A stretch of DNA of 41,983 bases. It comes from an uncultured Alphaproteobacteria bacterium (GTDB lineage: Bacteria; Pseudomonadota; Alphaproteobacteria; HIMB59; GCA-002718135). Below the pieces are notes generated by a model. That model saw only the letters and a program-made list of their open reading frames with translations. It made no database searches and had not been told where the DNA came from. The stretch spans positions 1 to 41,983 of the forward strand of contig CACJGU010000009.1 of NCBI GenBank assembly GCA_902593125.1, written 5' to 3'. Below are positions 1 through 41,983 of the stretch, one piece after another (position 1 is the first letter of the stretch; each line of letters begins with the position of its first letter). The translations under genes and the position numbers were made by a program.

Positions 1-728
1 CTATTGCTGATGCTGGTTATCTTTCAGATTATTATCCTGATATAGGTGTTCTAAATGGACCTTATTTATTAGCAGACGTAAATGATTTTGATAAAATTTT
101 AAAATCAGATTGGTATGCAGAAACAATTGATAATTTAACTGCTGCAAGTGACCTCAAGGTTACGGCTTTTAATTGGTTATTTGGTGCAAGGCATATTATT
201 ACTAGTAAAGAAGTAAGACATCCAGATGATATGAAAGATGTTGCTATAAGAGTACCACCAAATGTAATGTGGGTTGAAACCTTTAAATCTATGGGTGCTA
301 AAGGTACACAAGTAGCTTGGGCAGAGGTTTACGGTGCTTTGTCTACTGGACTTGTTGATGCAGCAGAAGCGCCTATTGCTTCTATAATTGGTGCAAAGCT
401 TTATGAGCAAAGAAAGGTTATTTCTATGACTGGTCATTTCAAAGCTTTTGTTGCTCCAGTAATCAATGCTAAAATATTTGATAGCATGCCAAATGATCTT
501 CAAAATATAATTTTTGAAGAATCAATTAATGCTGGTAAATATTTAACAAAATTAACACTTGAAGGTGAAGAGGGTTTAATTAAGCAACTTCAATCCGAAG
601 GTGTCTCATTTGTTAGAGCAAGTGAAATAGATATGGCTGCTTTTCAAGATGCGACAGCTCCTACATATGATGCTTTTCCTGAATGGTCGGATGGATTATT
701 CGAAAGAGTATCTGAAATACTTAAGTAG
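1..728 (+). CDS. TRAP transporter solute-binding protein (DctP family), C-terminal part
   Basis: This is the periplasmic binding protein of a TRAP importer, which captures a carboxylate-type substrate and delivers it to the membrane subunits. The 5' end lies outside the window; the frame is open from base 3 and gives about 241 residues. The segment with Ile-Arg-Val-Pro followed by a Gly-Ala, then Trp-Ala-Glu-Val-Tyr-Gly-Ala-Leu and Val-Asp-Ala-Ala-Glu, matches the conserved core of DctP proteins, whose arginine salt-bridges a substrate carboxylate. It is followed by a 13-bp hairpin and then by dctQ and dctM. Family knowledge suggests an organic or sugar acid as ligand; the exact one cannot be read from sequence. 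Confidence 0.93.
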   Translation, partial: IADAGYLSDYYPDIGVLNGPYLLADVNDFDKILKSDWYAETIDNLTAASDLKVTAFNWLFGARHIITSKEVRHPDDMKDVAIRVPPNVMWVETFKSMGAKGTQVAWAEVYGALSTGLVDAAEAPIASIIGAKLYEQRKVISMTGHFKAFVAPVINAKIFDSMPNDLQNIIFEESINAGKYLTKLTLEGEEGLIKQLQSEGVSFVRASEIDMAAFQDATAPTYDAFPEWSDGLFERVSEILK

Positions 729-739
729 TTAATAATATT

Positions 740-770
740 AAAAGTTGCTGAATATATTTCAGCAACTTTT
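740..770 (+). terminator. Hairpin after the TRAP binding-protein gene (attenuator or mRNA 3'-end stabiliser)
   Basis: AAAAGTTGCTGAA (740-752) and TTCAGCAACTTTT (758-770) form a perfect 13-bp stem with a 5-nt loop. It lies 11 bp after the binding-protein stop and 8 bp before dctQ. The right arm ends in four T but no longer U-tract follows, so partial termination or protection of the upstream mRNA is likelier than full termination. Confidence 0.8.
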
Positions 771-778
771 CTAAAATT

Positions 779-1219
779 ATGAAATTTATAGTTAAATATT
801 TTGAGGAAATTCTCTCTTCAGTAGCTATTACGATAGTGGTTTTATCAGCTTTTTATGGAGTAATAAGTAGATATATACTTAATAACCCAGTAGCTTGGTC
901 AAATGAAATAGCAACCATAGCTTTTACTTGGACGGTATTTCTAGGTGCAGCAGCTGCTTGGAAACATGATAAGCACATTCATCTAGATTTAGTTTATGAC
1001 TTTTTTCCAAAAAGAATAAAAATTTTTTCAGATTGGATAAAAAATTTAATATTAGGGATATTCTTTATTTTTGTTTTATATTTATCAATTCAATTTACAA
1101 TTACAGCATATAATAAACCTACAGCGATACTCAGAATACCTTTTAGTTATGTAGATCTTCCTGTTGTTATATTTTTTATAAGTATAATAGTTAGATCCAT
1201 TCAAAAATTTTTAAAATGA
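779..1219 (+). CDS. TRAP transporter small permease (DctQ family)
   Basis: This is the small membrane subunit of the TRAP importer. The 146-residue product has four hydrophobic segments at about 10-33, 46-66, 84-108 and 122-142, the standard DctQ layout. The second carries the family-typical pattern of a Trp-Ser-Asn-Glu near residues 40-43 followed by a Trp-rich helix and an Ala-Ala-Ala-Trp-Lys-His stretch. Its stop overlaps the start of the large permease in ATGA at 1216-1219, which implies translational coupling. The ATG at 779 leaves no room for a longer N terminus because of the hairpin just upstream. Confidence 0.93.
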   Translation: MKFIVKYFEEILSSVAITIVVLSAFYGVISRYILNNPVAWSNEIATIAFTWTVFLGAAAAWKHDKHIHLDLVYDFFPKRIKIFSDWIKNLILGIFFIFVLYLSIQFTITAYNKPTAILRIPFSYVDLPVVIFFISIIVRSIQKFLK

Positions 1220-2496
1220 TATTCTTACCAATAATTATATTTTTTATTTTATTATGTATTAGGGTACCAGTTGCATTTTCAATTGCAATTGGCGCTTTGA
1301 GTTTTTTTATTATTGATGGTGGAATTCCAACATATATATTTGTTCAAAGATTAATATCACCTACACTATCTTTTCCATTACTTGCAGTACCATTTTTTAT
1401 TATGACAGGTGTAATTATGAATCACTCAGGTATTACAAGACGCATAATGAATTTGGCAGATGTTTTAGTTGGTCATTTAGTTGGAGGGTTTGCACAAATA
1501 AATATCTTAATGAGTACTTTGATGGGAGGAATGTCTGCTTCGGCAAACGCTGATGCAGCAATGCAAAGTAAGATTGTAGTTCCTGAAATGACAAAAAGAA
1601 ATTATGGACCAGGCTTTTCTGCATCAATTACAGCATGCTCAGCAATAATTGCTGCTATTATTCCACCTGGTATAGCTCTTGTCTTGTATGGCTTTATAAG
1701 TGGCACCTCAATTGGAAAATTATTTTTAGCAGGGATATTACCAGGAATACTTTTGAGTGTTTTGTTAATGATGACAGTAAGATTTATGTCTTTTAAATAC
1801 AATTATGCACCCAGTAGAATAAAAAAAGCAACTTCTAAAGAAATAATTAAAGCATCTTATGAAGCTTTTTATGGTTTACTAATACCTATTATAATTGTTG
1901 GGGGAATTAGATTTGGTGTATTTACTCCTACTGAAGCTGGTGCAATAGCAGTTGCATATTCTTTATTTATAGGTTTTTCTGTTCATAAGGAGCTAAAAAT
2001 TAAATCTTTACCAATCGTTATAAACGAGAGTGTTATAGCAACTAGTGTAATTCTACTAATAATTTGTGCCGCATCTTCATTTGGATATTATCTTACTTGG
2101 GAAAGGATCCCTGTGATACTTGCAGAATTTATGACTGAAATATCAAACAATCCAATTATACTTTTGTTAATTATAAATATTTTTCTCCTAATTCTTGGAA
2201 TGTTTGTTGAAGGTACTGCAGCTTTAATTTTGTTAACTCCTATTCTTGTGCCTATTGCAAAATCCTTTGGAATTGATCCAGTACATTTTGGAATAATTTT
2301 AATTTTAAATTTATCTATAGCAGGAGCTACTCCTCCTGTTGGTACATTGATGTTTACTACATGTTCAATTAGTAATGTGAAAATTGAAGATTATATAAAA
2401 GAAGGATATCCATTTATAATTGCTACAATATTAGCATTACTATTAATTACATACTTTCCAATAATTAGTATGTTATTGCCAAACCTGTTGATGTAA
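1216..2496 (+). CDS. TRAP transporter large permease (DctM family)
   Basis: This is the sodium-driven transport subunit of the TRAP system. It is 426 residues long, the normal DctM length, and almost entirely hydrophobic with about twelve membrane segments. A Gly-Gly-Met-Ser-Ala-Ser-Ala-Asn-Ala-Asp-Ala stretch near residues 97-107 is the hallmark loop of the family, and a Pro-Pro-Gly follows near 148-150. The start overlaps dctQ by 4 bp. It is the last gene on this strand; the desaturase gene on the other strand ends 4 bp away. Together with the two upstream genes this makes a complete tripartite importer. Confidence 0.95.
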   Translation: MIFLPIIIFFILLCIRVPVAFSIAIGALSFFIIDGGIPTYIFVQRLISPTLSFPLLAVPFFIMTGVIMNHSGITRRIMNLADVLVGHLVGGFAQINILMSTLMGGMSASANADAAMQSKIVVPEMTKRNYGPGFSASITACSAIIAAIIPPGIALVLYGFISGTSIGKLFLAGILPGILLSVLLMMTVRFMSFKYNYAPSRIKKATSKEIIKASYEAFYGLLIPIIIVGGIRFGVFTPTEAGAIAVAYSLFIGFSVHKELKIKSLPIVINESVIATSVILLIICAASSFGYYLTWERIPVILAEFMTEISNNPIILLLIINIFLLILGMFVEGTAALILLTPILVPIAKSFGIDPVHFGIILILNLSIAGATPPVGTLMFTTCSISNVKIEDYIKEGYPFIIATILALLLITYFPIISMLLPNLLM

Positions 2497-2500
2497 GTAA

Positions 2501-3499
2501 TTACGCTGTTTTATTTGCTTTAAATAATTTTTCGTGAGTTTTTTTGGTACCATCGTGAAAAGAACCAAACCACTTATCGAGAGGACTAGTTAGTTCACCA
2601 TAATTACATTCAAAATATTTATGATGTAAATAATGAAAGTAGCCAGCTGATGGAATTGATTTACCAGTTTTTGGATCAACAACTAATCTTTCATAACCAG
2701 TATGACCTTTTTGAGCACCTAAACATGTGTGAAGTCCTTGATAGACAAAATGAAGAGGAGTTGATGGTATAAAAAAGTGAACTAAAATTGTACTTATGTA
2801 TAATAAATGTTCGACTGGATGCATAGAAAGTCCTGACCAAGGACCGACATTTACATTTTTGTGATGAAATGAGTGTATATGATCGTAAAGAGGTTTCCAG
2901 TGTATTAATCTATGAATACAGTAGAAATGAATATGTTGTATAATAGGTATAAAAATAAATAAAAGAACACAATAGATGGCAACATAAGGACTTGAAAGCC
3001 AATCTTTAATTGGAAACAGCATATAATCATTAGCAAAAGCCCATAACATTAATGATTCATATGCAGTCCAGATAGGAACAGCACTAAATAAACTAAAAAA
3101 CATGTTTTCTCTTGTTTGAGTTCCAAATAACCATTGTTTTCCTTTTCCAAGAGGTCTTAAATTATATCTGAACTTATCACCTTGAAAATTTTTGATATGC
3201 AGATACCAGTGCCACAAACCTGTATAGATAAGGAGCACAATAAAGTTTTTAAAAAAAATTATTGAGATCCAGCCAAGACTAAAACTAGATAAGATGTCAA
3301 ATGAAGGAACTAAGAAATAATAACAAAGAAAAGCAATTAAAAAATGAATTGCTGCCCAAGGAAATATAAAACCGTCAGGATAATTGAAAAGCCATTTTAA
3401 GAGAGCAATAGGCTTAGGTGGAAATTCAAATAACGGTTTGTACTCCAATTTTCCAGGAGTCCATCCACCTCTAGCATCAACTAATTCTTCTTTATCCAT
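2501..3499 (-). CDS. Sterol desaturase / fatty acid hydroxylase superfamily membrane protein
   Basis: This is a predicted integral-membrane di-iron oxygenase that would hydroxylate or desaturate a lipid-like substrate. The 332-residue protein has hydrophobic segments at about 48-66, 78-96, 138-156 and 175-192. The metal-binding histidine boxes are intact: His196-x3-His200, His209-x2-His212-His213 and His289-x2-His292-His293. Extra histidines at 227 and 231 fit the family. It lies 31 bp after the PanB-like gene on the same strand and probably shares its mRNA. The substrate is unknown; a hopanoid, carotenoid or fatty alcohol is as likely as a sterol. Its link to the surrounding sugar genes is unclear. 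Confidence 0.85.
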   Translation of the reverse strand: MDKEELVDARGGWTPGKLEYKPLFEFPPKPIALLKWLFNYPDGFIFPWAAIHFLIAFLCYYFLVPSFDILSSFSLGWISIIFFKNFIVLLIYTGLWHWYLHIKNFQGDKFRYNLRPLGKGKQWLFGTQTRENMFFSLFSAVPIWTAYESLMLWAFANDYMLFPIKDWLSSPYVAIYCVLLFIFIPIIQHIHFYCIHRLIHWKPLYDHIHSFHHKNVNVGPWSGLSMHPVEHLLYISTILVHFFIPSTPLHFVYQGLHTCLGAQKGHTGYERLVVDPKTGKSIPSAGYFHYLHHKYFECNYGELTSPLDKWFGSFHDGTKKTHEKLFKANKTA

Positions 3500-3530
3500 T
3501 ATTTAAGAAATAGCCATTTTTTTGCTAATT

Positions 3531-4382
3531 TCAATTATCTTTTTTGACTCGTAATGATTTTTTAAAGCTAATAAGTTCTTTTTTATCAATTGAAATTGAG
3601 TGTTTTTTACTAGGAAATATGCCTTTTTTAACTTCTAAGTCATATTTTTTAAATGCTTTAATTCTCTCTTTTTGAATTTGATCATTTAATTTATTAAAAT
3701 TTGCATACATTTTGGCATGCCTTGGTGTATCAATTGAGCTACATCCTAAAATATCTTCAGCAAACAAAAATTGTACATCACTTTTTTTTCCTGATCCAAT
3801 TGATAAAGTTAACAACTTAGTTTGTTTAGTGATTTCTCCAAGTATTTCTTCAGGTACACATTCAACTTCAACTCCCCATGCTCCAGTTTCTTCAATATCC
3901 CATATATCATTTAATAACTTTGATGCTTCTTCTGCATTTTTACCAAATGCCCTTACCCCACCTATCCATGTTGATCTTCTAGGAACAAGCCCTGCATGAC
4001 CTTGGAATGGAATTTTAAATTCATTTAAATACTTCATAAAATTTAAATTCCAGGATCCACAATGTATAGAATCTGCTCCTTGTTCAACTAGTTCTAGAGC
4101 TTTCTTAACAATATCTTCTTTTGATGAATACTTAATGAAAGGAACTGAAACGGTCATAAATGTTTTTGGTGCAGCCTTTCTAATTAATGGAACATTTTCA
4201 TCAGGTTTTGCTAATATAAGATCAATACCAGCTTCTTCTGCAGCACTTGCCTCTAATGCATCTGATACTAGTATTTGGGTTAATTTTCTTTTCCCTTTTA
4301 TATCTTGTAAATCTTTTACAGTGTAGTTCCTGTATCCAGGCTGAAGATTTATAGAAAAGACTCGTTTATATTTTTTATTCAT
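3531..4382 (-). CDS. PanB-fold protein (ketopantoate hydroxymethyltransferase-like) lacking metal ligands
   Basis: The 283-residue protein aligns by eye with PanB along most of its length. It has a conserved Gly-His-Ala-Gly-Leu-Val-Pro at 128-134, Glu174-Cys-Val-Pro matching the catalytic-base motif, and a Ser-Ile-Gly-Ser-Gly at 194-198 followed by an Asp-Val-Gln. However, the magnesium ligands of E. coli PanB (Asp45, Asp84, Glu114) appear lost: the first region reads Ala-Lys-Pro-Asp-Glu-Asn (58-63), the second has Ser79 and the third His107. About 15-20 residues after the first site are also missing. True pantothenate synthesis is therefore doubtful. It may be a TIM-barrel lyase with another substrate. 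It is divergent from the MaoC gene and upstream of the desaturase gene. Confidence 0.75.
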   Translation of the reverse strand: MNKKYKRVFSINLQPGYRNYTVKDLQDIKGKRKLTQILVSDALEASAAEEAGIDLILAKPDENVPLIRKAAPKTFMTVSVPFIKYSSKEDIVKKALELVEQGADSIHCGSWNLNFMKYLNEFKIPFQGHAGLVPRRSTWIGGVRAFGKNAEEASKLLNDIWDIEETGAWGVEVECVPEEILGEITKQTKLLTLSIGSGKKSDVQFLFAEDILGCSSIDTPRHAKMYANFNKLNDQIQKERIKAFKKYDLEVKKGIFPSKKHSISIDKKELISFKKSLRVKKDN

Positions 4383-4460
4383 AAATTATATTCACAAATA
4401 ATATATCAATTTATACTTAGAAAGATAGACAATAAGAATGAGAGTTATTAAAATAAAATA

Positions 4461-4910
4461 ATGCAAGAGCTAGAACAATATTTTGAAGATTATAATGTAG
4501 GAGATAAACGCACTACACCAGGTAGAACTATCACAGAAACAGACGTTGTTATGCATGCAATGCATTCTGGGGATTTTTTTCCTCATCACGTTGATGCAGA
4601 GTTTGCTAAAAAAGGACCATTTGGGAAAAGAGTTGCTCAATTCAGTCTCACTCATTCAGTTGGTATTGGACTAACAGCGGGTCAGATCAATCACAAAGCA
4701 TTTACTTATGGTTTTGATAGATTAAGGTTCCCTAATCCAGTTTTTATAGGAGACACAATAACTACTATAGTTACAATTAAAGAAAAAAAAGATGATCCAA
4801 AAAGACCAGAATTTGGAATAGTTGTCGAAGCATGTGAAATTCAAAATCAAGAAGGTAAATGCGTGTGCTATTCAGAACATGTATTGCTAGTTGAGAGAAA
4901 AAAAGTTTAA
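4461..4910 (+). CDS. MaoC-like hot-dog-fold dehydratase/hydratase
   Basis: This is a small single-domain hydratase of the MaoC family, which adds or removes water across the double bond of an enoyl thioester or a related acid. In the 149-residue product the catalytic Asp/His pair is visible as Gly37-Asp38 and His43 within a segment ending in Val-Asp, matching the hydratase-2 signature except that the usual Asn is Phe40. The later Ala-His-Gly of the family reads Ala-Gln-Phe here. It is transcribed divergently from the PanB-like gene across 78 bp and ends 5 bp from the RraA-like gene. Mesaconyl-type or other C4-C6 acid substrates are possible; none is demonstrated. Confidence 0.85.
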   Translation: MQELEQYFEDYNVGDKRTTPGRTITETDVVMHAMHSGDFFPHHVDAEFAKKGPFGKRVAQFSLTHSVGIGLTAGQINHKAFTYGFDRLRFPNPVFIGDTITTIVTIKEKKDDPKRPEFGIVVEACEIQNQEGKCVCYSEHVLLVERKKV

Positions 4911-4915
4911 AATAA

Positions 4916-5563
4916 TTAAAAAGCGCTGTATTTTTTGTAAGCCTCTTGGGGGTCTACTCCTTCTTTAATTGCCTTTCTAACTAAGTTTTCTGAATTAATT
5001 TTTTCCTCTGATTTAATTAATATATTTTCAATATTGTCTTGTGGAATTATTACAACTCCGTCAATATCAGCTAAAACATAATCGTTATTATTTATCTTTA
5101 CTTCACCAATGTAAATTTGTTTCTCAAATTTTGTTGGTTTCCAGAACTTCACAACATCCCTAGGTGTATAAAATTTACTCCAAACAGGAAAATCAATTTT
5201 AAGAATGAAGTCCATATCTCTGGAGCCTCCATCAACTATGTAACCTCTTATTCCTCTCAGTTGAAGTGTTTCGGCTGATAATTCTCCCATTAGAGCAACT
5301 TCATTTGTATTTGGCTGACAGATAATTACTTTATCTTTGGGAGCTTTGGATAAAAAACCTGTCCAAGCTAATAATGAATCATGGTGTGTTTGATTTTTAT
5401 CTACTTCTCCTTCAATCGTAAAAATTTGACCAGCAAGAACATGATTGTTTTTGCAGGGTTTAATTTCGGGTGGTAATGTAAAATTTGTATACTCCATATC
5501 ACGCATTATATCGTGCACTACTCCCGTGTAACACTTAGATAATCTTTCAGTAAAATTTGTCAT
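4916..5563 (-). CDS. RraA-family protein (4-hydroxy-4-methyl-2-oxoglutarate aldolase-like)
   Basis: This 215-residue protein belongs to the RraA / HMG-CHA aldolase fold. Visible hallmarks are Gly93-Glu94-Leu, then Gly107 and Val/Ile-Val-Asp-Gly-Gly, then Arg115-Asp116, which are the metal and substrate contacts of the aldolases, and a C-terminal Ala-Asp-Ile-Asp-Gly-Val-Val near 165-171. Family members cleave 4-hydroxy-2-oxo acids to pyruvate; others bind RNase E. The metabolic context (IclR regulator 15 bp upstream in the same orientation, MaoC and PanB-like genes nearby) favours the aldolase role. Its stop lies 5 bp from the convergent MaoC gene. Confidence 0.85.
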   Translation of the reverse strand: MTNFTERLSKCYTGVVHDIMRDMEYTNFTLPPEIKPCKNNHVLAGQIFTIEGEVDKNQTHHDSLLAWTGFLSKAPKDKVIICQPNTNEVALMGELSAETLQLRGIRGYIVDGGSRDMDFILKIDFPVWSKFYTPRDVVKFWKPTKFEKQIYIGEVKINNNDYVLADIDGVVIIPQDNIENILIKSEEKINSENLVRKAIKEGVDPQEAYKKYSAF

Positions 5564-5572
5564 AATTTTTTT

Positions 5573-6379
5573 TTAACTTTTATTTTCATAACCTAATTCA
5601 TTTGATAATTTAATAGAATATTTTGACATTATTGAACTTGCTTTATTAATATTTACTTTATTGCCATGAAGTCTATTCAAGAAAGGTGCGGTTAATGCAG
5701 CAATCGCATAACCAGAATAATCAAATATTGGAAAAGAAATGTTAGTAATACCAGATATCTGTAAACTTTTTACAATTTCACAACCATCTTTTTTTATTCG
5801 GTGAATAGTTTGTTTTGAATATTTTTTTTCTAGTTCTTTAATTGTGCTTTTTGGTAAATTGGATTTTTTTTCAAAAGATAAAAATGTTTTTCTTCTTTCT
5901 AAACGTCTTTGTCTTTCTTTATCTGATTGAAAAGTTAAAATGACTCTTCCAGATGAAGTTTCTAATAGGTCAAAAGTAGATCCTACAGTGACATGATAAT
6001 TAAATTTTGAACCACTATCATTTTGAGCAATAACTAATAATTTTCCAGCCGTATAAATAGATAAGTGAATAGATTGACCAATTAATGTGGTAAGTTCTCT
6101 CATTATGGGAGTTGCTTTTTGAAGTAAAGTTTTTGTTGGATTAAAAGAAGCAGATAAATTTAAAAGCTTATAAGAAAGTTTATAACTATCAGTAGAACTA
6201 TCAAATTCTAAATAATTACGTACTTTTAAAGTATTTAACATTCTATAAATTTCGTTAACTGATTTATTAAGATGTTCAGCAATTTCTGCTTGAGTCAACC
6301 CTGTAGAGGATACAGCTAAAAGTTCAAGGATGTCTAGGCCTTTGTCTAATGCTGGTGCACTGTAGTTCTTTTTGTCCAT
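5573..6379 (-). CDS. IclR-family transcriptional regulator
   Basis: This protein has a winged helix-turn-helix at about residues 8-65, with the Gly-Leu-Thr-Gln-Ala-Glu-Ile-Ala and Ile-Tyr-Arg-Met-Leu pattern of IclR recognition helices, and an effector-binding domain at about 80-260. I chose the ATG at 6379 (268 residues); a TTG at 6388 would add only three residues. It diverges from the UxuA-like gene across about 62 bp that contain two inverted repeats, and it precedes the RraA-like gene by 9 bp. It probably controls both directions. IclR proteins usually respond to a small acid of the pathway they regulate. Confidence 0.92.
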   Translation of the reverse strand: MDKKNYSAPALDKGLDILELLAVSSTGLTQAEIAEHLNKSVNEIYRMLNTLKVRNYLEFDSSTDSYKLSYKLLNLSASFNPTKTLLQKATPIMRELTTLIGQSIHLSIYTAGKLLVIAQNDSGSKFNYHVTVGSTFDLLETSSGRVILTFQSDKERQRRLERRKTFLSFEKKSNLPKSTIKELEKKYSKQTIHRIKKDGCEIVKSLQISGITNISFPIFDYSGYAIAALTAPFLNRLHGNKVNINKASSIMSKYSIKLSNELGYENKS

Positions 6380-6390
6380 AAATACCAAGT

Positions 6391-6417
6391 TTCATATATG
6401 AATAATTTGATTATTCA
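6391..6417. promoter_or_regulatory. Candidate IclR operator (two overlapping dyads)
   Basis: The perfect 12-bp palindrome TTCATATATGAA (6391-6402) overlaps a second inverted repeat, TGAATAA (6399-6405) and TTATTCA (6411-6417) with a 5-nt spacer. Both sit in the short gap between the divergent IclR and UxuA-like genes, where an autoregulatory operator is expected. Binding is inferred. Confidence 0.5.
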
Positions 6418-6441
6418 AGAAGATGGTGTATTTATTTGTTT

Positions 6442-7497
6442 ATGAAACTAGGTTTTGGACTTTATAGGAACTCATTAAATACTGATAATTATAAATTTGT
6501 AAATCAAATAGGGGCTACACATGTAGTAGCTCATTTAACTAATTATTTTTCTGGATCTAATCCTGAAATATCATCAGGTGGTGATAATGGTTGGGGTGTT
6601 TGTGATAATGAGCCCATATGGGACATTGAATTTCTAGGTGGCCTTAAAAAAGAGATGGAAGATCATAATTTAGTATTTGAAGCAATTGAGAATTTTAATC
6701 CTTTGCACTGGCATGATATCCTGCTTGATGGTCCAAAAAAAAATGAACAGATTGAGGGTTTAAAACGTTTATTACAAAATATGGGCAAGGTGGGAATTCC
6801 TATTATGGGTTACTGTTTTAGTTTAGCCGGAGTTTGGGGATGGGAAAGAGGTCAATATGCAAGAGGGAAAGCAGAATCTGTAGCATTAATTGAAGGTAGT
6901 AGAGATTTTCAGGAACCAATACCTGATGGTATGATTTGGAATATGCGATATAGAAAAGGTAAGGAAGATAAATTTGTTCCAGAAACAAGTGAAAACGAAG
7001 TTTGGGAAAGGTTAGAATTTTTTCTTAATCAATTAATTCCTGTTGCAGAAGAGAATAATGTATCACTTGCAGCACATCCAAATGACCCTCCACTTGCTGT
7101 AATGAGAAGAACAGGTAGAATTTTAAAAAATCCTAGCGAGTATGATAGACTTATAAATATTAATAATAGTAGTAGTAATAAAATAGAAATGTGTCTTGGG
7201 TCAATACAGGAAATGCAAGAAGATGGTCTAGAAGATTATTTAGATAAATACTCTAAAGATAAACGAATAGGTTATATTCATTTTAGAAATGTTATTGGTA
7301 AAGTTCCAAATTATATTGAAGCATTTGTGGATGACGGAGATATAAATATGGTTAATGTAATTAAAATTTTAAAAAAAAATAATTATGATGGAGTTATTAT
7401 TCCAGACCATACTCCAGCTTTAAACTGTTCAGCACCTTGGCATGCTGGAATGGCTTATGCAGTAGGATATATAAAAGGATTGATTAAAAGTTTATAA
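6442..7497 (+). CDS. uxuA: Mannonate dehydratase (UxuA family)
   Basis: UxuA dehydrates D-mannonate to 2-keto-3-deoxy-D-gluconate in hexuronate breakdown. The 351-residue protein has the TIM-barrel metal site: His212 (in Ala-Ala-His-Pro-Asn-Asp-Pro-Pro), Cys251 (Met-Cys-Leu-Gly), His280 (Ile-His-Phe-Arg-Asn) and Asp322 (Pro-Asp-His-Thr-Pro), all as in characterised UxuA. The ATG at 6442 is preferred over a TTG at 6436. It is divergent from the IclR gene and ends exactly where the SDR gene on the other strand ends. Its product would feed the KDG kinase and KDPG aldolase encoded at 15391-16843. A related acid as substrate cannot be excluded. Confidence 0.88.
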   Translation: MKLGFGLYRNSLNTDNYKFVNQIGATHVVAHLTNYFSGSNPEISSGGDNGWGVCDNEPIWDIEFLGGLKKEMEDHNLVFEAIENFNPLHWHDILLDGPKKNEQIEGLKRLLQNMGKVGIPIMGYCFSLAGVWGWERGQYARGKAESVALIEGSRDFQEPIPDGMIWNMRYRKGKEDKFVPETSENEVWERLEFFLNQLIPVAEENNVSLAAHPNDPPLAVMRRTGRILKNPSEYDRLININNSSSNKIEMCLGSIQEMQEDGLEDYLDKYSKDKRIGYIHFRNVIGKVPNYIEAFVDDGDINMVNVIKILKKNNYDGVIIPDHTPALNCSAPWHAGMAYAVGYIKGLIKSL

Positions 7498-8247
7498 TTA
7501 TTCTAATATTGGGTCTTTAACAGGAAAAATTGGAATACCACCAGGTGATTGTTCAGTTGGTAATATTTCTATCAAACTAATATTTGTTTTCCATTTAGTA
7601 TCTAGAGCAAATAATAATGCATTAGATATATCGTCAGGATCTAATAGTTGAAATCCAGACATAAATTCTTTTTTCATTTTGTTTGTTGAAAAAATATTAT
7701 CACCAAAAGATGTTTTTGTTCTTCCTGGAGATATCTCTGTTAGTTTAACTCTTGATCCACTCAATTCTATTCGTAAACTTTGAGCAATCTTATGAATAGC
7801 TGTTTTCTGACTACTATAGATAGCAGAGTCTGTTGGATATAATCCAGCTATTGATCCAATTAAAAAAATGTGACCATTCCTTTTTTTTACCATTTTAGGA
7901 ACTAAAATTTTTATAATATGTAGAATTGCTTCATAATTTACTCTTGTTGATTTAAGAATATCTGTTTTTGTTGACTTTAATAAACCTTCTATTCCGTTAC
8001 CAATTCCAGCATTGCTTACAAGAACATCAATATTTAATTTTGATAATTTCGAATATAGTAAATCTGTGTCAGTAATATCTAAGTTTAAAGGGTAAGCTCC
8101 AGTTTCATTACAAATTTTTTTAAGTTTGGTTTTATTTTTATCTAAAGCATATATTTTAAGTTTATGTTTAGAAAGTTTTTTTAAAATACTGTAACCAATA
8201 CCACTTGCTGCACCAGTTATAAGAGCGCTTTTATACCTATTAATCAT
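7498..8247 (-). CDS. Short-chain dehydrogenase/reductase (SDR)
   Basis: This is a 249-residue classical SDR. The nucleotide-binding motif Thr11-Gly-Ala-Ala-Ser-Gly-Ile-Gly18, the Asn-Ala-Gly at 79-81 and the catalytic Ser132, Tyr144 and Lys148 are all present. Asp36 after the second strand suggests NAD rather than NADP. It is the last gene of a three-gene group on this strand, 5 bp after another SDR that itself follows a lactonase gene. The context suggests oxidation of a sugar or of a 2-keto-3-deoxy sugar acid. The substrate cannot be assigned. Its stop abuts the convergent uxuA stop in a shared TAATTA. Confidence 0.88.
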   Translation of the reverse strand: MINRYKSALITGAASGIGYSILKKLSKHKLKIYALDKNKTKLKKICNETGAYPLNLDITDTDLLYSKLSKLNIDVLVSNAGIGNGIEGLLKSTKTDILKSTRVNYEAILHIIKILVPKMVKKRNGHIFLIGSIAGLYPTDSAIYSSQKTAIHKIAQSLRIELSGSRVKLTEISPGRTKTSFGDNIFSTNKMKKEFMSGFQLLDPDDISNALLFALDTKWKTNISLIEILPTEQSPGGIPIFPVKDPILE

Positions 8248-8252
8248 TAAAT

Positions 8253-8996
8253 CTAAAAACTACTATGAAATCCTCCATCTACAGGTAATGTAGTACCAGT
8301 TATAAATTTTGCCTCTGGTGAACAAAGAAATCCAACAACGTTTGAAATATCTTCTACTTTTCCAAAACGATCAAGTGGTGTTCTGGAAAGAATTTTTTTA
8401 AAACGATTTGGATCTTTTTTTCTTACTCTTTTAAAGATATCAGTTTGTATAAAACCTGGACAAATACAATTTACATTTATTGAATATTTTCCTAATTCAA
8501 TTGCAAGTGTCCTAGCTAGACCAGATAACGCTGTTTTTGAAGTAGCATATGCACTTACATCTGGAAGGCCCATTATGGTTGTTACTGAACCGACAAGAAT
8601 AATATTCCCACTTTTTCTTCGGATCATTTTTTTTGCACATTCTCTAGATAGACTAAAAACTGAATTTAGATTTGTATCAATAACATCTTTCCATTCTTGA
8701 TCAGAAGTTTCAATAGCAATTTTGCGAAGATGCATACCTGCGTTATTAATTAAATAATTAATAGGTCCTATACTTTTCTCAACTTCAGACACTAAGCTTG
8801 GGATTGAATCTAGTTTGGAGATATCATGCTCAATTATGTGACATCTAGATTTTAATTTTTTTTTGGCACTTAATAATTTTTCTTTTCTACGACCAGTTAA
8901 TACTACAATTTTATTCATGGAATGAAGTTTTTTTGCAACTGCTAAACCAATACCAGTACCACCACCAGTAATTAATGCTACTTCTTTTTTTGACAT
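8253..8996 (-). CDS. SDR oxidoreductase (FabG-like; possible 2-keto-3-deoxy-sugar-acid or sugar dehydrogenase)
   Basis: This 247-residue SDR has Thr10-Gly-Gly-Gly-Thr-Gly-Ile-Gly17, Asn84-Asn-Ala-Gly87, and catalytic Ser137, Tyr150 and Lys154. Gly-Arg-Arg at 35-37 after the second strand hints at NADP binding. The C-terminal part with Pro-Val-Asp-Gly-Gly is typical of FabG/gluconate 5-dehydrogenase-type enzymes. It lies 4 bp after the lactonase gene and 5 bp before a second SDR. In L-fucose and L-rhamnose oxidation such pairs of SDRs work on the free sugar and on the keto-deoxy acid; that assignment here is inference from context. Confidence 0.87.
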   Translation of the reverse strand: MSKKEVALITGGGTGIGLAVAKKLHSMNKIVVLTGRRKEKLLSAKKKLKSRCHIIEHDISKLDSIPSLVSEVEKSIGPINYLINNAGMHLRKIAIETSDQEWKDVIDTNLNSVFSLSRECAKKMIRRKSGNIILVGSVTTIMGLPDVSAYATSKTALSGLARTLAIELGKYSINVNCICPGFIQTDIFKRVRKKDPNRFKKILSRTPLDRFGKVEDISNVVGFLCSPEAKFITGTTLPVDGGFHSSF

Positions 8997-9000
8997 CCAA

Positions 9001-9906
9001 TTATTTTATTTTGTAAATTCTATCAGCGTTTAATTGAAAAAGTTTTTTATTTTCATCGTCTGAATACTGACTTAGTACTTCTTTATAAGCATTATAAATT
9101 TTATCATAGCTTCCAAAAAGTTTATCAACTGGGAAATTACTTGCAACAATACATCTATCTATACCAAAGCAATCAATCACGTAGTCAAATATTTCTTTTA
9201 TACTTTCATTAGTCCAGTTATGATCAGTCATAGTTACGCCGGATAATTTACAATTAACATTTTGGTTTTCAGAAATAATTTTGATTCCATTTTTCCATCT
9301 TGCAAATTCCTCATCATCTCTTTTAATTGGTTGGCCAACATGGTTTAAAATTATTGAAATATTTGGATTATTTTTTGCTACATTAGCACCGTCAACAAGT
9401 TGATTATAAAAGCAGCCAAGATCAAAAGATAAATTATATTTTTCAAGCAATTTAAAATTTTCTAACCATAATTCTGATTGCATATGATTTACTTCAGAAA
9501 AAATAAAATCTTTATCTTTGTCATGATTAAACTGGTTGTGACGTATTCCAACAAATAGATTGGATACTTCTAAATGTTTATTAATTACATGTTCTGCATT
9601 ATCATTTGATAAGTTTACATGTCCTACAATAGAATTTGGGAAATTATGTTTTTTATTTATTTCGTGAAGCCATTGTGTTTCTCCCCATGCTCCTGGCTCG
9701 TCATTCCATTCTGCTTCAACATGAACACTTTTTGTAATATTTTGATTTTTTATGTCGTCGAAATAATCATTTATTAAATAATTTTTAGCTAGCATTGTCC
9801 AATCACCTGTCCATGGATGACTATCCATTTGTAACCACCCATGAGAATACTTATAGTTGTAATCCCAAAGGTGCTGATGAGGATCTGTTATTGGTCCACT
9901 ATACAT
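9001..9906 (-). CDS. Amidohydrolase-family sugar lactonase (COG3618; L-fuconolactonase/L-rhamnono-lactonase-like)
   Basis: Members of this TIM-barrel family open 1,5- or 1,4-lactones of L-fucose, L-rhamnose or galactose-type sugars. The 301-residue protein starts with the signature Asp8-Pro-His10-Gln-His12-Leu-Trp-Asp, and has a later Asn-His-Val-Gly-Gln-Pro and an Ala-Ser-Asn-Phe-Pro-Val-Asp near the C terminus, as expected for the metal site. I chose the ATG at 9906 because it places the His-x-His motif close to the N terminus as in relatives; a TTG at 9975 would add 23 atypical residues. It heads a three-gene strand-minus group with two SDRs and diverges from a Gfo/Idh gene. Confidence 0.85.
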   Translation of the reverse strand: MYSGPITDPHQHLWDYNYKYSHGWLQMDSHPWTGDWTMLAKNYLINDYFDDIKNQNITKSVHVEAEWNDEPGAWGETQWLHEINKKHNFPNSIVGHVNLSNDNAEHVINKHLEVSNLFVGIRHNQFNHDKDKDFIFSEVNHMQSELWLENFKLLEKYNLSFDLGCFYNQLVDGANVAKNNPNISIILNHVGQPIKRDDEEFARWKNGIKIISENQNVNCKLSGVTMTDHNWTNESIKEIFDYVIDCFGIDRCIVASNFPVDKLFGSYDKIYNAYKEVLSQYSDDENKKLFQLNADRIYKIK

Positions 9907-10032
9907 GTGAAATATCTTACACTCTTCCTCACACCTTTCAATATATTTGTAGATAAAATGAATATTTATATACAAAAATGATGGAATGAGTGTTGAGAAA
10001 TTATTAGATTTATGTGAAAATAAAATATTTTA

Positions 10033-11082
10033 ATGAATGATTTCAATTTAAAAAATAGATGGGATCAGCCTTCTAAAAGTTTACCAATAATTTTTATTGG
10101 AGCAGGAGGAATAATAAGAAATGCTCACTTACCAGCATACAATAAATTAAATTTAAATATCGCAGGAGTTTATGATTTAAACTTAGAGACTGCAAAAACT
10201 CTTGCCAAGGATTTTAATATAGCAAATGTATATGAAAATTTAGATGATGCTCTAAATAACAAAGATGTTGTATTTGATATTGCAGTTCCAGCGGATCAAT
10301 TGCTATCAATAGTTCAGAAATTACCTTTAAATTCATACGCACTTTTACAAAAACCAATGGGGTCGAATGTTCAAGAGGCAGAAAAAATACTTGAGACATG
10401 TAAAGAGCGACAAATAACGGCTGCATTAAATTTTCAACTTCGTTTTAGCCCAATGATGCTATGTCTTAAAGATGCTTTAAATAAAAACCTTTTAGGAAAA
10501 ATTGTTGATGTTGAATTTCACTACTCCTACTATTTACCCTGGCATCTATGGCCATTTTTAGAAAAAATTGATAGAGTTGAAATACCATACAATTCAATAC
10601 ACTTATTTGATTTAATTAGATCAATATTTGGTATGCCTGAAGGAGTATTTGCTTATTCAAATACTCATCCTAAATATCCTAAACTTTCAGATACAAAAAC
10701 AACTGCTATACTTAAATACAGAAAAGATTTACGATGTGCTTTATCTTTAAATCATTGTTATCAATTTGGAGACAAGAATCAAAATGCCAATCTTAAAGTT
10801 GAAGGAACCGATGGTGTAGTTTTTATTACACTTGGCTCTACTGTTAATTATCCAAATTTTGAAAAAGATAAATTTGAAATAAAAACCAAAGATAGAGATT
10901 GGGAAGAAGTAAAACTAGGAGGAAATTGGTTTCCTGAAGCATTCGAGGGTACAATGTCAAATTTACAGCGATATATTTTTAAAGAAGATACTGTATTAGA
11001 AACTTCTGTTGAAGACACAATTGATACGATGAGATTAATAGATGCATTGATGAAATCTCAAGAAAATTTTTTTAAATTGTAA
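10033..11082 (+). CDS. Gfo/Idh/MocA-family NAD(P)-dependent oxidoreductase
   Basis: This protein has an N-terminal Rossmann domain with Gly23-Ala-Gly-Gly-Ile-Ile and a C-terminal alpha/beta domain that binds the sugar. Lys107 in Gln-Lys-Pro-Met-Gly corresponds to the conserved Lys of the family's Glu-Lys-Pro motif. At 349 residues it is of normal length. It is a full-length paralog of the protein encoded at 34500-35585, sharing for example Trp-His-Leu-Trp-Pro-Phe-Leu-Glu and Trp-Phe-Pro-(Glu/Asp)-Ala-Phe. It likely oxidises an aldose or a cyclitol. It diverges from the lactonase gene over about 126 bp and ends 1 bp from the convergent zinc dehydrogenase gene. Confidence 0.87.
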   Translation: MNDFNLKNRWDQPSKSLPIIFIGAGGIIRNAHLPAYNKLNLNIAGVYDLNLETAKTLAKDFNIANVYENLDDALNNKDVVFDIAVPADQLLSIVQKLPLNSYALLQKPMGSNVQEAEKILETCKERQITAALNFQLRFSPMMLCLKDALNKNLLGKIVDVEFHYSYYLPWHLWPFLEKIDRVEIPYNSIHLFDLIRSIFGMPEGVFAYSNTHPKYPKLSDTKTTAILKYRKDLRCALSLNHCYQFGDKNQNANLKVEGTDGVVFITLGSTVNYPNFEKDKFEIKTKDRDWEEVKLGGNWFPEAFEGTMSNLQRYIFKEDTVLETSVEDTIDTMRLIDALMKSQENFFKL

Positions 11083-11083
11083 A

Positions 11084-12115
11084 CTAATTATACACCTGAA
11101 CTTTTATTGATTTATTTTTATCACTTGCTATCTTCATTGCATCTTCGCAATCTTGAAGTTTAAATTTATGAGTTAAAATATCACTAAACAAGTATTCCTT
11201 ATTGTTTATTTTATTTACTGCTTCACTAAACTCATCAATAAATCTATAAGAACCTTGAATTTTTAACTCTTTAATCATAACTTTATTATAATTAATTTTG
11301 ATTAAACCACCTGGCATATTACCAATTTGTACTATATCCGAACCTCTTTTGCATATTTCAATTAAATTATTTATTGAGTTAACATTTCCAGATGCCTCAA
11401 AACCAATGTCAAAAAAATTTTTGTTATCATTTATAAAATTTTGATCATCAGAAACATTTATTGTATTTATGTTCCCAATTTTTTTTGCAATGTTTAATAC
11501 ATTATCATTTACATCTAATACAAAAATTTTTTCGTGTTCAATTTTTTGAACCATAATTTTTAAAAGTAATAATCCTATCGGTCCACATCCTGCAATAACA
11601 ATATTTTGACTATCTTTATAATCAATAAAAGATGAAGCATGAAGTGCAACAGCAAAAGGTTCAGCAAAAGCCGCTTCTTCAAAAGTTGTACTTTCATTTA
11701 TTAAGTGACATTGACTTTGATCAATTACTAATTCCTCCCTGAAAGCACCTTGTGTGTGTGGCATCTTTGCTGCACTGCCTAAAAATAATACATTTTCACA
11801 AAGGTTAAATCTTCCATCCTTACAATGTTTGCATCCATAACAATATAATGCAGGATTTACTGCGATACGATCATCAATTTTAAATTTATTTACTTCCTTG
11901 CCAACTTCTATAATTTCTCCAACTGCCTCATGGCCTAACATTAAAGGTTCTTGAATTTTTCTTCCACCATTTTCACCATGTAAAAAGTAATGAATATCAG
12001 ATCCACAAATTCCACAATTTTTCATATTAATCCGTATTTGATTTGGATTTAATTTAAAATTATTCTCCTCTTTTACAGTGAACTTTAAGTTTGTGTTAAA
12101 GTAGTATTTTTTCAT
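11084..12115 (-). CDS. Zinc-dependent MDR dehydrogenase (L-idonate 5-dehydrogenase/sorbitol dehydrogenase type)
   Basis: This is a medium-chain dehydrogenase oxidising a secondary alcohol of a polyol or sugar acid. The catalytic zinc site is visible as Cys37-Gly-Ser-Asp and Gly61-His62-Glu63. The structural zinc site is Cys92-x2-Cys95-x2-Cys98-x7-Cys106, and a Gly-Cys-Gly-Pro-Ile-Gly nucleotide motif lies near 174-179. The segment around Pro-Leu-Met-Leu-Gly-His-Glu resembles L-idonate 5-dehydrogenase, but specificity is not certain. At 343 residues the length is normal. It diverges from the sugar ABC importer at 12279 across 163 bp and may act on that importer's substrate. Confidence 0.87.
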   Translation of the reverse strand: MKKYYFNTNLKFTVKEENNFKLNPNQIRINMKNCGICGSDIHYFLHGENGGRKIQEPLMLGHEAVGEIIEVGKEVNKFKIDDRIAVNPALYCYGCKHCKDGRFNLCENVLFLGSAAKMPHTQGAFREELVIDQSQCHLINESTTFEEAAFAEPFAVALHASSFIDYKDSQNIVIAGCGPIGLLLLKIMVQKIEHEKIFVLDVNDNVLNIAKKIGNINTINVSDDQNFINDNKNFFDIGFEASGNVNSINNLIEICKRGSDIVQIGNMPGGLIKINYNKVMIKELKIQGSYRFIDEFSEAVNKINNKEYLFSDILTHKFKLQDCEDAMKIASDKNKSIKVQVYN

Positions 12116-12154
12116 TCTAATTTACAAATATAACTATAATTTAATAATAATACA

Positions 12155-12173
12155 AAAATTTCTTAGGAATTTT
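12155..12173. promoter_or_regulatory. Candidate operator dyad upstream of the sugar ABC importer
   Basis: A 19-bp near-perfect dyad, AAAATT-T-CT-T-AG-G-AATTTT, has eight of nine base pairs complementary. It lies in the 163-bp divergent gap between the zinc dehydrogenase and the binding-protein gene. A local regulator gene is absent, so the factor is unknown. The rest of this gap is plain AT-rich sequence with a strong AGGGAGG ribosome-binding site at 12267-12273. Confidence 0.35.
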
Positions 12174-12278
12174 GGATTTTTTTAAATGTGAATGCCTATT
12201 TTATAGATAAAAATTATTGAACCCAAATCAGAACTCTATAGAATATTTGTTAATTTCATTAAAATTAGGGAGGTTATA

Positions 12279-13649
12279 ATGAATAAAATAAAAAAATTAC
12301 TGATAGGACTTGTGTTTACAAGTATTTTAATTCCTTTCAGTATTGCAAATGCTTTGCCTCCTTTGGCATCTGGTTCAGACTGGCTAAGAGATTGGAGTGG
12401 AACAACTTTAGTTCTTACTTCACATACTGGTCCTACAACAGATGCTGCTAAGGTTATGGCAAAGGAATTTGAAGCAATAACTGGTGCTAAAGTTGAAGTA
12501 ATAGACGAGTCATGGACAGATCTATTGGCTAAACACCAAGCTGACTACGCTGCAGGTAATGGAAGTTACGATGTTGTAACTTGGGCTTATCTATGGGGAG
12601 GTAACTACGTTGAGGGTGGACTTGTCGATGACATGGAACCTTACATGAGTAGTGAACTTGCCGATCCAAATTATGACATGGCTGATATTCCAATGGCTGT
12701 TCAAGAAGTATATGGAAGATACAGACTTGCTAGTTCTCCAAACCCAGATGGGTTATGGGCTTTACCATATAAGTTCGATGTATATTTAGCGATGTATAGA
12801 ACTGATCTTTTTGAAGAAGCTGGGTATGACTCATGCCCTTCAACATACGAAGAGCTTTATGAAGCTGCAGGTAAAATAAAAGCAAATCATCCAGAAATGG
12901 ATCCATTGGCGTTTCCAATGGCGATGGGAGGTAACTTCTTATCAAGCTTTATGGCGATGAATTCAGGATATGGAGCTGGCACACCAGATTCATGGACTGA
13001 TGGAAATTTATTTCCAAAAATGCATCAAGCACCTACAGTGGCAGCTGCTAAAATGATGAAAAAATTAATGGAGTACATGCCAGCTGATGCTTTGGATTAT
13101 GATTTTGATAAAGCTAACACAGCTTTTGCACAAGGTAATGCTGCGTTCACAGTTAACTGGAATGCATATATGCCTTATGTTCTTGATCCAGACTCTTCTG
13201 CCGTAAGTGATAAAGTTGCATTTTGTGCAACACCTGGTGGACCTGAAGGTCGTTACTCTGCACTTGGAGGTTGGGTTCAAGGTATTTCATCTCAATCAGA
13301 AAATAAAGACGCTGCGTTTCAGTTGATTCAGTATATTTCTGGAAAAGACAGAGGTGTTGATTTTGCAATGAACGGTGGTTCAGTTGCAAGATTCTCAACA
13401 GCAAATGACGCTGCAGTTGTTGAAAAATATCCTTTTTACCCTTTACTTATGGATATATTAAAAGGTTATACTGGTTTTGGAGTTTACAGACCATGGCCTG
13501 AAATTGAAAAAACTATGGAGACATATTTTCATAAAGTTATGCTTGGAGAAGATCCAGAGTCAACTTTGTTAAAAGGTGCTCAACAAGTTTATGTTCAAGC
13601 TCAAAGAGGTGGTTATAACCCAGGAGCAACAGGACCAAAACCAAATTAA
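12279..13649 (+). CDS. ABC sugar importer, extracellular solute-binding protein (family 1)
   Basis: This is a periplasmic receptor of a carbohydrate ABC importer. A Sec signal peptide is clear: Lys-rich start, hydrophobic core to about residue 22, and cleavage after Ala-Asn-Ala near 26. The mature part has the aromatic-rich, two-lobed layout of UgpB/MalE-type proteins, with Trp-Ala-Tyr-Leu-Trp-Gly near 108 and Trp-Asn-Ala-Tyr-Met-Pro near 295, and is 456 residues long overall. A strong Shine-Dalgarno AGGGAGG sits 5 bp before the ATG. The gene is followed by two hairpins and two MalFG-type permease genes, but no ATPase gene. Ligand: probably an oligosaccharide, polyol or sugar acid. Confidence 0.93.
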   Translation: MNKIKKLLIGLVFTSILIPFSIANALPPLASGSDWLRDWSGTTLVLTSHTGPTTDAAKVMAKEFEAITGAKVEVIDESWTDLLAKHQADYAAGNGSYDVVTWAYLWGGNYVEGGLVDDMEPYMSSELADPNYDMADIPMAVQEVYGRYRLASSPNPDGLWALPYKFDVYLAMYRTDLFEEAGYDSCPSTYEELYEAAGKIKANHPEMDPLAFPMAMGGNFLSSFMAMNSGYGAGTPDSWTDGNLFPKMHQAPTVAAAKMMKKLMEYMPADALDYDFDKANTAFAQGNAAFTVNWNAYMPYVLDPDSSAVSDKVAFCATPGGPEGRYSALGGWVQGISSQSENKDAAFQLIQYISGKDRGVDFAMNGGSVARFSTANDAAVVEKYPFYPLLMDILKGYTGFGVYRPWPEIEKTMETYFHKVMLGEDPESTLLKGAQQVYVQAQRGGYNPGATGPKPN

Positions 13650-13660
13650 TATTTGGTTTT
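13637..13660 (+). terminator. Hairpin overlapping the stop codon of the binding-protein gene
   Basis: AAAACCAAAT (13637-13646) and ATTTGGTTTT (13651-13660) form a perfect 10-bp stem around the loop TAAT, which contains the TAA stop. The right arm ends in a T-run, so partial termination or mRNA stabilisation is plausible. Confidence 0.7.
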
Positions 13661-13663
13661 TAA

Positions 13664-14566
13664 GTGTCAAATAAACTTACAAATATCTTAGATATAAAGC
13701 GGGTTAAAAATTACCCGCTTTATATGGTTATACCAGCAGTATTTATTCTACTCCTTCTTACAATTTATCCGTTTATATATTTAATATTTGTTAGTTCTCA
13801 TATCTGGCCAATATCTCCAACATTACCAAGAATATTTTTGGGCTTTGGTCAGTTTACATATTTATTACAAGATCCTACATTTATAGAGTCACTTCAAGTT
13901 ACTATAAAACTTATGGTTATTGGTGTAACTATACAAATTGTACTTGGCACATTTTTAGCTATTTTACTTTCTACGAAAACTAGAATCACAAGTTATTTTA
14001 CCCTACCATTCATGATACCAGTTTTTATTTCTCCTGTTGTAGTCGGTTTGATTTGGAAATTTATGTTCAATTATGATTTAGGAATTTTGAATTATTTATT
14101 AGAAAGTGTAGGTATAGGAGCAATCAATTGGCTAGGCACACCTCAAAATGCCTTTTGGTCTGTTGTCATAATTGATACTTGGCAATGGACACCTTTTACA
14201 ACATTAATAATCAAGGCAGGTTTAGATAGTGTGGATCCAACACCAATAGAAGCTGCAACTGTTGATGGAGCAAACAGATTCCAAATTTTTCGACATGTTA
14301 CATTTCCCTCGATAGCACCAATATTTACAGTCGCCCTTCTCTTTAGGACACTGGATGCTTTCAAAGCTTTTGATATTATTTACATCGTCACAAGAGGTGG
14401 ACCTGGTGGAAGCACCTACGTCTTAGGTTATAATATTTGGAAAACTGCATTTTACCAAAACCAGTTAGGATTAGCAGCAGCTATGTCTGTAATAATGATT
14501 ATTATCGCAACAATACTGGCTTTTATTTTAGTTAGAATTATGAAAGGATTACTAGAAAGAGAATGA
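13664..14566 (+). CDS. ABC sugar importer permease (MalF/UgpA type)
   Basis: This is one of the two membrane subunits of the importer. It has about six hydrophobic segments and the EAA loop (Glu196-Ala-Ala, Gly202, ending in Phe-Pro near 215) that docks on the ATPase. The start is uncertain. The GTG at 13664 gives 300 residues and a normal cytoplasmic N terminus, but has no Shine-Dalgarno. The ATG at 13724 would begin directly in the first membrane helix, and a strong 13-bp hairpin (13692-13725) lies between the two candidates. I report the GTG because MalF-like proteins usually carry a short charged leader. It overlaps the next permease by 4 bp. Confidence 0.9.
   Translation: MSNKLTNILDIKRVKNYPLYMVIPAVFILLLLTIYPFIYLIFVSSHIWPISPTLPRIFLGFGQFTYLLQDPTFIESLQVTIKLMVIGVTIQIVLGTFLAILLSTKTRITSYFTLPFMIPVFISPVVVGLIWKFMFNYDLGILNYLLESVGIGAINWLGTPQNAFWSVVIIDTWQWTPFTTLIIKAGLDSVDPTPIEAATVDGANRFQIFRHVTFPSIAPIFTVALLFRTLDAFKAFDIIYIVTRGGPGGSTYVLGYNIWKTAFYQNQLGLAAAMSVIMIIIATILAFILVRIMKGLLERE
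13692..13725 (+). promoter_or_regulatory. Strong hairpin at the 5' end of the permease gene
   Basis: ATATAAAGCGGGT (13692-13704) and ACCCGCTTTATAT (13713-13725) form a perfect 13-bp stem with an 8-nt loop. The GCGGG core is striking in such AT-rich DNA. It sits either in the intergenic space or inside codons 10-21, depending on the true start, and its end touches an ATG at 13724. It could limit transcription or translation of the permeases relative to the binding protein. Confidence 0.75.
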
Positions 14567-15390
14567 TAGGAAGGATCTCAAGAACTGAACTTATATTACG
14601 GGTTTCATTACTTGTAATATTTTTTCTATTTTTTATGTTTCCTATATATTGGATGGTTGTAACTTCTCTAAAAAATACTGTAGATATATTTGCAATTCCA
14701 CCAAAATGGTTTTTTTCAATTTCTTTTGAAAATTACTGGTACATTATGAGTGATGACTCTGGTTTTTTAAAAAAAATATTAAACTCTGCAATAGCTTCAA
14801 CACTTAATGCGTTATTTACATTATTATTAGCATTTCCAGCTGCTTACAGTATGTCTAGATACAAAACTGGTGGTATTAATTTATTGATGTGGTTTTTAAG
14901 TATTCGAATGATACCACCAATTGTTGGCGCAATACCTTTGTTTATAATTTTTTCAAAGTTAGGTTTAGTTGATACATTTATTGCTCTTCCAATTTTATAC
15001 ATAATTATTAATCTTCCATTTGCTATTTGGATGATAAAATCATTTATGGATGAGATACCAAAAGAAATAGATGAAAGTGCTTATGTTGAGGGTTGTTCAA
15101 CAACAGGTGTTATTTTTAAAATAATTGTACCATTAATTAGACCCGGAATTTTTGCCACTTTAGTGTTTTGCTTTATTATGTCATGGAATGAGTTTCTTAT
15201 TGCTTACATTTTTACAAGAAAAGAGGCTATTACAGCGCCAGTTGGTGTAGCAAGGTTTATAACAGAAAGACAAATATTGTGGGGATACATAACAGCTGGT
15301 GCAACTTTAGCTTCTATTTTACCAATGTTATTACTAATAATATTTCAAAAAAATTTAGTTAGAGGACTCACTTTGGGAGCTGTTAAATAA
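14563..15390 (+). CDS. ABC sugar importer permease (MalG/UgpE type)
   Basis: This is the second membrane subunit, 275 residues with about six membrane helices. The EAA loop reads Glu171-Ser-Ala with Gly177 and a downstream Ile-Val-Pro, as in MalG proteins. A Phe-Pro-Ile-Tyr-Trp at about 26-30 after the first helix is typical. It overlaps the upstream permease in ATGA. No ATPase gene follows; instead the KDPG-aldolase gene of the opposite strand ends at the very next base. The MalK-type ATPase encoded at 30166-31260 is the only candidate partner in this window. Confidence 0.92.
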   Translation: MIGRISRTELILRVSLLVIFFLFFMFPIYWMVVTSLKNTVDIFAIPPKWFFSISFENYWYIMSDDSGFLKKILNSAIASTLNALFTLLLAFPAAYSMSRYKTGGINLLMWFLSIRMIPPIVGAIPLFIIFSKLGLVDTFIALPILYIIINLPFAIWMIKSFMDEIPKEIDESAYVEGCSTTGVIFKIIVPLIRPGIFATLVFCFIMSWNEFLIAYIFTRKEAITAPVGVARFITERQILWGYITAGATLASILPMLLLIIFQKNLVRGLTLGAVK

Positions 15391-15942
15391 TTAAAAATTA
15401 GTTGAACCAACAGCAATTACATTATCAAGAGCAAAATAATCATCCATATTTTCACCATTAATGCCTCCTGTGGGTATAAATCTAACATCATTAAAAATTT
15501 CTTCTAAAAATTTTAATGAATTAGCACCTCCATTTTTTTCTGCATGAAAATATTTTAGTAACTTATAATCATGCTCTATTGCAGTTAATATTTCTGATGG
15601 AGTAGAGACACCAGGAATAAATAAAATGTCATTTTTATTTGCAAAATCTAACATTTGCTCGTTAATTCCCGGTGAAATATAAAAATCAAATTTTGATTTA
15701 ACTACTTCTTTAAGCATAGTTAAAGATTGTATTGAGCCAAGTCCAATATTTATATCTGGATTTTGATTTTTTAGCTCAATTGAAGTTTCTAATGCTTCCT
15801 CACTTCTTAATGCAATCTCAATCACGCTATATTTATCTAAGACAAGTCTATTAAATTTATTTTTAATATCAATGGATGTTCCTTTTCCTATGATTGGAAT
15901 TTTTTTCTGATTTTTAATTAATTTTATGATTTCAGATGACAT
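15391..15942 (-). CDS. eda: KDPG/KHG-type 2-keto-3-deoxy-6-phospho-sugar-acid aldolase
   Basis: This class I aldolase cleaves 2-keto-3-deoxy-6-phosphogluconate (or the galactonate epimer) to pyruvate and glyceraldehyde 3-phosphate. The 183-residue protein keeps Glu42 and Arg46 (Ile-Glu-Ile-Ala-Leu-Arg), a Gly-Leu-Gly-Ser phosphate-side loop, Ser90-Pro91, the Schiff-base Lys130 in Leu-Lys-Tyr-Phe, and Pro-Thr-Gly-Gly-Ile at 157-161. The ATG at 15942 is chosen over an upstream TTG at 15996; it overlaps the kinase gene by 11 bp. It is the last gene of the long minus-strand operon and acts directly after the kinase. KDPG versus KDPGal preference cannot be told. Confidence 0.88.
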   Translation of the reverse strand: MSSEIIKLIKNQKKIPIIGKGTSIDIKNKFNRLVLDKYSVIEIALRSEEALETSIELKNQNPDINIGLGSIQSLTMLKEVVKSKFDFYISPGINEQMLDFANKNDILFIPGVSTPSEILTAIEHDYKLLKYFHAEKNGGANSLKFLEEIFNDVRFIPTGGINGENMDDYFALDNVIAVGSTNF

Positions 15943-16843
15943 AAAGTTTAGGATTAAAATTTTGTTTAGGAATAATAGCTCCTTTAAATTTTGCAACAGT
16001 TTTTCCGAGCTCGTGAGAAAATTTTATACAATCTTTAATATTTTTATTGTTGAAGTAATTATAGAGAAAGCAAGCATTAAATGCATCCCCGCATCCTGTT
16101 GTATCTTTAACTTTTTTATTTAAATGCAATTTATAATTTTGAAAATTATCTTTATTATAAACACTTACTTCACCATTACTAGAGCGTAATACAGCAATTT
16201 TTTTATTGTAATTACTTTTAATAATACTTTTATAGTTTCTCAAACCTAAATTATTTAAATCATCTTTTGTCATAAAAATAATATCAGCAATACGGCTAAA
16301 CTTAATTATAGTTTGTAATGCAATTGTTTTACTCTTCCAATTATTTAATCTTACATTGAAATCAAAGTAAATTTTTATATTTTTGTCTTTTAATGACTTT
16401 AAAATTTTATAAAATTTCTCATTACTTTTTTGATCATAAATAGATAATGTAATTCCTGAAAAATAAATTGCATCGTATTTAGAAATTTGTTTAAATAAAA
16501 CTTTAGAATTAACATTCTTAAGTAAAGTTTTAGCAGCAGAATTAGACCTCCAATAAAAAAAATTTCTTTCACCATTTTTGTTATTCTGAATAAGGTATAA
16601 ACCTAGAGTTTTGTTAATATTCATAAAAATATTATGAGTCTTAACTTTTTCATCATTTAAAAATTTTAACATTTTTTTACTAAGAAAATCTTTCCCGGTA
16701 GATGAAATATATGATGATTTTGCCCCTAACCTCGATAAGTAAATTGCAGAATTAGCGGTGTCTCCAGCAAAATTTTGTCTAAAAATGTTATGTTCAATAT
16801 TTGACAGCTCAATCATGCATTCGCCTATCGAACAAATACGCAT
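15932..16843 (-). CDS. kdgK: PfkB-family sugar kinase, probable 2-keto-3-deoxygluconate kinase
   Basis: This enzyme would phosphorylate 2-keto-3-deoxygluconate (or -galactonate) at O6, making the substrate of the aldolase encoded next. The 303-residue ribokinase-type protein has the N-terminal Gly27-Asp-Thr-Ala-Asn substrate region and the C-terminal signature Asp247-Thr-Thr-Gly-Cys-Gly-Asp253, with Asp253 as catalytic base. Pairing with the aldolase by an 11-bp overlap supports the KDG assignment over other PfkB kinases. The protein is unusually Lys/Asn-rich. It starts 5 bp after the SMP-30 gene. Confidence 0.87.
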   Translation of the reverse strand: MRICSIGECMIELSNIEHNIFRQNFAGDTANSAIYLSRLGAKSSYISSTGKDFLSKKMLKFLNDEKVKTHNIFMNINKTLGLYLIQNNKNGERNFFYWRSNSAAKTLLKNVNSKVLFKQISKYDAIYFSGITLSIYDQKSNEKFYKILKSLKDKNIKIYFDFNVRLNNWKSKTIALQTIIKFSRIADIIFMTKDDLNNLGLRNYKSIIKSNYNKKIAVLRSSNGEVSVYNKDNFQNYKLHLNKKVKDTTGCGDAFNACFLYNYFNNKNIKDCIKFSHELGKTVAKFKGAIIPKQNFNPKLYVI

Positions 16844-16848
16844 TAATT

Positions 16849-17688
16849 TTATTTATATAGACTAGAAATATCTATTTCAGTAATATGCCATCTACCTAAA
16901 TTTGCAGTATACATAGTATTTCCATCTTCTGATATTGCAATATTTGTTGGATGCGCCATAGTTGTACAATGTTTATCTTCTATTAAAAGTTTTGTGTTAC
17001 CTTTAGTATCAGCCATATAAATTCTTGAAGGTTCATAACAACTAATGAATAAATTATTATCTTTATCAAATGCTAAACCGTCTGGTACTATAGCAATGTC
17101 TTCAGTAAAAATTTCTTTTTTTCCAAAAGAGCCATCGTCATTAATTGGAAGTCTTGAAACACAGGGGTGAAAAGATTCAACAACATACAAATAATTACCA
17201 TCAGGAGACAAACACATACCATTTGCAAAATTAAATAATTCCTCTGAACAAGGACCACCCTCTCCACTAGTCAAATCAAATTTATAAAGACCAATTCCTT
17301 TTTCATTAAATCCAAAACTATCAGATACATAAATACAATTTCTTTTTTTATCAATTACAGGATAATTTGGAATTTTTGGACCTTTAGCAAATTCTTTGAA
17401 TGTTTTTTTTTCACTATCATATTTAAACAAAGCTGCTTCTTTCATTTCACAGGCAAATACATTTTTATTAATGTCTATTGCTATACCTAAAATAAACCCA
17501 CCACTGCTTGCCAAACATTCCATTTTAGATTTGTCCTTTTCAATTTTCATTATTTCACCATTTTCTGTTCCACAATAAACAAAACCATCATTATCTAAAG
17601 CTACTCCTTCAGGATGTTGTAACCTTGGATTTGAAAATATTCCATCATAATAAACTTTTGCTTTGTTTGAATCTAAAATTGGTTGCAT
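16849..17688 (-). CDS. SMP-30/gluconolactonase-family lactonase
   Basis: This is a six-bladed beta-propeller enzyme that hydrolyses sugar lactones formed by dehydrogenases. The 279-residue protein carries the expected metal-site elements: Glu27 in His-Pro-Glu-Gly, Asn156 in Ala-Asn-Gly, and Asp203 in Val-Pro-Asp-Gly. Repeated Asp-Gly turns mark the blades. A GGAGAG ribosome-binding site precedes the ATG. In the operon it follows the fused CoA-transferase by 15 bp and precedes the kinase by 5 bp. With the SDR and kinase/aldolase pair it fits an oxidative sugar route, though no acid dehydratase gene is in this operon. A strictosidine-synthase-like relative is the main alternative. Confidence 0.85.
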   Translation of the reverse strand: MQPILDSNKAKVYYDGIFSNPRLQHPEGVALDNDGFVYCGTENGEIMKIEKDKSKMECLASSGGFILGIAIDINKNVFACEMKEAALFKYDSEKKTFKEFAKGPKIPNYPVIDKKRNCIYVSDSFGFNEKGIGLYKFDLTSGEGGPCSEELFNFANGMCLSPDGNYLYVVESFHPCVSRLPINDDGSFGKKEIFTEDIAIVPDGLAFDKDNNLFISCYEPSRIYMADTKGNTKLLIEDKHCTTMAHPTNIAISEDGNTMYTANLGRWHITEIDISSLYK

Positions 17689-17703
17689 TAATATCTCTCC
17701 TTT

Positions 17704-19434
17704 TTAATTTAAACTCTTTATAATATTTTTTTCTTGTCCTATGATTTCTTCCAATAATTTTATTCTTTCTTCTCCACTTGTAAACTCTAACTTTCTTATA
17801 TTGAGAGGATCTACTATATTTCTTAATACATTTAACTGACTTGTGGTTGGCATTTTGGTTGTTTTACATCCTTTTTTATATTTTACCTTAAAAGATGTAT
17901 TATTCTGTATCTCTTCTTTTGTAACACCCTTATGAATACTAATAACTTCTAACAATCCAGTTTTTTTATTTTTTTCAAAAATGCATAAATTAGTAAATAT
18001 TTTTACATGCCCTGGTTTCAAACCTGCGCGTAATCTTTCTTTATCTTTAAACAATCCTCTTCCAGCACTAACATAGTCAACTTTTTCTACAAAACTTAAT
18101 TTAGAGTGTTTAGTTACGTATCCAATAAAATGCTGATGAAGATTTGATACATCTGCCATTCCCCCTTGTCCTGGCAATCTTAAAATACCACCACTTTTTT
18201 TCTTTATTTCAATATTATTGACATCTCCGTATTTATCAATTTGAGCTGCTCCTATTACTTCATGTGTAATTTGACCATTTTGGTAATAAATACTGTACGA
18301 GTCATCACCTCCCCAAAAGTTAATACAGGTTTCTCTATCTAAGACTTCACTAAATGACAAAGTCATTGGTCTAAAACTAACATCATGATGTCCATATGTC
18401 ATAGTGGTAAGAATTAATTTTGGGGCATGTAATTTTTTTGCGAGAAAGTATGAAACATTAGCCAACGGTGATACTGCACCAGAGCTACACAAGCTATTGT
18501 CATCATATTCATTTGCAAGTGCAAATGCCATAATTTCATCGCTTGTTACTTTTTCTTTATTTTTACTATTTCTATAATTTTTAGATAAATAATTTTTAAA
18601 ATACTTTGAATTTAATTTATTTGATTTAGTGATAAATTGTCTGTTTTTTTTAAAACTTGTTCCAATCTTAAGTGGTGTTTTTAAAAATGCATTTTTAAGA
18701 TCCTCATAGTCAGTTATGTAATAAGGAACTGACGATGTGGGATAAGCTCCATATGGTACGTGAGCTATTGCTTTAACAAAATTTTTCGAAATTAAACTAC
18801 CTTTTTTTTCACGTGCTAAAACATCTCTAGATACAACCTCGTCAACTGTCACAATTAATTGTTTACTTGCACCAGCCATAATTGTATCTAAAGCACGAGG
18901 TCCAAGAATTTCTATATTTCCATCTTCATCAGCTCTACTTGCATGTAGTAGAAAATTATCAATTTTTAGTGATGGTACAATTGCAAAATTATTTTTTGAA
19001 ATAGGATCTTTGAATTTCTTGCAATAATTTGTTTTGTTAGGTAAATCTGATCCCCATGGATATTGAAATATTTCGGAATCTAGATTTTGTTGTCCAGCAC
19101 GTAAAGCTTTTATTAATCCAAGAGCTGACCAATCTATAACTTCGATTGATTTATTTTCACAAGTTTTTCTAAACAATGGGGCTAGTCCAAAAATATCAAG
19201 ACTTGAGAAACAAATTTGAATTTTTTTAATAGCATTTTTTTGAAGAAAAAGCTCTAGGGCTAAGCCACCTGACCAGCTAATAAATTCTAAATTTTTTGGA
19301 TTTTTTTCTAATAATTTATTTATTAATGAAATTGGTAATCTTGCAAAGTGATGTCCTCCTATTCCAATAGAGGTATTATTCTTAATAAGAGTTGTTAGAG
19401 TATTTAATGATTTAAATTTTGATGAAAGCTTCAT
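17704..19434 (-). CDS. Fused class I CoA-transferase-like protein (GctA+GctB fusion) lacking the catalytic glutamate
   Basis: The 576-residue protein joins an alpha-subunit-like domain (about 1-255) and a beta-subunit-like domain (about 297-530) of the glutaconate-CoA-transferase/IpdAB type. The N-terminal part has Gly-Ile-Gly-Gly-His-His at 24-29 and Leu-Arg-Ala-Gly near 111-114. The C-terminal part has Gly-Ala-Ala-Gln-Ile-Asp near 395-400 and Gly422-Gln-Gly-Gly, a likely oxyanion loop. Where GctB has the thioester-forming Glu of its Glu-Ser-Gly motif, this protein has Thr346-Tyr-Gly. It may therefore be a CoA-dependent hydrolase or ring-opening enzyme, like IpdAB, rather than a transferase. 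Its start overlaps the epimerase-like gene's stop by one base. Confidence 0.78.
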   Translation of the reverse strand: MKLSSKFKSLNTLTTLIKNNTSIGIGGHHFARLPISLINKLLEKNPKNLEFISWSGGLALELFLQKNAIKKIQICFSSLDIFGLAPLFRKTCENKSIEVIDWSALGLIKALRAGQQNLDSEIFQYPWGSDLPNKTNYCKKFKDPISKNNFAIVPSLKIDNFLLHASRADEDGNIEILGPRALDTIMAGASKQLIVTVDEVVSRDVLAREKKGSLISKNFVKAIAHVPYGAYPTSSVPYYITDYEDLKNAFLKTPLKIGTSFKKNRQFITKSNKLNSKYFKNYLSKNYRNSKNKEKVTSDEIMAFALANEYDDNSLCSSGAVSPLANVSYFLAKKLHAPKLILTTMTYGHHDVSFRPMTLSFSEVLDRETCINFWGGDDSYSIYYQNGQITHEVIGAAQIDKYGDVNNIEIKKKSGGILRLPGQGGMADVSNLHQHFIGYVTKHSKLSFVEKVDYVSAGRGLFKDKERLRAGLKPGHVKIFTNLCIFEKNKKTGLLEVISIHKGVTKEEIQNNTSFKVKYKKGCKTTKMPTTSQLNVLRNIVDPLNIRKLEFTSGEERIKLLEEIIGQEKNIIKSLN

Positions 19435-20450
19435 TATAATGCATTTATAGAAAATGAATAATCTGTAACAAGTGGATCATCTTTGTATAATTTTACACTA
19501 GTTGCAACGTTTCTTTTAGATATTGGATTTTCTTTATTTAGAGACACATGTGTTGATAATCCAAAGGCAGAACTTATTGGCTCAAAACCTATTGTTACGT
19601 GATTACTGTTCCAGGGATATTCTACTCTACCTTTATTACTTACCCACATGAGAACTGAAGAAAAATGATGAGGATTCCAAGTAAAATTAAATTTATAATT
19701 TTCTTCAAAATTCTCTAAAGACATATTCCCATCAATGCCACATAATTGAAAAAGATCTTCAAAATTTCCATCAAACGGAGGCTGTGAAAGATCTAGGATG
19801 TTTCCATTATATCCCTCAACACTTTCTAATGTTGAAAATTCTTTTCCGATTGCTCCTAATGTTTTGTCTTTTAAAACTAATCCTGGGTAATTAAGTCCAA
19901 ATTTAAAATTACCTGGTTTAATTTTTATTTTTGACATGTTTTTTGGAATTCGAAGCATAGGATGCAAACCAATAGGTAATTCGCAATCATTTTTTACATG
20001 TATTTGAAGAGTACAAAATATCTTGTTAAGCTGATCATCATTAACCTCAATTGATCTAACTAAATAGTCTACTAAATCATTTTCAGGATATTTGATTTTA
20101 AATTCTAACTTATGAGATTTTTTGTCAACTAATTCCCAATTTTTATTTGAACTATAACCATGAGGTTCATTTACAACATATGGCTTTTCTGAATATGATT
20201 TTACCCAATCTTTTGTTATTTCCTCTACAGGAGAATTAATCCCGAAGGGAACACATGGAAATTCACCCTTGAGATTTTTTAGTATTCCTGGGAGTGAATT
20301 AAACTCATCTGAATCATCATTAAGCCAATCAGGTTCATGCAAAGGCTTAATTTTTTTTCCATTAAAATTAAATATGGGTACCATTTTACAACCTAGTGTA
20401 TCAACTTCAATTTCTCCACCTTTCCAATTAAGTAAAATTTTTTCACTCAT
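19434..20450 (-). CDS. Aldose 1-epimerase-like protein (galactose mutarotase fold)
   Basis: This 338-residue protein is rich in beta strands and has the two conserved points of mutarotase-like enzymes: a His in Ile-Gly-Leu-His-Pro near 181-185 and a Glu in Gly-Phe-Glu-Pro-Ile-Ser near the C-terminal third. It would interconvert anomers of the imported sugar before dehydrogenation. Overall similarity to GalM is weak, so a non-enzymatic or differently specific member of the superfamily is possible. It lies 5 bp after the CaiB/BaiF gene and shares one base with the next gene (TAATG), implying coupled translation. Confidence 0.7.
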   Translation of the reverse strand: MSEKILLNWKGGEIEVDTLGCKMVPIFNFNGKKIKPLHEPDWLNDDSDEFNSLPGILKNLKGEFPCVPFGINSPVEEITKDWVKSYSEKPYVVNEPHGYSSNKNWELVDKKSHKLEFKIKYPENDLVDYLVRSIEVNDDQLNKIFCTLQIHVKNDCELPIGLHPMLRIPKNMSKIKIKPGNFKFGLNYPGLVLKDKTLGAIGKEFSTLESVEGYNGNILDLSQPPFDGNFEDLFQLCGIDGNMSLENFEENYKFNFTWNPHHFSSVLMWVSNKGRVEYPWNSNHVTIGFEPISSAFGLSTHVSLNKENPISKRNVATSVKLYKDDPLVTDYSFSINAL

Positions 20451-20455
20451 TAATC

Positions 20456-21688
20456 TTAACTTTCAACAGTAATGATTTTTTCATCTTCATATTGTTTGAT
20501 TTCATCAATAGAATAACCAAATTCTTTCAATATTTCATAACTATGCTCTCCTACCAATGGAGCTGGTTTAGAAATTTTGGGTGGAGTTTCACTCATTTTT
20601 GCTGCTGGAGAAACTGTATGAACAGTTCCATATTTTTTGTGCGTATAACTAGTAAACATTTTCATGTGTTTGACCTGAGGATCATCTAATACTTCCAGAT
20701 GTTTATAAACAGGAGCGACCCAGGCACCTTTTTCTAATAATGTATTTAGTAAATATTCACTGGTATATTCTTTTGTTCTTTTTTCTATATGATTAAATAT
20801 TTCATCTCTTTTAGTAAATTGAATTTGAGATCCAAAAGCTCCTCTGGGACCATCATCCTTGTAATTTGTAGCAATAGTTTCATCTTCTAGTACTTCCGCT
20901 AGAAGTTCAAGTGTTGCAATTGCAATACTTATGTATTTATCTTTTGTTTTATAAACCCCAAATGGTGCAGCAGTCCCCGGATGGCCAATTCCAGATTTTG
21001 CTCTTTCAAATTCTTGACCCAAATTCAAAACAGCAACAAATTCTTGAAGTTCATGTTGCAAAAGAGCACTCAATAAATCTATTTCAATTTCCTGACCTTC
21101 GCCAGTCCTATCCCTATGATACAATGCAGACAGAATACTAATTACCATATTATAAGATCCTAATTGATCTGCCATTCCTGCTCCTACTGGTACCGGAGGT
21201 CCATCAGCTCTTCCCGTATTATATGTAAGTCCAGACATACCTTGTATTAATAGATCTTGTCCCGGTCTATTTCCATATGGACCAGTTCTTCCATATCCTG
21301 ATCCATTACAATAGATTATTTTTGGATTTATTTTTTTTAAATCTTCAAATCCAAAACCGAGTTTACTCATTACCCCAGGTCTAAAGTTTTGAATTACAAC
21401 ATCGCAGTCTTTTACCATTTTATATAAAATATCTTTACCTTTTGGGCTCTTCATATCTATGGCTAAAGATCTTTTGTTTCTGTTCCATGATAAAAAAGTA
21501 GCAGCTTGTGTTCCTCCAACTTTTTTATTGAAAAAATGCCAACGCCTATAATCATCCCCTACCTCAGCTCTTTCAATTTTATAGATTGTTGCACCATAAT
21601 CCCCTAGAATTTGAGTAGCAAATGGTCCTGCTAAGAGATGACTAAAATCTAGAACTCTTAATCCACTTAATGCTGATTTATCATCCAT
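20456..21688 (-). CDS. CaiB/BaiF class III CoA-transferase
   Basis: This enzyme family moves CoA between carboxylic acids through an aspartyl-anhydride intermediate. The 410-residue protein opens with the standard Gly-Leu-Arg-Val-Leu-Asp-Phe and Leu-Ala-Gly-Pro-Phe motif (9-23), has Asn101-Phe-Arg-Pro-Gly, and the catalytic Asp145 in Pro-Gly-Gln-Asp-Leu. Length is normal for the family. It lies between an SDR (5 bp upstream) and the epimerase-like gene (5 bp downstream) in the ribose-type importer operon. Formyl-CoA, succinyl-CoA or another donor is possible. A CoA-transferase beside sugar-acid genes is uncommon and suggests a CoA-activated intermediate. Confidence 0.92.
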   Translation of the reverse strand: MDDKSALSGLRVLDFSHLLAGPFATQILGDYGATIYKIERAEVGDDYRRWHFFNKKVGGTQAATFLSWNRNKRSLAIDMKSPKGKDILYKMVKDCDVVIQNFRPGVMSKLGFGFEDLKKINPKIIYCNGSGYGRTGPYGNRPGQDLLIQGMSGLTYNTGRADGPPVPVGAGMADQLGSYNMVISILSALYHRDRTGEGQEIEIDLLSALLQHELQEFVAVLNLGQEFERAKSGIGHPGTAAPFGVYKTKDKYISIAIATLELLAEVLEDETIATNYKDDGPRGAFGSQIQFTKRDEIFNHIEKRTKEYTSEYLLNTLLEKGAWVAPVYKHLEVLDDPQVKHMKMFTSYTHKKYGTVHTVSPAAKMSETPPKISKPAPLVGEHSYEILKEFGYSIDEIKQYEDEKIITVES

Positions 21689-21693
21689 AAATA

Positions 21694-22494
21694 TTATTTA
21701 CTTCTTGAGCCTGCTCCTGGTTTCATTCTTGGAGTTATAGTAAGACCTCCATCAACTCTAAAATCTGCACCATTTGTAAATGCACCACCATCAGATGCAA
21801 GAAAGACAGCTGTGGCACCAATTTCTTCTGGTTCACCAATTCTACCAATAGGATGCATACCTAATTGTTCTTCAAATAGTTTTCCAGTCCCATCTTCTGC
21901 AACAACTTGTTTTACCATTTCAGTATTGATAGTTCCTGGAGATATTGAATTAGTTCTTATGTTGTAAGGACCAAACTCAGTAGCGAGTTGTCTTGTCATT
22001 GAAATTATTCCACCCTTAGTTGCAGCATATGCAGCCCAACCTGGTAAAGGTGTGTGAGCTTGAGCAGAAGCTATATTAATGATTGATCCTCCACCTATTT
22101 TTTTAAAAATTGGTATTGAGTGTTTGCATCCATAAAATACACTTGATAAATTTGAACCTATAACTGCGTGCCAATCTTCATCTGACATATCGGTAACTGG
22201 GTAGCCACCAATTGCTCTTGCCGCATTATTTACCACAACATTAAGAGTATTAAATTTTTTTTCCGCAGTCTGGATAACATTCTTTACATCTTCTTCTTTA
22301 GAAACATCAGCTTTAACAAAAGTAACACTTGAGTTGATTTTCTGTAAGTCTGCACAGACTTGTTCACCTAGTTCCTCATTCACATCTGATAAAACAACAT
22401 TAGCACCAGAGTTTACAAAACTAGTTGCTATAGCTTTTCCTATTCCTGACGCTGTTCCAGTAACAACTGCAACTTTATTATTTAAATCAGTCAT
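21694..22494 (-). CDS. SDR dehydrogenase, probable sugar or cyclitol dehydrogenase
   Basis: This 266-residue classical SDR has Thr12-Gly-Thr-Ala-Ser-Gly-Ile-Gly19, Asp37 (NAD preference), Asn89-Asn-Ala-Ala, and catalytic Ser143, Tyr156 and Lys160. It comes 17 bp after the second ribose-type permease gene with a GGAG ribosome-binding site, so it is the first catabolic gene of the operon and the natural candidate for the first oxidation of the imported compound. Relatives oxidise aldoses, inositols and hydroxy acids; which applies here is unknown. Confidence 0.9.
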   Translation of the reverse strand: MTDLNNKVAVVTGTASGIGKAIATSFVNSGANVVLSDVNEELGEQVCADLQKINSSVTFVKADVSKEEDVKNVIQTAEKKFNTLNVVVNNAARAIGGYPVTDMSDEDWHAVIGSNLSSVFYGCKHSIPIFKKIGGGSIINIASAQAHTPLPGWAAYAATKGGIISMTRQLATEFGPYNIRTNSISPGTINTEMVKQVVAEDGTGKLFEEQLGMHPIGRIGEPEEIGATAVFLASDGGAFTNGADFRVDGGLTITPRMKPGAGSRSK

Positions 22495-22511
22495 ATTTTT
22501 CTCCTTTGTTT

Positions 22512-23465
22512 CTATAATGATCTATTTCTTTTTAGTTCATCAAATCCTACAGCAATTATTATAATTACACCATTAACAACTAATTGCCATTGTGTATCAA
22601 TATTAAGTAATCCCAATCCATTAGAAATTACTGATAAAATCAGCACTCCAATTGCAGCCCCAGTCAAAGACCCAATGCCACCCGCAAGACTAACACCCCC
22701 CAAAACCACTGCCGCAACTACTTGGAATTCAAATAGATCTCCTGCAACATGGTTTGCAGATCCAATTCTAGATGCTAAAATTATTGCACTTATTGAGCTC
22801 AAAAAAGAGCAAATAACAAATGCACTTAATTTTAAAAGTTTTATGTTGTAACCTGCTAAGCGAGCAACTTCTTGATTTCCACCTACTGCATATAATTTTC
22901 TTCCATAACTTGTATTTCGCATTACAAATATAAATACTAATAAGATAACTAATCCAATAATTGCTGCATAGGGAATAGTTCCCATGAATTTGCCGTTACC
23001 AATATAAAAAAAGAAATCTGACATTAATTCATCTGGAATAGCTCTCTGACCTGTATAAAGGTACACAGCACCTCTAAGGATAAATAACATACCTAACGTT
23101 ACAATTAGAGAGCTAACTCCAAGATAAACTGAGAAAAATCCATTTATAAGCCCAATTAGGATTCCAAATACTAAACAAAGAATAATACCTAGTGGAACGC
23201 TTCCAGTAATATTCATAGTTTCTATTAATGGTATTGATACAAATGCAAGAAGGGATCCGATTGAAATATCTACCTCTCCTGCAATCAATAAAACTGAAAA
23301 ACCTATTGCTGCGATTAGAATGATAGACATCTGGCCTGAAACATTCATAATATTTCTTAACGTAAAGAAATATTCTGAACTAAAAGAAAAAACTACAAAC
23401 ACAATCAAAAATATTACAAATAATGCTAACTCACCTTTTCTTAGATATCTTAAGATATTATTCAT
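22512..23465 (-). CDS. Ribose/xylose-type ABC importer permease (RbsC/AraH family)
   Basis: This is one of two membrane subunits of a CUT2-type sugar importer. The protein has eight to ten hydrophobic segments and the family's Gly-Glu-Val-Asp-Ile-Ser-Ile-Gly motif. I chose the ATG at 23465 (317 residues), one base after the ATPase stop, because relatives begin with a short charged leader just like the one that follows. An ATG at 23540 would overlap the ATPase gene by 74 bp and add 25 atypical residues. It is followed by the SDR gene after 17 bp. Confidence 0.9.
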   Translation of the reverse strand: MNNILRYLRKGELALFVIFLIVFVVFSFSSEYFFTLRNIMNVSGQMSIILIAAIGFSVLLIAGEVDISIGSLLAFVSIPLIETMNITGSVPLGIILCLVFGILIGLINGFFSVYLGVSSLIVTLGMLFILRGAVYLYTGQRAIPDELMSDFFFYIGNGKFMGTIPYAAIIGLVILLVFIFVMRNTSYGRKLYAVGGNQEVARLAGYNIKLLKLSAFVICSFLSSISAIILASRIGSANHVAGDLFEFQVVAAVVLGGVSLAGGIGSLTGAAIGVLILSVISNGLGLLNIDTQWQLVVNGVIIIIAVGFDELKRNRSL

Positions 23466-23466
23466 T

Positions 23467-24963
23467 TTAACTAACTGATGCCTTAAAAATTTCTTCTTGA
23501 TTAACATTGCCACGATAAAATTCTTTGCTAATTTTTCCATCAGCCATTACTAATATTCTATCACTGAGACTTAAAAGATCGTTCATTTCTGATGTCATCA
23601 GCAATACTGATAAACCTTCTTTTGCGAGATCATTAATTAAACTTAATACTTCTGTTTTTGCTCCTATATCAACTCCCCTAGTTGGCTCATCGAGTATTAT
23701 AATTTTTAACTCTCTTATTAACCATCTACTAACTAAAACTTTCTGTTGATTGCCACCACTTAAGAGAGTAATTAATCTTTCTGAGGAAGGGGTTTTTACT
23801 GAAAACTTTTTTATGTAATCATCAGCAGCATTCTTTTCTCTTTTTTTATTTATAATAAACAAATCTTCAAATATTTTAAGACTTGGAAGACTCATGTTTT
23901 CTCTTAAATTCATATCTTTAACAATACCCTCACCTTTTCTATCCTCAGTAATATAACCAACTCCGTTATTAACCATTGTTGATGTGTTAAAACTTTTATA
24001 GTTATTATTGTTTATTTCTACATACCCTTCAGTAATCTTATCGTATCCAAAAATAGCTTTTGCTAACTCAGTCCTTCCAGCACCCATAAGTCCAAAAAAA
24101 CCTAAAATTTCACCCTCATGTAGATCAAATGAAACATTATTAATTTTATTTTTGGAGCTAATTTGTTTAACTTTCATGACAGTTTTTGCACTTGAAATGT
24201 CAACAGGTCTTTCAAAAGTAGCATTTACAGTTCTTCCGACCATGTCCTTGATTATGGTTTCTTCACTTGATTCAGAAATTAATTTATTTGAAATATGTTG
24301 CCCATCCCTAAGAACTGTTACTTCATCAGCTATTTGAAAAATTTCATCTATTTTGTGAGTTACATATAAAATTGCTATGTTATTTTGTTTTAAATTTTTA
24401 ATGACAGTAAATAGTTTATCGATTTCATTAGGAGTTAAGGAGGAGGTTGGCTCATCCATAATAACTAAAGAAGCATTCTTAAAAACAGCCTTTGCTATTT
24501 CAACCATTTGTTGTTGGGAAATGGATAAATCTGATATTTTTGATTTTGGATTTAAATCAAAACCAATTCTATTAAATAACTCTTCTGTATCCTTATAAAG
24601 TTTGTTCCAATTTATTATACCTAAGTTATTAGTAGGAAAATTATCTAAAAATATGTTCTCAGCAACAGAAAATTCAGAAATCAACGAAATTTCTTGATAA
24701 ACTACTTTTATACCATAATTTAAACTATCATTAGGATTTCTAATATTTAGCTTATTTTCATCAAATGAGATATCACCAGAATCTTTAGAATAAGCTCCTG
24801 CTAAAATTTTGATGAGAGTTGATTTACCTGCACCATTTTCGCCCATAAGTGCGTGAACTTTTCCTGATGCAATTTTCATACTGACATTATCCAATGCTTG
24901 AACACCAGGGAAAGATTTACTCACTGATTCAATTTTTAATTCTTTAAAATTGATATTAATCAC
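23467..24963 (-). CDS. Ribose-type ABC importer ATPase with two nucleotide-binding domains (RbsA family)
   Basis: This is a double ATPase of a CUT2 importer, about 498 residues. In the first half, Walker A is Gly41-Glu-Asn-Gly-Ala-Gly-Lys-Ser-Thr49, the signature Leu-Ser-Ile-Ser-Gln lies at 146-150, and Walker B/Asp-Glu-Pro ends near 173. The second half has a degenerate Walker A (Gly-Leu-Met-Gly-Ala-Gly-Arg-Thr), Leu-Ser-Gly-Gly-Asn and Leu-Asp-Glu-Pro-Thr-Arg-Gly-Val-Asp, the usual asymmetry. I prefer the GTG at 24963: GGAG lies exactly 8 bp upstream and the gene then overlaps the previous permease by 8 bp. An ATG at 24984 is the alternative. Confidence 0.93.
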   Translation of the reverse strand: MININFKELKIESVSKSFPGVQALDNVSMKIASGKVHALMGENGAGKSTLIKILAGAYSKDSGDISFDENKLNIRNPNDSLNYGIKVVYQEISLISEFSVAENIFLDNFPTNNLGIINWNKLYKDTEELFNRIGFDLNPKSKISDLSISQQQMVEIAKAVFKNASLVIMDEPTSSLTPNEIDKLFTVIKNLKQNNIAILYVTHKIDEIFQIADEVTVLRDGQHISNKLISESSEETIIKDMVGRTVNATFERPVDISSAKTVMKVKQISSKNKINNVSFDLHEGEILGFFGLMGAGRTELAKAIFGYDKITEGYVEINNNNYKSFNTSTMVNNGVGYITEDRKGEGIVKDMNLRENMSLPSLKIFEDLFIINKKREKNAADDYIKKFSVKTPSSERLITLLSGGNQQKVLVSRWLIRELKIIILDEPTRGVDIGAKTEVLSLINDLAKEGLSVLLMTSEMNDLLSLSDRILVMADGKISKEFYRGNVNQEEIFKASVS

Positions 24964-25891
24964 TATTTTTTCTCCTAATGCCATCGAAATAGACTGCTAA
25001 TATTAATATAACACCTGGAACAATAAGCTGAAATTCTTGAGGTATTCTCATTAGAATTATTCCATTATCAATAATTTTTAAGATTAATATTCCAAGAATA
25101 GTTCCAATAATCGTTCCTCTCCCACCCATAAAACTTGTTCCACCTAAAAGAACCGCAGCTATTACTATTAACTCAAAACCTTTTGCTGATCCTTGTTGTC
25201 CGGTATCCATTAATGAAGCAAGAATCACACCTGACACTCCAACTAAAAGTGAAGTAATAACAAAACCAATTACTTTGTACCTATTATTATTAATACCAGA
25301 TAATTTAGCAGCATCAGGATTGCTTCCAATTGCAGAAAAGTATCTTCCGTATCTAGTAAAGTTTAACAAAACTACAAAAAAAGGAAGAATGATTAGCATT
25401 ATTACTACAGGCATTGGTATGTTTAAGAAAAAACCTTGTCCAATAAAACTAAACAATGGTATCAAATGTGTATTGTAAATAGCAGCCATTGAATAAACAT
25501 ATACACTTCCCTGAAGTATAAGCATCATTGCTAAGGTTGCTATTAAAGAATTTACATTTAATACAGTTCTTACCAGTCCATTAATTAAACCAATCAAAAG
25601 ACAAAATCCAAAAACTGCTATTAATCCTAAAGCAATACTTCCTGATATATTTATGACATCCATTACTATTACTGTAACAAATGACATTAATGCGCCAACT
25701 GACAAATCTACTTCACCACTAGTTAATAGTATAGTCATTCCAAATGCAACAATCATAACTGTTGAGCTTGAGCGCAGTATACTATGTATATTTTGAATAC
25801 TATAAAATTGTGGATTATAAAAAGATAAGAAAATACAAAGTAGTGCTAATATAAAAAAAAGAATTGATTCATTTGATTGTAGGAATTTCAT
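24956..25891 (-). CDS. Ribose/xylose-type ABC importer permease (RbsC/AraH family)
   Basis: This is the first permease of the operon, 311 residues, with eight to ten hydrophobic segments and Gly-Glu-Val-Asp-Leu-Ser-Val-Gly near residues 60-67. It is a paralog of the permease encoded at 22512-23465; two different permeases flanking one RbsA-type ATPase suggest a heterodimeric channel. The ATG at 25891 follows a hairpin-containing 67-bp gap after the binding-protein gene, and the 3' end overlaps the ATPase start by 8 bp. Confidence 0.92.
   Translation of the reverse strand: MKFLQSNESILFFILALLCIFLSFYNPQFYSIQNIHSILRSSSTVMIVAFGMTILLTSGEVDLSVGALMSFVTVIVMDVINISGSIALGLIAVFGFCLLIGLINGLVRTVLNVNSLIATLAMMLILQGSVYVYSMAAIYNTHLIPLFSFIGQGFFLNIPMPVVIMLIILPFFVVLLNFTRYGRYFSAIGSNPDAAKLSGINNNRYKVIGFVITSLLVGVSGVILASLMDTGQQGSAKGFELIVIAAVLLGGTSFMGGRGTIIGTILGILILKIIDNGIILMRIPQEFQLIVPGVILILAVYFDGIRRKNSD
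24972..24975 (-). promoter_or_regulatory. Ribosome-binding site deciding the GTG start of the RbsA-like gene
   Basis: GGAG on the minus strand sits 8 bp before the GTG at 24963. It lies inside the coding sequence that would result from the upstream ATG at 24984, which has no comparable site, so it favours the GTG start. Confidence 0.55.
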
Positions 25892-25917
25892 TGTAATCTA
25901 CATTTACATTATAACTA

Positions 25918-25942
25918 AGCCTCCCTTAAATAAAAGGAGGCT
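25918..25942 (-). terminator. Hairpin between ribose-type binding-protein gene and first permease gene
   Basis: AGCCTCC (25918-25924) pairs with GGAGGCT (25936-25942), extended by TT/AA past one C-A mismatch, with a 5-nt loop. It lies 16 bp after the binding-protein stop on the minus strand. It probably causes partial termination or stabilises the upstream message. Confidence 0.75.
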
Positions 25943-25958
25943 CAAGTATATTTTAAAA

Positions 25959-26978
25959 TTACAGATCAGAAGAGTACTTTGTACACTTTGATTCTGTTGG
26001 AATTTTAGCTACATTTTCAAAGTTAATAGCTCTTTTTTGTCCAGCTTTATCAAAGTCATAATACTTAGCAAAATTATGAACTGTTAATGCCAAAGTTGGT
26101 GTTACTTTATGCTCTGGAACATCTACACCATTGAATAAATCAACTGCAAGATTCATACCAGTATAACCAACTCCTTCTGGGAACATTGCTGCCTCGACTA
26201 GATACGGAGTTCCTTCTTTAGTCATTTCATTAAGAAAAGCTAAACCTTCAGAACCTGTTCCAGCTACAATAAGATCATCTTCTGGTAATCCAGCAGCTCT
26301 CCAAGCTTGAAGACCTCCTAATGCTGATCCATCATTAATACCATAAATTACATTTATGTTTGAGTCAGCAGCTAGAGCAGCAGAAGCAACTTCTACTGAA
26401 CTATCGATCATACCAGATCCATCAAGCTCATGTACTTTTACTGCATTAACATGTTCTGCAAGAGCTTCCATGAAACCTAAAGATCTTAAGAGAGTTGCAG
26501 ATAATAGAGGCAATCCTACATCCATAACTCTTGCTTCAGTTTCACCTCTTGATACTAAAATTCTTCCAACAGCATCACCAGCTTTGTAACCTGCATCATA
26601 ATCACAAATTGCGAATAAGGTTGTCATACCTTTAGCTGGGTTACCCTCAAGGACAGTTGGCATACCTTCTGCTTTTGCTTTCCTTAAGATTGGCACAACG
26701 CCTTCTTCATTAACTGGAGTCATGATTAAAACATCAACTCCTTTAGTCATAAAGTCCTCTGCTTGTTGAGTTTGTTTATTTATATCTAAATTAGCATCCA
26801 TTACTTCCAACTCAATACCTAATTCATCAGCTCTAGATTGTAATCCAAATATAACGTTTTGATACCACTCGTGTGTACCATAGTTTACAATGTAACCAAT
26901 CCTTTTAGGATCAGCTGAAACTGAAAAAGCTAATGATAATGTTATAACAGCTGCTAAAAACCAACTAACTATTTTCAT
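25959..26978 (-). CDS. Ribose-type ABC importer periplasmic binding protein (Peripla_BP_4 family)
   Basis: This is the sugar receptor of the CUT2 importer, 339 residues. A signal peptide ends at about residue 22 (Phe-Ser-Val-Ser-Ala before Asp-Pro). The mature protein has the RbsB-like pattern, with Asp-Ala-Asn-Leu-Asp-Ile-Asn-Lys-Gln near 60-68, Met-Thr-Pro-Val-Asn near 87-91, and Ile-Asn-Asp-Gly-Ser-Ala near 210. A GGGAGG ribosome-binding site (26985-26990) precedes the ATG. It is the first gene of the long minus-strand operon that continues to 15391. The ligand is a monosaccharide, cyclitol or similar; residues alone do not decide. Confidence 0.92.
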   Translation of the reverse strand: MKIVSWFLAAVITLSLAFSVSADPKRIGYIVNYGTHEWYQNVIFGLQSRADELGIELEVMDANLDINKQTQQAEDFMTKGVDVLIMTPVNEEGVVPILRKAKAEGMPTVLEGNPAKGMTTLFAICDYDAGYKAGDAVGRILVSRGETEARVMDVGLPLLSATLLRSLGFMEALAEHVNAVKVHELDGSGMIDSSVEVASAALAADSNINVIYGINDGSALGGLQAWRAAGLPEDDLIVAGTGSEGLAFLNEMTKEGTPYLVEAAMFPEGVGYTGMNLAVDLFNGVDVPEHKVTPTLALTVHNFAKYYDFDKAGQKRAINFENVAKIPTESKCTKYSSDL

Positions 26979-27061
26979 TATTTACCTCCCTATGAAAATT
27001 TTGATTTATATTATGATATTATTTAGATATGTAAATAGTATTTTTAAATATAAACAAAATG

Positions 27062-27073
27062 TTCATATTTGAA
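27062..27073. promoter_or_regulatory. Operator-like site in the divergent promoter region
   Basis: TTCATATTTGAA lies in the 157-bp gap between the ribose-type binding-protein gene and the epimerase gene. It matches the perfect palindrome at 6391-6402 in 11 of 12 positions. Whether the IclR protein or another factor reads it is unknown. The rest of this gap shows only AT-rich sequence. Confidence 0.3.
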
Positions 27074-27135
27074 ATTTTTTAGTCAGAACTCTCTTGTTTT
27101 GTATATGTTTTCATGGCAAAATATCATTTAAATTT

Positions 27136-28113
27136 ATGACTTTTTTAGTTACTGGTGGAACTGGCTTTATTGGAAAAAGAGTTGTAGCACAATTACTTAA
27201 AAGAAATATCCAAGTTGTCGCAACAGATATCAATGTAGATGATGAACAAAGTGATTTTGAAAAGTATTTAAATAGTAAAAGTATTTCTTCAAAAGGTTTA
27301 GAGTTGCGTGAACTAGATATGTCATCAAAAGATGATATTAAAAACATTTTTGAAAACTATAAGTTTACCAATATCATTGCATGCGGATATCAAATGAGTA
27401 ATTTGATCGATAGAAATCCAATTAAGGGCTCTGAGGTGAATATTGTAGGAATGACTAATTTATTTCAATCAGTGTTGAATTATAATATTAAAAGAATGGT
27501 TTTTCCAAGTAGCCAAAGTGTTTATGGTACAACCTCAAAATTATTTAATAATCAGCCTGTAAAAGAGGATGATTATTGTGGTCTTCAACATCAATTGTTT
27601 ACTTATGCAGTGATGAAGTTGCTAAATGAATTCATGGCTAAAAAATATATAGATTTACATGGAATAAGTATTGCATGCACTAGACCTTCAGTAGTGTTTG
27701 GTTATGGAAGAAAACGCAGTTCCTTAATGTGGGCTGAGGAATTTGCTACAAACCCAGCATTAGAAAAACCTGCACATCTACCTTTTCCAGAATCAAATAA
27801 AGATAATTATATTTATGTAGAAGATTGTGCAGAACAATTTATTGAATTAAGTTTAAAAGAAAAATTAAATCATTTTGTTTATAATACAGGCTCTGAAACT
27901 GTTTCTGGCACAGAATTAAAAAAAATAATTACTGAATTGATACCGAATGCGGAAGTTACTTTTGATGAAACGGGAAAGCCTACACCTTTTATTGATGATC
28001 AAAATGATCAACGTATTAGAGAGGAATTATCATTTGTTCCTAAAAGTCTTAAAGAAGGGATTAAAGCGCATATGAATGAGGCAAGAATTGCAAATAATTT
28101 CAACCCAATATAA
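27136..28113 (+). CDS. NAD-dependent epimerase/dehydratase (extended SDR)
   Basis: This extended SDR has Thr6-Gly-Gly-Thr-Gly-Phe-Ile-Gly13, Asp26 for NAD, a Ser-Ser-Gln-Ser-Val-Tyr-Gly active-site strand and the catalytic Tyr-x3-Lys in Tyr-Ala-Val-Met-Lys. It is 325 residues from the ATG at 27136; a TTG at 27094 would add a Phe/Cys-rich leader and is unlikely. Members epimerise or oxidise nucleotide sugars, uronates or free sugars. Divergent orientation from the sugar importer and co-transcription (11 bp) with a MetE-like gene do not fix the substrate; a sugar dehydrogenase role is as likely as nucleotide-sugar epimerisation. Confidence 0.87.
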   Translation: MTFLVTGGTGFIGKRVVAQLLKRNIQVVATDINVDDEQSDFEKYLNSKSISSKGLELRELDMSSKDDIKNIFENYKFTNIIACGYQMSNLIDRNPIKGSEVNIVGMTNLFQSVLNYNIKRMVFPSSQSVYGTTSKLFNNQPVKEDDYCGLQHQLFTYAVMKLLNEFMAKKYIDLHGISIACTRPSVVFGYGRKRSSLMWAEEFATNPALEKPAHLPFPESNKDNYIYVEDCAEQFIELSLKEKLNHFVYNTGSETVSGTELKKIITELIPNAEVTFDETGKPTPFIDDQNDQRIREELSFVPKSLKEGIKAHMNEARIANNFNPI

Positions 28114-28124
28114 AAAGGAAAATA

Positions 28125-29162
28125 ATGTTAAAAACTACTACTGTTGGAAGTTATCCAAGAAAAGACAAACCCAAAGATACGTTAAGAAAGCCTAGTGTTA
28201 GTGAAGAAGAAGCTTTAGACATGGTTCAATGGGCAGTGGAAGATCAATGTAAAATTGGTTTAGATTTTATAACTGATGGAGAATCATATAGAGAAAATAT
28301 GTACTGGTTTTATCAACTAAGAATAGATGGAGTTGACAGTGAAAATAAAAAATACAAACAATTTACAGTTGGTGGTTCAACAGAAAATGTTGATTTATCC
28401 AAAGCTCACCCTTTAGTAAAAGAAAAAGGAGGATTTGGTATTGAATGTGCAGTTATTAATGATGAGATAAAAAATCAAAGATGGAACCTAGCTTCAAAAT
28501 GGAAAAAGGCTCAAGATACTGCAAAAGATAAAGCTATTGTGAAACAAACAATCACAGGACCTCACATGTTAAGTAGATTTTCAGTCAATGAAAGAAAAGA
28601 TCTTTACAAAAATGATGTGGAAGTAGCTCAAGCCTATGCAAAGTGTATTAAAGATGAGATTGATCAATTGCAAAAGCTAGGTTGTGAGAGAATTCAGTTT
28701 GATGAACCAGTTCTAACTGAGTCTCCAGATGAGTGTACTTGGGCTGCAGATGTAATTAATGATATTGTTGACACTTTTCCAAATATGTATTTTAGTCTTC
28801 ATATATGTGGTGGAAATGCACATAGAAAAAGAGGGTATTTTGGAAAGTATGATGATATGGTTGATGGTTTAAAAAAACTTAAAGTGCATGAACTGCACTT
28901 AGAGCATTGCACGCTTCATTATAACATGCTTGATGTTTTTGAAAAATATGATTTTAAGGGCAATCTCTCATTTGGAGTAATTGATCAAAGAACAGACGAG
29001 TTAGAAAGTGTAGAAGAAGTACACAAAAGGATTAAACCTGTTTTAGAAAAGTTTGGATCTGATAGAGTAATTTTATCCAGTGAATGTGGCTTTGGTCATG
29101 TTCCACTAGAAATTACAAGAGCAAAATTATCAAGATTAGTTGAGGCTGCAAAAAAATACTAA
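28125..29162 (+). CDS. Stand-alone MetE-type catalytic domain (cobalamin-independent methyltransferase family)
   Basis: This 345-residue protein corresponds to the C-terminal, zinc-binding half of cobalamin-independent methionine synthase. The zinc ligands His226, Cys228, Glu260 and Cys321 are all present, along with Asp193-Glu-Pro and the N-terminal Val-Gly-Ser-Tyr-Pro. Full MetE is about 750 residues, so the N-terminal half is missing, as in the short archaeal and bacterial MetE-like proteins. It could methylate homocysteine with a different donor or act on another thiol. AAGGAAA upstream serves as ribosome-binding site. Its stop abuts the convergent zinc dehydrogenase gene in TAATTA. Confidence 0.85.
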   Translation: MLKTTTVGSYPRKDKPKDTLRKPSVSEEEALDMVQWAVEDQCKIGLDFITDGESYRENMYWFYQLRIDGVDSENKKYKQFTVGGSTENVDLSKAHPLVKEKGGFGIECAVINDEIKNQRWNLASKWKKAQDTAKDKAIVKQTITGPHMLSRFSVNERKDLYKNDVEVAQAYAKCIKDEIDQLQKLGCERIQFDEPVLTESPDECTWAADVINDIVDTFPNMYFSLHICGGNAHRKRGYFGKYDDMVDGLKKLKVHELHLEHCTLHYNMLDVFEKYDFKGNLSFGVIDQRTDELESVEEVHKRIKPVLEKFGSDRVILSSECGFGHVPLEITRAKLSRLVEAAKKY

Positions 29163-30158
29163 TTATGGAGTTAAGATAATTTTTGGTGAAATCGATTTAC
29201 TTTCATTTATAGTTTCAAAAATTCTCTGTCCATGTTTTAGTTTTTCAAAACTTGTCCATGATAAACTGCCTAATTTATTTTTTCTTATCATTAATAATGA
29301 GTCTTTAAACTCTTTTTGATTGTATGCATAAGAACCAATCAATTTCACTTCATTTCTTGTAAATTGTAAAAAATTAATACCTTCTTTAATGCCAGACAAA
29401 CCGATATGTATTATTAATCCGGCTGATTTAATTAAATTCAGTGATTGCTCTCTTGAATCTTTTGATCCAACAGCATCGTAGATGATATCAAACTTTTGTT
29501 TTAATAGTTTTTTTTGGTTAGGTTTAAAAATATTCGAATTCGTATATTTCTTACATATTTGAAGCTTTTTAAAATTATAATCAACCATATTTATGTTATT
29601 CAATTTTTTAGATTTTAGAATCAAAGCAGTTAATAAGCCGATAGAACCTGCGCCAATAACTAACACGCTTAATTTTGAAAATTTTTTTTCAATATATTTT
29701 TTTGATAAATTAATTGCATGAAGGGCAACTGCAGTAGGTTCAACTAATGTAAAATCATAGAGATTTTTAGTTTTAGGTAAATACAAAACATTATTTTTAG
29801 GAATAGATAATAATTCAGCAAATCCTCCATTTTTTTTTATTGGTTTACTCATACCAATCATTGAAAGTTTTAGACATAAATGATCCATATTTTTTTTACA
29901 ATTTTCACATTTTCTACATGTAATTATTGGATTGATTGTACAGTATTTATTATTATATAAATCTATACCAATAACTTCATGTCCAAGAATTATAGGGGGT
30001 TTCTTTTTTACTTTATCTAAACCGTTAAAAGCATGCATATCAGAACCACAAATTCCGGTAGCTAATACTTTAATAAGAGTTTCGTTTTTTCTAATTTTAG
30101 GTTTTGGAACAGTTTTATAAACAAGTTTTTTTGTATTAGAAAAGACGAGCGCTTTCAT
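29163..30158 (-). CDS. Zinc-dependent MDR alcohol/polyol dehydrogenase
   Basis: This 331-residue medium-chain dehydrogenase has the catalytic zinc residues Cys37 (Gly-Ile-Cys-Gly-Ser-Asp) and His60-Glu61, the structural zinc cluster Cys81-x2-Cys84-x2-Cys87-x7-Cys95, and Gly-Ala-Gly-Ser-Ile-Gly for NAD(P). The ATG at 30158 is 7 bp after the MalK-type ATPase stop; an upstream TTG at 30221 would overlap that gene by 56 bp and is rejected. Last gene of the minus-strand importer operon, it probably oxidises the imported polyol or sugar. The sequence is strikingly Lys-rich compared with the transporter proteins. Confidence 0.87.
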   Translation of the reverse strand: MKALVFSNTKKLVYKTVPKPKIRKNETLIKVLATGICGSDMHAFNGLDKVKKKPPIILGHEVIGIDLYNNKYCTINPIITCRKCENCKKNMDHLCLKLSMIGMSKPIKKNGGFAELLSIPKNNVLYLPKTKNLYDFTLVEPTAVALHAINLSKKYIEKKFSKLSVLVIGAGSIGLLTALILKSKKLNNINMVDYNFKKLQICKKYTNSNIFKPNQKKLLKQKFDIIYDAVGSKDSREQSLNLIKSAGLIIHIGLSGIKEGINFLQFTRNEVKLIGSYAYNQKEFKDSLLMIRKNKLGSLSWTSFEKLKHGQRIFETINESKSISPKIILTP

Positions 30159-30165
30159 AAAAATT

Positions 30166-31260
30166 TTAAAATATAGTTTTTTGTGACTCTTTATCAAAAA
30201 AGTGAACTTTTCTTGGATCAACTTGAAAACTTAATTCATCTCCTACATTCACTTCATAAGGATTATACATTCTACAAATTGTTTCTTTATTATTTATTGT
30301 GATAAAAAGTTGAGTTTCTGTTCCTAATGGCTCAACAATATCTATATTTTTTTTGAATGACCAAAAACCAGTATTCAAATTATTATCTACAGGCATAATA
30401 TCTTCTGCACGTATGCCAAGATAAACTTCTTTTATATTCTGTAATTTATTTTTTTGATCTTCATTACAATCAAAATAAATATTTTCATCTAGTTTAATTT
30501 TTGTTTGATTATTCGAACTGATAATTTCAGCAGAAAAAATATTCATGGGTGGACTACCAATAAAAGTTGCTACGAATACATTAGCTGGTTTACTAAATAC
30601 TTCAATTGGTGTGCCTATTTGCTCTATATATCCGTCTTTCATAATTATTATTCTATCTGCTAATGTCATTGCCTCAACTTGATCGTGGGTCACATAAATA
30701 ATTGTTGTCTTCAACTTTTGGTGAAGCTTTTTAATTTCAGTTCTCATTTGAGTTCTTAACTTAGCATCAAGATTAGATAGTGGCTCATCAAAAAGAAAAG
30801 CATCTGGTCTTCGAACTATAGCTCTGCCCATTGCAACTCTTTGTCTTTGGCCTCCAGATAACTGAGATGGCTTTCTTGATCTTAAATCTTCTAGCCCTAA
30901 AATATTTACTGCTTCAGTTACTCTTTTTTCAATCTCGTCAGATTTTACTTTTGCAATTTTGAGGCTAAATCCTAAATTTTCTTCCACTGACATATGCGGA
31001 TACAAAGCATAGTTTTGAAATACCATTGATACATTTCTATCTTTAGGATCTTTATCATTAACTTTTTCATCATTAATAAAAATGTCTCCACCAGTTATCT
31101 CTTCCAGTCCTGCTATCATTCGTAAAGTGGTTGATTTTCCACAACCTGACGGGCCCACCAGAACTAAAAATTGATTATGAGGAATGATTAAATCCATATT
31201 CTGGACAGCAGTTACTTTTCCATATTTTTTAGAAAGATTCTTTAATTCTACTTGAGCCAT
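30166..31260 (-). CDS. ABC sugar importer ATPase (MalK/UgpC/MsmK type)
   Basis: This is the energising subunit for MalFG-type permeases. In the 364-residue protein, Walker A is Gly36-Pro-Ser-Gly-Cys-Gly-Lys-Ser-Thr44, the signature is Leu134-Ser-Gly-Gly-Gln138, and Asp158-Glu-Pro closes Walker B. The C-terminal 120 residues form the regulatory OB/TOBE part typical of CUT1 ATPases. It follows the MalG-type permease directly, with the stop and start adjacent. As it is the only CUT1 ATPase in the window it may also serve the permeases at 13664-15390, as MsmK-like proteins do elsewhere. Confidence 0.95.
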   Translation of the reverse strand: MAQVELKNLSKKYGKVTAVQNMDLIIPHNQFLVLVGPSGCGKSTTLRMIAGLEEITGGDIFINDEKVNDKDPKDRNVSMVFQNYALYPHMSVEENLGFSLKIAKVKSDEIEKRVTEAVNILGLEDLRSRKPSQLSGGQRQRVAMGRAIVRRPDAFLFDEPLSNLDAKLRTQMRTEIKKLHQKLKTTIIYVTHDQVEAMTLADRIIIMKDGYIEQIGTPIEVFSKPANVFVATFIGSPPMNIFSAEIISSNNQTKIKLDENIYFDCNEDQKNKLQNIKEVYLGIRAEDIMPVDNNLNTGFWSFKKNIDIVEPLGTETQLFITINNKETICRMYNPYEVNVGDELSFQVDPRKVHFFDKESQKTIF

Positions 31261-32121
31261 TTATCCTTTTACACCTCCGAATGTTAGACCTGATACCAAA
31301 TGTTTTTGCACTAAAAAAGTTAATATTAATGCAGGAATAATTATAAAAACTGCCAAAGCACACATTCCAGGCCAATTTATCGTAAATTGAGCAGTAAAAT
31401 CCATCAATCCAACAGTTAAAGTTTTTGAATCTGTACTTCTTGCTAGATTAGATACAAGCGCATATTCATTCCAAGAAATCAAAAAAGCAAATATACCTGC
31501 TGAAGCTATACCAGATTTAGACAAGGGTAGTTCAATATGCCAAAAAGCTTGTAACTTTGTACATCCATCTGTCATAGCTACTTCGGACATCGCTCTAGGA
31601 ATTTGCCTAAAAAAACCATCTGTCAACCAGACAGTAAAAGGTATATTTAGTGCAACAAAAACTAAAATTATACCAAAATGTGTATCAATGATTCCAATTT
31701 TAGAAAATAAAATAAATATTGGAAGACTTAGAGAAATACCAGGGATAGTTCTAGTTAACATTATCATTAGAAAGTAACCATTTTTAAATTTAAAATTATG
31801 TCTTGCAAATCCATAACCGCCAATTGTTCCAACTAAAACAGCAACAAATGTACTAGTAAAAGAAATGACTATAGAATTATAAAGATAACTTAAAACTGGC
31901 ACTGGACTTCTACCCATAGATCCTTCAGATCCTCCGAAAAGCATTGTTTCAAATTGATTGAAACTCAAGTTTCTAGGTATCCATACAGGTGGCTTTGCCA
32001 TGACATCAACTTGTGGTCTAAAAGCTGTCAACACAACCCATAAACCTGGTGTCATTATAAGAATAATAAGGATAATAGCACTTGTCCAAATTAAAATATT
32101 TTGAAATTGTTTTTTACTCAT
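31261..32121 (-). CDS. ABC sugar importer permease (MalG type)
   Basis: This is a membrane subunit of 286 residues with about six helices. The EAA loop reads Glu180-Val-Ala with Gly186 and a downstream Leu-Pro, at the expected place. It overlaps the MalF-type gene by 8 bp and abuts the ATPase gene. The N-terminal segment with Arg-Pro-Gln near 35-37 after the first helix is typical of the MalG branch. Confidence 0.93.
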   Translation of the reverse strand: MSKKQFQNILIWTSAIILIILIMTPGLWVVLTAFRPQVDVMAKPPVWIPRNLSFNQFETMLFGGSEGSMGRSPVPVLSYLYNSIVISFTSTFVAVLVGTIGGYGFARHNFKFKNGYFLMIMLTRTIPGISLSLPIFILFSKIGIIDTHFGIILVFVALNIPFTVWLTDGFFRQIPRAMSEVAMTDGCTKLQAFWHIELPLSKSGIASAGIFAFLISWNEYALVSNLARSTDSKTLTVGLMDFTAQFTINWPGMCALAVFIIIPALILTFLVQKHLVSGLTFGGVKG

Positions 32122-33001
32122 AACTAAGTTGTTGTCTTGATTGCATTAATTTATAAAAAAAGAAGAAAGTAAAAGCGATGGAAAGAAATATGGAAATATA
32201 AGACATTGCGTTTGCCATTCCCATTTTAGCATCGACATATCCAGTTCTAGAAATAAGGGTCCATAATAATTCTGTTCTTTTAGCAGGACCGCCTCCTGTC
32301 ATCATTTGAACAATATCATAAGCTCTTGCAACATCTAATGATCGAATGGTCATTGCTATAAAAACAAAAGGCATTAGAAATGGTAGAGTAATATTTTTAA
32401 AGACTTGCCATGAGTTACACCCATCAACTCTTGCAGCCTCTAATGGATCTTTTGGTATTCCTAAAAGTCCTGCTAAAAGTAAGATAGCAAAGACTGATGT
32501 GCTTGACCATATTTCAGCAGCCATTATTGAAATGTTTGCTAAAACTCCATCTACTAACCATGGAATTGGTTGTATGACCCCAAACTCTCTTAAAAAATTA
32601 TTTAATAATCCAATATTGTCATTAAAAATATATTTCCATTGAAAGCCAACTAAAATTGGTGAAAACATCATTGGAAACATCATCAAAGTTCTTAACGTTC
32701 TTTGACCATAAGTTATTTTATTTATTAACAATGCAATTCCAAGACCGAATACTAATTCTAAATTTAAAGCAATTGCTAAAAATAAAACAGTTCTTCCAAA
32801 AGCAACCCAAAAATCAATATCACCTATTAATCTTTCATAATTTCTGAAACCTACAAAACGATATAATGTATCAGGTTTTGTTAATTTGAATGGTGTGAAA
32901 CTAGTCCATAAAGATAAAAGCAATGGTAATAAAACTACACACGTCAAAATAATTAACGTTGGTAATAGTAAAACCCACGGACCGCTTAGAAATTTTCTCA
33001 T
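32114..33001 (-). CDS. ABC sugar importer permease (MalF type)
   Basis: This is the other membrane subunit, 295 residues with six predicted helices. The EAA loop is Glu188-Ala-Ala, Gly194 and Leu-Pro near 206-207, which binds the ATPase. It comes 55 bp after the binding-protein gene, with a hairpin in the gap, and overlaps the MalG-type gene by 8 bp. The N-terminal region starts with a short basic leader then a helix, normal for this type. Confidence 0.93.
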   Translation of the reverse strand: MRKFLSGPWVLLLPTLIILTCVVLLPLLLSLWTSFTPFKLTKPDTLYRFVGFRNYERLIGDIDFWVAFGRTVLFLAIALNLELVFGLGIALLINKITYGQRTLRTLMMFPMMFSPILVGFQWKYIFNDNIGLLNNFLREFGVIQPIPWLVDGVLANISIMAAEIWSSTSVFAILLLAGLLGIPKDPLEAARVDGCNSWQVFKNITLPFLMPFVFIAMTIRSLDVARAYDIVQMMTGGGPAKRTELLWTLISRTGYVDAKMGMANAMSYISIFLSIAFTFFFFYKLMQSRQQLSYE

Positions 33002-33015
33002 ATTGGTAAGTTATA

Positions 33016-33041
33016 CTAGCCCTTCAAAGTCGAAGGGCTAG
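33016..33041 (-). terminator. Hairpin between sugar-binding-protein gene and MalF-type permease gene
   Basis: CTAGCCCTTC (33016-33025) and GAAGGGCTAG (33032-33041) form a perfect 10-bp stem with a 6-nt loop, 15 bp after the binding-protein stop. No U-run follows on the minus strand, so mRNA stabilisation or partial attenuation fits better than full termination. Confidence 0.8.
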
Positions 33042-33056
33042 ACATTAATTTATTTA

Positions 33057-34382
33057 TTAGAAGTATCCTGCATCTTCCATAATTTCAGTTGCTTTCTTTG
33101 AAGCAGTAGCTAAAGCATCTTCGGGAGATTTATCTCCAAGAATTGCAGCCTGAAGTTCAGGATAAAGAGCATTTGTGAATTCAATCCACTCAGGAATTAA
33201 TGGTGGAGTAAATGCATCCTCAGCTAATGACATTTTGAAAGTTTCAAATACCATTAACATAAATTCATCACCCTCAGCCTTTTTTTCTGCAATTATAGCA
33301 TCCCAAATAGCTGGACGAGTTGGTGATAATCCACCTCTTGCTTCAATCATTTGAGCTTTATTACTTGTTAAAGCCCATAAGAAAGATGCTGCAGCTTCTT
33401 TATCAGGACAAGATTCAGTCATAGAAAAAGAGTGTGATCCAGACCAACCAGTTCTTAAACCACCTGATCCCATTGGTGCACGAACAAGTCCAATATCACC
33501 AGCTACTTTTGAGTTTTCTGGATCATTAAAGAAACCAGCCCAACCAGCCCAGTCAAGATTCATTGCGATAGTTCCACTAGCAAAACCTAAACCAGTATCA
33601 TCCCATAGGTAGTTTAAAACACCTTCAGGAACTGCTTTTGCATTGTATAAATCAATAAACCACTGAAGGGCCTCTACTCCTGCATCAGAATTGAAAATTG
33701 GACGATAATCTTCATCAAATAAAGCACCTCCGTTTGCAATTACTAACTCGTAAAAACGACCGGCAATAGCTTCTTCCTTACCTACATACTGAGTTCCATA
33801 GAAATCAGGTGGGTTTGAGAAAAATATTGATTGATCTTTAACTTGATCCCATGTTTCTGGTGGAGTCAGTTCATAGCCGTATTCAGCTTTGAAATTTGCT
33901 TTGTTATCAGCGTTCTCATAGAGACTTTTCTGATAATACAAATTACTTACATCACTGTGTCTTGGCATTTGAACTAATCTTCCATTAACTGTTGAGTGAT
34001 CAAGAATTAATGGAGTGTAGTCTGCTAAAACAGAAGCAGGCATGATATCATTTAGATCAGTATAAATATCTCCATATTGTGATGCAAAACTTGTATGGTT
34101 TGAAGCTACACAAAAGTCTAGATTGCCTGACGCAATATCTTTTTTAATCTCTTTATCTAATTCAAAGTGATTCTTTTGAGTAACAATTTCAATTTTTCCA
34201 CCAGTGTTTTCTTCCCACCATGGAATTACTTCATTATATAAACCTTCATATTGACCCCCACCGATAAGCTTAACTCTAAGAGTTACGCCTGAGAAATCTC
34301 CCCAAAGTTCAGTTTCAGCTTTCGCTGAAAAAGAGCCAAAGAAAGTTGCAGCAAGAATCAAAGATAAAAATAATCTTAACAT
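33057..34382 (-). CDS. ABC sugar importer, extracellular solute-binding protein (family 1)
   Basis: This is the periplasmic receptor of the importer, 441 residues. The signal peptide ends near residue 22 (Ser-Ala-Lys-Ala before Glu-Thr). The mature sequence is rich in aromatic residues, with Trp-Gly-Asp-Phe-Ser-Gly near its start and repeated Trp-Ala-Gly-Trp-Ala-Gly near 275-285, as in UgpB/MalE-type carbohydrate-binding proteins. GGAGGA (34386-34391) gives a strong ribosome-binding site. It follows the Gfo/Idh gene by 117 bp, long enough for its own promoter. Similarity by eye to the binding protein at 12279 is low, so the two importers probably take different sugars. Confidence 0.93.
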   Translation of the reverse strand: MLRLFLSLILAATFFGSFSAKAETELWGDFSGVTLRVKLIGGGQYEGLYNEVIPWWEENTGGKIEIVTQKNHFELDKEIKKDIASGNLDFCVASNHTSFASQYGDIYTDLNDIMPASVLADYTPLILDHSTVNGRLVQMPRHSDVSNLYYQKSLYENADNKANFKAEYGYELTPPETWDQVKDQSIFFSNPPDFYGTQYVGKEEAIAGRFYELVIANGGALFDEDYRPIFNSDAGVEALQWFIDLYNAKAVPEGVLNYLWDDTGLGFASGTIAMNLDWAGWAGFFNDPENSKVAGDIGLVRAPMGSGGLRTGWSGSHSFSMTESCPDKEAAASFLWALTSNKAQMIEARGGLSPTRPAIWDAIIAEKKAEGDEFMLMVFETFKMSLAEDAFTPPLIPEWIEFTNALYPELQAAILGDKSPEDALATASKKATEIMEDAGYF

Positions 34383-34499
34383 TATTCCTCCTATAATTAA
34401 TTAATTATATTTCGACGATGCAACTATTTACTTATATTTCAAGCTAAAAAGTAAAAATCCCTGTGTTTTATAAGTTTTACAACTTGACGCAGCCAATCA

Positions 34500-35585
34500 T
34501 CAATAGTTTACTGTAGTTCCTGGTTTTGAATTTGATTCTAAACACGCGTAAACTACAGCCATAGTATCATATGCATTGTTAACTGAATGGGTTAATTCTT
34601 TTTCTTCGCCACTGGCATAACGTTGAAGACTTGCCATAGTGCCAACAAACGCGTCTGGAAACCAAGTTCCTACATTTTGAACTTTAGTCCAATCAGTGTC
34701 TTTCGTACTGATCTCTATTTCTTCCGGTTCCCCATTTGGATAATCTAAAAGCAGTCCAAATTTAATATAAGCTGCGCCATCTAAACCTTCAACTCTTGCA
34801 TATGCGTGTGAATGCTTCATACCGTGCATTGAATTATCATGGGTATGATTTATTGATAAACAACATCTTACATCATCTTCATACTCTAAAATTATACTGG
34901 ACCTTGCATCAGATAAATTTGGAAGTTTTGGATGTTTAATTGATTTACAATGAACACTTTTGGGATTACCTAAAACAGATCTGATCCAATCAATATAATG
35001 AATTGAATGAAGAGGCACTTCTACATTATCCAGAGTTTCTAAAAATGGCCAAAGATGCCATGGAGTTCCTACACTTAAACTGATTTCTAATTCTGTTACG
35101 GTTCCTATCATACCTTTATCGATTGCTTCTCTTAATGCAATCATCATAGGGCTAAATTTAAGTTGTAAATTTACACACGCTGTTATGTTTTTAGATTTAA
35201 TAATATTTTTTATTTCTTTTGCCTCTGCCATACTATTGCCCATTGGTTTTTGAAGTTGGCATATAGAATTTTCAGGAATATTTTTTACAACACTTAATAA
35301 AACTTGAGGAGGTACTGCTATATCAAATACAACATTTTTTTCTTGAAAAGCTTCTGCTTCACTTGAATATATTTTTTCTATAGAAAACTTTTCTGCGCAT
35401 TCTTTAGATTTTTTTTCATCTGGATCATATATCCCTAAGACTTCGAAATTAGCTTTTTGATAAGCTGGCAAATGAGCATCGCTAACTATTCCACCAGCAC
35501 CTATTATAACAATTGGTATTTTTTTTTGAGGTAGAAGCCACGTAGTATTTAAATTTTTAATGTCATTACTAGTAACTTGTTCCAT
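34500..35585 (-). CDS. Gfo/Idh/MocA-family NAD(P)-dependent oxidoreductase
   Basis: This 361-residue oxidoreductase has Gly29-Ala-Gly-Gly-Ile-Val for dinucleotide binding and Lys113 in Gln-Lys-Pro-Met-Gly at the catalytic-Lys position. It is a clear full-length paralog of the protein encoded at 10033-11082. It is transcribed first in the direction of the MalEFGK importer, and divergently from the fucose/rhamnose-type mutarotase and dehydratase genes, so it is a good candidate for the sugar 1-dehydrogenase of that pathway. Product would be a sugar lactone, for which lactonases are encoded at 9001 and 16849. Confidence 0.87.
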   Translation of the reverse strand: MEQVTSNDIKNLNTTWLLPQKKIPIVIIGAGGIVSDAHLPAYQKANFEVLGIYDPDEKKSKECAEKFSIEKIYSSEAEAFQEKNVVFDIAVPPQVLLSVVKNIPENSICQLQKPMGNSMAEAKEIKNIIKSKNITACVNLQLKFSPMMIALREAIDKGMIGTVTELEISLSVGTPWHLWPFLETLDNVEVPLHSIHYIDWIRSVLGNPKSVHCKSIKHPKLPNLSDARSSIILEYEDDVRCCLSINHTHDNSMHGMKHSHAYARVEGLDGAAYIKFGLLLDYPNGEPEEIEISTKDTDWTKVQNVGTWFPDAFVGTMASLQRYASGEEKELTHSVNNAYDTMAVVYACLESNSKPGTTVNY

Positions 35586-35586
35586 G

Positions 35587-35697
35587 AATAAATCTTAACT
35601 AAATTTAAAAAAAAAGCAATAAATCTTAGAAGATTTGAGGTTAAGAACAGAAAAATTAGTTTTTTATAAAAATTTAGTTCAATTGATTTATTCAATT
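35587..35697. promoter_or_regulatory. Divergent control region with repeated AATAAATC half-sites
   Basis: AATAAATCTTA occurs at 35587-35597 and again at 35618-35628, 31 bp apart (about three helical turns). The second copy is part of the inverted repeat AAATCTT-AG-AAGATTT (35621-35636). The half-site recurs on the opposite strand at 35685-35692 within AATTGA-N5-TCAATT (35681-35697). These look like operators for the 145-bp divergent gap between the Gfo/Idh and mutarotase genes; the regulator is not encoded nearby. AGGAGG at 35721-35726 is the mutarotase ribosome-binding site. Confidence 0.45.
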
Positions 35698-35730
35698 ATG
35701 TTAATTTAAATAAATATTTGAGGAGGTATT

Positions 35731-36060
35731 ATGGGTACTCAACGTTATGCAATGGCAGTTAGGCTTAAAGATGAAAAAAGAGATTTTTATATTAAAAATC
35801 ATGCAAGTGTTTGGCCAGAAATTTTAGAAGAGCTAAAAAAAATAAATGTAAAAAACTATAGTATTTATCTTAAAGAGGATTTTATGTTTGGTTATTTAGA
35901 ATACGATGGAAACAATTTTGATGAAGACATGGCAGTTATGCAAAAAATTCCTATAGTTGATAAATGGACTAAATTGATGATAGATTGTTTTAATCCTTTC
36001 CCTAACAATGAAGATAATGAGTCTTGGGTAATGATGGACGAAATATTTCATTTAGATTAA
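35731..36060 (+). CDS. L-rhamnose mutarotase family protein (RhaM-like; possibly L-fucose mutarotase)
   Basis: This small enzyme interconverts the alpha and beta anomers of a 6-deoxy-L-sugar. The 109-residue protein aligns with E. coli RhaM from end to end: Tyr20, His24 (the catalytic His22 of RhaM), Trp28-Pro-Glu, and Asn42-Tyr-Ser-Ile-Tyr-Leu. A strong AGGAGG ribosome-binding site precedes the ATG. It is followed after 12 bp by an enolase-superfamily dehydratase gene, and no isomerase/kinase genes of the phosphorylative route are present, so an oxidative rhamnose or fucose pathway is likely. Confidence 0.9.
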   Translation: MGTQRYAMAVRLKDEKRDFYIKNHASVWPEILEELKKINVKNYSIYLKEDFMFGYLEYDGNNFDEDMAVMQKIPIVDKWTKLMIDCFNPFPNNEDNESWVMMDEIFHLD

Positions 36061-36072
36061 TTAAAGAAATAA

Positions 36073-37248
36073 ATGTCTAAAATAAAAGATATTGAGGTAT
36101 TTTTTTTAGAATATCCTTTCCCAAAAAAACTGGGCTACAAATATAGTGGCGGTCTCGTAGAGAACATGATCGTTGCTATCATTAAAGTTACTGATTCTAA
36201 TGATAATTACGGAATTGGAGAAATTACCCATGGTCAATTTACACATGAACCAATTATTGGTCTAACTAAACATTTTAGAGATATGCTTGTTGGATCTGAT
36301 ACTCATAACATAAATCAAACTTGGGAAAAAATGTATGGATCAAGTGTTTTTTGGAATAGAGAGGGTATTGGTATTGGTGTCATGGGTGGTATTAATATAG
36401 CCTTATATGACTTATTAGGTAAAAATTTAAAAGTACCAGTTTATCAATTAATTGGAGGATTGAATAAAACAAGAATTAGAATTTACGCAAGTAACGGTCT
36501 CTTTGATAACAAAGATCAACTAATAGAAGATGCTCAGAAAGCTTATAACTTAGGATTTAGGATTTATAAAATGAGAGTTGTTGAACCTTCTTCAATTATT
36601 GAATTGGTTCATGAATTTAAAAAAGAATTTAAAGATAAAATGGACTTAATAGTCGATGCAGTACAAGGCTCTACTTCAAATCCATGGGCAACTAAAGTAT
36701 CAATAAACATTGCTAAAAAACTTGAACAGTACGAAGTGTTATTTTTTGAAGAACCTTGTAGAGTGGAAAATTTAGATGGATACAAAGAGATTAAAAGTAA
36801 TACAAATTTAAATATTGCTGGCGCCGAAAGTATACCTACAGCACGAGCATTTAGACCTTATTTTGAAAATAATGTATTTGATGTTGTACAATTTGATATT
36901 GCGACTTCTGGTTTTACTGAAGGAAGAAGAATTGCTGACATGGCTTATGTCTACAATAAACCTTTAGCAATACATTCATGGGGTAGTGCTATTAGTATAA
37001 TGGCTGGAATACATTTTAGCTTGAGTATACCAAATGCTGCATTCACTGAATATTGTTTCATGGATCACCCAATCAATCGAAGTTTATTTGAAAATGAAAC
37101 AATAAATATTTCAGATGGATATGTTGAGCCACCTAAAACTTATGGACTGGGTATAAAATTTGATGAAAATCTTACTAAAGAGTTTCCATATAAAGAAAAA
37201 ATTAATACAATGATATTAACAGATAACGAAGATATAGAATTAAAGTAA
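36073..37248 (+). CDS. Enolase-superfamily acid-sugar dehydratase (mandelate racemase/muconate lactonizing enzyme type)
   Basis: This is a 391-residue TIM-barrel enzyme expected to remove water from a sugar acid to give a 2-keto-3-deoxy acid. Metal ligands are Asp195, Glu227 and Glu252; the His/Asp dyad is His301 and Asp275. The first catalytic pair reads Lys166-x-Arg168 instead of the Lys-x-Lys of mandelate racemase, so the second Lys is an Arg. Its position between the RhaM-like and RidA genes suggests L-fuconate, L-rhamnonate or a related acid as substrate; the sequence does not settle this. It ends 3 bp before the RidA gene. Confidence 0.85.
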   Translation: MSKIKDIEVFFLEYPFPKKLGYKYSGGLVENMIVAIIKVTDSNDNYGIGEITHGQFTHEPIIGLTKHFRDMLVGSDTHNINQTWEKMYGSSVFWNREGIGIGVMGGINIALYDLLGKNLKVPVYQLIGGLNKTRIRIYASNGLFDNKDQLIEDAQKAYNLGFRIYKMRVVEPSSIIELVHEFKKEFKDKMDLIVDAVQGSTSNPWATKVSINIAKKLEQYEVLFFEEPCRVENLDGYKEIKSNTNLNIAGAESIPTARAFRPYFENNVFDVVQFDIATSGFTEGRRIADMAYVYNKPLAIHSWGSAISIMAGIHFSLSIPNAAFTEYCFMDHPINRSLFENETINISDGYVEPPKTYGLGIKFDENLTKEFPYKEKINTMILTDNEDIELK

Positions 37249-37251
37249 GTC

Positions 37252-37683
37252 ATGGATATAAAATTTATTGAAACACCAAGTCCCATTGGAAATTTTGTTA
37301 ATGTAAGGTTCAGTGGCAAATATGCATATATATCTGGTCAAGGACCATTTGATGATAGTGGAAATTTAATAACTGGAAAAGTTGGAAAAGATTTAAATCA
37401 AGAAGAAGCATATGATGCTGCGAGAAGAGTTGGAATTACAATTCTTTCAGTAATTAAAAATGACATTGGTTTAGAAAAAGTAAAAAAAGTTGTCAAAATA
37501 CTTGGTTTAGTTAATTGTACGGTAGATTTTTTAACTCAACCAAAAGTTATAAATGGATGTTCTGATCTATTGGTTGAATTTTTTGGAAAAGAAAAAGGTA
37601 TGCACGCAAGAAGCGCTATGGGCATTTATGTTTTGCCAAATAATATACCAGTGGAAATTGAAGCGATTATCGAATTAGTCTAA
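37252..37683 (+). CDS. RidA/YjgF/YER057c/UK114 family protein
   Basis: RidA-type proteins hydrolyse reactive enamine/imine intermediates released by PLP-dependent dehydratases. The 143-residue protein has the family's Ile-Ser-Gly-Gln-Gly-Pro near 27-32, and Arg120 at the position of the catalytic RidA arginine, followed by Val-Leu-Pro-Asn and Val-Glu-Ile-Glu-Ala near the end. It is a little longer than E. coli RidA (128). It follows the dehydratase gene by 3 bp and overlaps the convergent SelA-fold PLP enzyme gene by 9 bp, which suggests that it may act on that enzyme's product. Confidence 0.88.
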   Translation: MDIKFIETPSPIGNFVNVRFSGKYAYISGQGPFDDSGNLITGKVGKDLNQEEAYDAARRVGITILSVIKNDIGLEKVKKVVKILGLVNCTVDFLTQPKVINGCSDLLVEFFGKEKGMHARSAMGIYVLPNNIPVEIEAIIELV

Positions 37684-38883
37684 CCAACTAAGCCATTCTT
37701 TTTTTGATTTAGCAAGATATTCATCCAAGGATATATTACTTTTAATTTTTTTTAAAATTAAATTATTAATAATTTTTTTAAATTCTGACATTACAATTTT
37801 TTCCTGACCTTTTTTTAGGTTACATGTATCCAACTCAAAGTGATTGAAGTGAATTAAATCATCACGAACAAAAATTGCTGGGTCATTTTTTTCTAAATGA
37901 AATGCCAAAGATTGGATAGTATATTGGGATTTTTTTGAATCTACATAAATTCTCAATCTATTAATTTTATTACCTGTTGGATCAGCAACAATTTCAAAAG
38001 AGATACCTTTAAATTTTTCTTTAGACAAAAATTTTAACCAATATTGCAAAATATTATTTTGATTATTTATTTCTAATTGCCAATTTCTATTATACCAATT
38101 TTCAACACCAATAATTGCAGAATAAATAGATTCCTTACCTACTTTCATACCTCTACCAATACCTAAATTTTGAAGATAAACGTTTTTGATAAATTTTTTC
38201 TTACCTGCAATTATCCCAGCTGTTAAAGACCCCATAAATTTATGCGCACTAAAAATTGCAACATCAGCACCAATTTTAAAAAAGTCTTCCATATACTCCT
38301 CTGATGCTGCATCAACAATAACAGGTATTTTATTTTTTTTGCAGATTTTAATAAAAGAATTTAATTCTAGTGAACCATAATCAGAACAATGATGTGATAC
38401 AACGTACATAGCACAAGCAATTTGTTTTTTATTTTGTAAAATAGTTTTTTCTATATTTTCTTTTGTACAAAATTTTTTTAAACCACATTTCAGTATCTTA
38501 GCACCAGATAGTTTGATTCCCTGCTCTACTTCCGCTCCATAATTTGTAAGATGACCTCTTTGAATTAAAACTTTATTAACCATATTTTTTGAATCCGGAA
38601 GTTTAAAAACTTTTTTTAGATCCTTACCTGACATCATACTGGCAACACTTTCTGTTAACCCTGCAGCTGCAGAAGCTGTAATAACGGCAGCTTCTGTTTT
38701 GAGTAATTTAGAAATTCTTTTTGATGCTAAAGCTTGTAATTCGTCTATATTTACAAAATATTCAAAAATATCATTAGCTGCTCTAATTGATTTTTTATTG
38801 GTAATTGAAGCACCAATTTTTGTCATGAATCCACTAACATTGATAACAGGTGTAAGATTATTTTTATTATAAAAATTTTTCAC
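37675..38883 (-). CDS. SelA-fold PLP-dependent enzyme (D-glucosaminate-6-phosphate ammonia-lyase/DgaE-like)
   Basis: This 402-residue aminotransferase-fold protein has the SelA/DgaE pattern: Pro-Val-Ile-Asn-Val-Ser-Gly with Thr21-x2-Gly24 at the N terminus, Glu-Ala-Ala-Val-Ile-Thr-Ala-Ser-Ala-Ala near 64-73, Asp191-Ala-Ala, and the PLP lysine Lys215 in Ser-Ala-His-Lys-Phe-Met-Gly. The tRNA-binding N-terminal domain of true SelA is absent, and no selenium genes are nearby, so an ammonia-lyase or racemase-type activity on an amino acid or amino sugar acid is more likely. It starts with GTG at 38883. The sequence is very Lys-rich. Confidence 0.82.
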   Translation of the reverse strand: MKNFYNKNNLTPVINVSGFMTKIGASITNKKSIRAANDIFEYFVNIDELQALASKRISKLLKTEAAVITASAAAGLTESVASMMSGKDLKKVFKLPDSKNMVNKVLIQRGHLTNYGAEVEQGIKLSGAKILKCGLKKFCTKENIEKTILQNKKQIACAMYVVSHHCSDYGSLELNSFIKICKKNKIPVIVDAASEEYMEDFFKIGADVAIFSAHKFMGSLTAGIIAGKKKFIKNVYLQNLGIGRGMKVGKESIYSAIIGVENWYNRNWQLEINNQNNILQYWLKFLSKEKFKGISFEIVADPTGNKINRLRIYVDSKKSQYTIQSLAFHLEKNDPAIFVRDDLIHFNHFELDTCNLKKGQEKIVMSEFKKIINNLILKKIKSNISLDEYLAKSKKEWLSWLD

Positions 38884-38937
38884 TTAATTAATTTAAATAT
38901 TTAATATCAGTTTATAATACATTATACATAATTAAAT

Positions 38938-40107
38938 ATGAAAATTACTGATGTAGAAACATATGTTCTTCTAGCAGATAACTATGATCCAAGCTTAACA
39001 TCATCAGCTCAGGATACGTGCTTAGTAATTATTAAAACAGATGAAGGTATAGAAGGTTATGGTGAATGTGATACCAGTCCTTGGGTTGCAAAAGCTTTTA
39101 TTGAATCTCCTGGCACTCACACGATGGATCAATGTGTAAAAGAAATTTTAATTGGCTCAGATCCTCTTGGTATAGATACTTTGTGGGAAAAAATTTATGT
39201 GGGATCAGCAATGACAGGGAGAAGAGGTGCTGGTGTCAACGCTATTAGTGCTATTGATATGGCGCTATGGGATATAAAAGGAAAAGCTCAAAATAAACCT
39301 GTTTTTGAATTGTTAGGTGGAAAAAAACAAGAAGAAGTAATTCCTTATGCTTCACTTCAACCTGTTGGACATTCTTTTCAAGAGTATAAAGATTCATTAG
39401 TTGCTTGGGCAGAAAAAGCAAAAGGTTTAGGATTTAAAGCAGTAAAATCAGAAGTAACACTTAATGGTCCTTATGCTCACAGTGGTCTTCATGAAGAAGA
39501 TGATAAAACTACTGAAGTTGTAGCAGCTGTAAGAAAAGCTCTAGGTCCAGATATCAAGTTAATGATTGATGTCCAATACAGATGGAAAAATGCTGAAGAG
39601 GCACTACGAACAGTAAAAGATTGGGCTGAATTTGATATTTATTTTCTTGAAACTCCAGTTTGGACAGATGATATAAAAAGCTATGCAAGAATGCATGATG
39701 AGGCACCAATGAAAATTGCTGCGGGAGAATGGTTAAGTACACGTTATGAATTTGAAGATTTAATTGTAAATGGCAAAATAGATGTTGCACAGCCAGATGT
39801 AGGAAGATGTGGTGGTTTAACTGAATCAATCAAAATAGCTAAATTATCTCAAGAATATAATAGAATTATAGTTCCTCATTGCTGGAAAACTTCTGTATCA
39901 ATATCAGCAACAGCACATTTTGCTTTTAATACACCTAATTGCGCTTTTATAGAATATTTGCCACCTCAATTATGTGTTGAAATTTTAAGAAAAGAATTGG
40001 CTACAGAGGGTTTTGATTTTGTTGATGGGAAAATAAAGCCTCCAACAAAACCAGGTCTAGGCATAGAACTAAATAGGGATGCTATAAAAAAATATCAGGT
40101 TGCTTAA
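38938..40107 (+). CDS. Enolase-superfamily acid-sugar dehydratase (mandelate racemase/muconate lactonizing enzyme type)
   Basis: This 389-residue protein has metal ligands Asp211, Glu238 and Glu264, and the dyad Asp287/His314 (in Pro-His-Cys-Trp-Lys-Thr). The first catalytic pair is Lys170-x-Glu172, an unusual variation of Lys-x-Lys, and the ligand strand reads Asp-Val-Gln-Tyr-Arg-Trp rather than Asp-x-Asn. It is clearly not a close paralog of the enzyme at 36073-37248, so the two probably act on different acids. It diverges from the SelA-like gene across 54 bp and shares its stop (TTAA) with the convergent epimerase-like gene. Confidence 0.86.
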   Translation: MKITDVETYVLLADNYDPSLTSSAQDTCLVIIKTDEGIEGYGECDTSPWVAKAFIESPGTHTMDQCVKEILIGSDPLGIDTLWEKIYVGSAMTGRRGAGVNAISAIDMALWDIKGKAQNKPVFELLGGKKQEEVIPYASLQPVGHSFQEYKDSLVAWAEKAKGLGFKAVKSEVTLNGPYAHSGLHEEDDKTTEVVAAVRKALGPDIKLMIDVQYRWKNAEEALRTVKDWAEFDIYFLETPVWTDDIKSYARMHDEAPMKIAAGEWLSTRYEFEDLIVNGKIDVAQPDVGRCGGLTESIKIAKLSQEYNRIIVPHCWKTSVSISATAHFAFNTPNCAFIEYLPPQLCVEILRKELATEGFDFVDGKIKPPTKPGLGIELNRDAIKKYQVA

Positions 40108-40973
40108 TTTAAAATTTTAAATTCAACTGCAGCTTCAAATGACTTCTTAGGTTTAATAATTTTCAATCCATTATATAATTTACTATTTTTCTTAACCAAA
40201 TATGCATCTCTGACATTACTTACTGGTTCAATACAAAAAAAATTTTCTTTAGGTGGTGAATAGACGTGAAGATTTTTTATATTTTTTTTATTTCTAATTT
40301 CAATTTGTATGTCTTTATTTAAGATCAGTTTTGATTTTCCATTCCAATTTAAGAATGTTTCATCAATTTTTGTTTTATTAATATCTAGGGCTTTAGTTTT
40401 GATTAATCTCTTAATATTAAATTTATTTTTTTTTGAATGAAGATAATTAAAACTATTTGAATATATTTTGGAATCTTTACTTAGTGAAAACCATGGATGA
40501 AATCCAATTCCACAATTAAAATTCTCAGAGTCTAAGTTTTTTATTTTAATTCTAATTTCCAAGCTTTCTTTTTTAATTTTAAACATTTGTGAGACACTGT
40601 ATTTATAAGGAAAACTTTTTTTTCCATTATGTTTAAACTCTAAAGTGAGTGAACTATTAGAGGATTTTACTAAACTCCACCTATTTACCCAACCCTCTCC
40701 ATGAATTGTCATTGGTTCTAGAGGGTGAGTATTTGGTAAGTTAATATATTTATCTTTATACAAAAAAGTTTTTTTATGAATTGCACCAAAATATGGAACA
40801 GTTGCAAAATAACCTGAAAAATAACAGTTATACTTATTAATTTTTTTATGTATTGGAAAAGTTCTAAAAATTTCTTTTTTTTTCTCTAAATCTATAAATT
40901 TTGTTATGCTACATCCCATCTCTGGTGAAATCTCAAGAAGAAGTTTTTTGTTTTGGATTTTTTTAAGAGGCAC
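40104..40973 (-). CDS. Aldose 1-epimerase-like protein (galactose mutarotase fold)
   Basis: This beta-rich protein of about 289 residues has the mutarotase-like conserved points: Ile-His-Gly near 92-94, a His in Gly-Phe-His-Pro-Trp near 153-157, and a Glu in Ile-Glu-Pro-Val-Ser-Asn near the end. The start is uncertain. A TTG at 41012 would place the N terminus inside a strong hairpin, so the GTG at 40973 is preferred, though it has no ribosome-binding site. It lies downstream of the polyamine-type binding-protein gene. Likely role: anomer interconversion of an imported sugar; it differs greatly from the 19434-20450 protein. Confidence 0.68.
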   Translation of the reverse strand: MPLKKIQNKKLLLEISPEMGCSITKFIDLEKKKEIFRTFPIHKKINKYNCYFSGYFATVPYFGAIHKKTFLYKDKYINLPNTHPLEPMTIHGEGWVNRWSLVKSSNSSLTLEFKHNGKKSFPYKYSVSQMFKIKKESLEIRIKIKNLDSENFNCGIGFHPWFSLSKDSKIYSNSFNYLHSKKNKFNIKRLIKTKALDINKTKIDETFLNWNGKSKLILNKDIQIEIRNKKNIKNLHVYSPPKENFFCIEPVSNVRDAYLVKKNSKLYNGLKIIKPKKSFEAAVEFKILN

Positions 40974-40999
40974 GTTTAAAAATGTTAATTTTTTATAAT

Positions 41000-41021
41000 G
41001 GGGGCTTTGCAATGAGCCCCC
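41000..41021 (-). terminator. GC-rich hairpin after the polyamine-type binding-protein gene
   Basis: GGGGGCT (41000-41006) pairs with AGCCCCC (41015-41021) around an 8-nt loop. It is 15 bp after the binding-protein stop on the minus strand. The stem is almost all G and C in AT-rich surroundings. No clear U-run follows on the minus strand. Confidence 0.75.
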
Positions 41022-41036
41022 GACAATTATTTATTT

Positions 41037-41983
41037 TTAGTTTGAAGCTTTTACTTCGTTCCAAACTCTGTTACGCCACTCGAAGTCTTCAGCTGGTTGC
41101 AGCCAATTTAATCTACCTGCATAATCTAATCCTGGAGACTCATGAGTTACAGTTCCATATCCATATCTCTCATTCATTACTTCTTGAGTTGATTTTTCAA
41201 TAAAAAAGTTTGCCCATGCATGTGCTAATTCTTCATCTGCTCCTGAAGTCATAGCCCAAGTATCAAGCCATCCGATACCACCTTCTTTAGGAATGATATA
41301 TTTAACATTATGACCCATATCTCTAAGTGCAACTTCTTGGAACTCACCCATTGAGAACATTAATGAAATTCCACCACTGTCCCAAATTTGATTTCCTTCA
41401 TCAAAACCAGCAAAGTAAGTTACAACTAATTTTTTTTGATCGATTAGTGTTTGTTTAACTTGCTCCATTTCAGCTTCTGATAGGTTATATGGATTGTCCA
41501 TACCTAAGAAGATTGCAGTATTTACAATATTATTGTTTGTATCATCCAAAACAATCATTTTTCCAGCATTAGCTGGATCATGCATTACTGACCAAGAGTC
41601 AACTCCACCTTCACCAAATTCATCTACATCATAAATTAAACCAAGTGAACCCCAAGCAATTGGAACACCATAAAAACCACCATCAATCTCAACCTCCTTA
41701 ACATCTTGGAATGCTGACATTAGATTGCCAAAATTACTAAGTTGACCTTTGTCATATGCCTTAAGTAACCCTGCTCCATGATATCTTGGAAATAAACTTG
41801 TATCTATAGAAATTAGATCAAAATCTTCACCTTTGCTAGCTTGTGTCAAAGCAAATAACTCGTCAACACTTCCAACATACTTAACTTTAACTTTAGCATC
41901 GTATTTGGCTTCAAATTCGTCAATCCATTCTTGCTCTGCATATCCTTCAAAGCATCCAAGACTTAATTCTCTTGCTGCATTTG
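41037..41983 (-). CDS. ABC importer solute-binding protein (spermidine/putrescine PotD-like), N-terminal part missing
   Basis: This is a periplasmic binding protein of the PotD/family 1 type. The reading frame stays open to the right edge, so the N terminus and signal peptide lie outside the window; about 315 residues are visible. The visible start has a Gly-Tyr then Trp-Ile-Asp-Glu-Phe-Glu, followed by Val-Gly-Ser-Val-Asp-Glu-Leu, and later Phe-Asp-Leu-Ile-Ser-Ile-Asp, all typical of PotD-like receptors. Polyamines, taurine or other small amines or acids are possible ligands. Permease genes, if any, are not downstream; the next gene is an epimerase-like protein. Confidence 0.88.
   Translation of the reverse strand, partial: NAARELSLGCFEGYAEQEWIDEFEAKYDAKVKVKYVGSVDELFALTQASKGEDFDLISIDTSLFPRYHGAGLLKAYDKGQLSNFGNLMSAFQDVKEVEIDGGFYGVPIAWGSLGLIYDVDEFGEGGVDSWSVMHDPANAGKMIVLDDTNNNIVNTAIFLGMDNPYNLSEAEMEQVKQTLIDQKKLVVTYFAGFDEGNQIWDSGGISLMFSMGEFQEVALRDMGHNVKYIIPKEGGIGWLDTWAMTSGADEELAHAWANFFIEKSTQEVMNERYGYGTVTHESPGLDYAGRLNWLQPAEDFEWRNRVWNEVKASN

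Follow-up and report, generated by a model that had tools for sequence, protein, structure and literature searches.

The catabolism of a sugar acid as CoA thioesters has a precedent in the deoxyribonate cluster of Klebsiella michiganensis, in which genes for a CoA synthetase, a dehydrogenase, a thiolase and a CoA-transferase lie beside a lactonase gene, with the CoA-transferase proposed to act on glyceryl-CoA (PMC6365646). Two enzymes sharing the class I CoA-transferase fold, the COCHEA-CoA hydrolase IpdAB and the 3-methylglutaconyl-CoA decarboxylase AibAB, have lost the transferase glutamate and act on CoA thioesters, in a steroid or isovalerate context, respectively, and IpdAB is a hydrolase, not a transferase (PMC5380842). 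A nonphosphorylative sugar route through an FAH-type hydrolase is also described (PMC6336799) and is the kind of pathway represented by the Ensifer/Rhizobium clusters considered below.

In the window (the whole stretch of DNA analyzed, 41,983 nucleotides), a minus-strand run of 11 ORFs extends from 26978 down to 15391. These are listed in gene order from the sugar-binding protein, followed by three genes outside the operon.

25959..26978, minus strand: periplasmic sugar-binding protein, ribose/CUT2 type (PF13407, E = 9e-32; nearest solved chains are sugar- or ribose-binding proteins, E = 3e-18)
24956..25891, minus strand: CUT2 permease 1 (operon ORF; orthologs at 84-95% in the four conserved loci)
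23467..24984, minus strand: CUT2 double ATPase, RbsA/AraG-like (NF008030 RbsA, 564 bits, under its cut-off)
22512..23465, minus strand: CUT2 permease 2 (PF02653, E = 5e-37; start corrected from ORF start 23540 using relatives)
21694..22494, minus strand: classical SDR, glucose-1-dehydrogenase-like (PF13561, E = 1e-67; NF005559 glucose 1-dehydrogenase, 234 bits, above the cut-off of 215)
20456..21688, minus strand: predicted family III CoA-transferase, CaiB/BaiF (PF02515, E = 5e-102 over 366 of 366 positions; predicted catalytic Asp at about D173)
19434..20450, minus strand: 338-aa protein, distantly aldose-1-epimerase-like (no Pfam match; homologs in Ensifer sugar clusters)
17704..19434, minus strand: 576-aa fused class I CoA-transferase-fold protein (PF01144 twice; alpha part at about 1-262, beta part at about 297-551)
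16849..17688, minus strand: SMP-30/gluconolactonase-like beta-propeller lactonase (PF08450, E = 2e-18; a 45% ortholog adjoins CaiB in Shinella/Sinorhizobium)
15932..16843, minus strand: PfkB kinase, 2-keto-3-deoxygluconate (KDG) kinase-like (best family NF052444, 229 bits, below the cut-off of 400)
15391..15942, minus strand: KDPG/KHG aldolase (PF01081, E = 2e-39; start corrected from ORF start 15996 using relatives)
6436..7497, plus strand: UxuA-type dehydratase, outside the operon and co-occurring with it (PF03786, E = 2e-50; candidate missing dehydratase)
27094..28113, plus strand: NAD-dependent epimerase/dehydratase-family gene, divergent from the operon (PF01370, E = 3e-28; same place in the four conserved loci)
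28125..29162, plus strand: MetE-core protein, adjoining the preceding gene (PF01717, E = 3e-30; NF003317, 194 bits, below the cut-off of 406; same place in the four conserved loci)

Intergenic spacing within the operon is 5 to 17 bp or an overlap, except for the 67 bp between the binding protein and permease genes. Two overlaps are long (74 and 65 bp) and seem to reflect the choice of start codon, as the conserved starts in relatives correspond to about 23465 for permease 2 and about 15942 for the aldolase. Four other genomes (loci L006, L007, L008 and L004/L005) carry all 11 genes in unchanged order, with per-protein identities of 58 to 97%, and a truncated piece was found in a fifth (L010). 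Conservation of the whole order across loci confirms that the operon is real and beyond chance and, together with the tight or overlapping spacing, bears out the view of the earlier note that the genes form one unit. The operon is rare, comes from uncultured ocean bacteria and is accessory within its genus, being present in 2 of 37 genomes. In each conserved copy the CoA genes lie among the sugar genes, and no otherwise conserved copy without them was seen within the clade.

Families of an Entner-Doudoroff-like KDG/KDPG route are represented by the lactonase, the KDG kinase and the KDPG aldolase, with the kinase and aldolase scoring under the curated equivalog cut-offs. The best matches of the SDR include solved glucose dehydrogenases, and it is proposed to be a sugar or sugar-acid dehydrogenase. 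The 338-aa protein had no Pfam match even at an E value of 5, yet a plasmid homolog (27% identity) is annotated as galactose mutarotase and homologs at 34 to 37% are present in Ensifer sugar clusters; we propose that it is a mutarotase (its AlphaFold model reached a pLDDT of 38, the alignment being too shallow). No dehydratase is encoded in the operon proper according to a Pfam search. An ortholog of the UxuA-type gene was found in 2 of the 37 genus genomes, the same two that carry the operon, and the fused protein and the lactonase are confined to these two as well (UxuA in 2/2 genomes with the operon versus 0/35 without; Fisher P = 0.0015, uncorrected for relatedness). UxuA orthologs were identified in three of four further operon carriers, on a contig different from that of the operon in one of them, and none was detected in the incomplete genome containing L010. 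The UxuA-type gene probably supplies the dehydratase missing from the operon. The earlier note did not link this outside gene to the operon. The MaoC gene at 4461-4910 was rejected as the operon's specific missing hydratase, as a further 16 genomes of the genus have orthologs and almost none of them carries the operon.

From its sequence, CaiB is assigned as a family III CoA-transferase in which the catalytic Asp region is kept, with the Asp at about D173 aligning with the catalytic Asp of succinate-hydroxymethylglutarate CoA-transferase. The fused protein is assigned the fold signature of GCT, IpdAB and AibAB: PF01144 was matched in two stretches, covering both halves, above its cut-off (E = 5e-25), and the PDB matches were AibA (5e-14), IpdB (1e-13) and GCT (3e-11), with both GCT chains matched. 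However, at the position of GCT Glu54-beta no acidic residue is present, the region T343-M345/Thr346 lying there instead. The stretch at this position, LTTMTYGHHD, is invariant in 5 of 5 copies, while relatives in the class mostly have YESG or FEGG. The equivalent of IpdA Glu105, the catalytic residue, whose position was located from the E-to-A change that distinguishes 6coj and 6co6, is Ala104 in the alignment, and no Cys corresponding to AibAB Cys56-beta occurs in the aligned stretch L340-H350. As the transferase Glu, the IpdAB Glu and the AibAB Cys are all missing, the fused protein is probably not a transferase, which fits the non-transferase role suggested for it earlier. Loss of the latter two residues also means that no known chemistry can be assigned to it, and the earlier suggestion of ring opening is weakened by the absence of IpdAB's own catalytic Glu. 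IpdAB and AibAB thus differ from the operon protein in keeping Glu105-alpha and Cys56-beta, respectively, in consisting of two separate subunits and in context, which here is sugar; action on CoA thioesters, known for those two, is proposed for the operon protein. The AlphaFold model of the fused protein reached a pLDDT of 32, the alignment being too shallow. No orthologous fused form was seen elsewhere, the class relatives examined carrying separate alpha and beta genes.

Related clusters outside the clade are of two kinds. The Ensifer/Rhizobium clusters (L022-L024) share with the operon a CUT2 importer, an SDR, a lactonase, a UxuA-type dehydratase (homologs at 53% in the Ensifer clusters) and the epimerase-like protein, the last two occurring together. 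These clusters have a second SDR and an FAH hydrolase, and no CoA genes were found in those examined, whereas genes for KDG kinase and KDPG aldolase close the operon. In the Shinella/Sinorhizobium clusters (L096-L098), which are complete sugar-transport clusters on three rhizobial plasmids, an orthologous CaiB (about 50% identity) adjoins an orthologous lactonase (45%). Searching 72,556 plasmid records with the lactonase returned exactly three at an E value of ≤1e-30, and these were the same records and neighborhoods as the best CaiB matches; in a phylogenetic tree, CaiB grouped with the Shinella/Sinorhizobium CaiB (support 100/99). A homologous SDR, a distant epimerase-like protein and a sugar ABC importer are also shared, although the importer is of the CUT1 type rather than CUT2, and an enoyl-CoA hydratase with both conserved Glu residues, located beside CaiB, and a cytosolic binding-protein homolog replace the fused protein, kinase and aldolase. 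The pairing of the lactonase with CaiB in an independent cluster, along with the retained CaiB Asp, supports the earlier idea that the CoA genes belong with the sugar-acid genes. The earlier note had named absence of the CoA genes from most otherwise conserved copies as evidence against its pathway; in close relatives every otherwise conserved copy keeps these genes, but the clusters outside are split.

The coupling of a sugar importer and sugar-acid route to CoA enzymes suggests that a sugar acid is processed as a CoA compound. We place at roughly 45% the reading that the genes make up an accessory catabolic operon for a lactone-to-KDG/KDPG route, with one acid of the pathway converted by CaiB to its CoA thioester, which then serves as substrate for the fused protein. 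This reading builds on what was observed: gene content, conservation, co-occurrence, a lactonase paired with CaiB in other clusters and the absent transferase glutamate. One monosaccharide or close derivative would be imported by the CUT2 system, its anomers equilibrated by the 338-aa protein and the sugar oxidized by the SDR; the lactonase would open the lactone to the sugar acid, the UxuA-type enzyme encoded elsewhere would convert this to a 2-keto-3-deoxy acid, and phosphorylation by the PfkB kinase and cleavage by the aldolase would yield pyruvate and triose phosphate. CaiB would transfer CoA, through its aspartate, onto an acid of the route, and the fused protein may act on the thioester as a C-C bond hydrolase or lyase or as a decarboxylase, like its relatives IpdAB and AibAB. 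The sugar, the CoA-receiving acid, the reaction order and the fused-protein chemistry are the inferred parts of the scheme; nothing points to the cyclitol or acyl-sugar suggested previously. More doubtful is the specific version in which the CaiB-activated acid derives from the lactone and is cleaved at a C-C bond, or reacts otherwise as a CoA thioester, at a new active site, giving the fold a third non-transferase chemistry beside IpdAB and AibAB. The deoxyribonate system resembles the proposal in handling a sugar acid as CoA thioesters and in having a lactonase and a CoA-transferase in the cluster, and CoA enzymes are therefore less foreign to such routes than had been supposed (PMC6365646). 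It differs in using a CoA synthetase, thiolase and glycerate kinase, where the operon has CaiB, the fused protein, KDG kinase and KDPG aldolase; no thiolase, BKACE or glycerate kinase was found in the operon by Pfam search.

Weighing against the proposal, the UxuA-type gene is located outside the operon, and with the kinase and aldolase it completes a KDG route in which CoA has no forced role. The CoA pair could then serve an unrelated or side acid, such as a hydroxy acid liberated along with the sugar, and be merely cotranscribed with a plain Entner-Doudoroff-like route, as the CoA-free Ensifer/Rhizobium clusters, which combine the epimerase-like gene, UxuA, lactonase and SDR with an FAH hydrolase and second SDR, would allow; the tie of the lactonase to CaiB in independent clusters and the interleaving of CoA and sugar genes in every conserved copy make this improbable. 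The fused protein might instead be an ordinary class I CoA-transferase returning CoA from a product thioester (e.g., glyceryl-CoA) to succinate or acetate, in keeping with its above-cut-off PF01144 match and with the glyceryl-CoA CoA-transferase proposed in the deoxyribonate cluster (PMC6365646), but loss of the class I catalytic Glu in all five copies renders this very unlikely.

Dehydration may itself be the CoA-dependent step, with CaiB exchanging CoA between product and substrate, the aldonate-CoA being dehydrated to the 2-keto-3-deoxy acid and the fused protein releasing or recycling CoA or performing the dehydration. CaiB carries out such an exchange in carnitine metabolism, where the crotonase CaiD dehydrates the CoA ester. 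The lack of a dehydratase in the operon itself, the enoyl-CoA hydratase accompanying the orthologous CaiB in Shinella/Sinorhizobium, where UxuA and the fused protein are absent, and the pairing of CaiB with MaoC-type hydratases in haloarchaeal relatives are consistent with this account. However, most carriers of the operon also have a UxuA-type dehydratase, the operon contains no hydratase (the nearby MaoC gene being found in many genus genomes that lack the operon), and CaiB-hydratase pairs are common in the class, including in nonsugar contexts, so that a hydratase next to CaiB alone is weak evidence; we regard CoA-dependent dehydration as unlikely.

No description of aldonyl-CoA or CaiB-lactonase sugar clusters was found in the papers searched, which suggests that processing of a sugar acid as a CoA compound by CaiB and a fused protein, as favored here, is a manner not described before. 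Should the CoA step prove genuine, the oxidative breakdown of sugars would have one more branch through CoA thioesters, with carriers among uncultured marine bacteria (probably AEGEAN-169/HIMB59) and a related version in rhizobia. A fold in which CoA transfer is known to have given way to hydrolysis and decarboxylation would gain an unassigned active site, and a sugar could be named for this ocean group, whose sugar routes have been worked out only in part (PMC10308909).

Eleven ORFs were found in the minus-strand block 26978-15391, encoding a binding protein, permease, ATPase, second permease, SDR, CaiB, 338-aa epimerase-like protein, 576-aa fused protein of class I CoA-transferase fold, lactonase, kinase and aldolase; the ORF and profile assignments agree with the functions given in an earlier note. 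The genes overlap or are separated by 5 to 17 bp, except for 67 bp behind the binding-protein gene. Two long overlaps arose from the choice of upstream start codons and shrink once the start codons conserved in relatives are applied. All eleven genes occur in identical order in four other genomes, and a fifth carries an incomplete piece. The operon is thus one unit, as the earlier note had claimed; that note had also considered that the CoA genes might be absent from most otherwise conserved copies, and in close relatives they are present, because the whole gene order is conserved there. As the sequence downstream of the aldolase varies among copies, the unit ends at this gene. The fused gene and lactonase are present in the same 2 of 37 genus genomes (55 to 89% complete), and the operon is accessory within the genus. 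A divergent NAD-dependent epimerase-family/MetE-core gene pair (27094-29162) precedes it, a position kept in four genomes.

The source assembly is 1.26 Mb, with 30% GC and 69% completeness; relatives within its taxonomic order include one single-contig 1.4-Mb genome. Public genomes carrying the operon are labeled Alphaproteobacteria or Pelagibacteraceae. The source probably belongs to the AEGEAN-169/HIMB59 group, whose known range of sugars exceeds that of SAR11 (PMC10308909). Further sugar clusters flank the operon, at 1-15390 and 29163-41983 of the window, and contain the following:
two SBP_bac_1-type ABC importers
Gfo/Idh/MocA and idonate-dehydrogenase-like genes
a TRAP transporter and an enolase-superfamily gene
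A MaoC gene (4461-4910) recurs in 16 other genomes of the genus, where its ortholog usually adjoins a second MaoC paralog (~40%) on the opposite strand.

Distant relatives divide the operon content into two modules, one pairing lactonase with CaiB and the other pairing UxuA with the 338-aa protein. Lactonase matches at E<=1e-30 were identified in exactly 3 of 72,556 plasmid records (Shinella sp. HZN7, Sinorhizobium chiapasense and S. mexicanum), the same three that hold the best CaiB matches (~50%), ~1 kb away. Two of these are congeners with near-identical clusters; thus, only one or two independent cases of the pairing exist. These clusters encode a CUT1 sugar importer, enoyl-CoA hydratase, SDR, distant epimerase-like protein, lactonase, cytosolic binding-protein homolog and CaiB, and the window CaiB groups with theirs (support, 100/99), separate from generic CaiB of the class. 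In one cluster, the PF13416 binding-protein homolog between lactonase and CaiB (L096:13824-14969) starts without an obvious signal peptide and could act in the cytosol as an enzyme or a sensor. The second module is found in Ensifer, Sinorhizobium and Rhizobium clusters with a CUT2 importer, two SDRs, UxuA (53%), lactonase, an epimerase-like protein (34 to 37%) and FAH hydrolase; no CoA genes occur in the three examined. The system in the window looks like a merger of both modules that exits through kinase and aldolase.

No aldonate dehydratase is encoded among the eleven genes. A UxuA-type gene lies outside the operon (6436-7497), with orthologs (84 to 93%) in the same two genus genomes as the operon and in 0 of 35 others (Fisher test, P = 0.0015, ignoring relatedness and incompleteness). 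Three of four further carriers, a nonindependent sample since they were chosen for having the fused gene, also possess an ortholog, which directly adjoins the aldolase in one and is on a different contig from the operon in another.

CaiB is probably an active enzyme, as it retains the catalytic aspartate and matches its family over the full length. Among curated or structurally solved proteins, its closest relatives use dicarboxylates, oxalate or formyl-CoA, with scores far under any equivalog cutoff; they therefore do not predict its acid substrate. One half of the fused protein matches the alpha part, and the other the beta part, of glutaconate CoA-transferase, IpdAB and AibAB; in the class relatives examined, these parts are separate genes. 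Most class relatives carry the transferase glutamate within a YESG/FEGG motif, a position occupied in the fused protein by LTTMTYGHHD, invariant in five copies. IpdAB, likewise without this glutamate, is a hydrolase lacking transferase activity (PMC5380842), and AibAB is a decarboxylase with Cys at the position (PMC7756340); by this comparison, the fused protein is probably not a transferase. It has Ala104 instead of Glu105 of IpdAB and lacks Cys56 of AibAB, so far as an alignment below 30% identity, in which single residues can be misplaced, allows, and its residues do not reveal its chemistry. In an unrelated genome, the genes for CaiB and enoyl-CoA hydratase lie consecutively with those for a class I CoA-transferase-like pair that lacks the catalytic glutamate (L061:7449-10897), with no sugar genes seen in the run; CaiB with a glutamate-less class I protein is therefore not unique to the operon.

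We tentatively favor, at a probability of roughly 0.45, a reading in which one imported sugar would pass through a lactone to a KDG/KDPG route, an acid of which would be activated by CaiB and the resulting thioester acted on by the fused protein. Its chief difficulty is that a CoA-free route is already complete with UxuA, kinase and aldolase. CoA-dependent dehydration would account for CaiB and the hydratase in the rhizobial cluster but leaves the co-occurrence of UxuA unexplained, and we consider it unlikely. It is similarly doubtful that the CoA genes handle an unrelated side acid, which agrees with the CoA-free Ensifer clusters but conflicts with the tight CaiB-lactonase link. That the fused protein is an ordinary transferase is improbable given its missing glutamate.

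In Klebsiella michiganensis, deoxyribonate has been proposed, with genetic support, to be catabolized as a CoA-bound sugar acid, and the cluster contains a lactonase and a CoA-transferase (PMC6365646); the earlier statement that no such link was known was therefore too strong. The papers searched, all open-licence, contained no instance of the operon gene set, of the fused glutamate-less protein or of the CaiB-lactonase pairing, an absence that is weak evidence. On haloarchaeal plasmids (L099, L101 and L102), the partner of a CaiB clade (100/99) is MaoC or enoyl-CoA hydratase, and genes for sugar transporters, lactonase, glycerate kinase or GH88 lie nearby. Sugar clusters of rhizobia, Streptomyces and Croceibacterium (L100 and L103 to L106) have adjacent aldose-1-epimerase-family (DUF4432 in L106, the one checked), SDR, CaiB and enoyl-CoA hydratase genes, the last two being frequently separated by a binding-protein homolog; CaiB of L100, L103, L104 and L106 forms a single clade (100/100). 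These clusters look like a wider CoA-linked sugar route.
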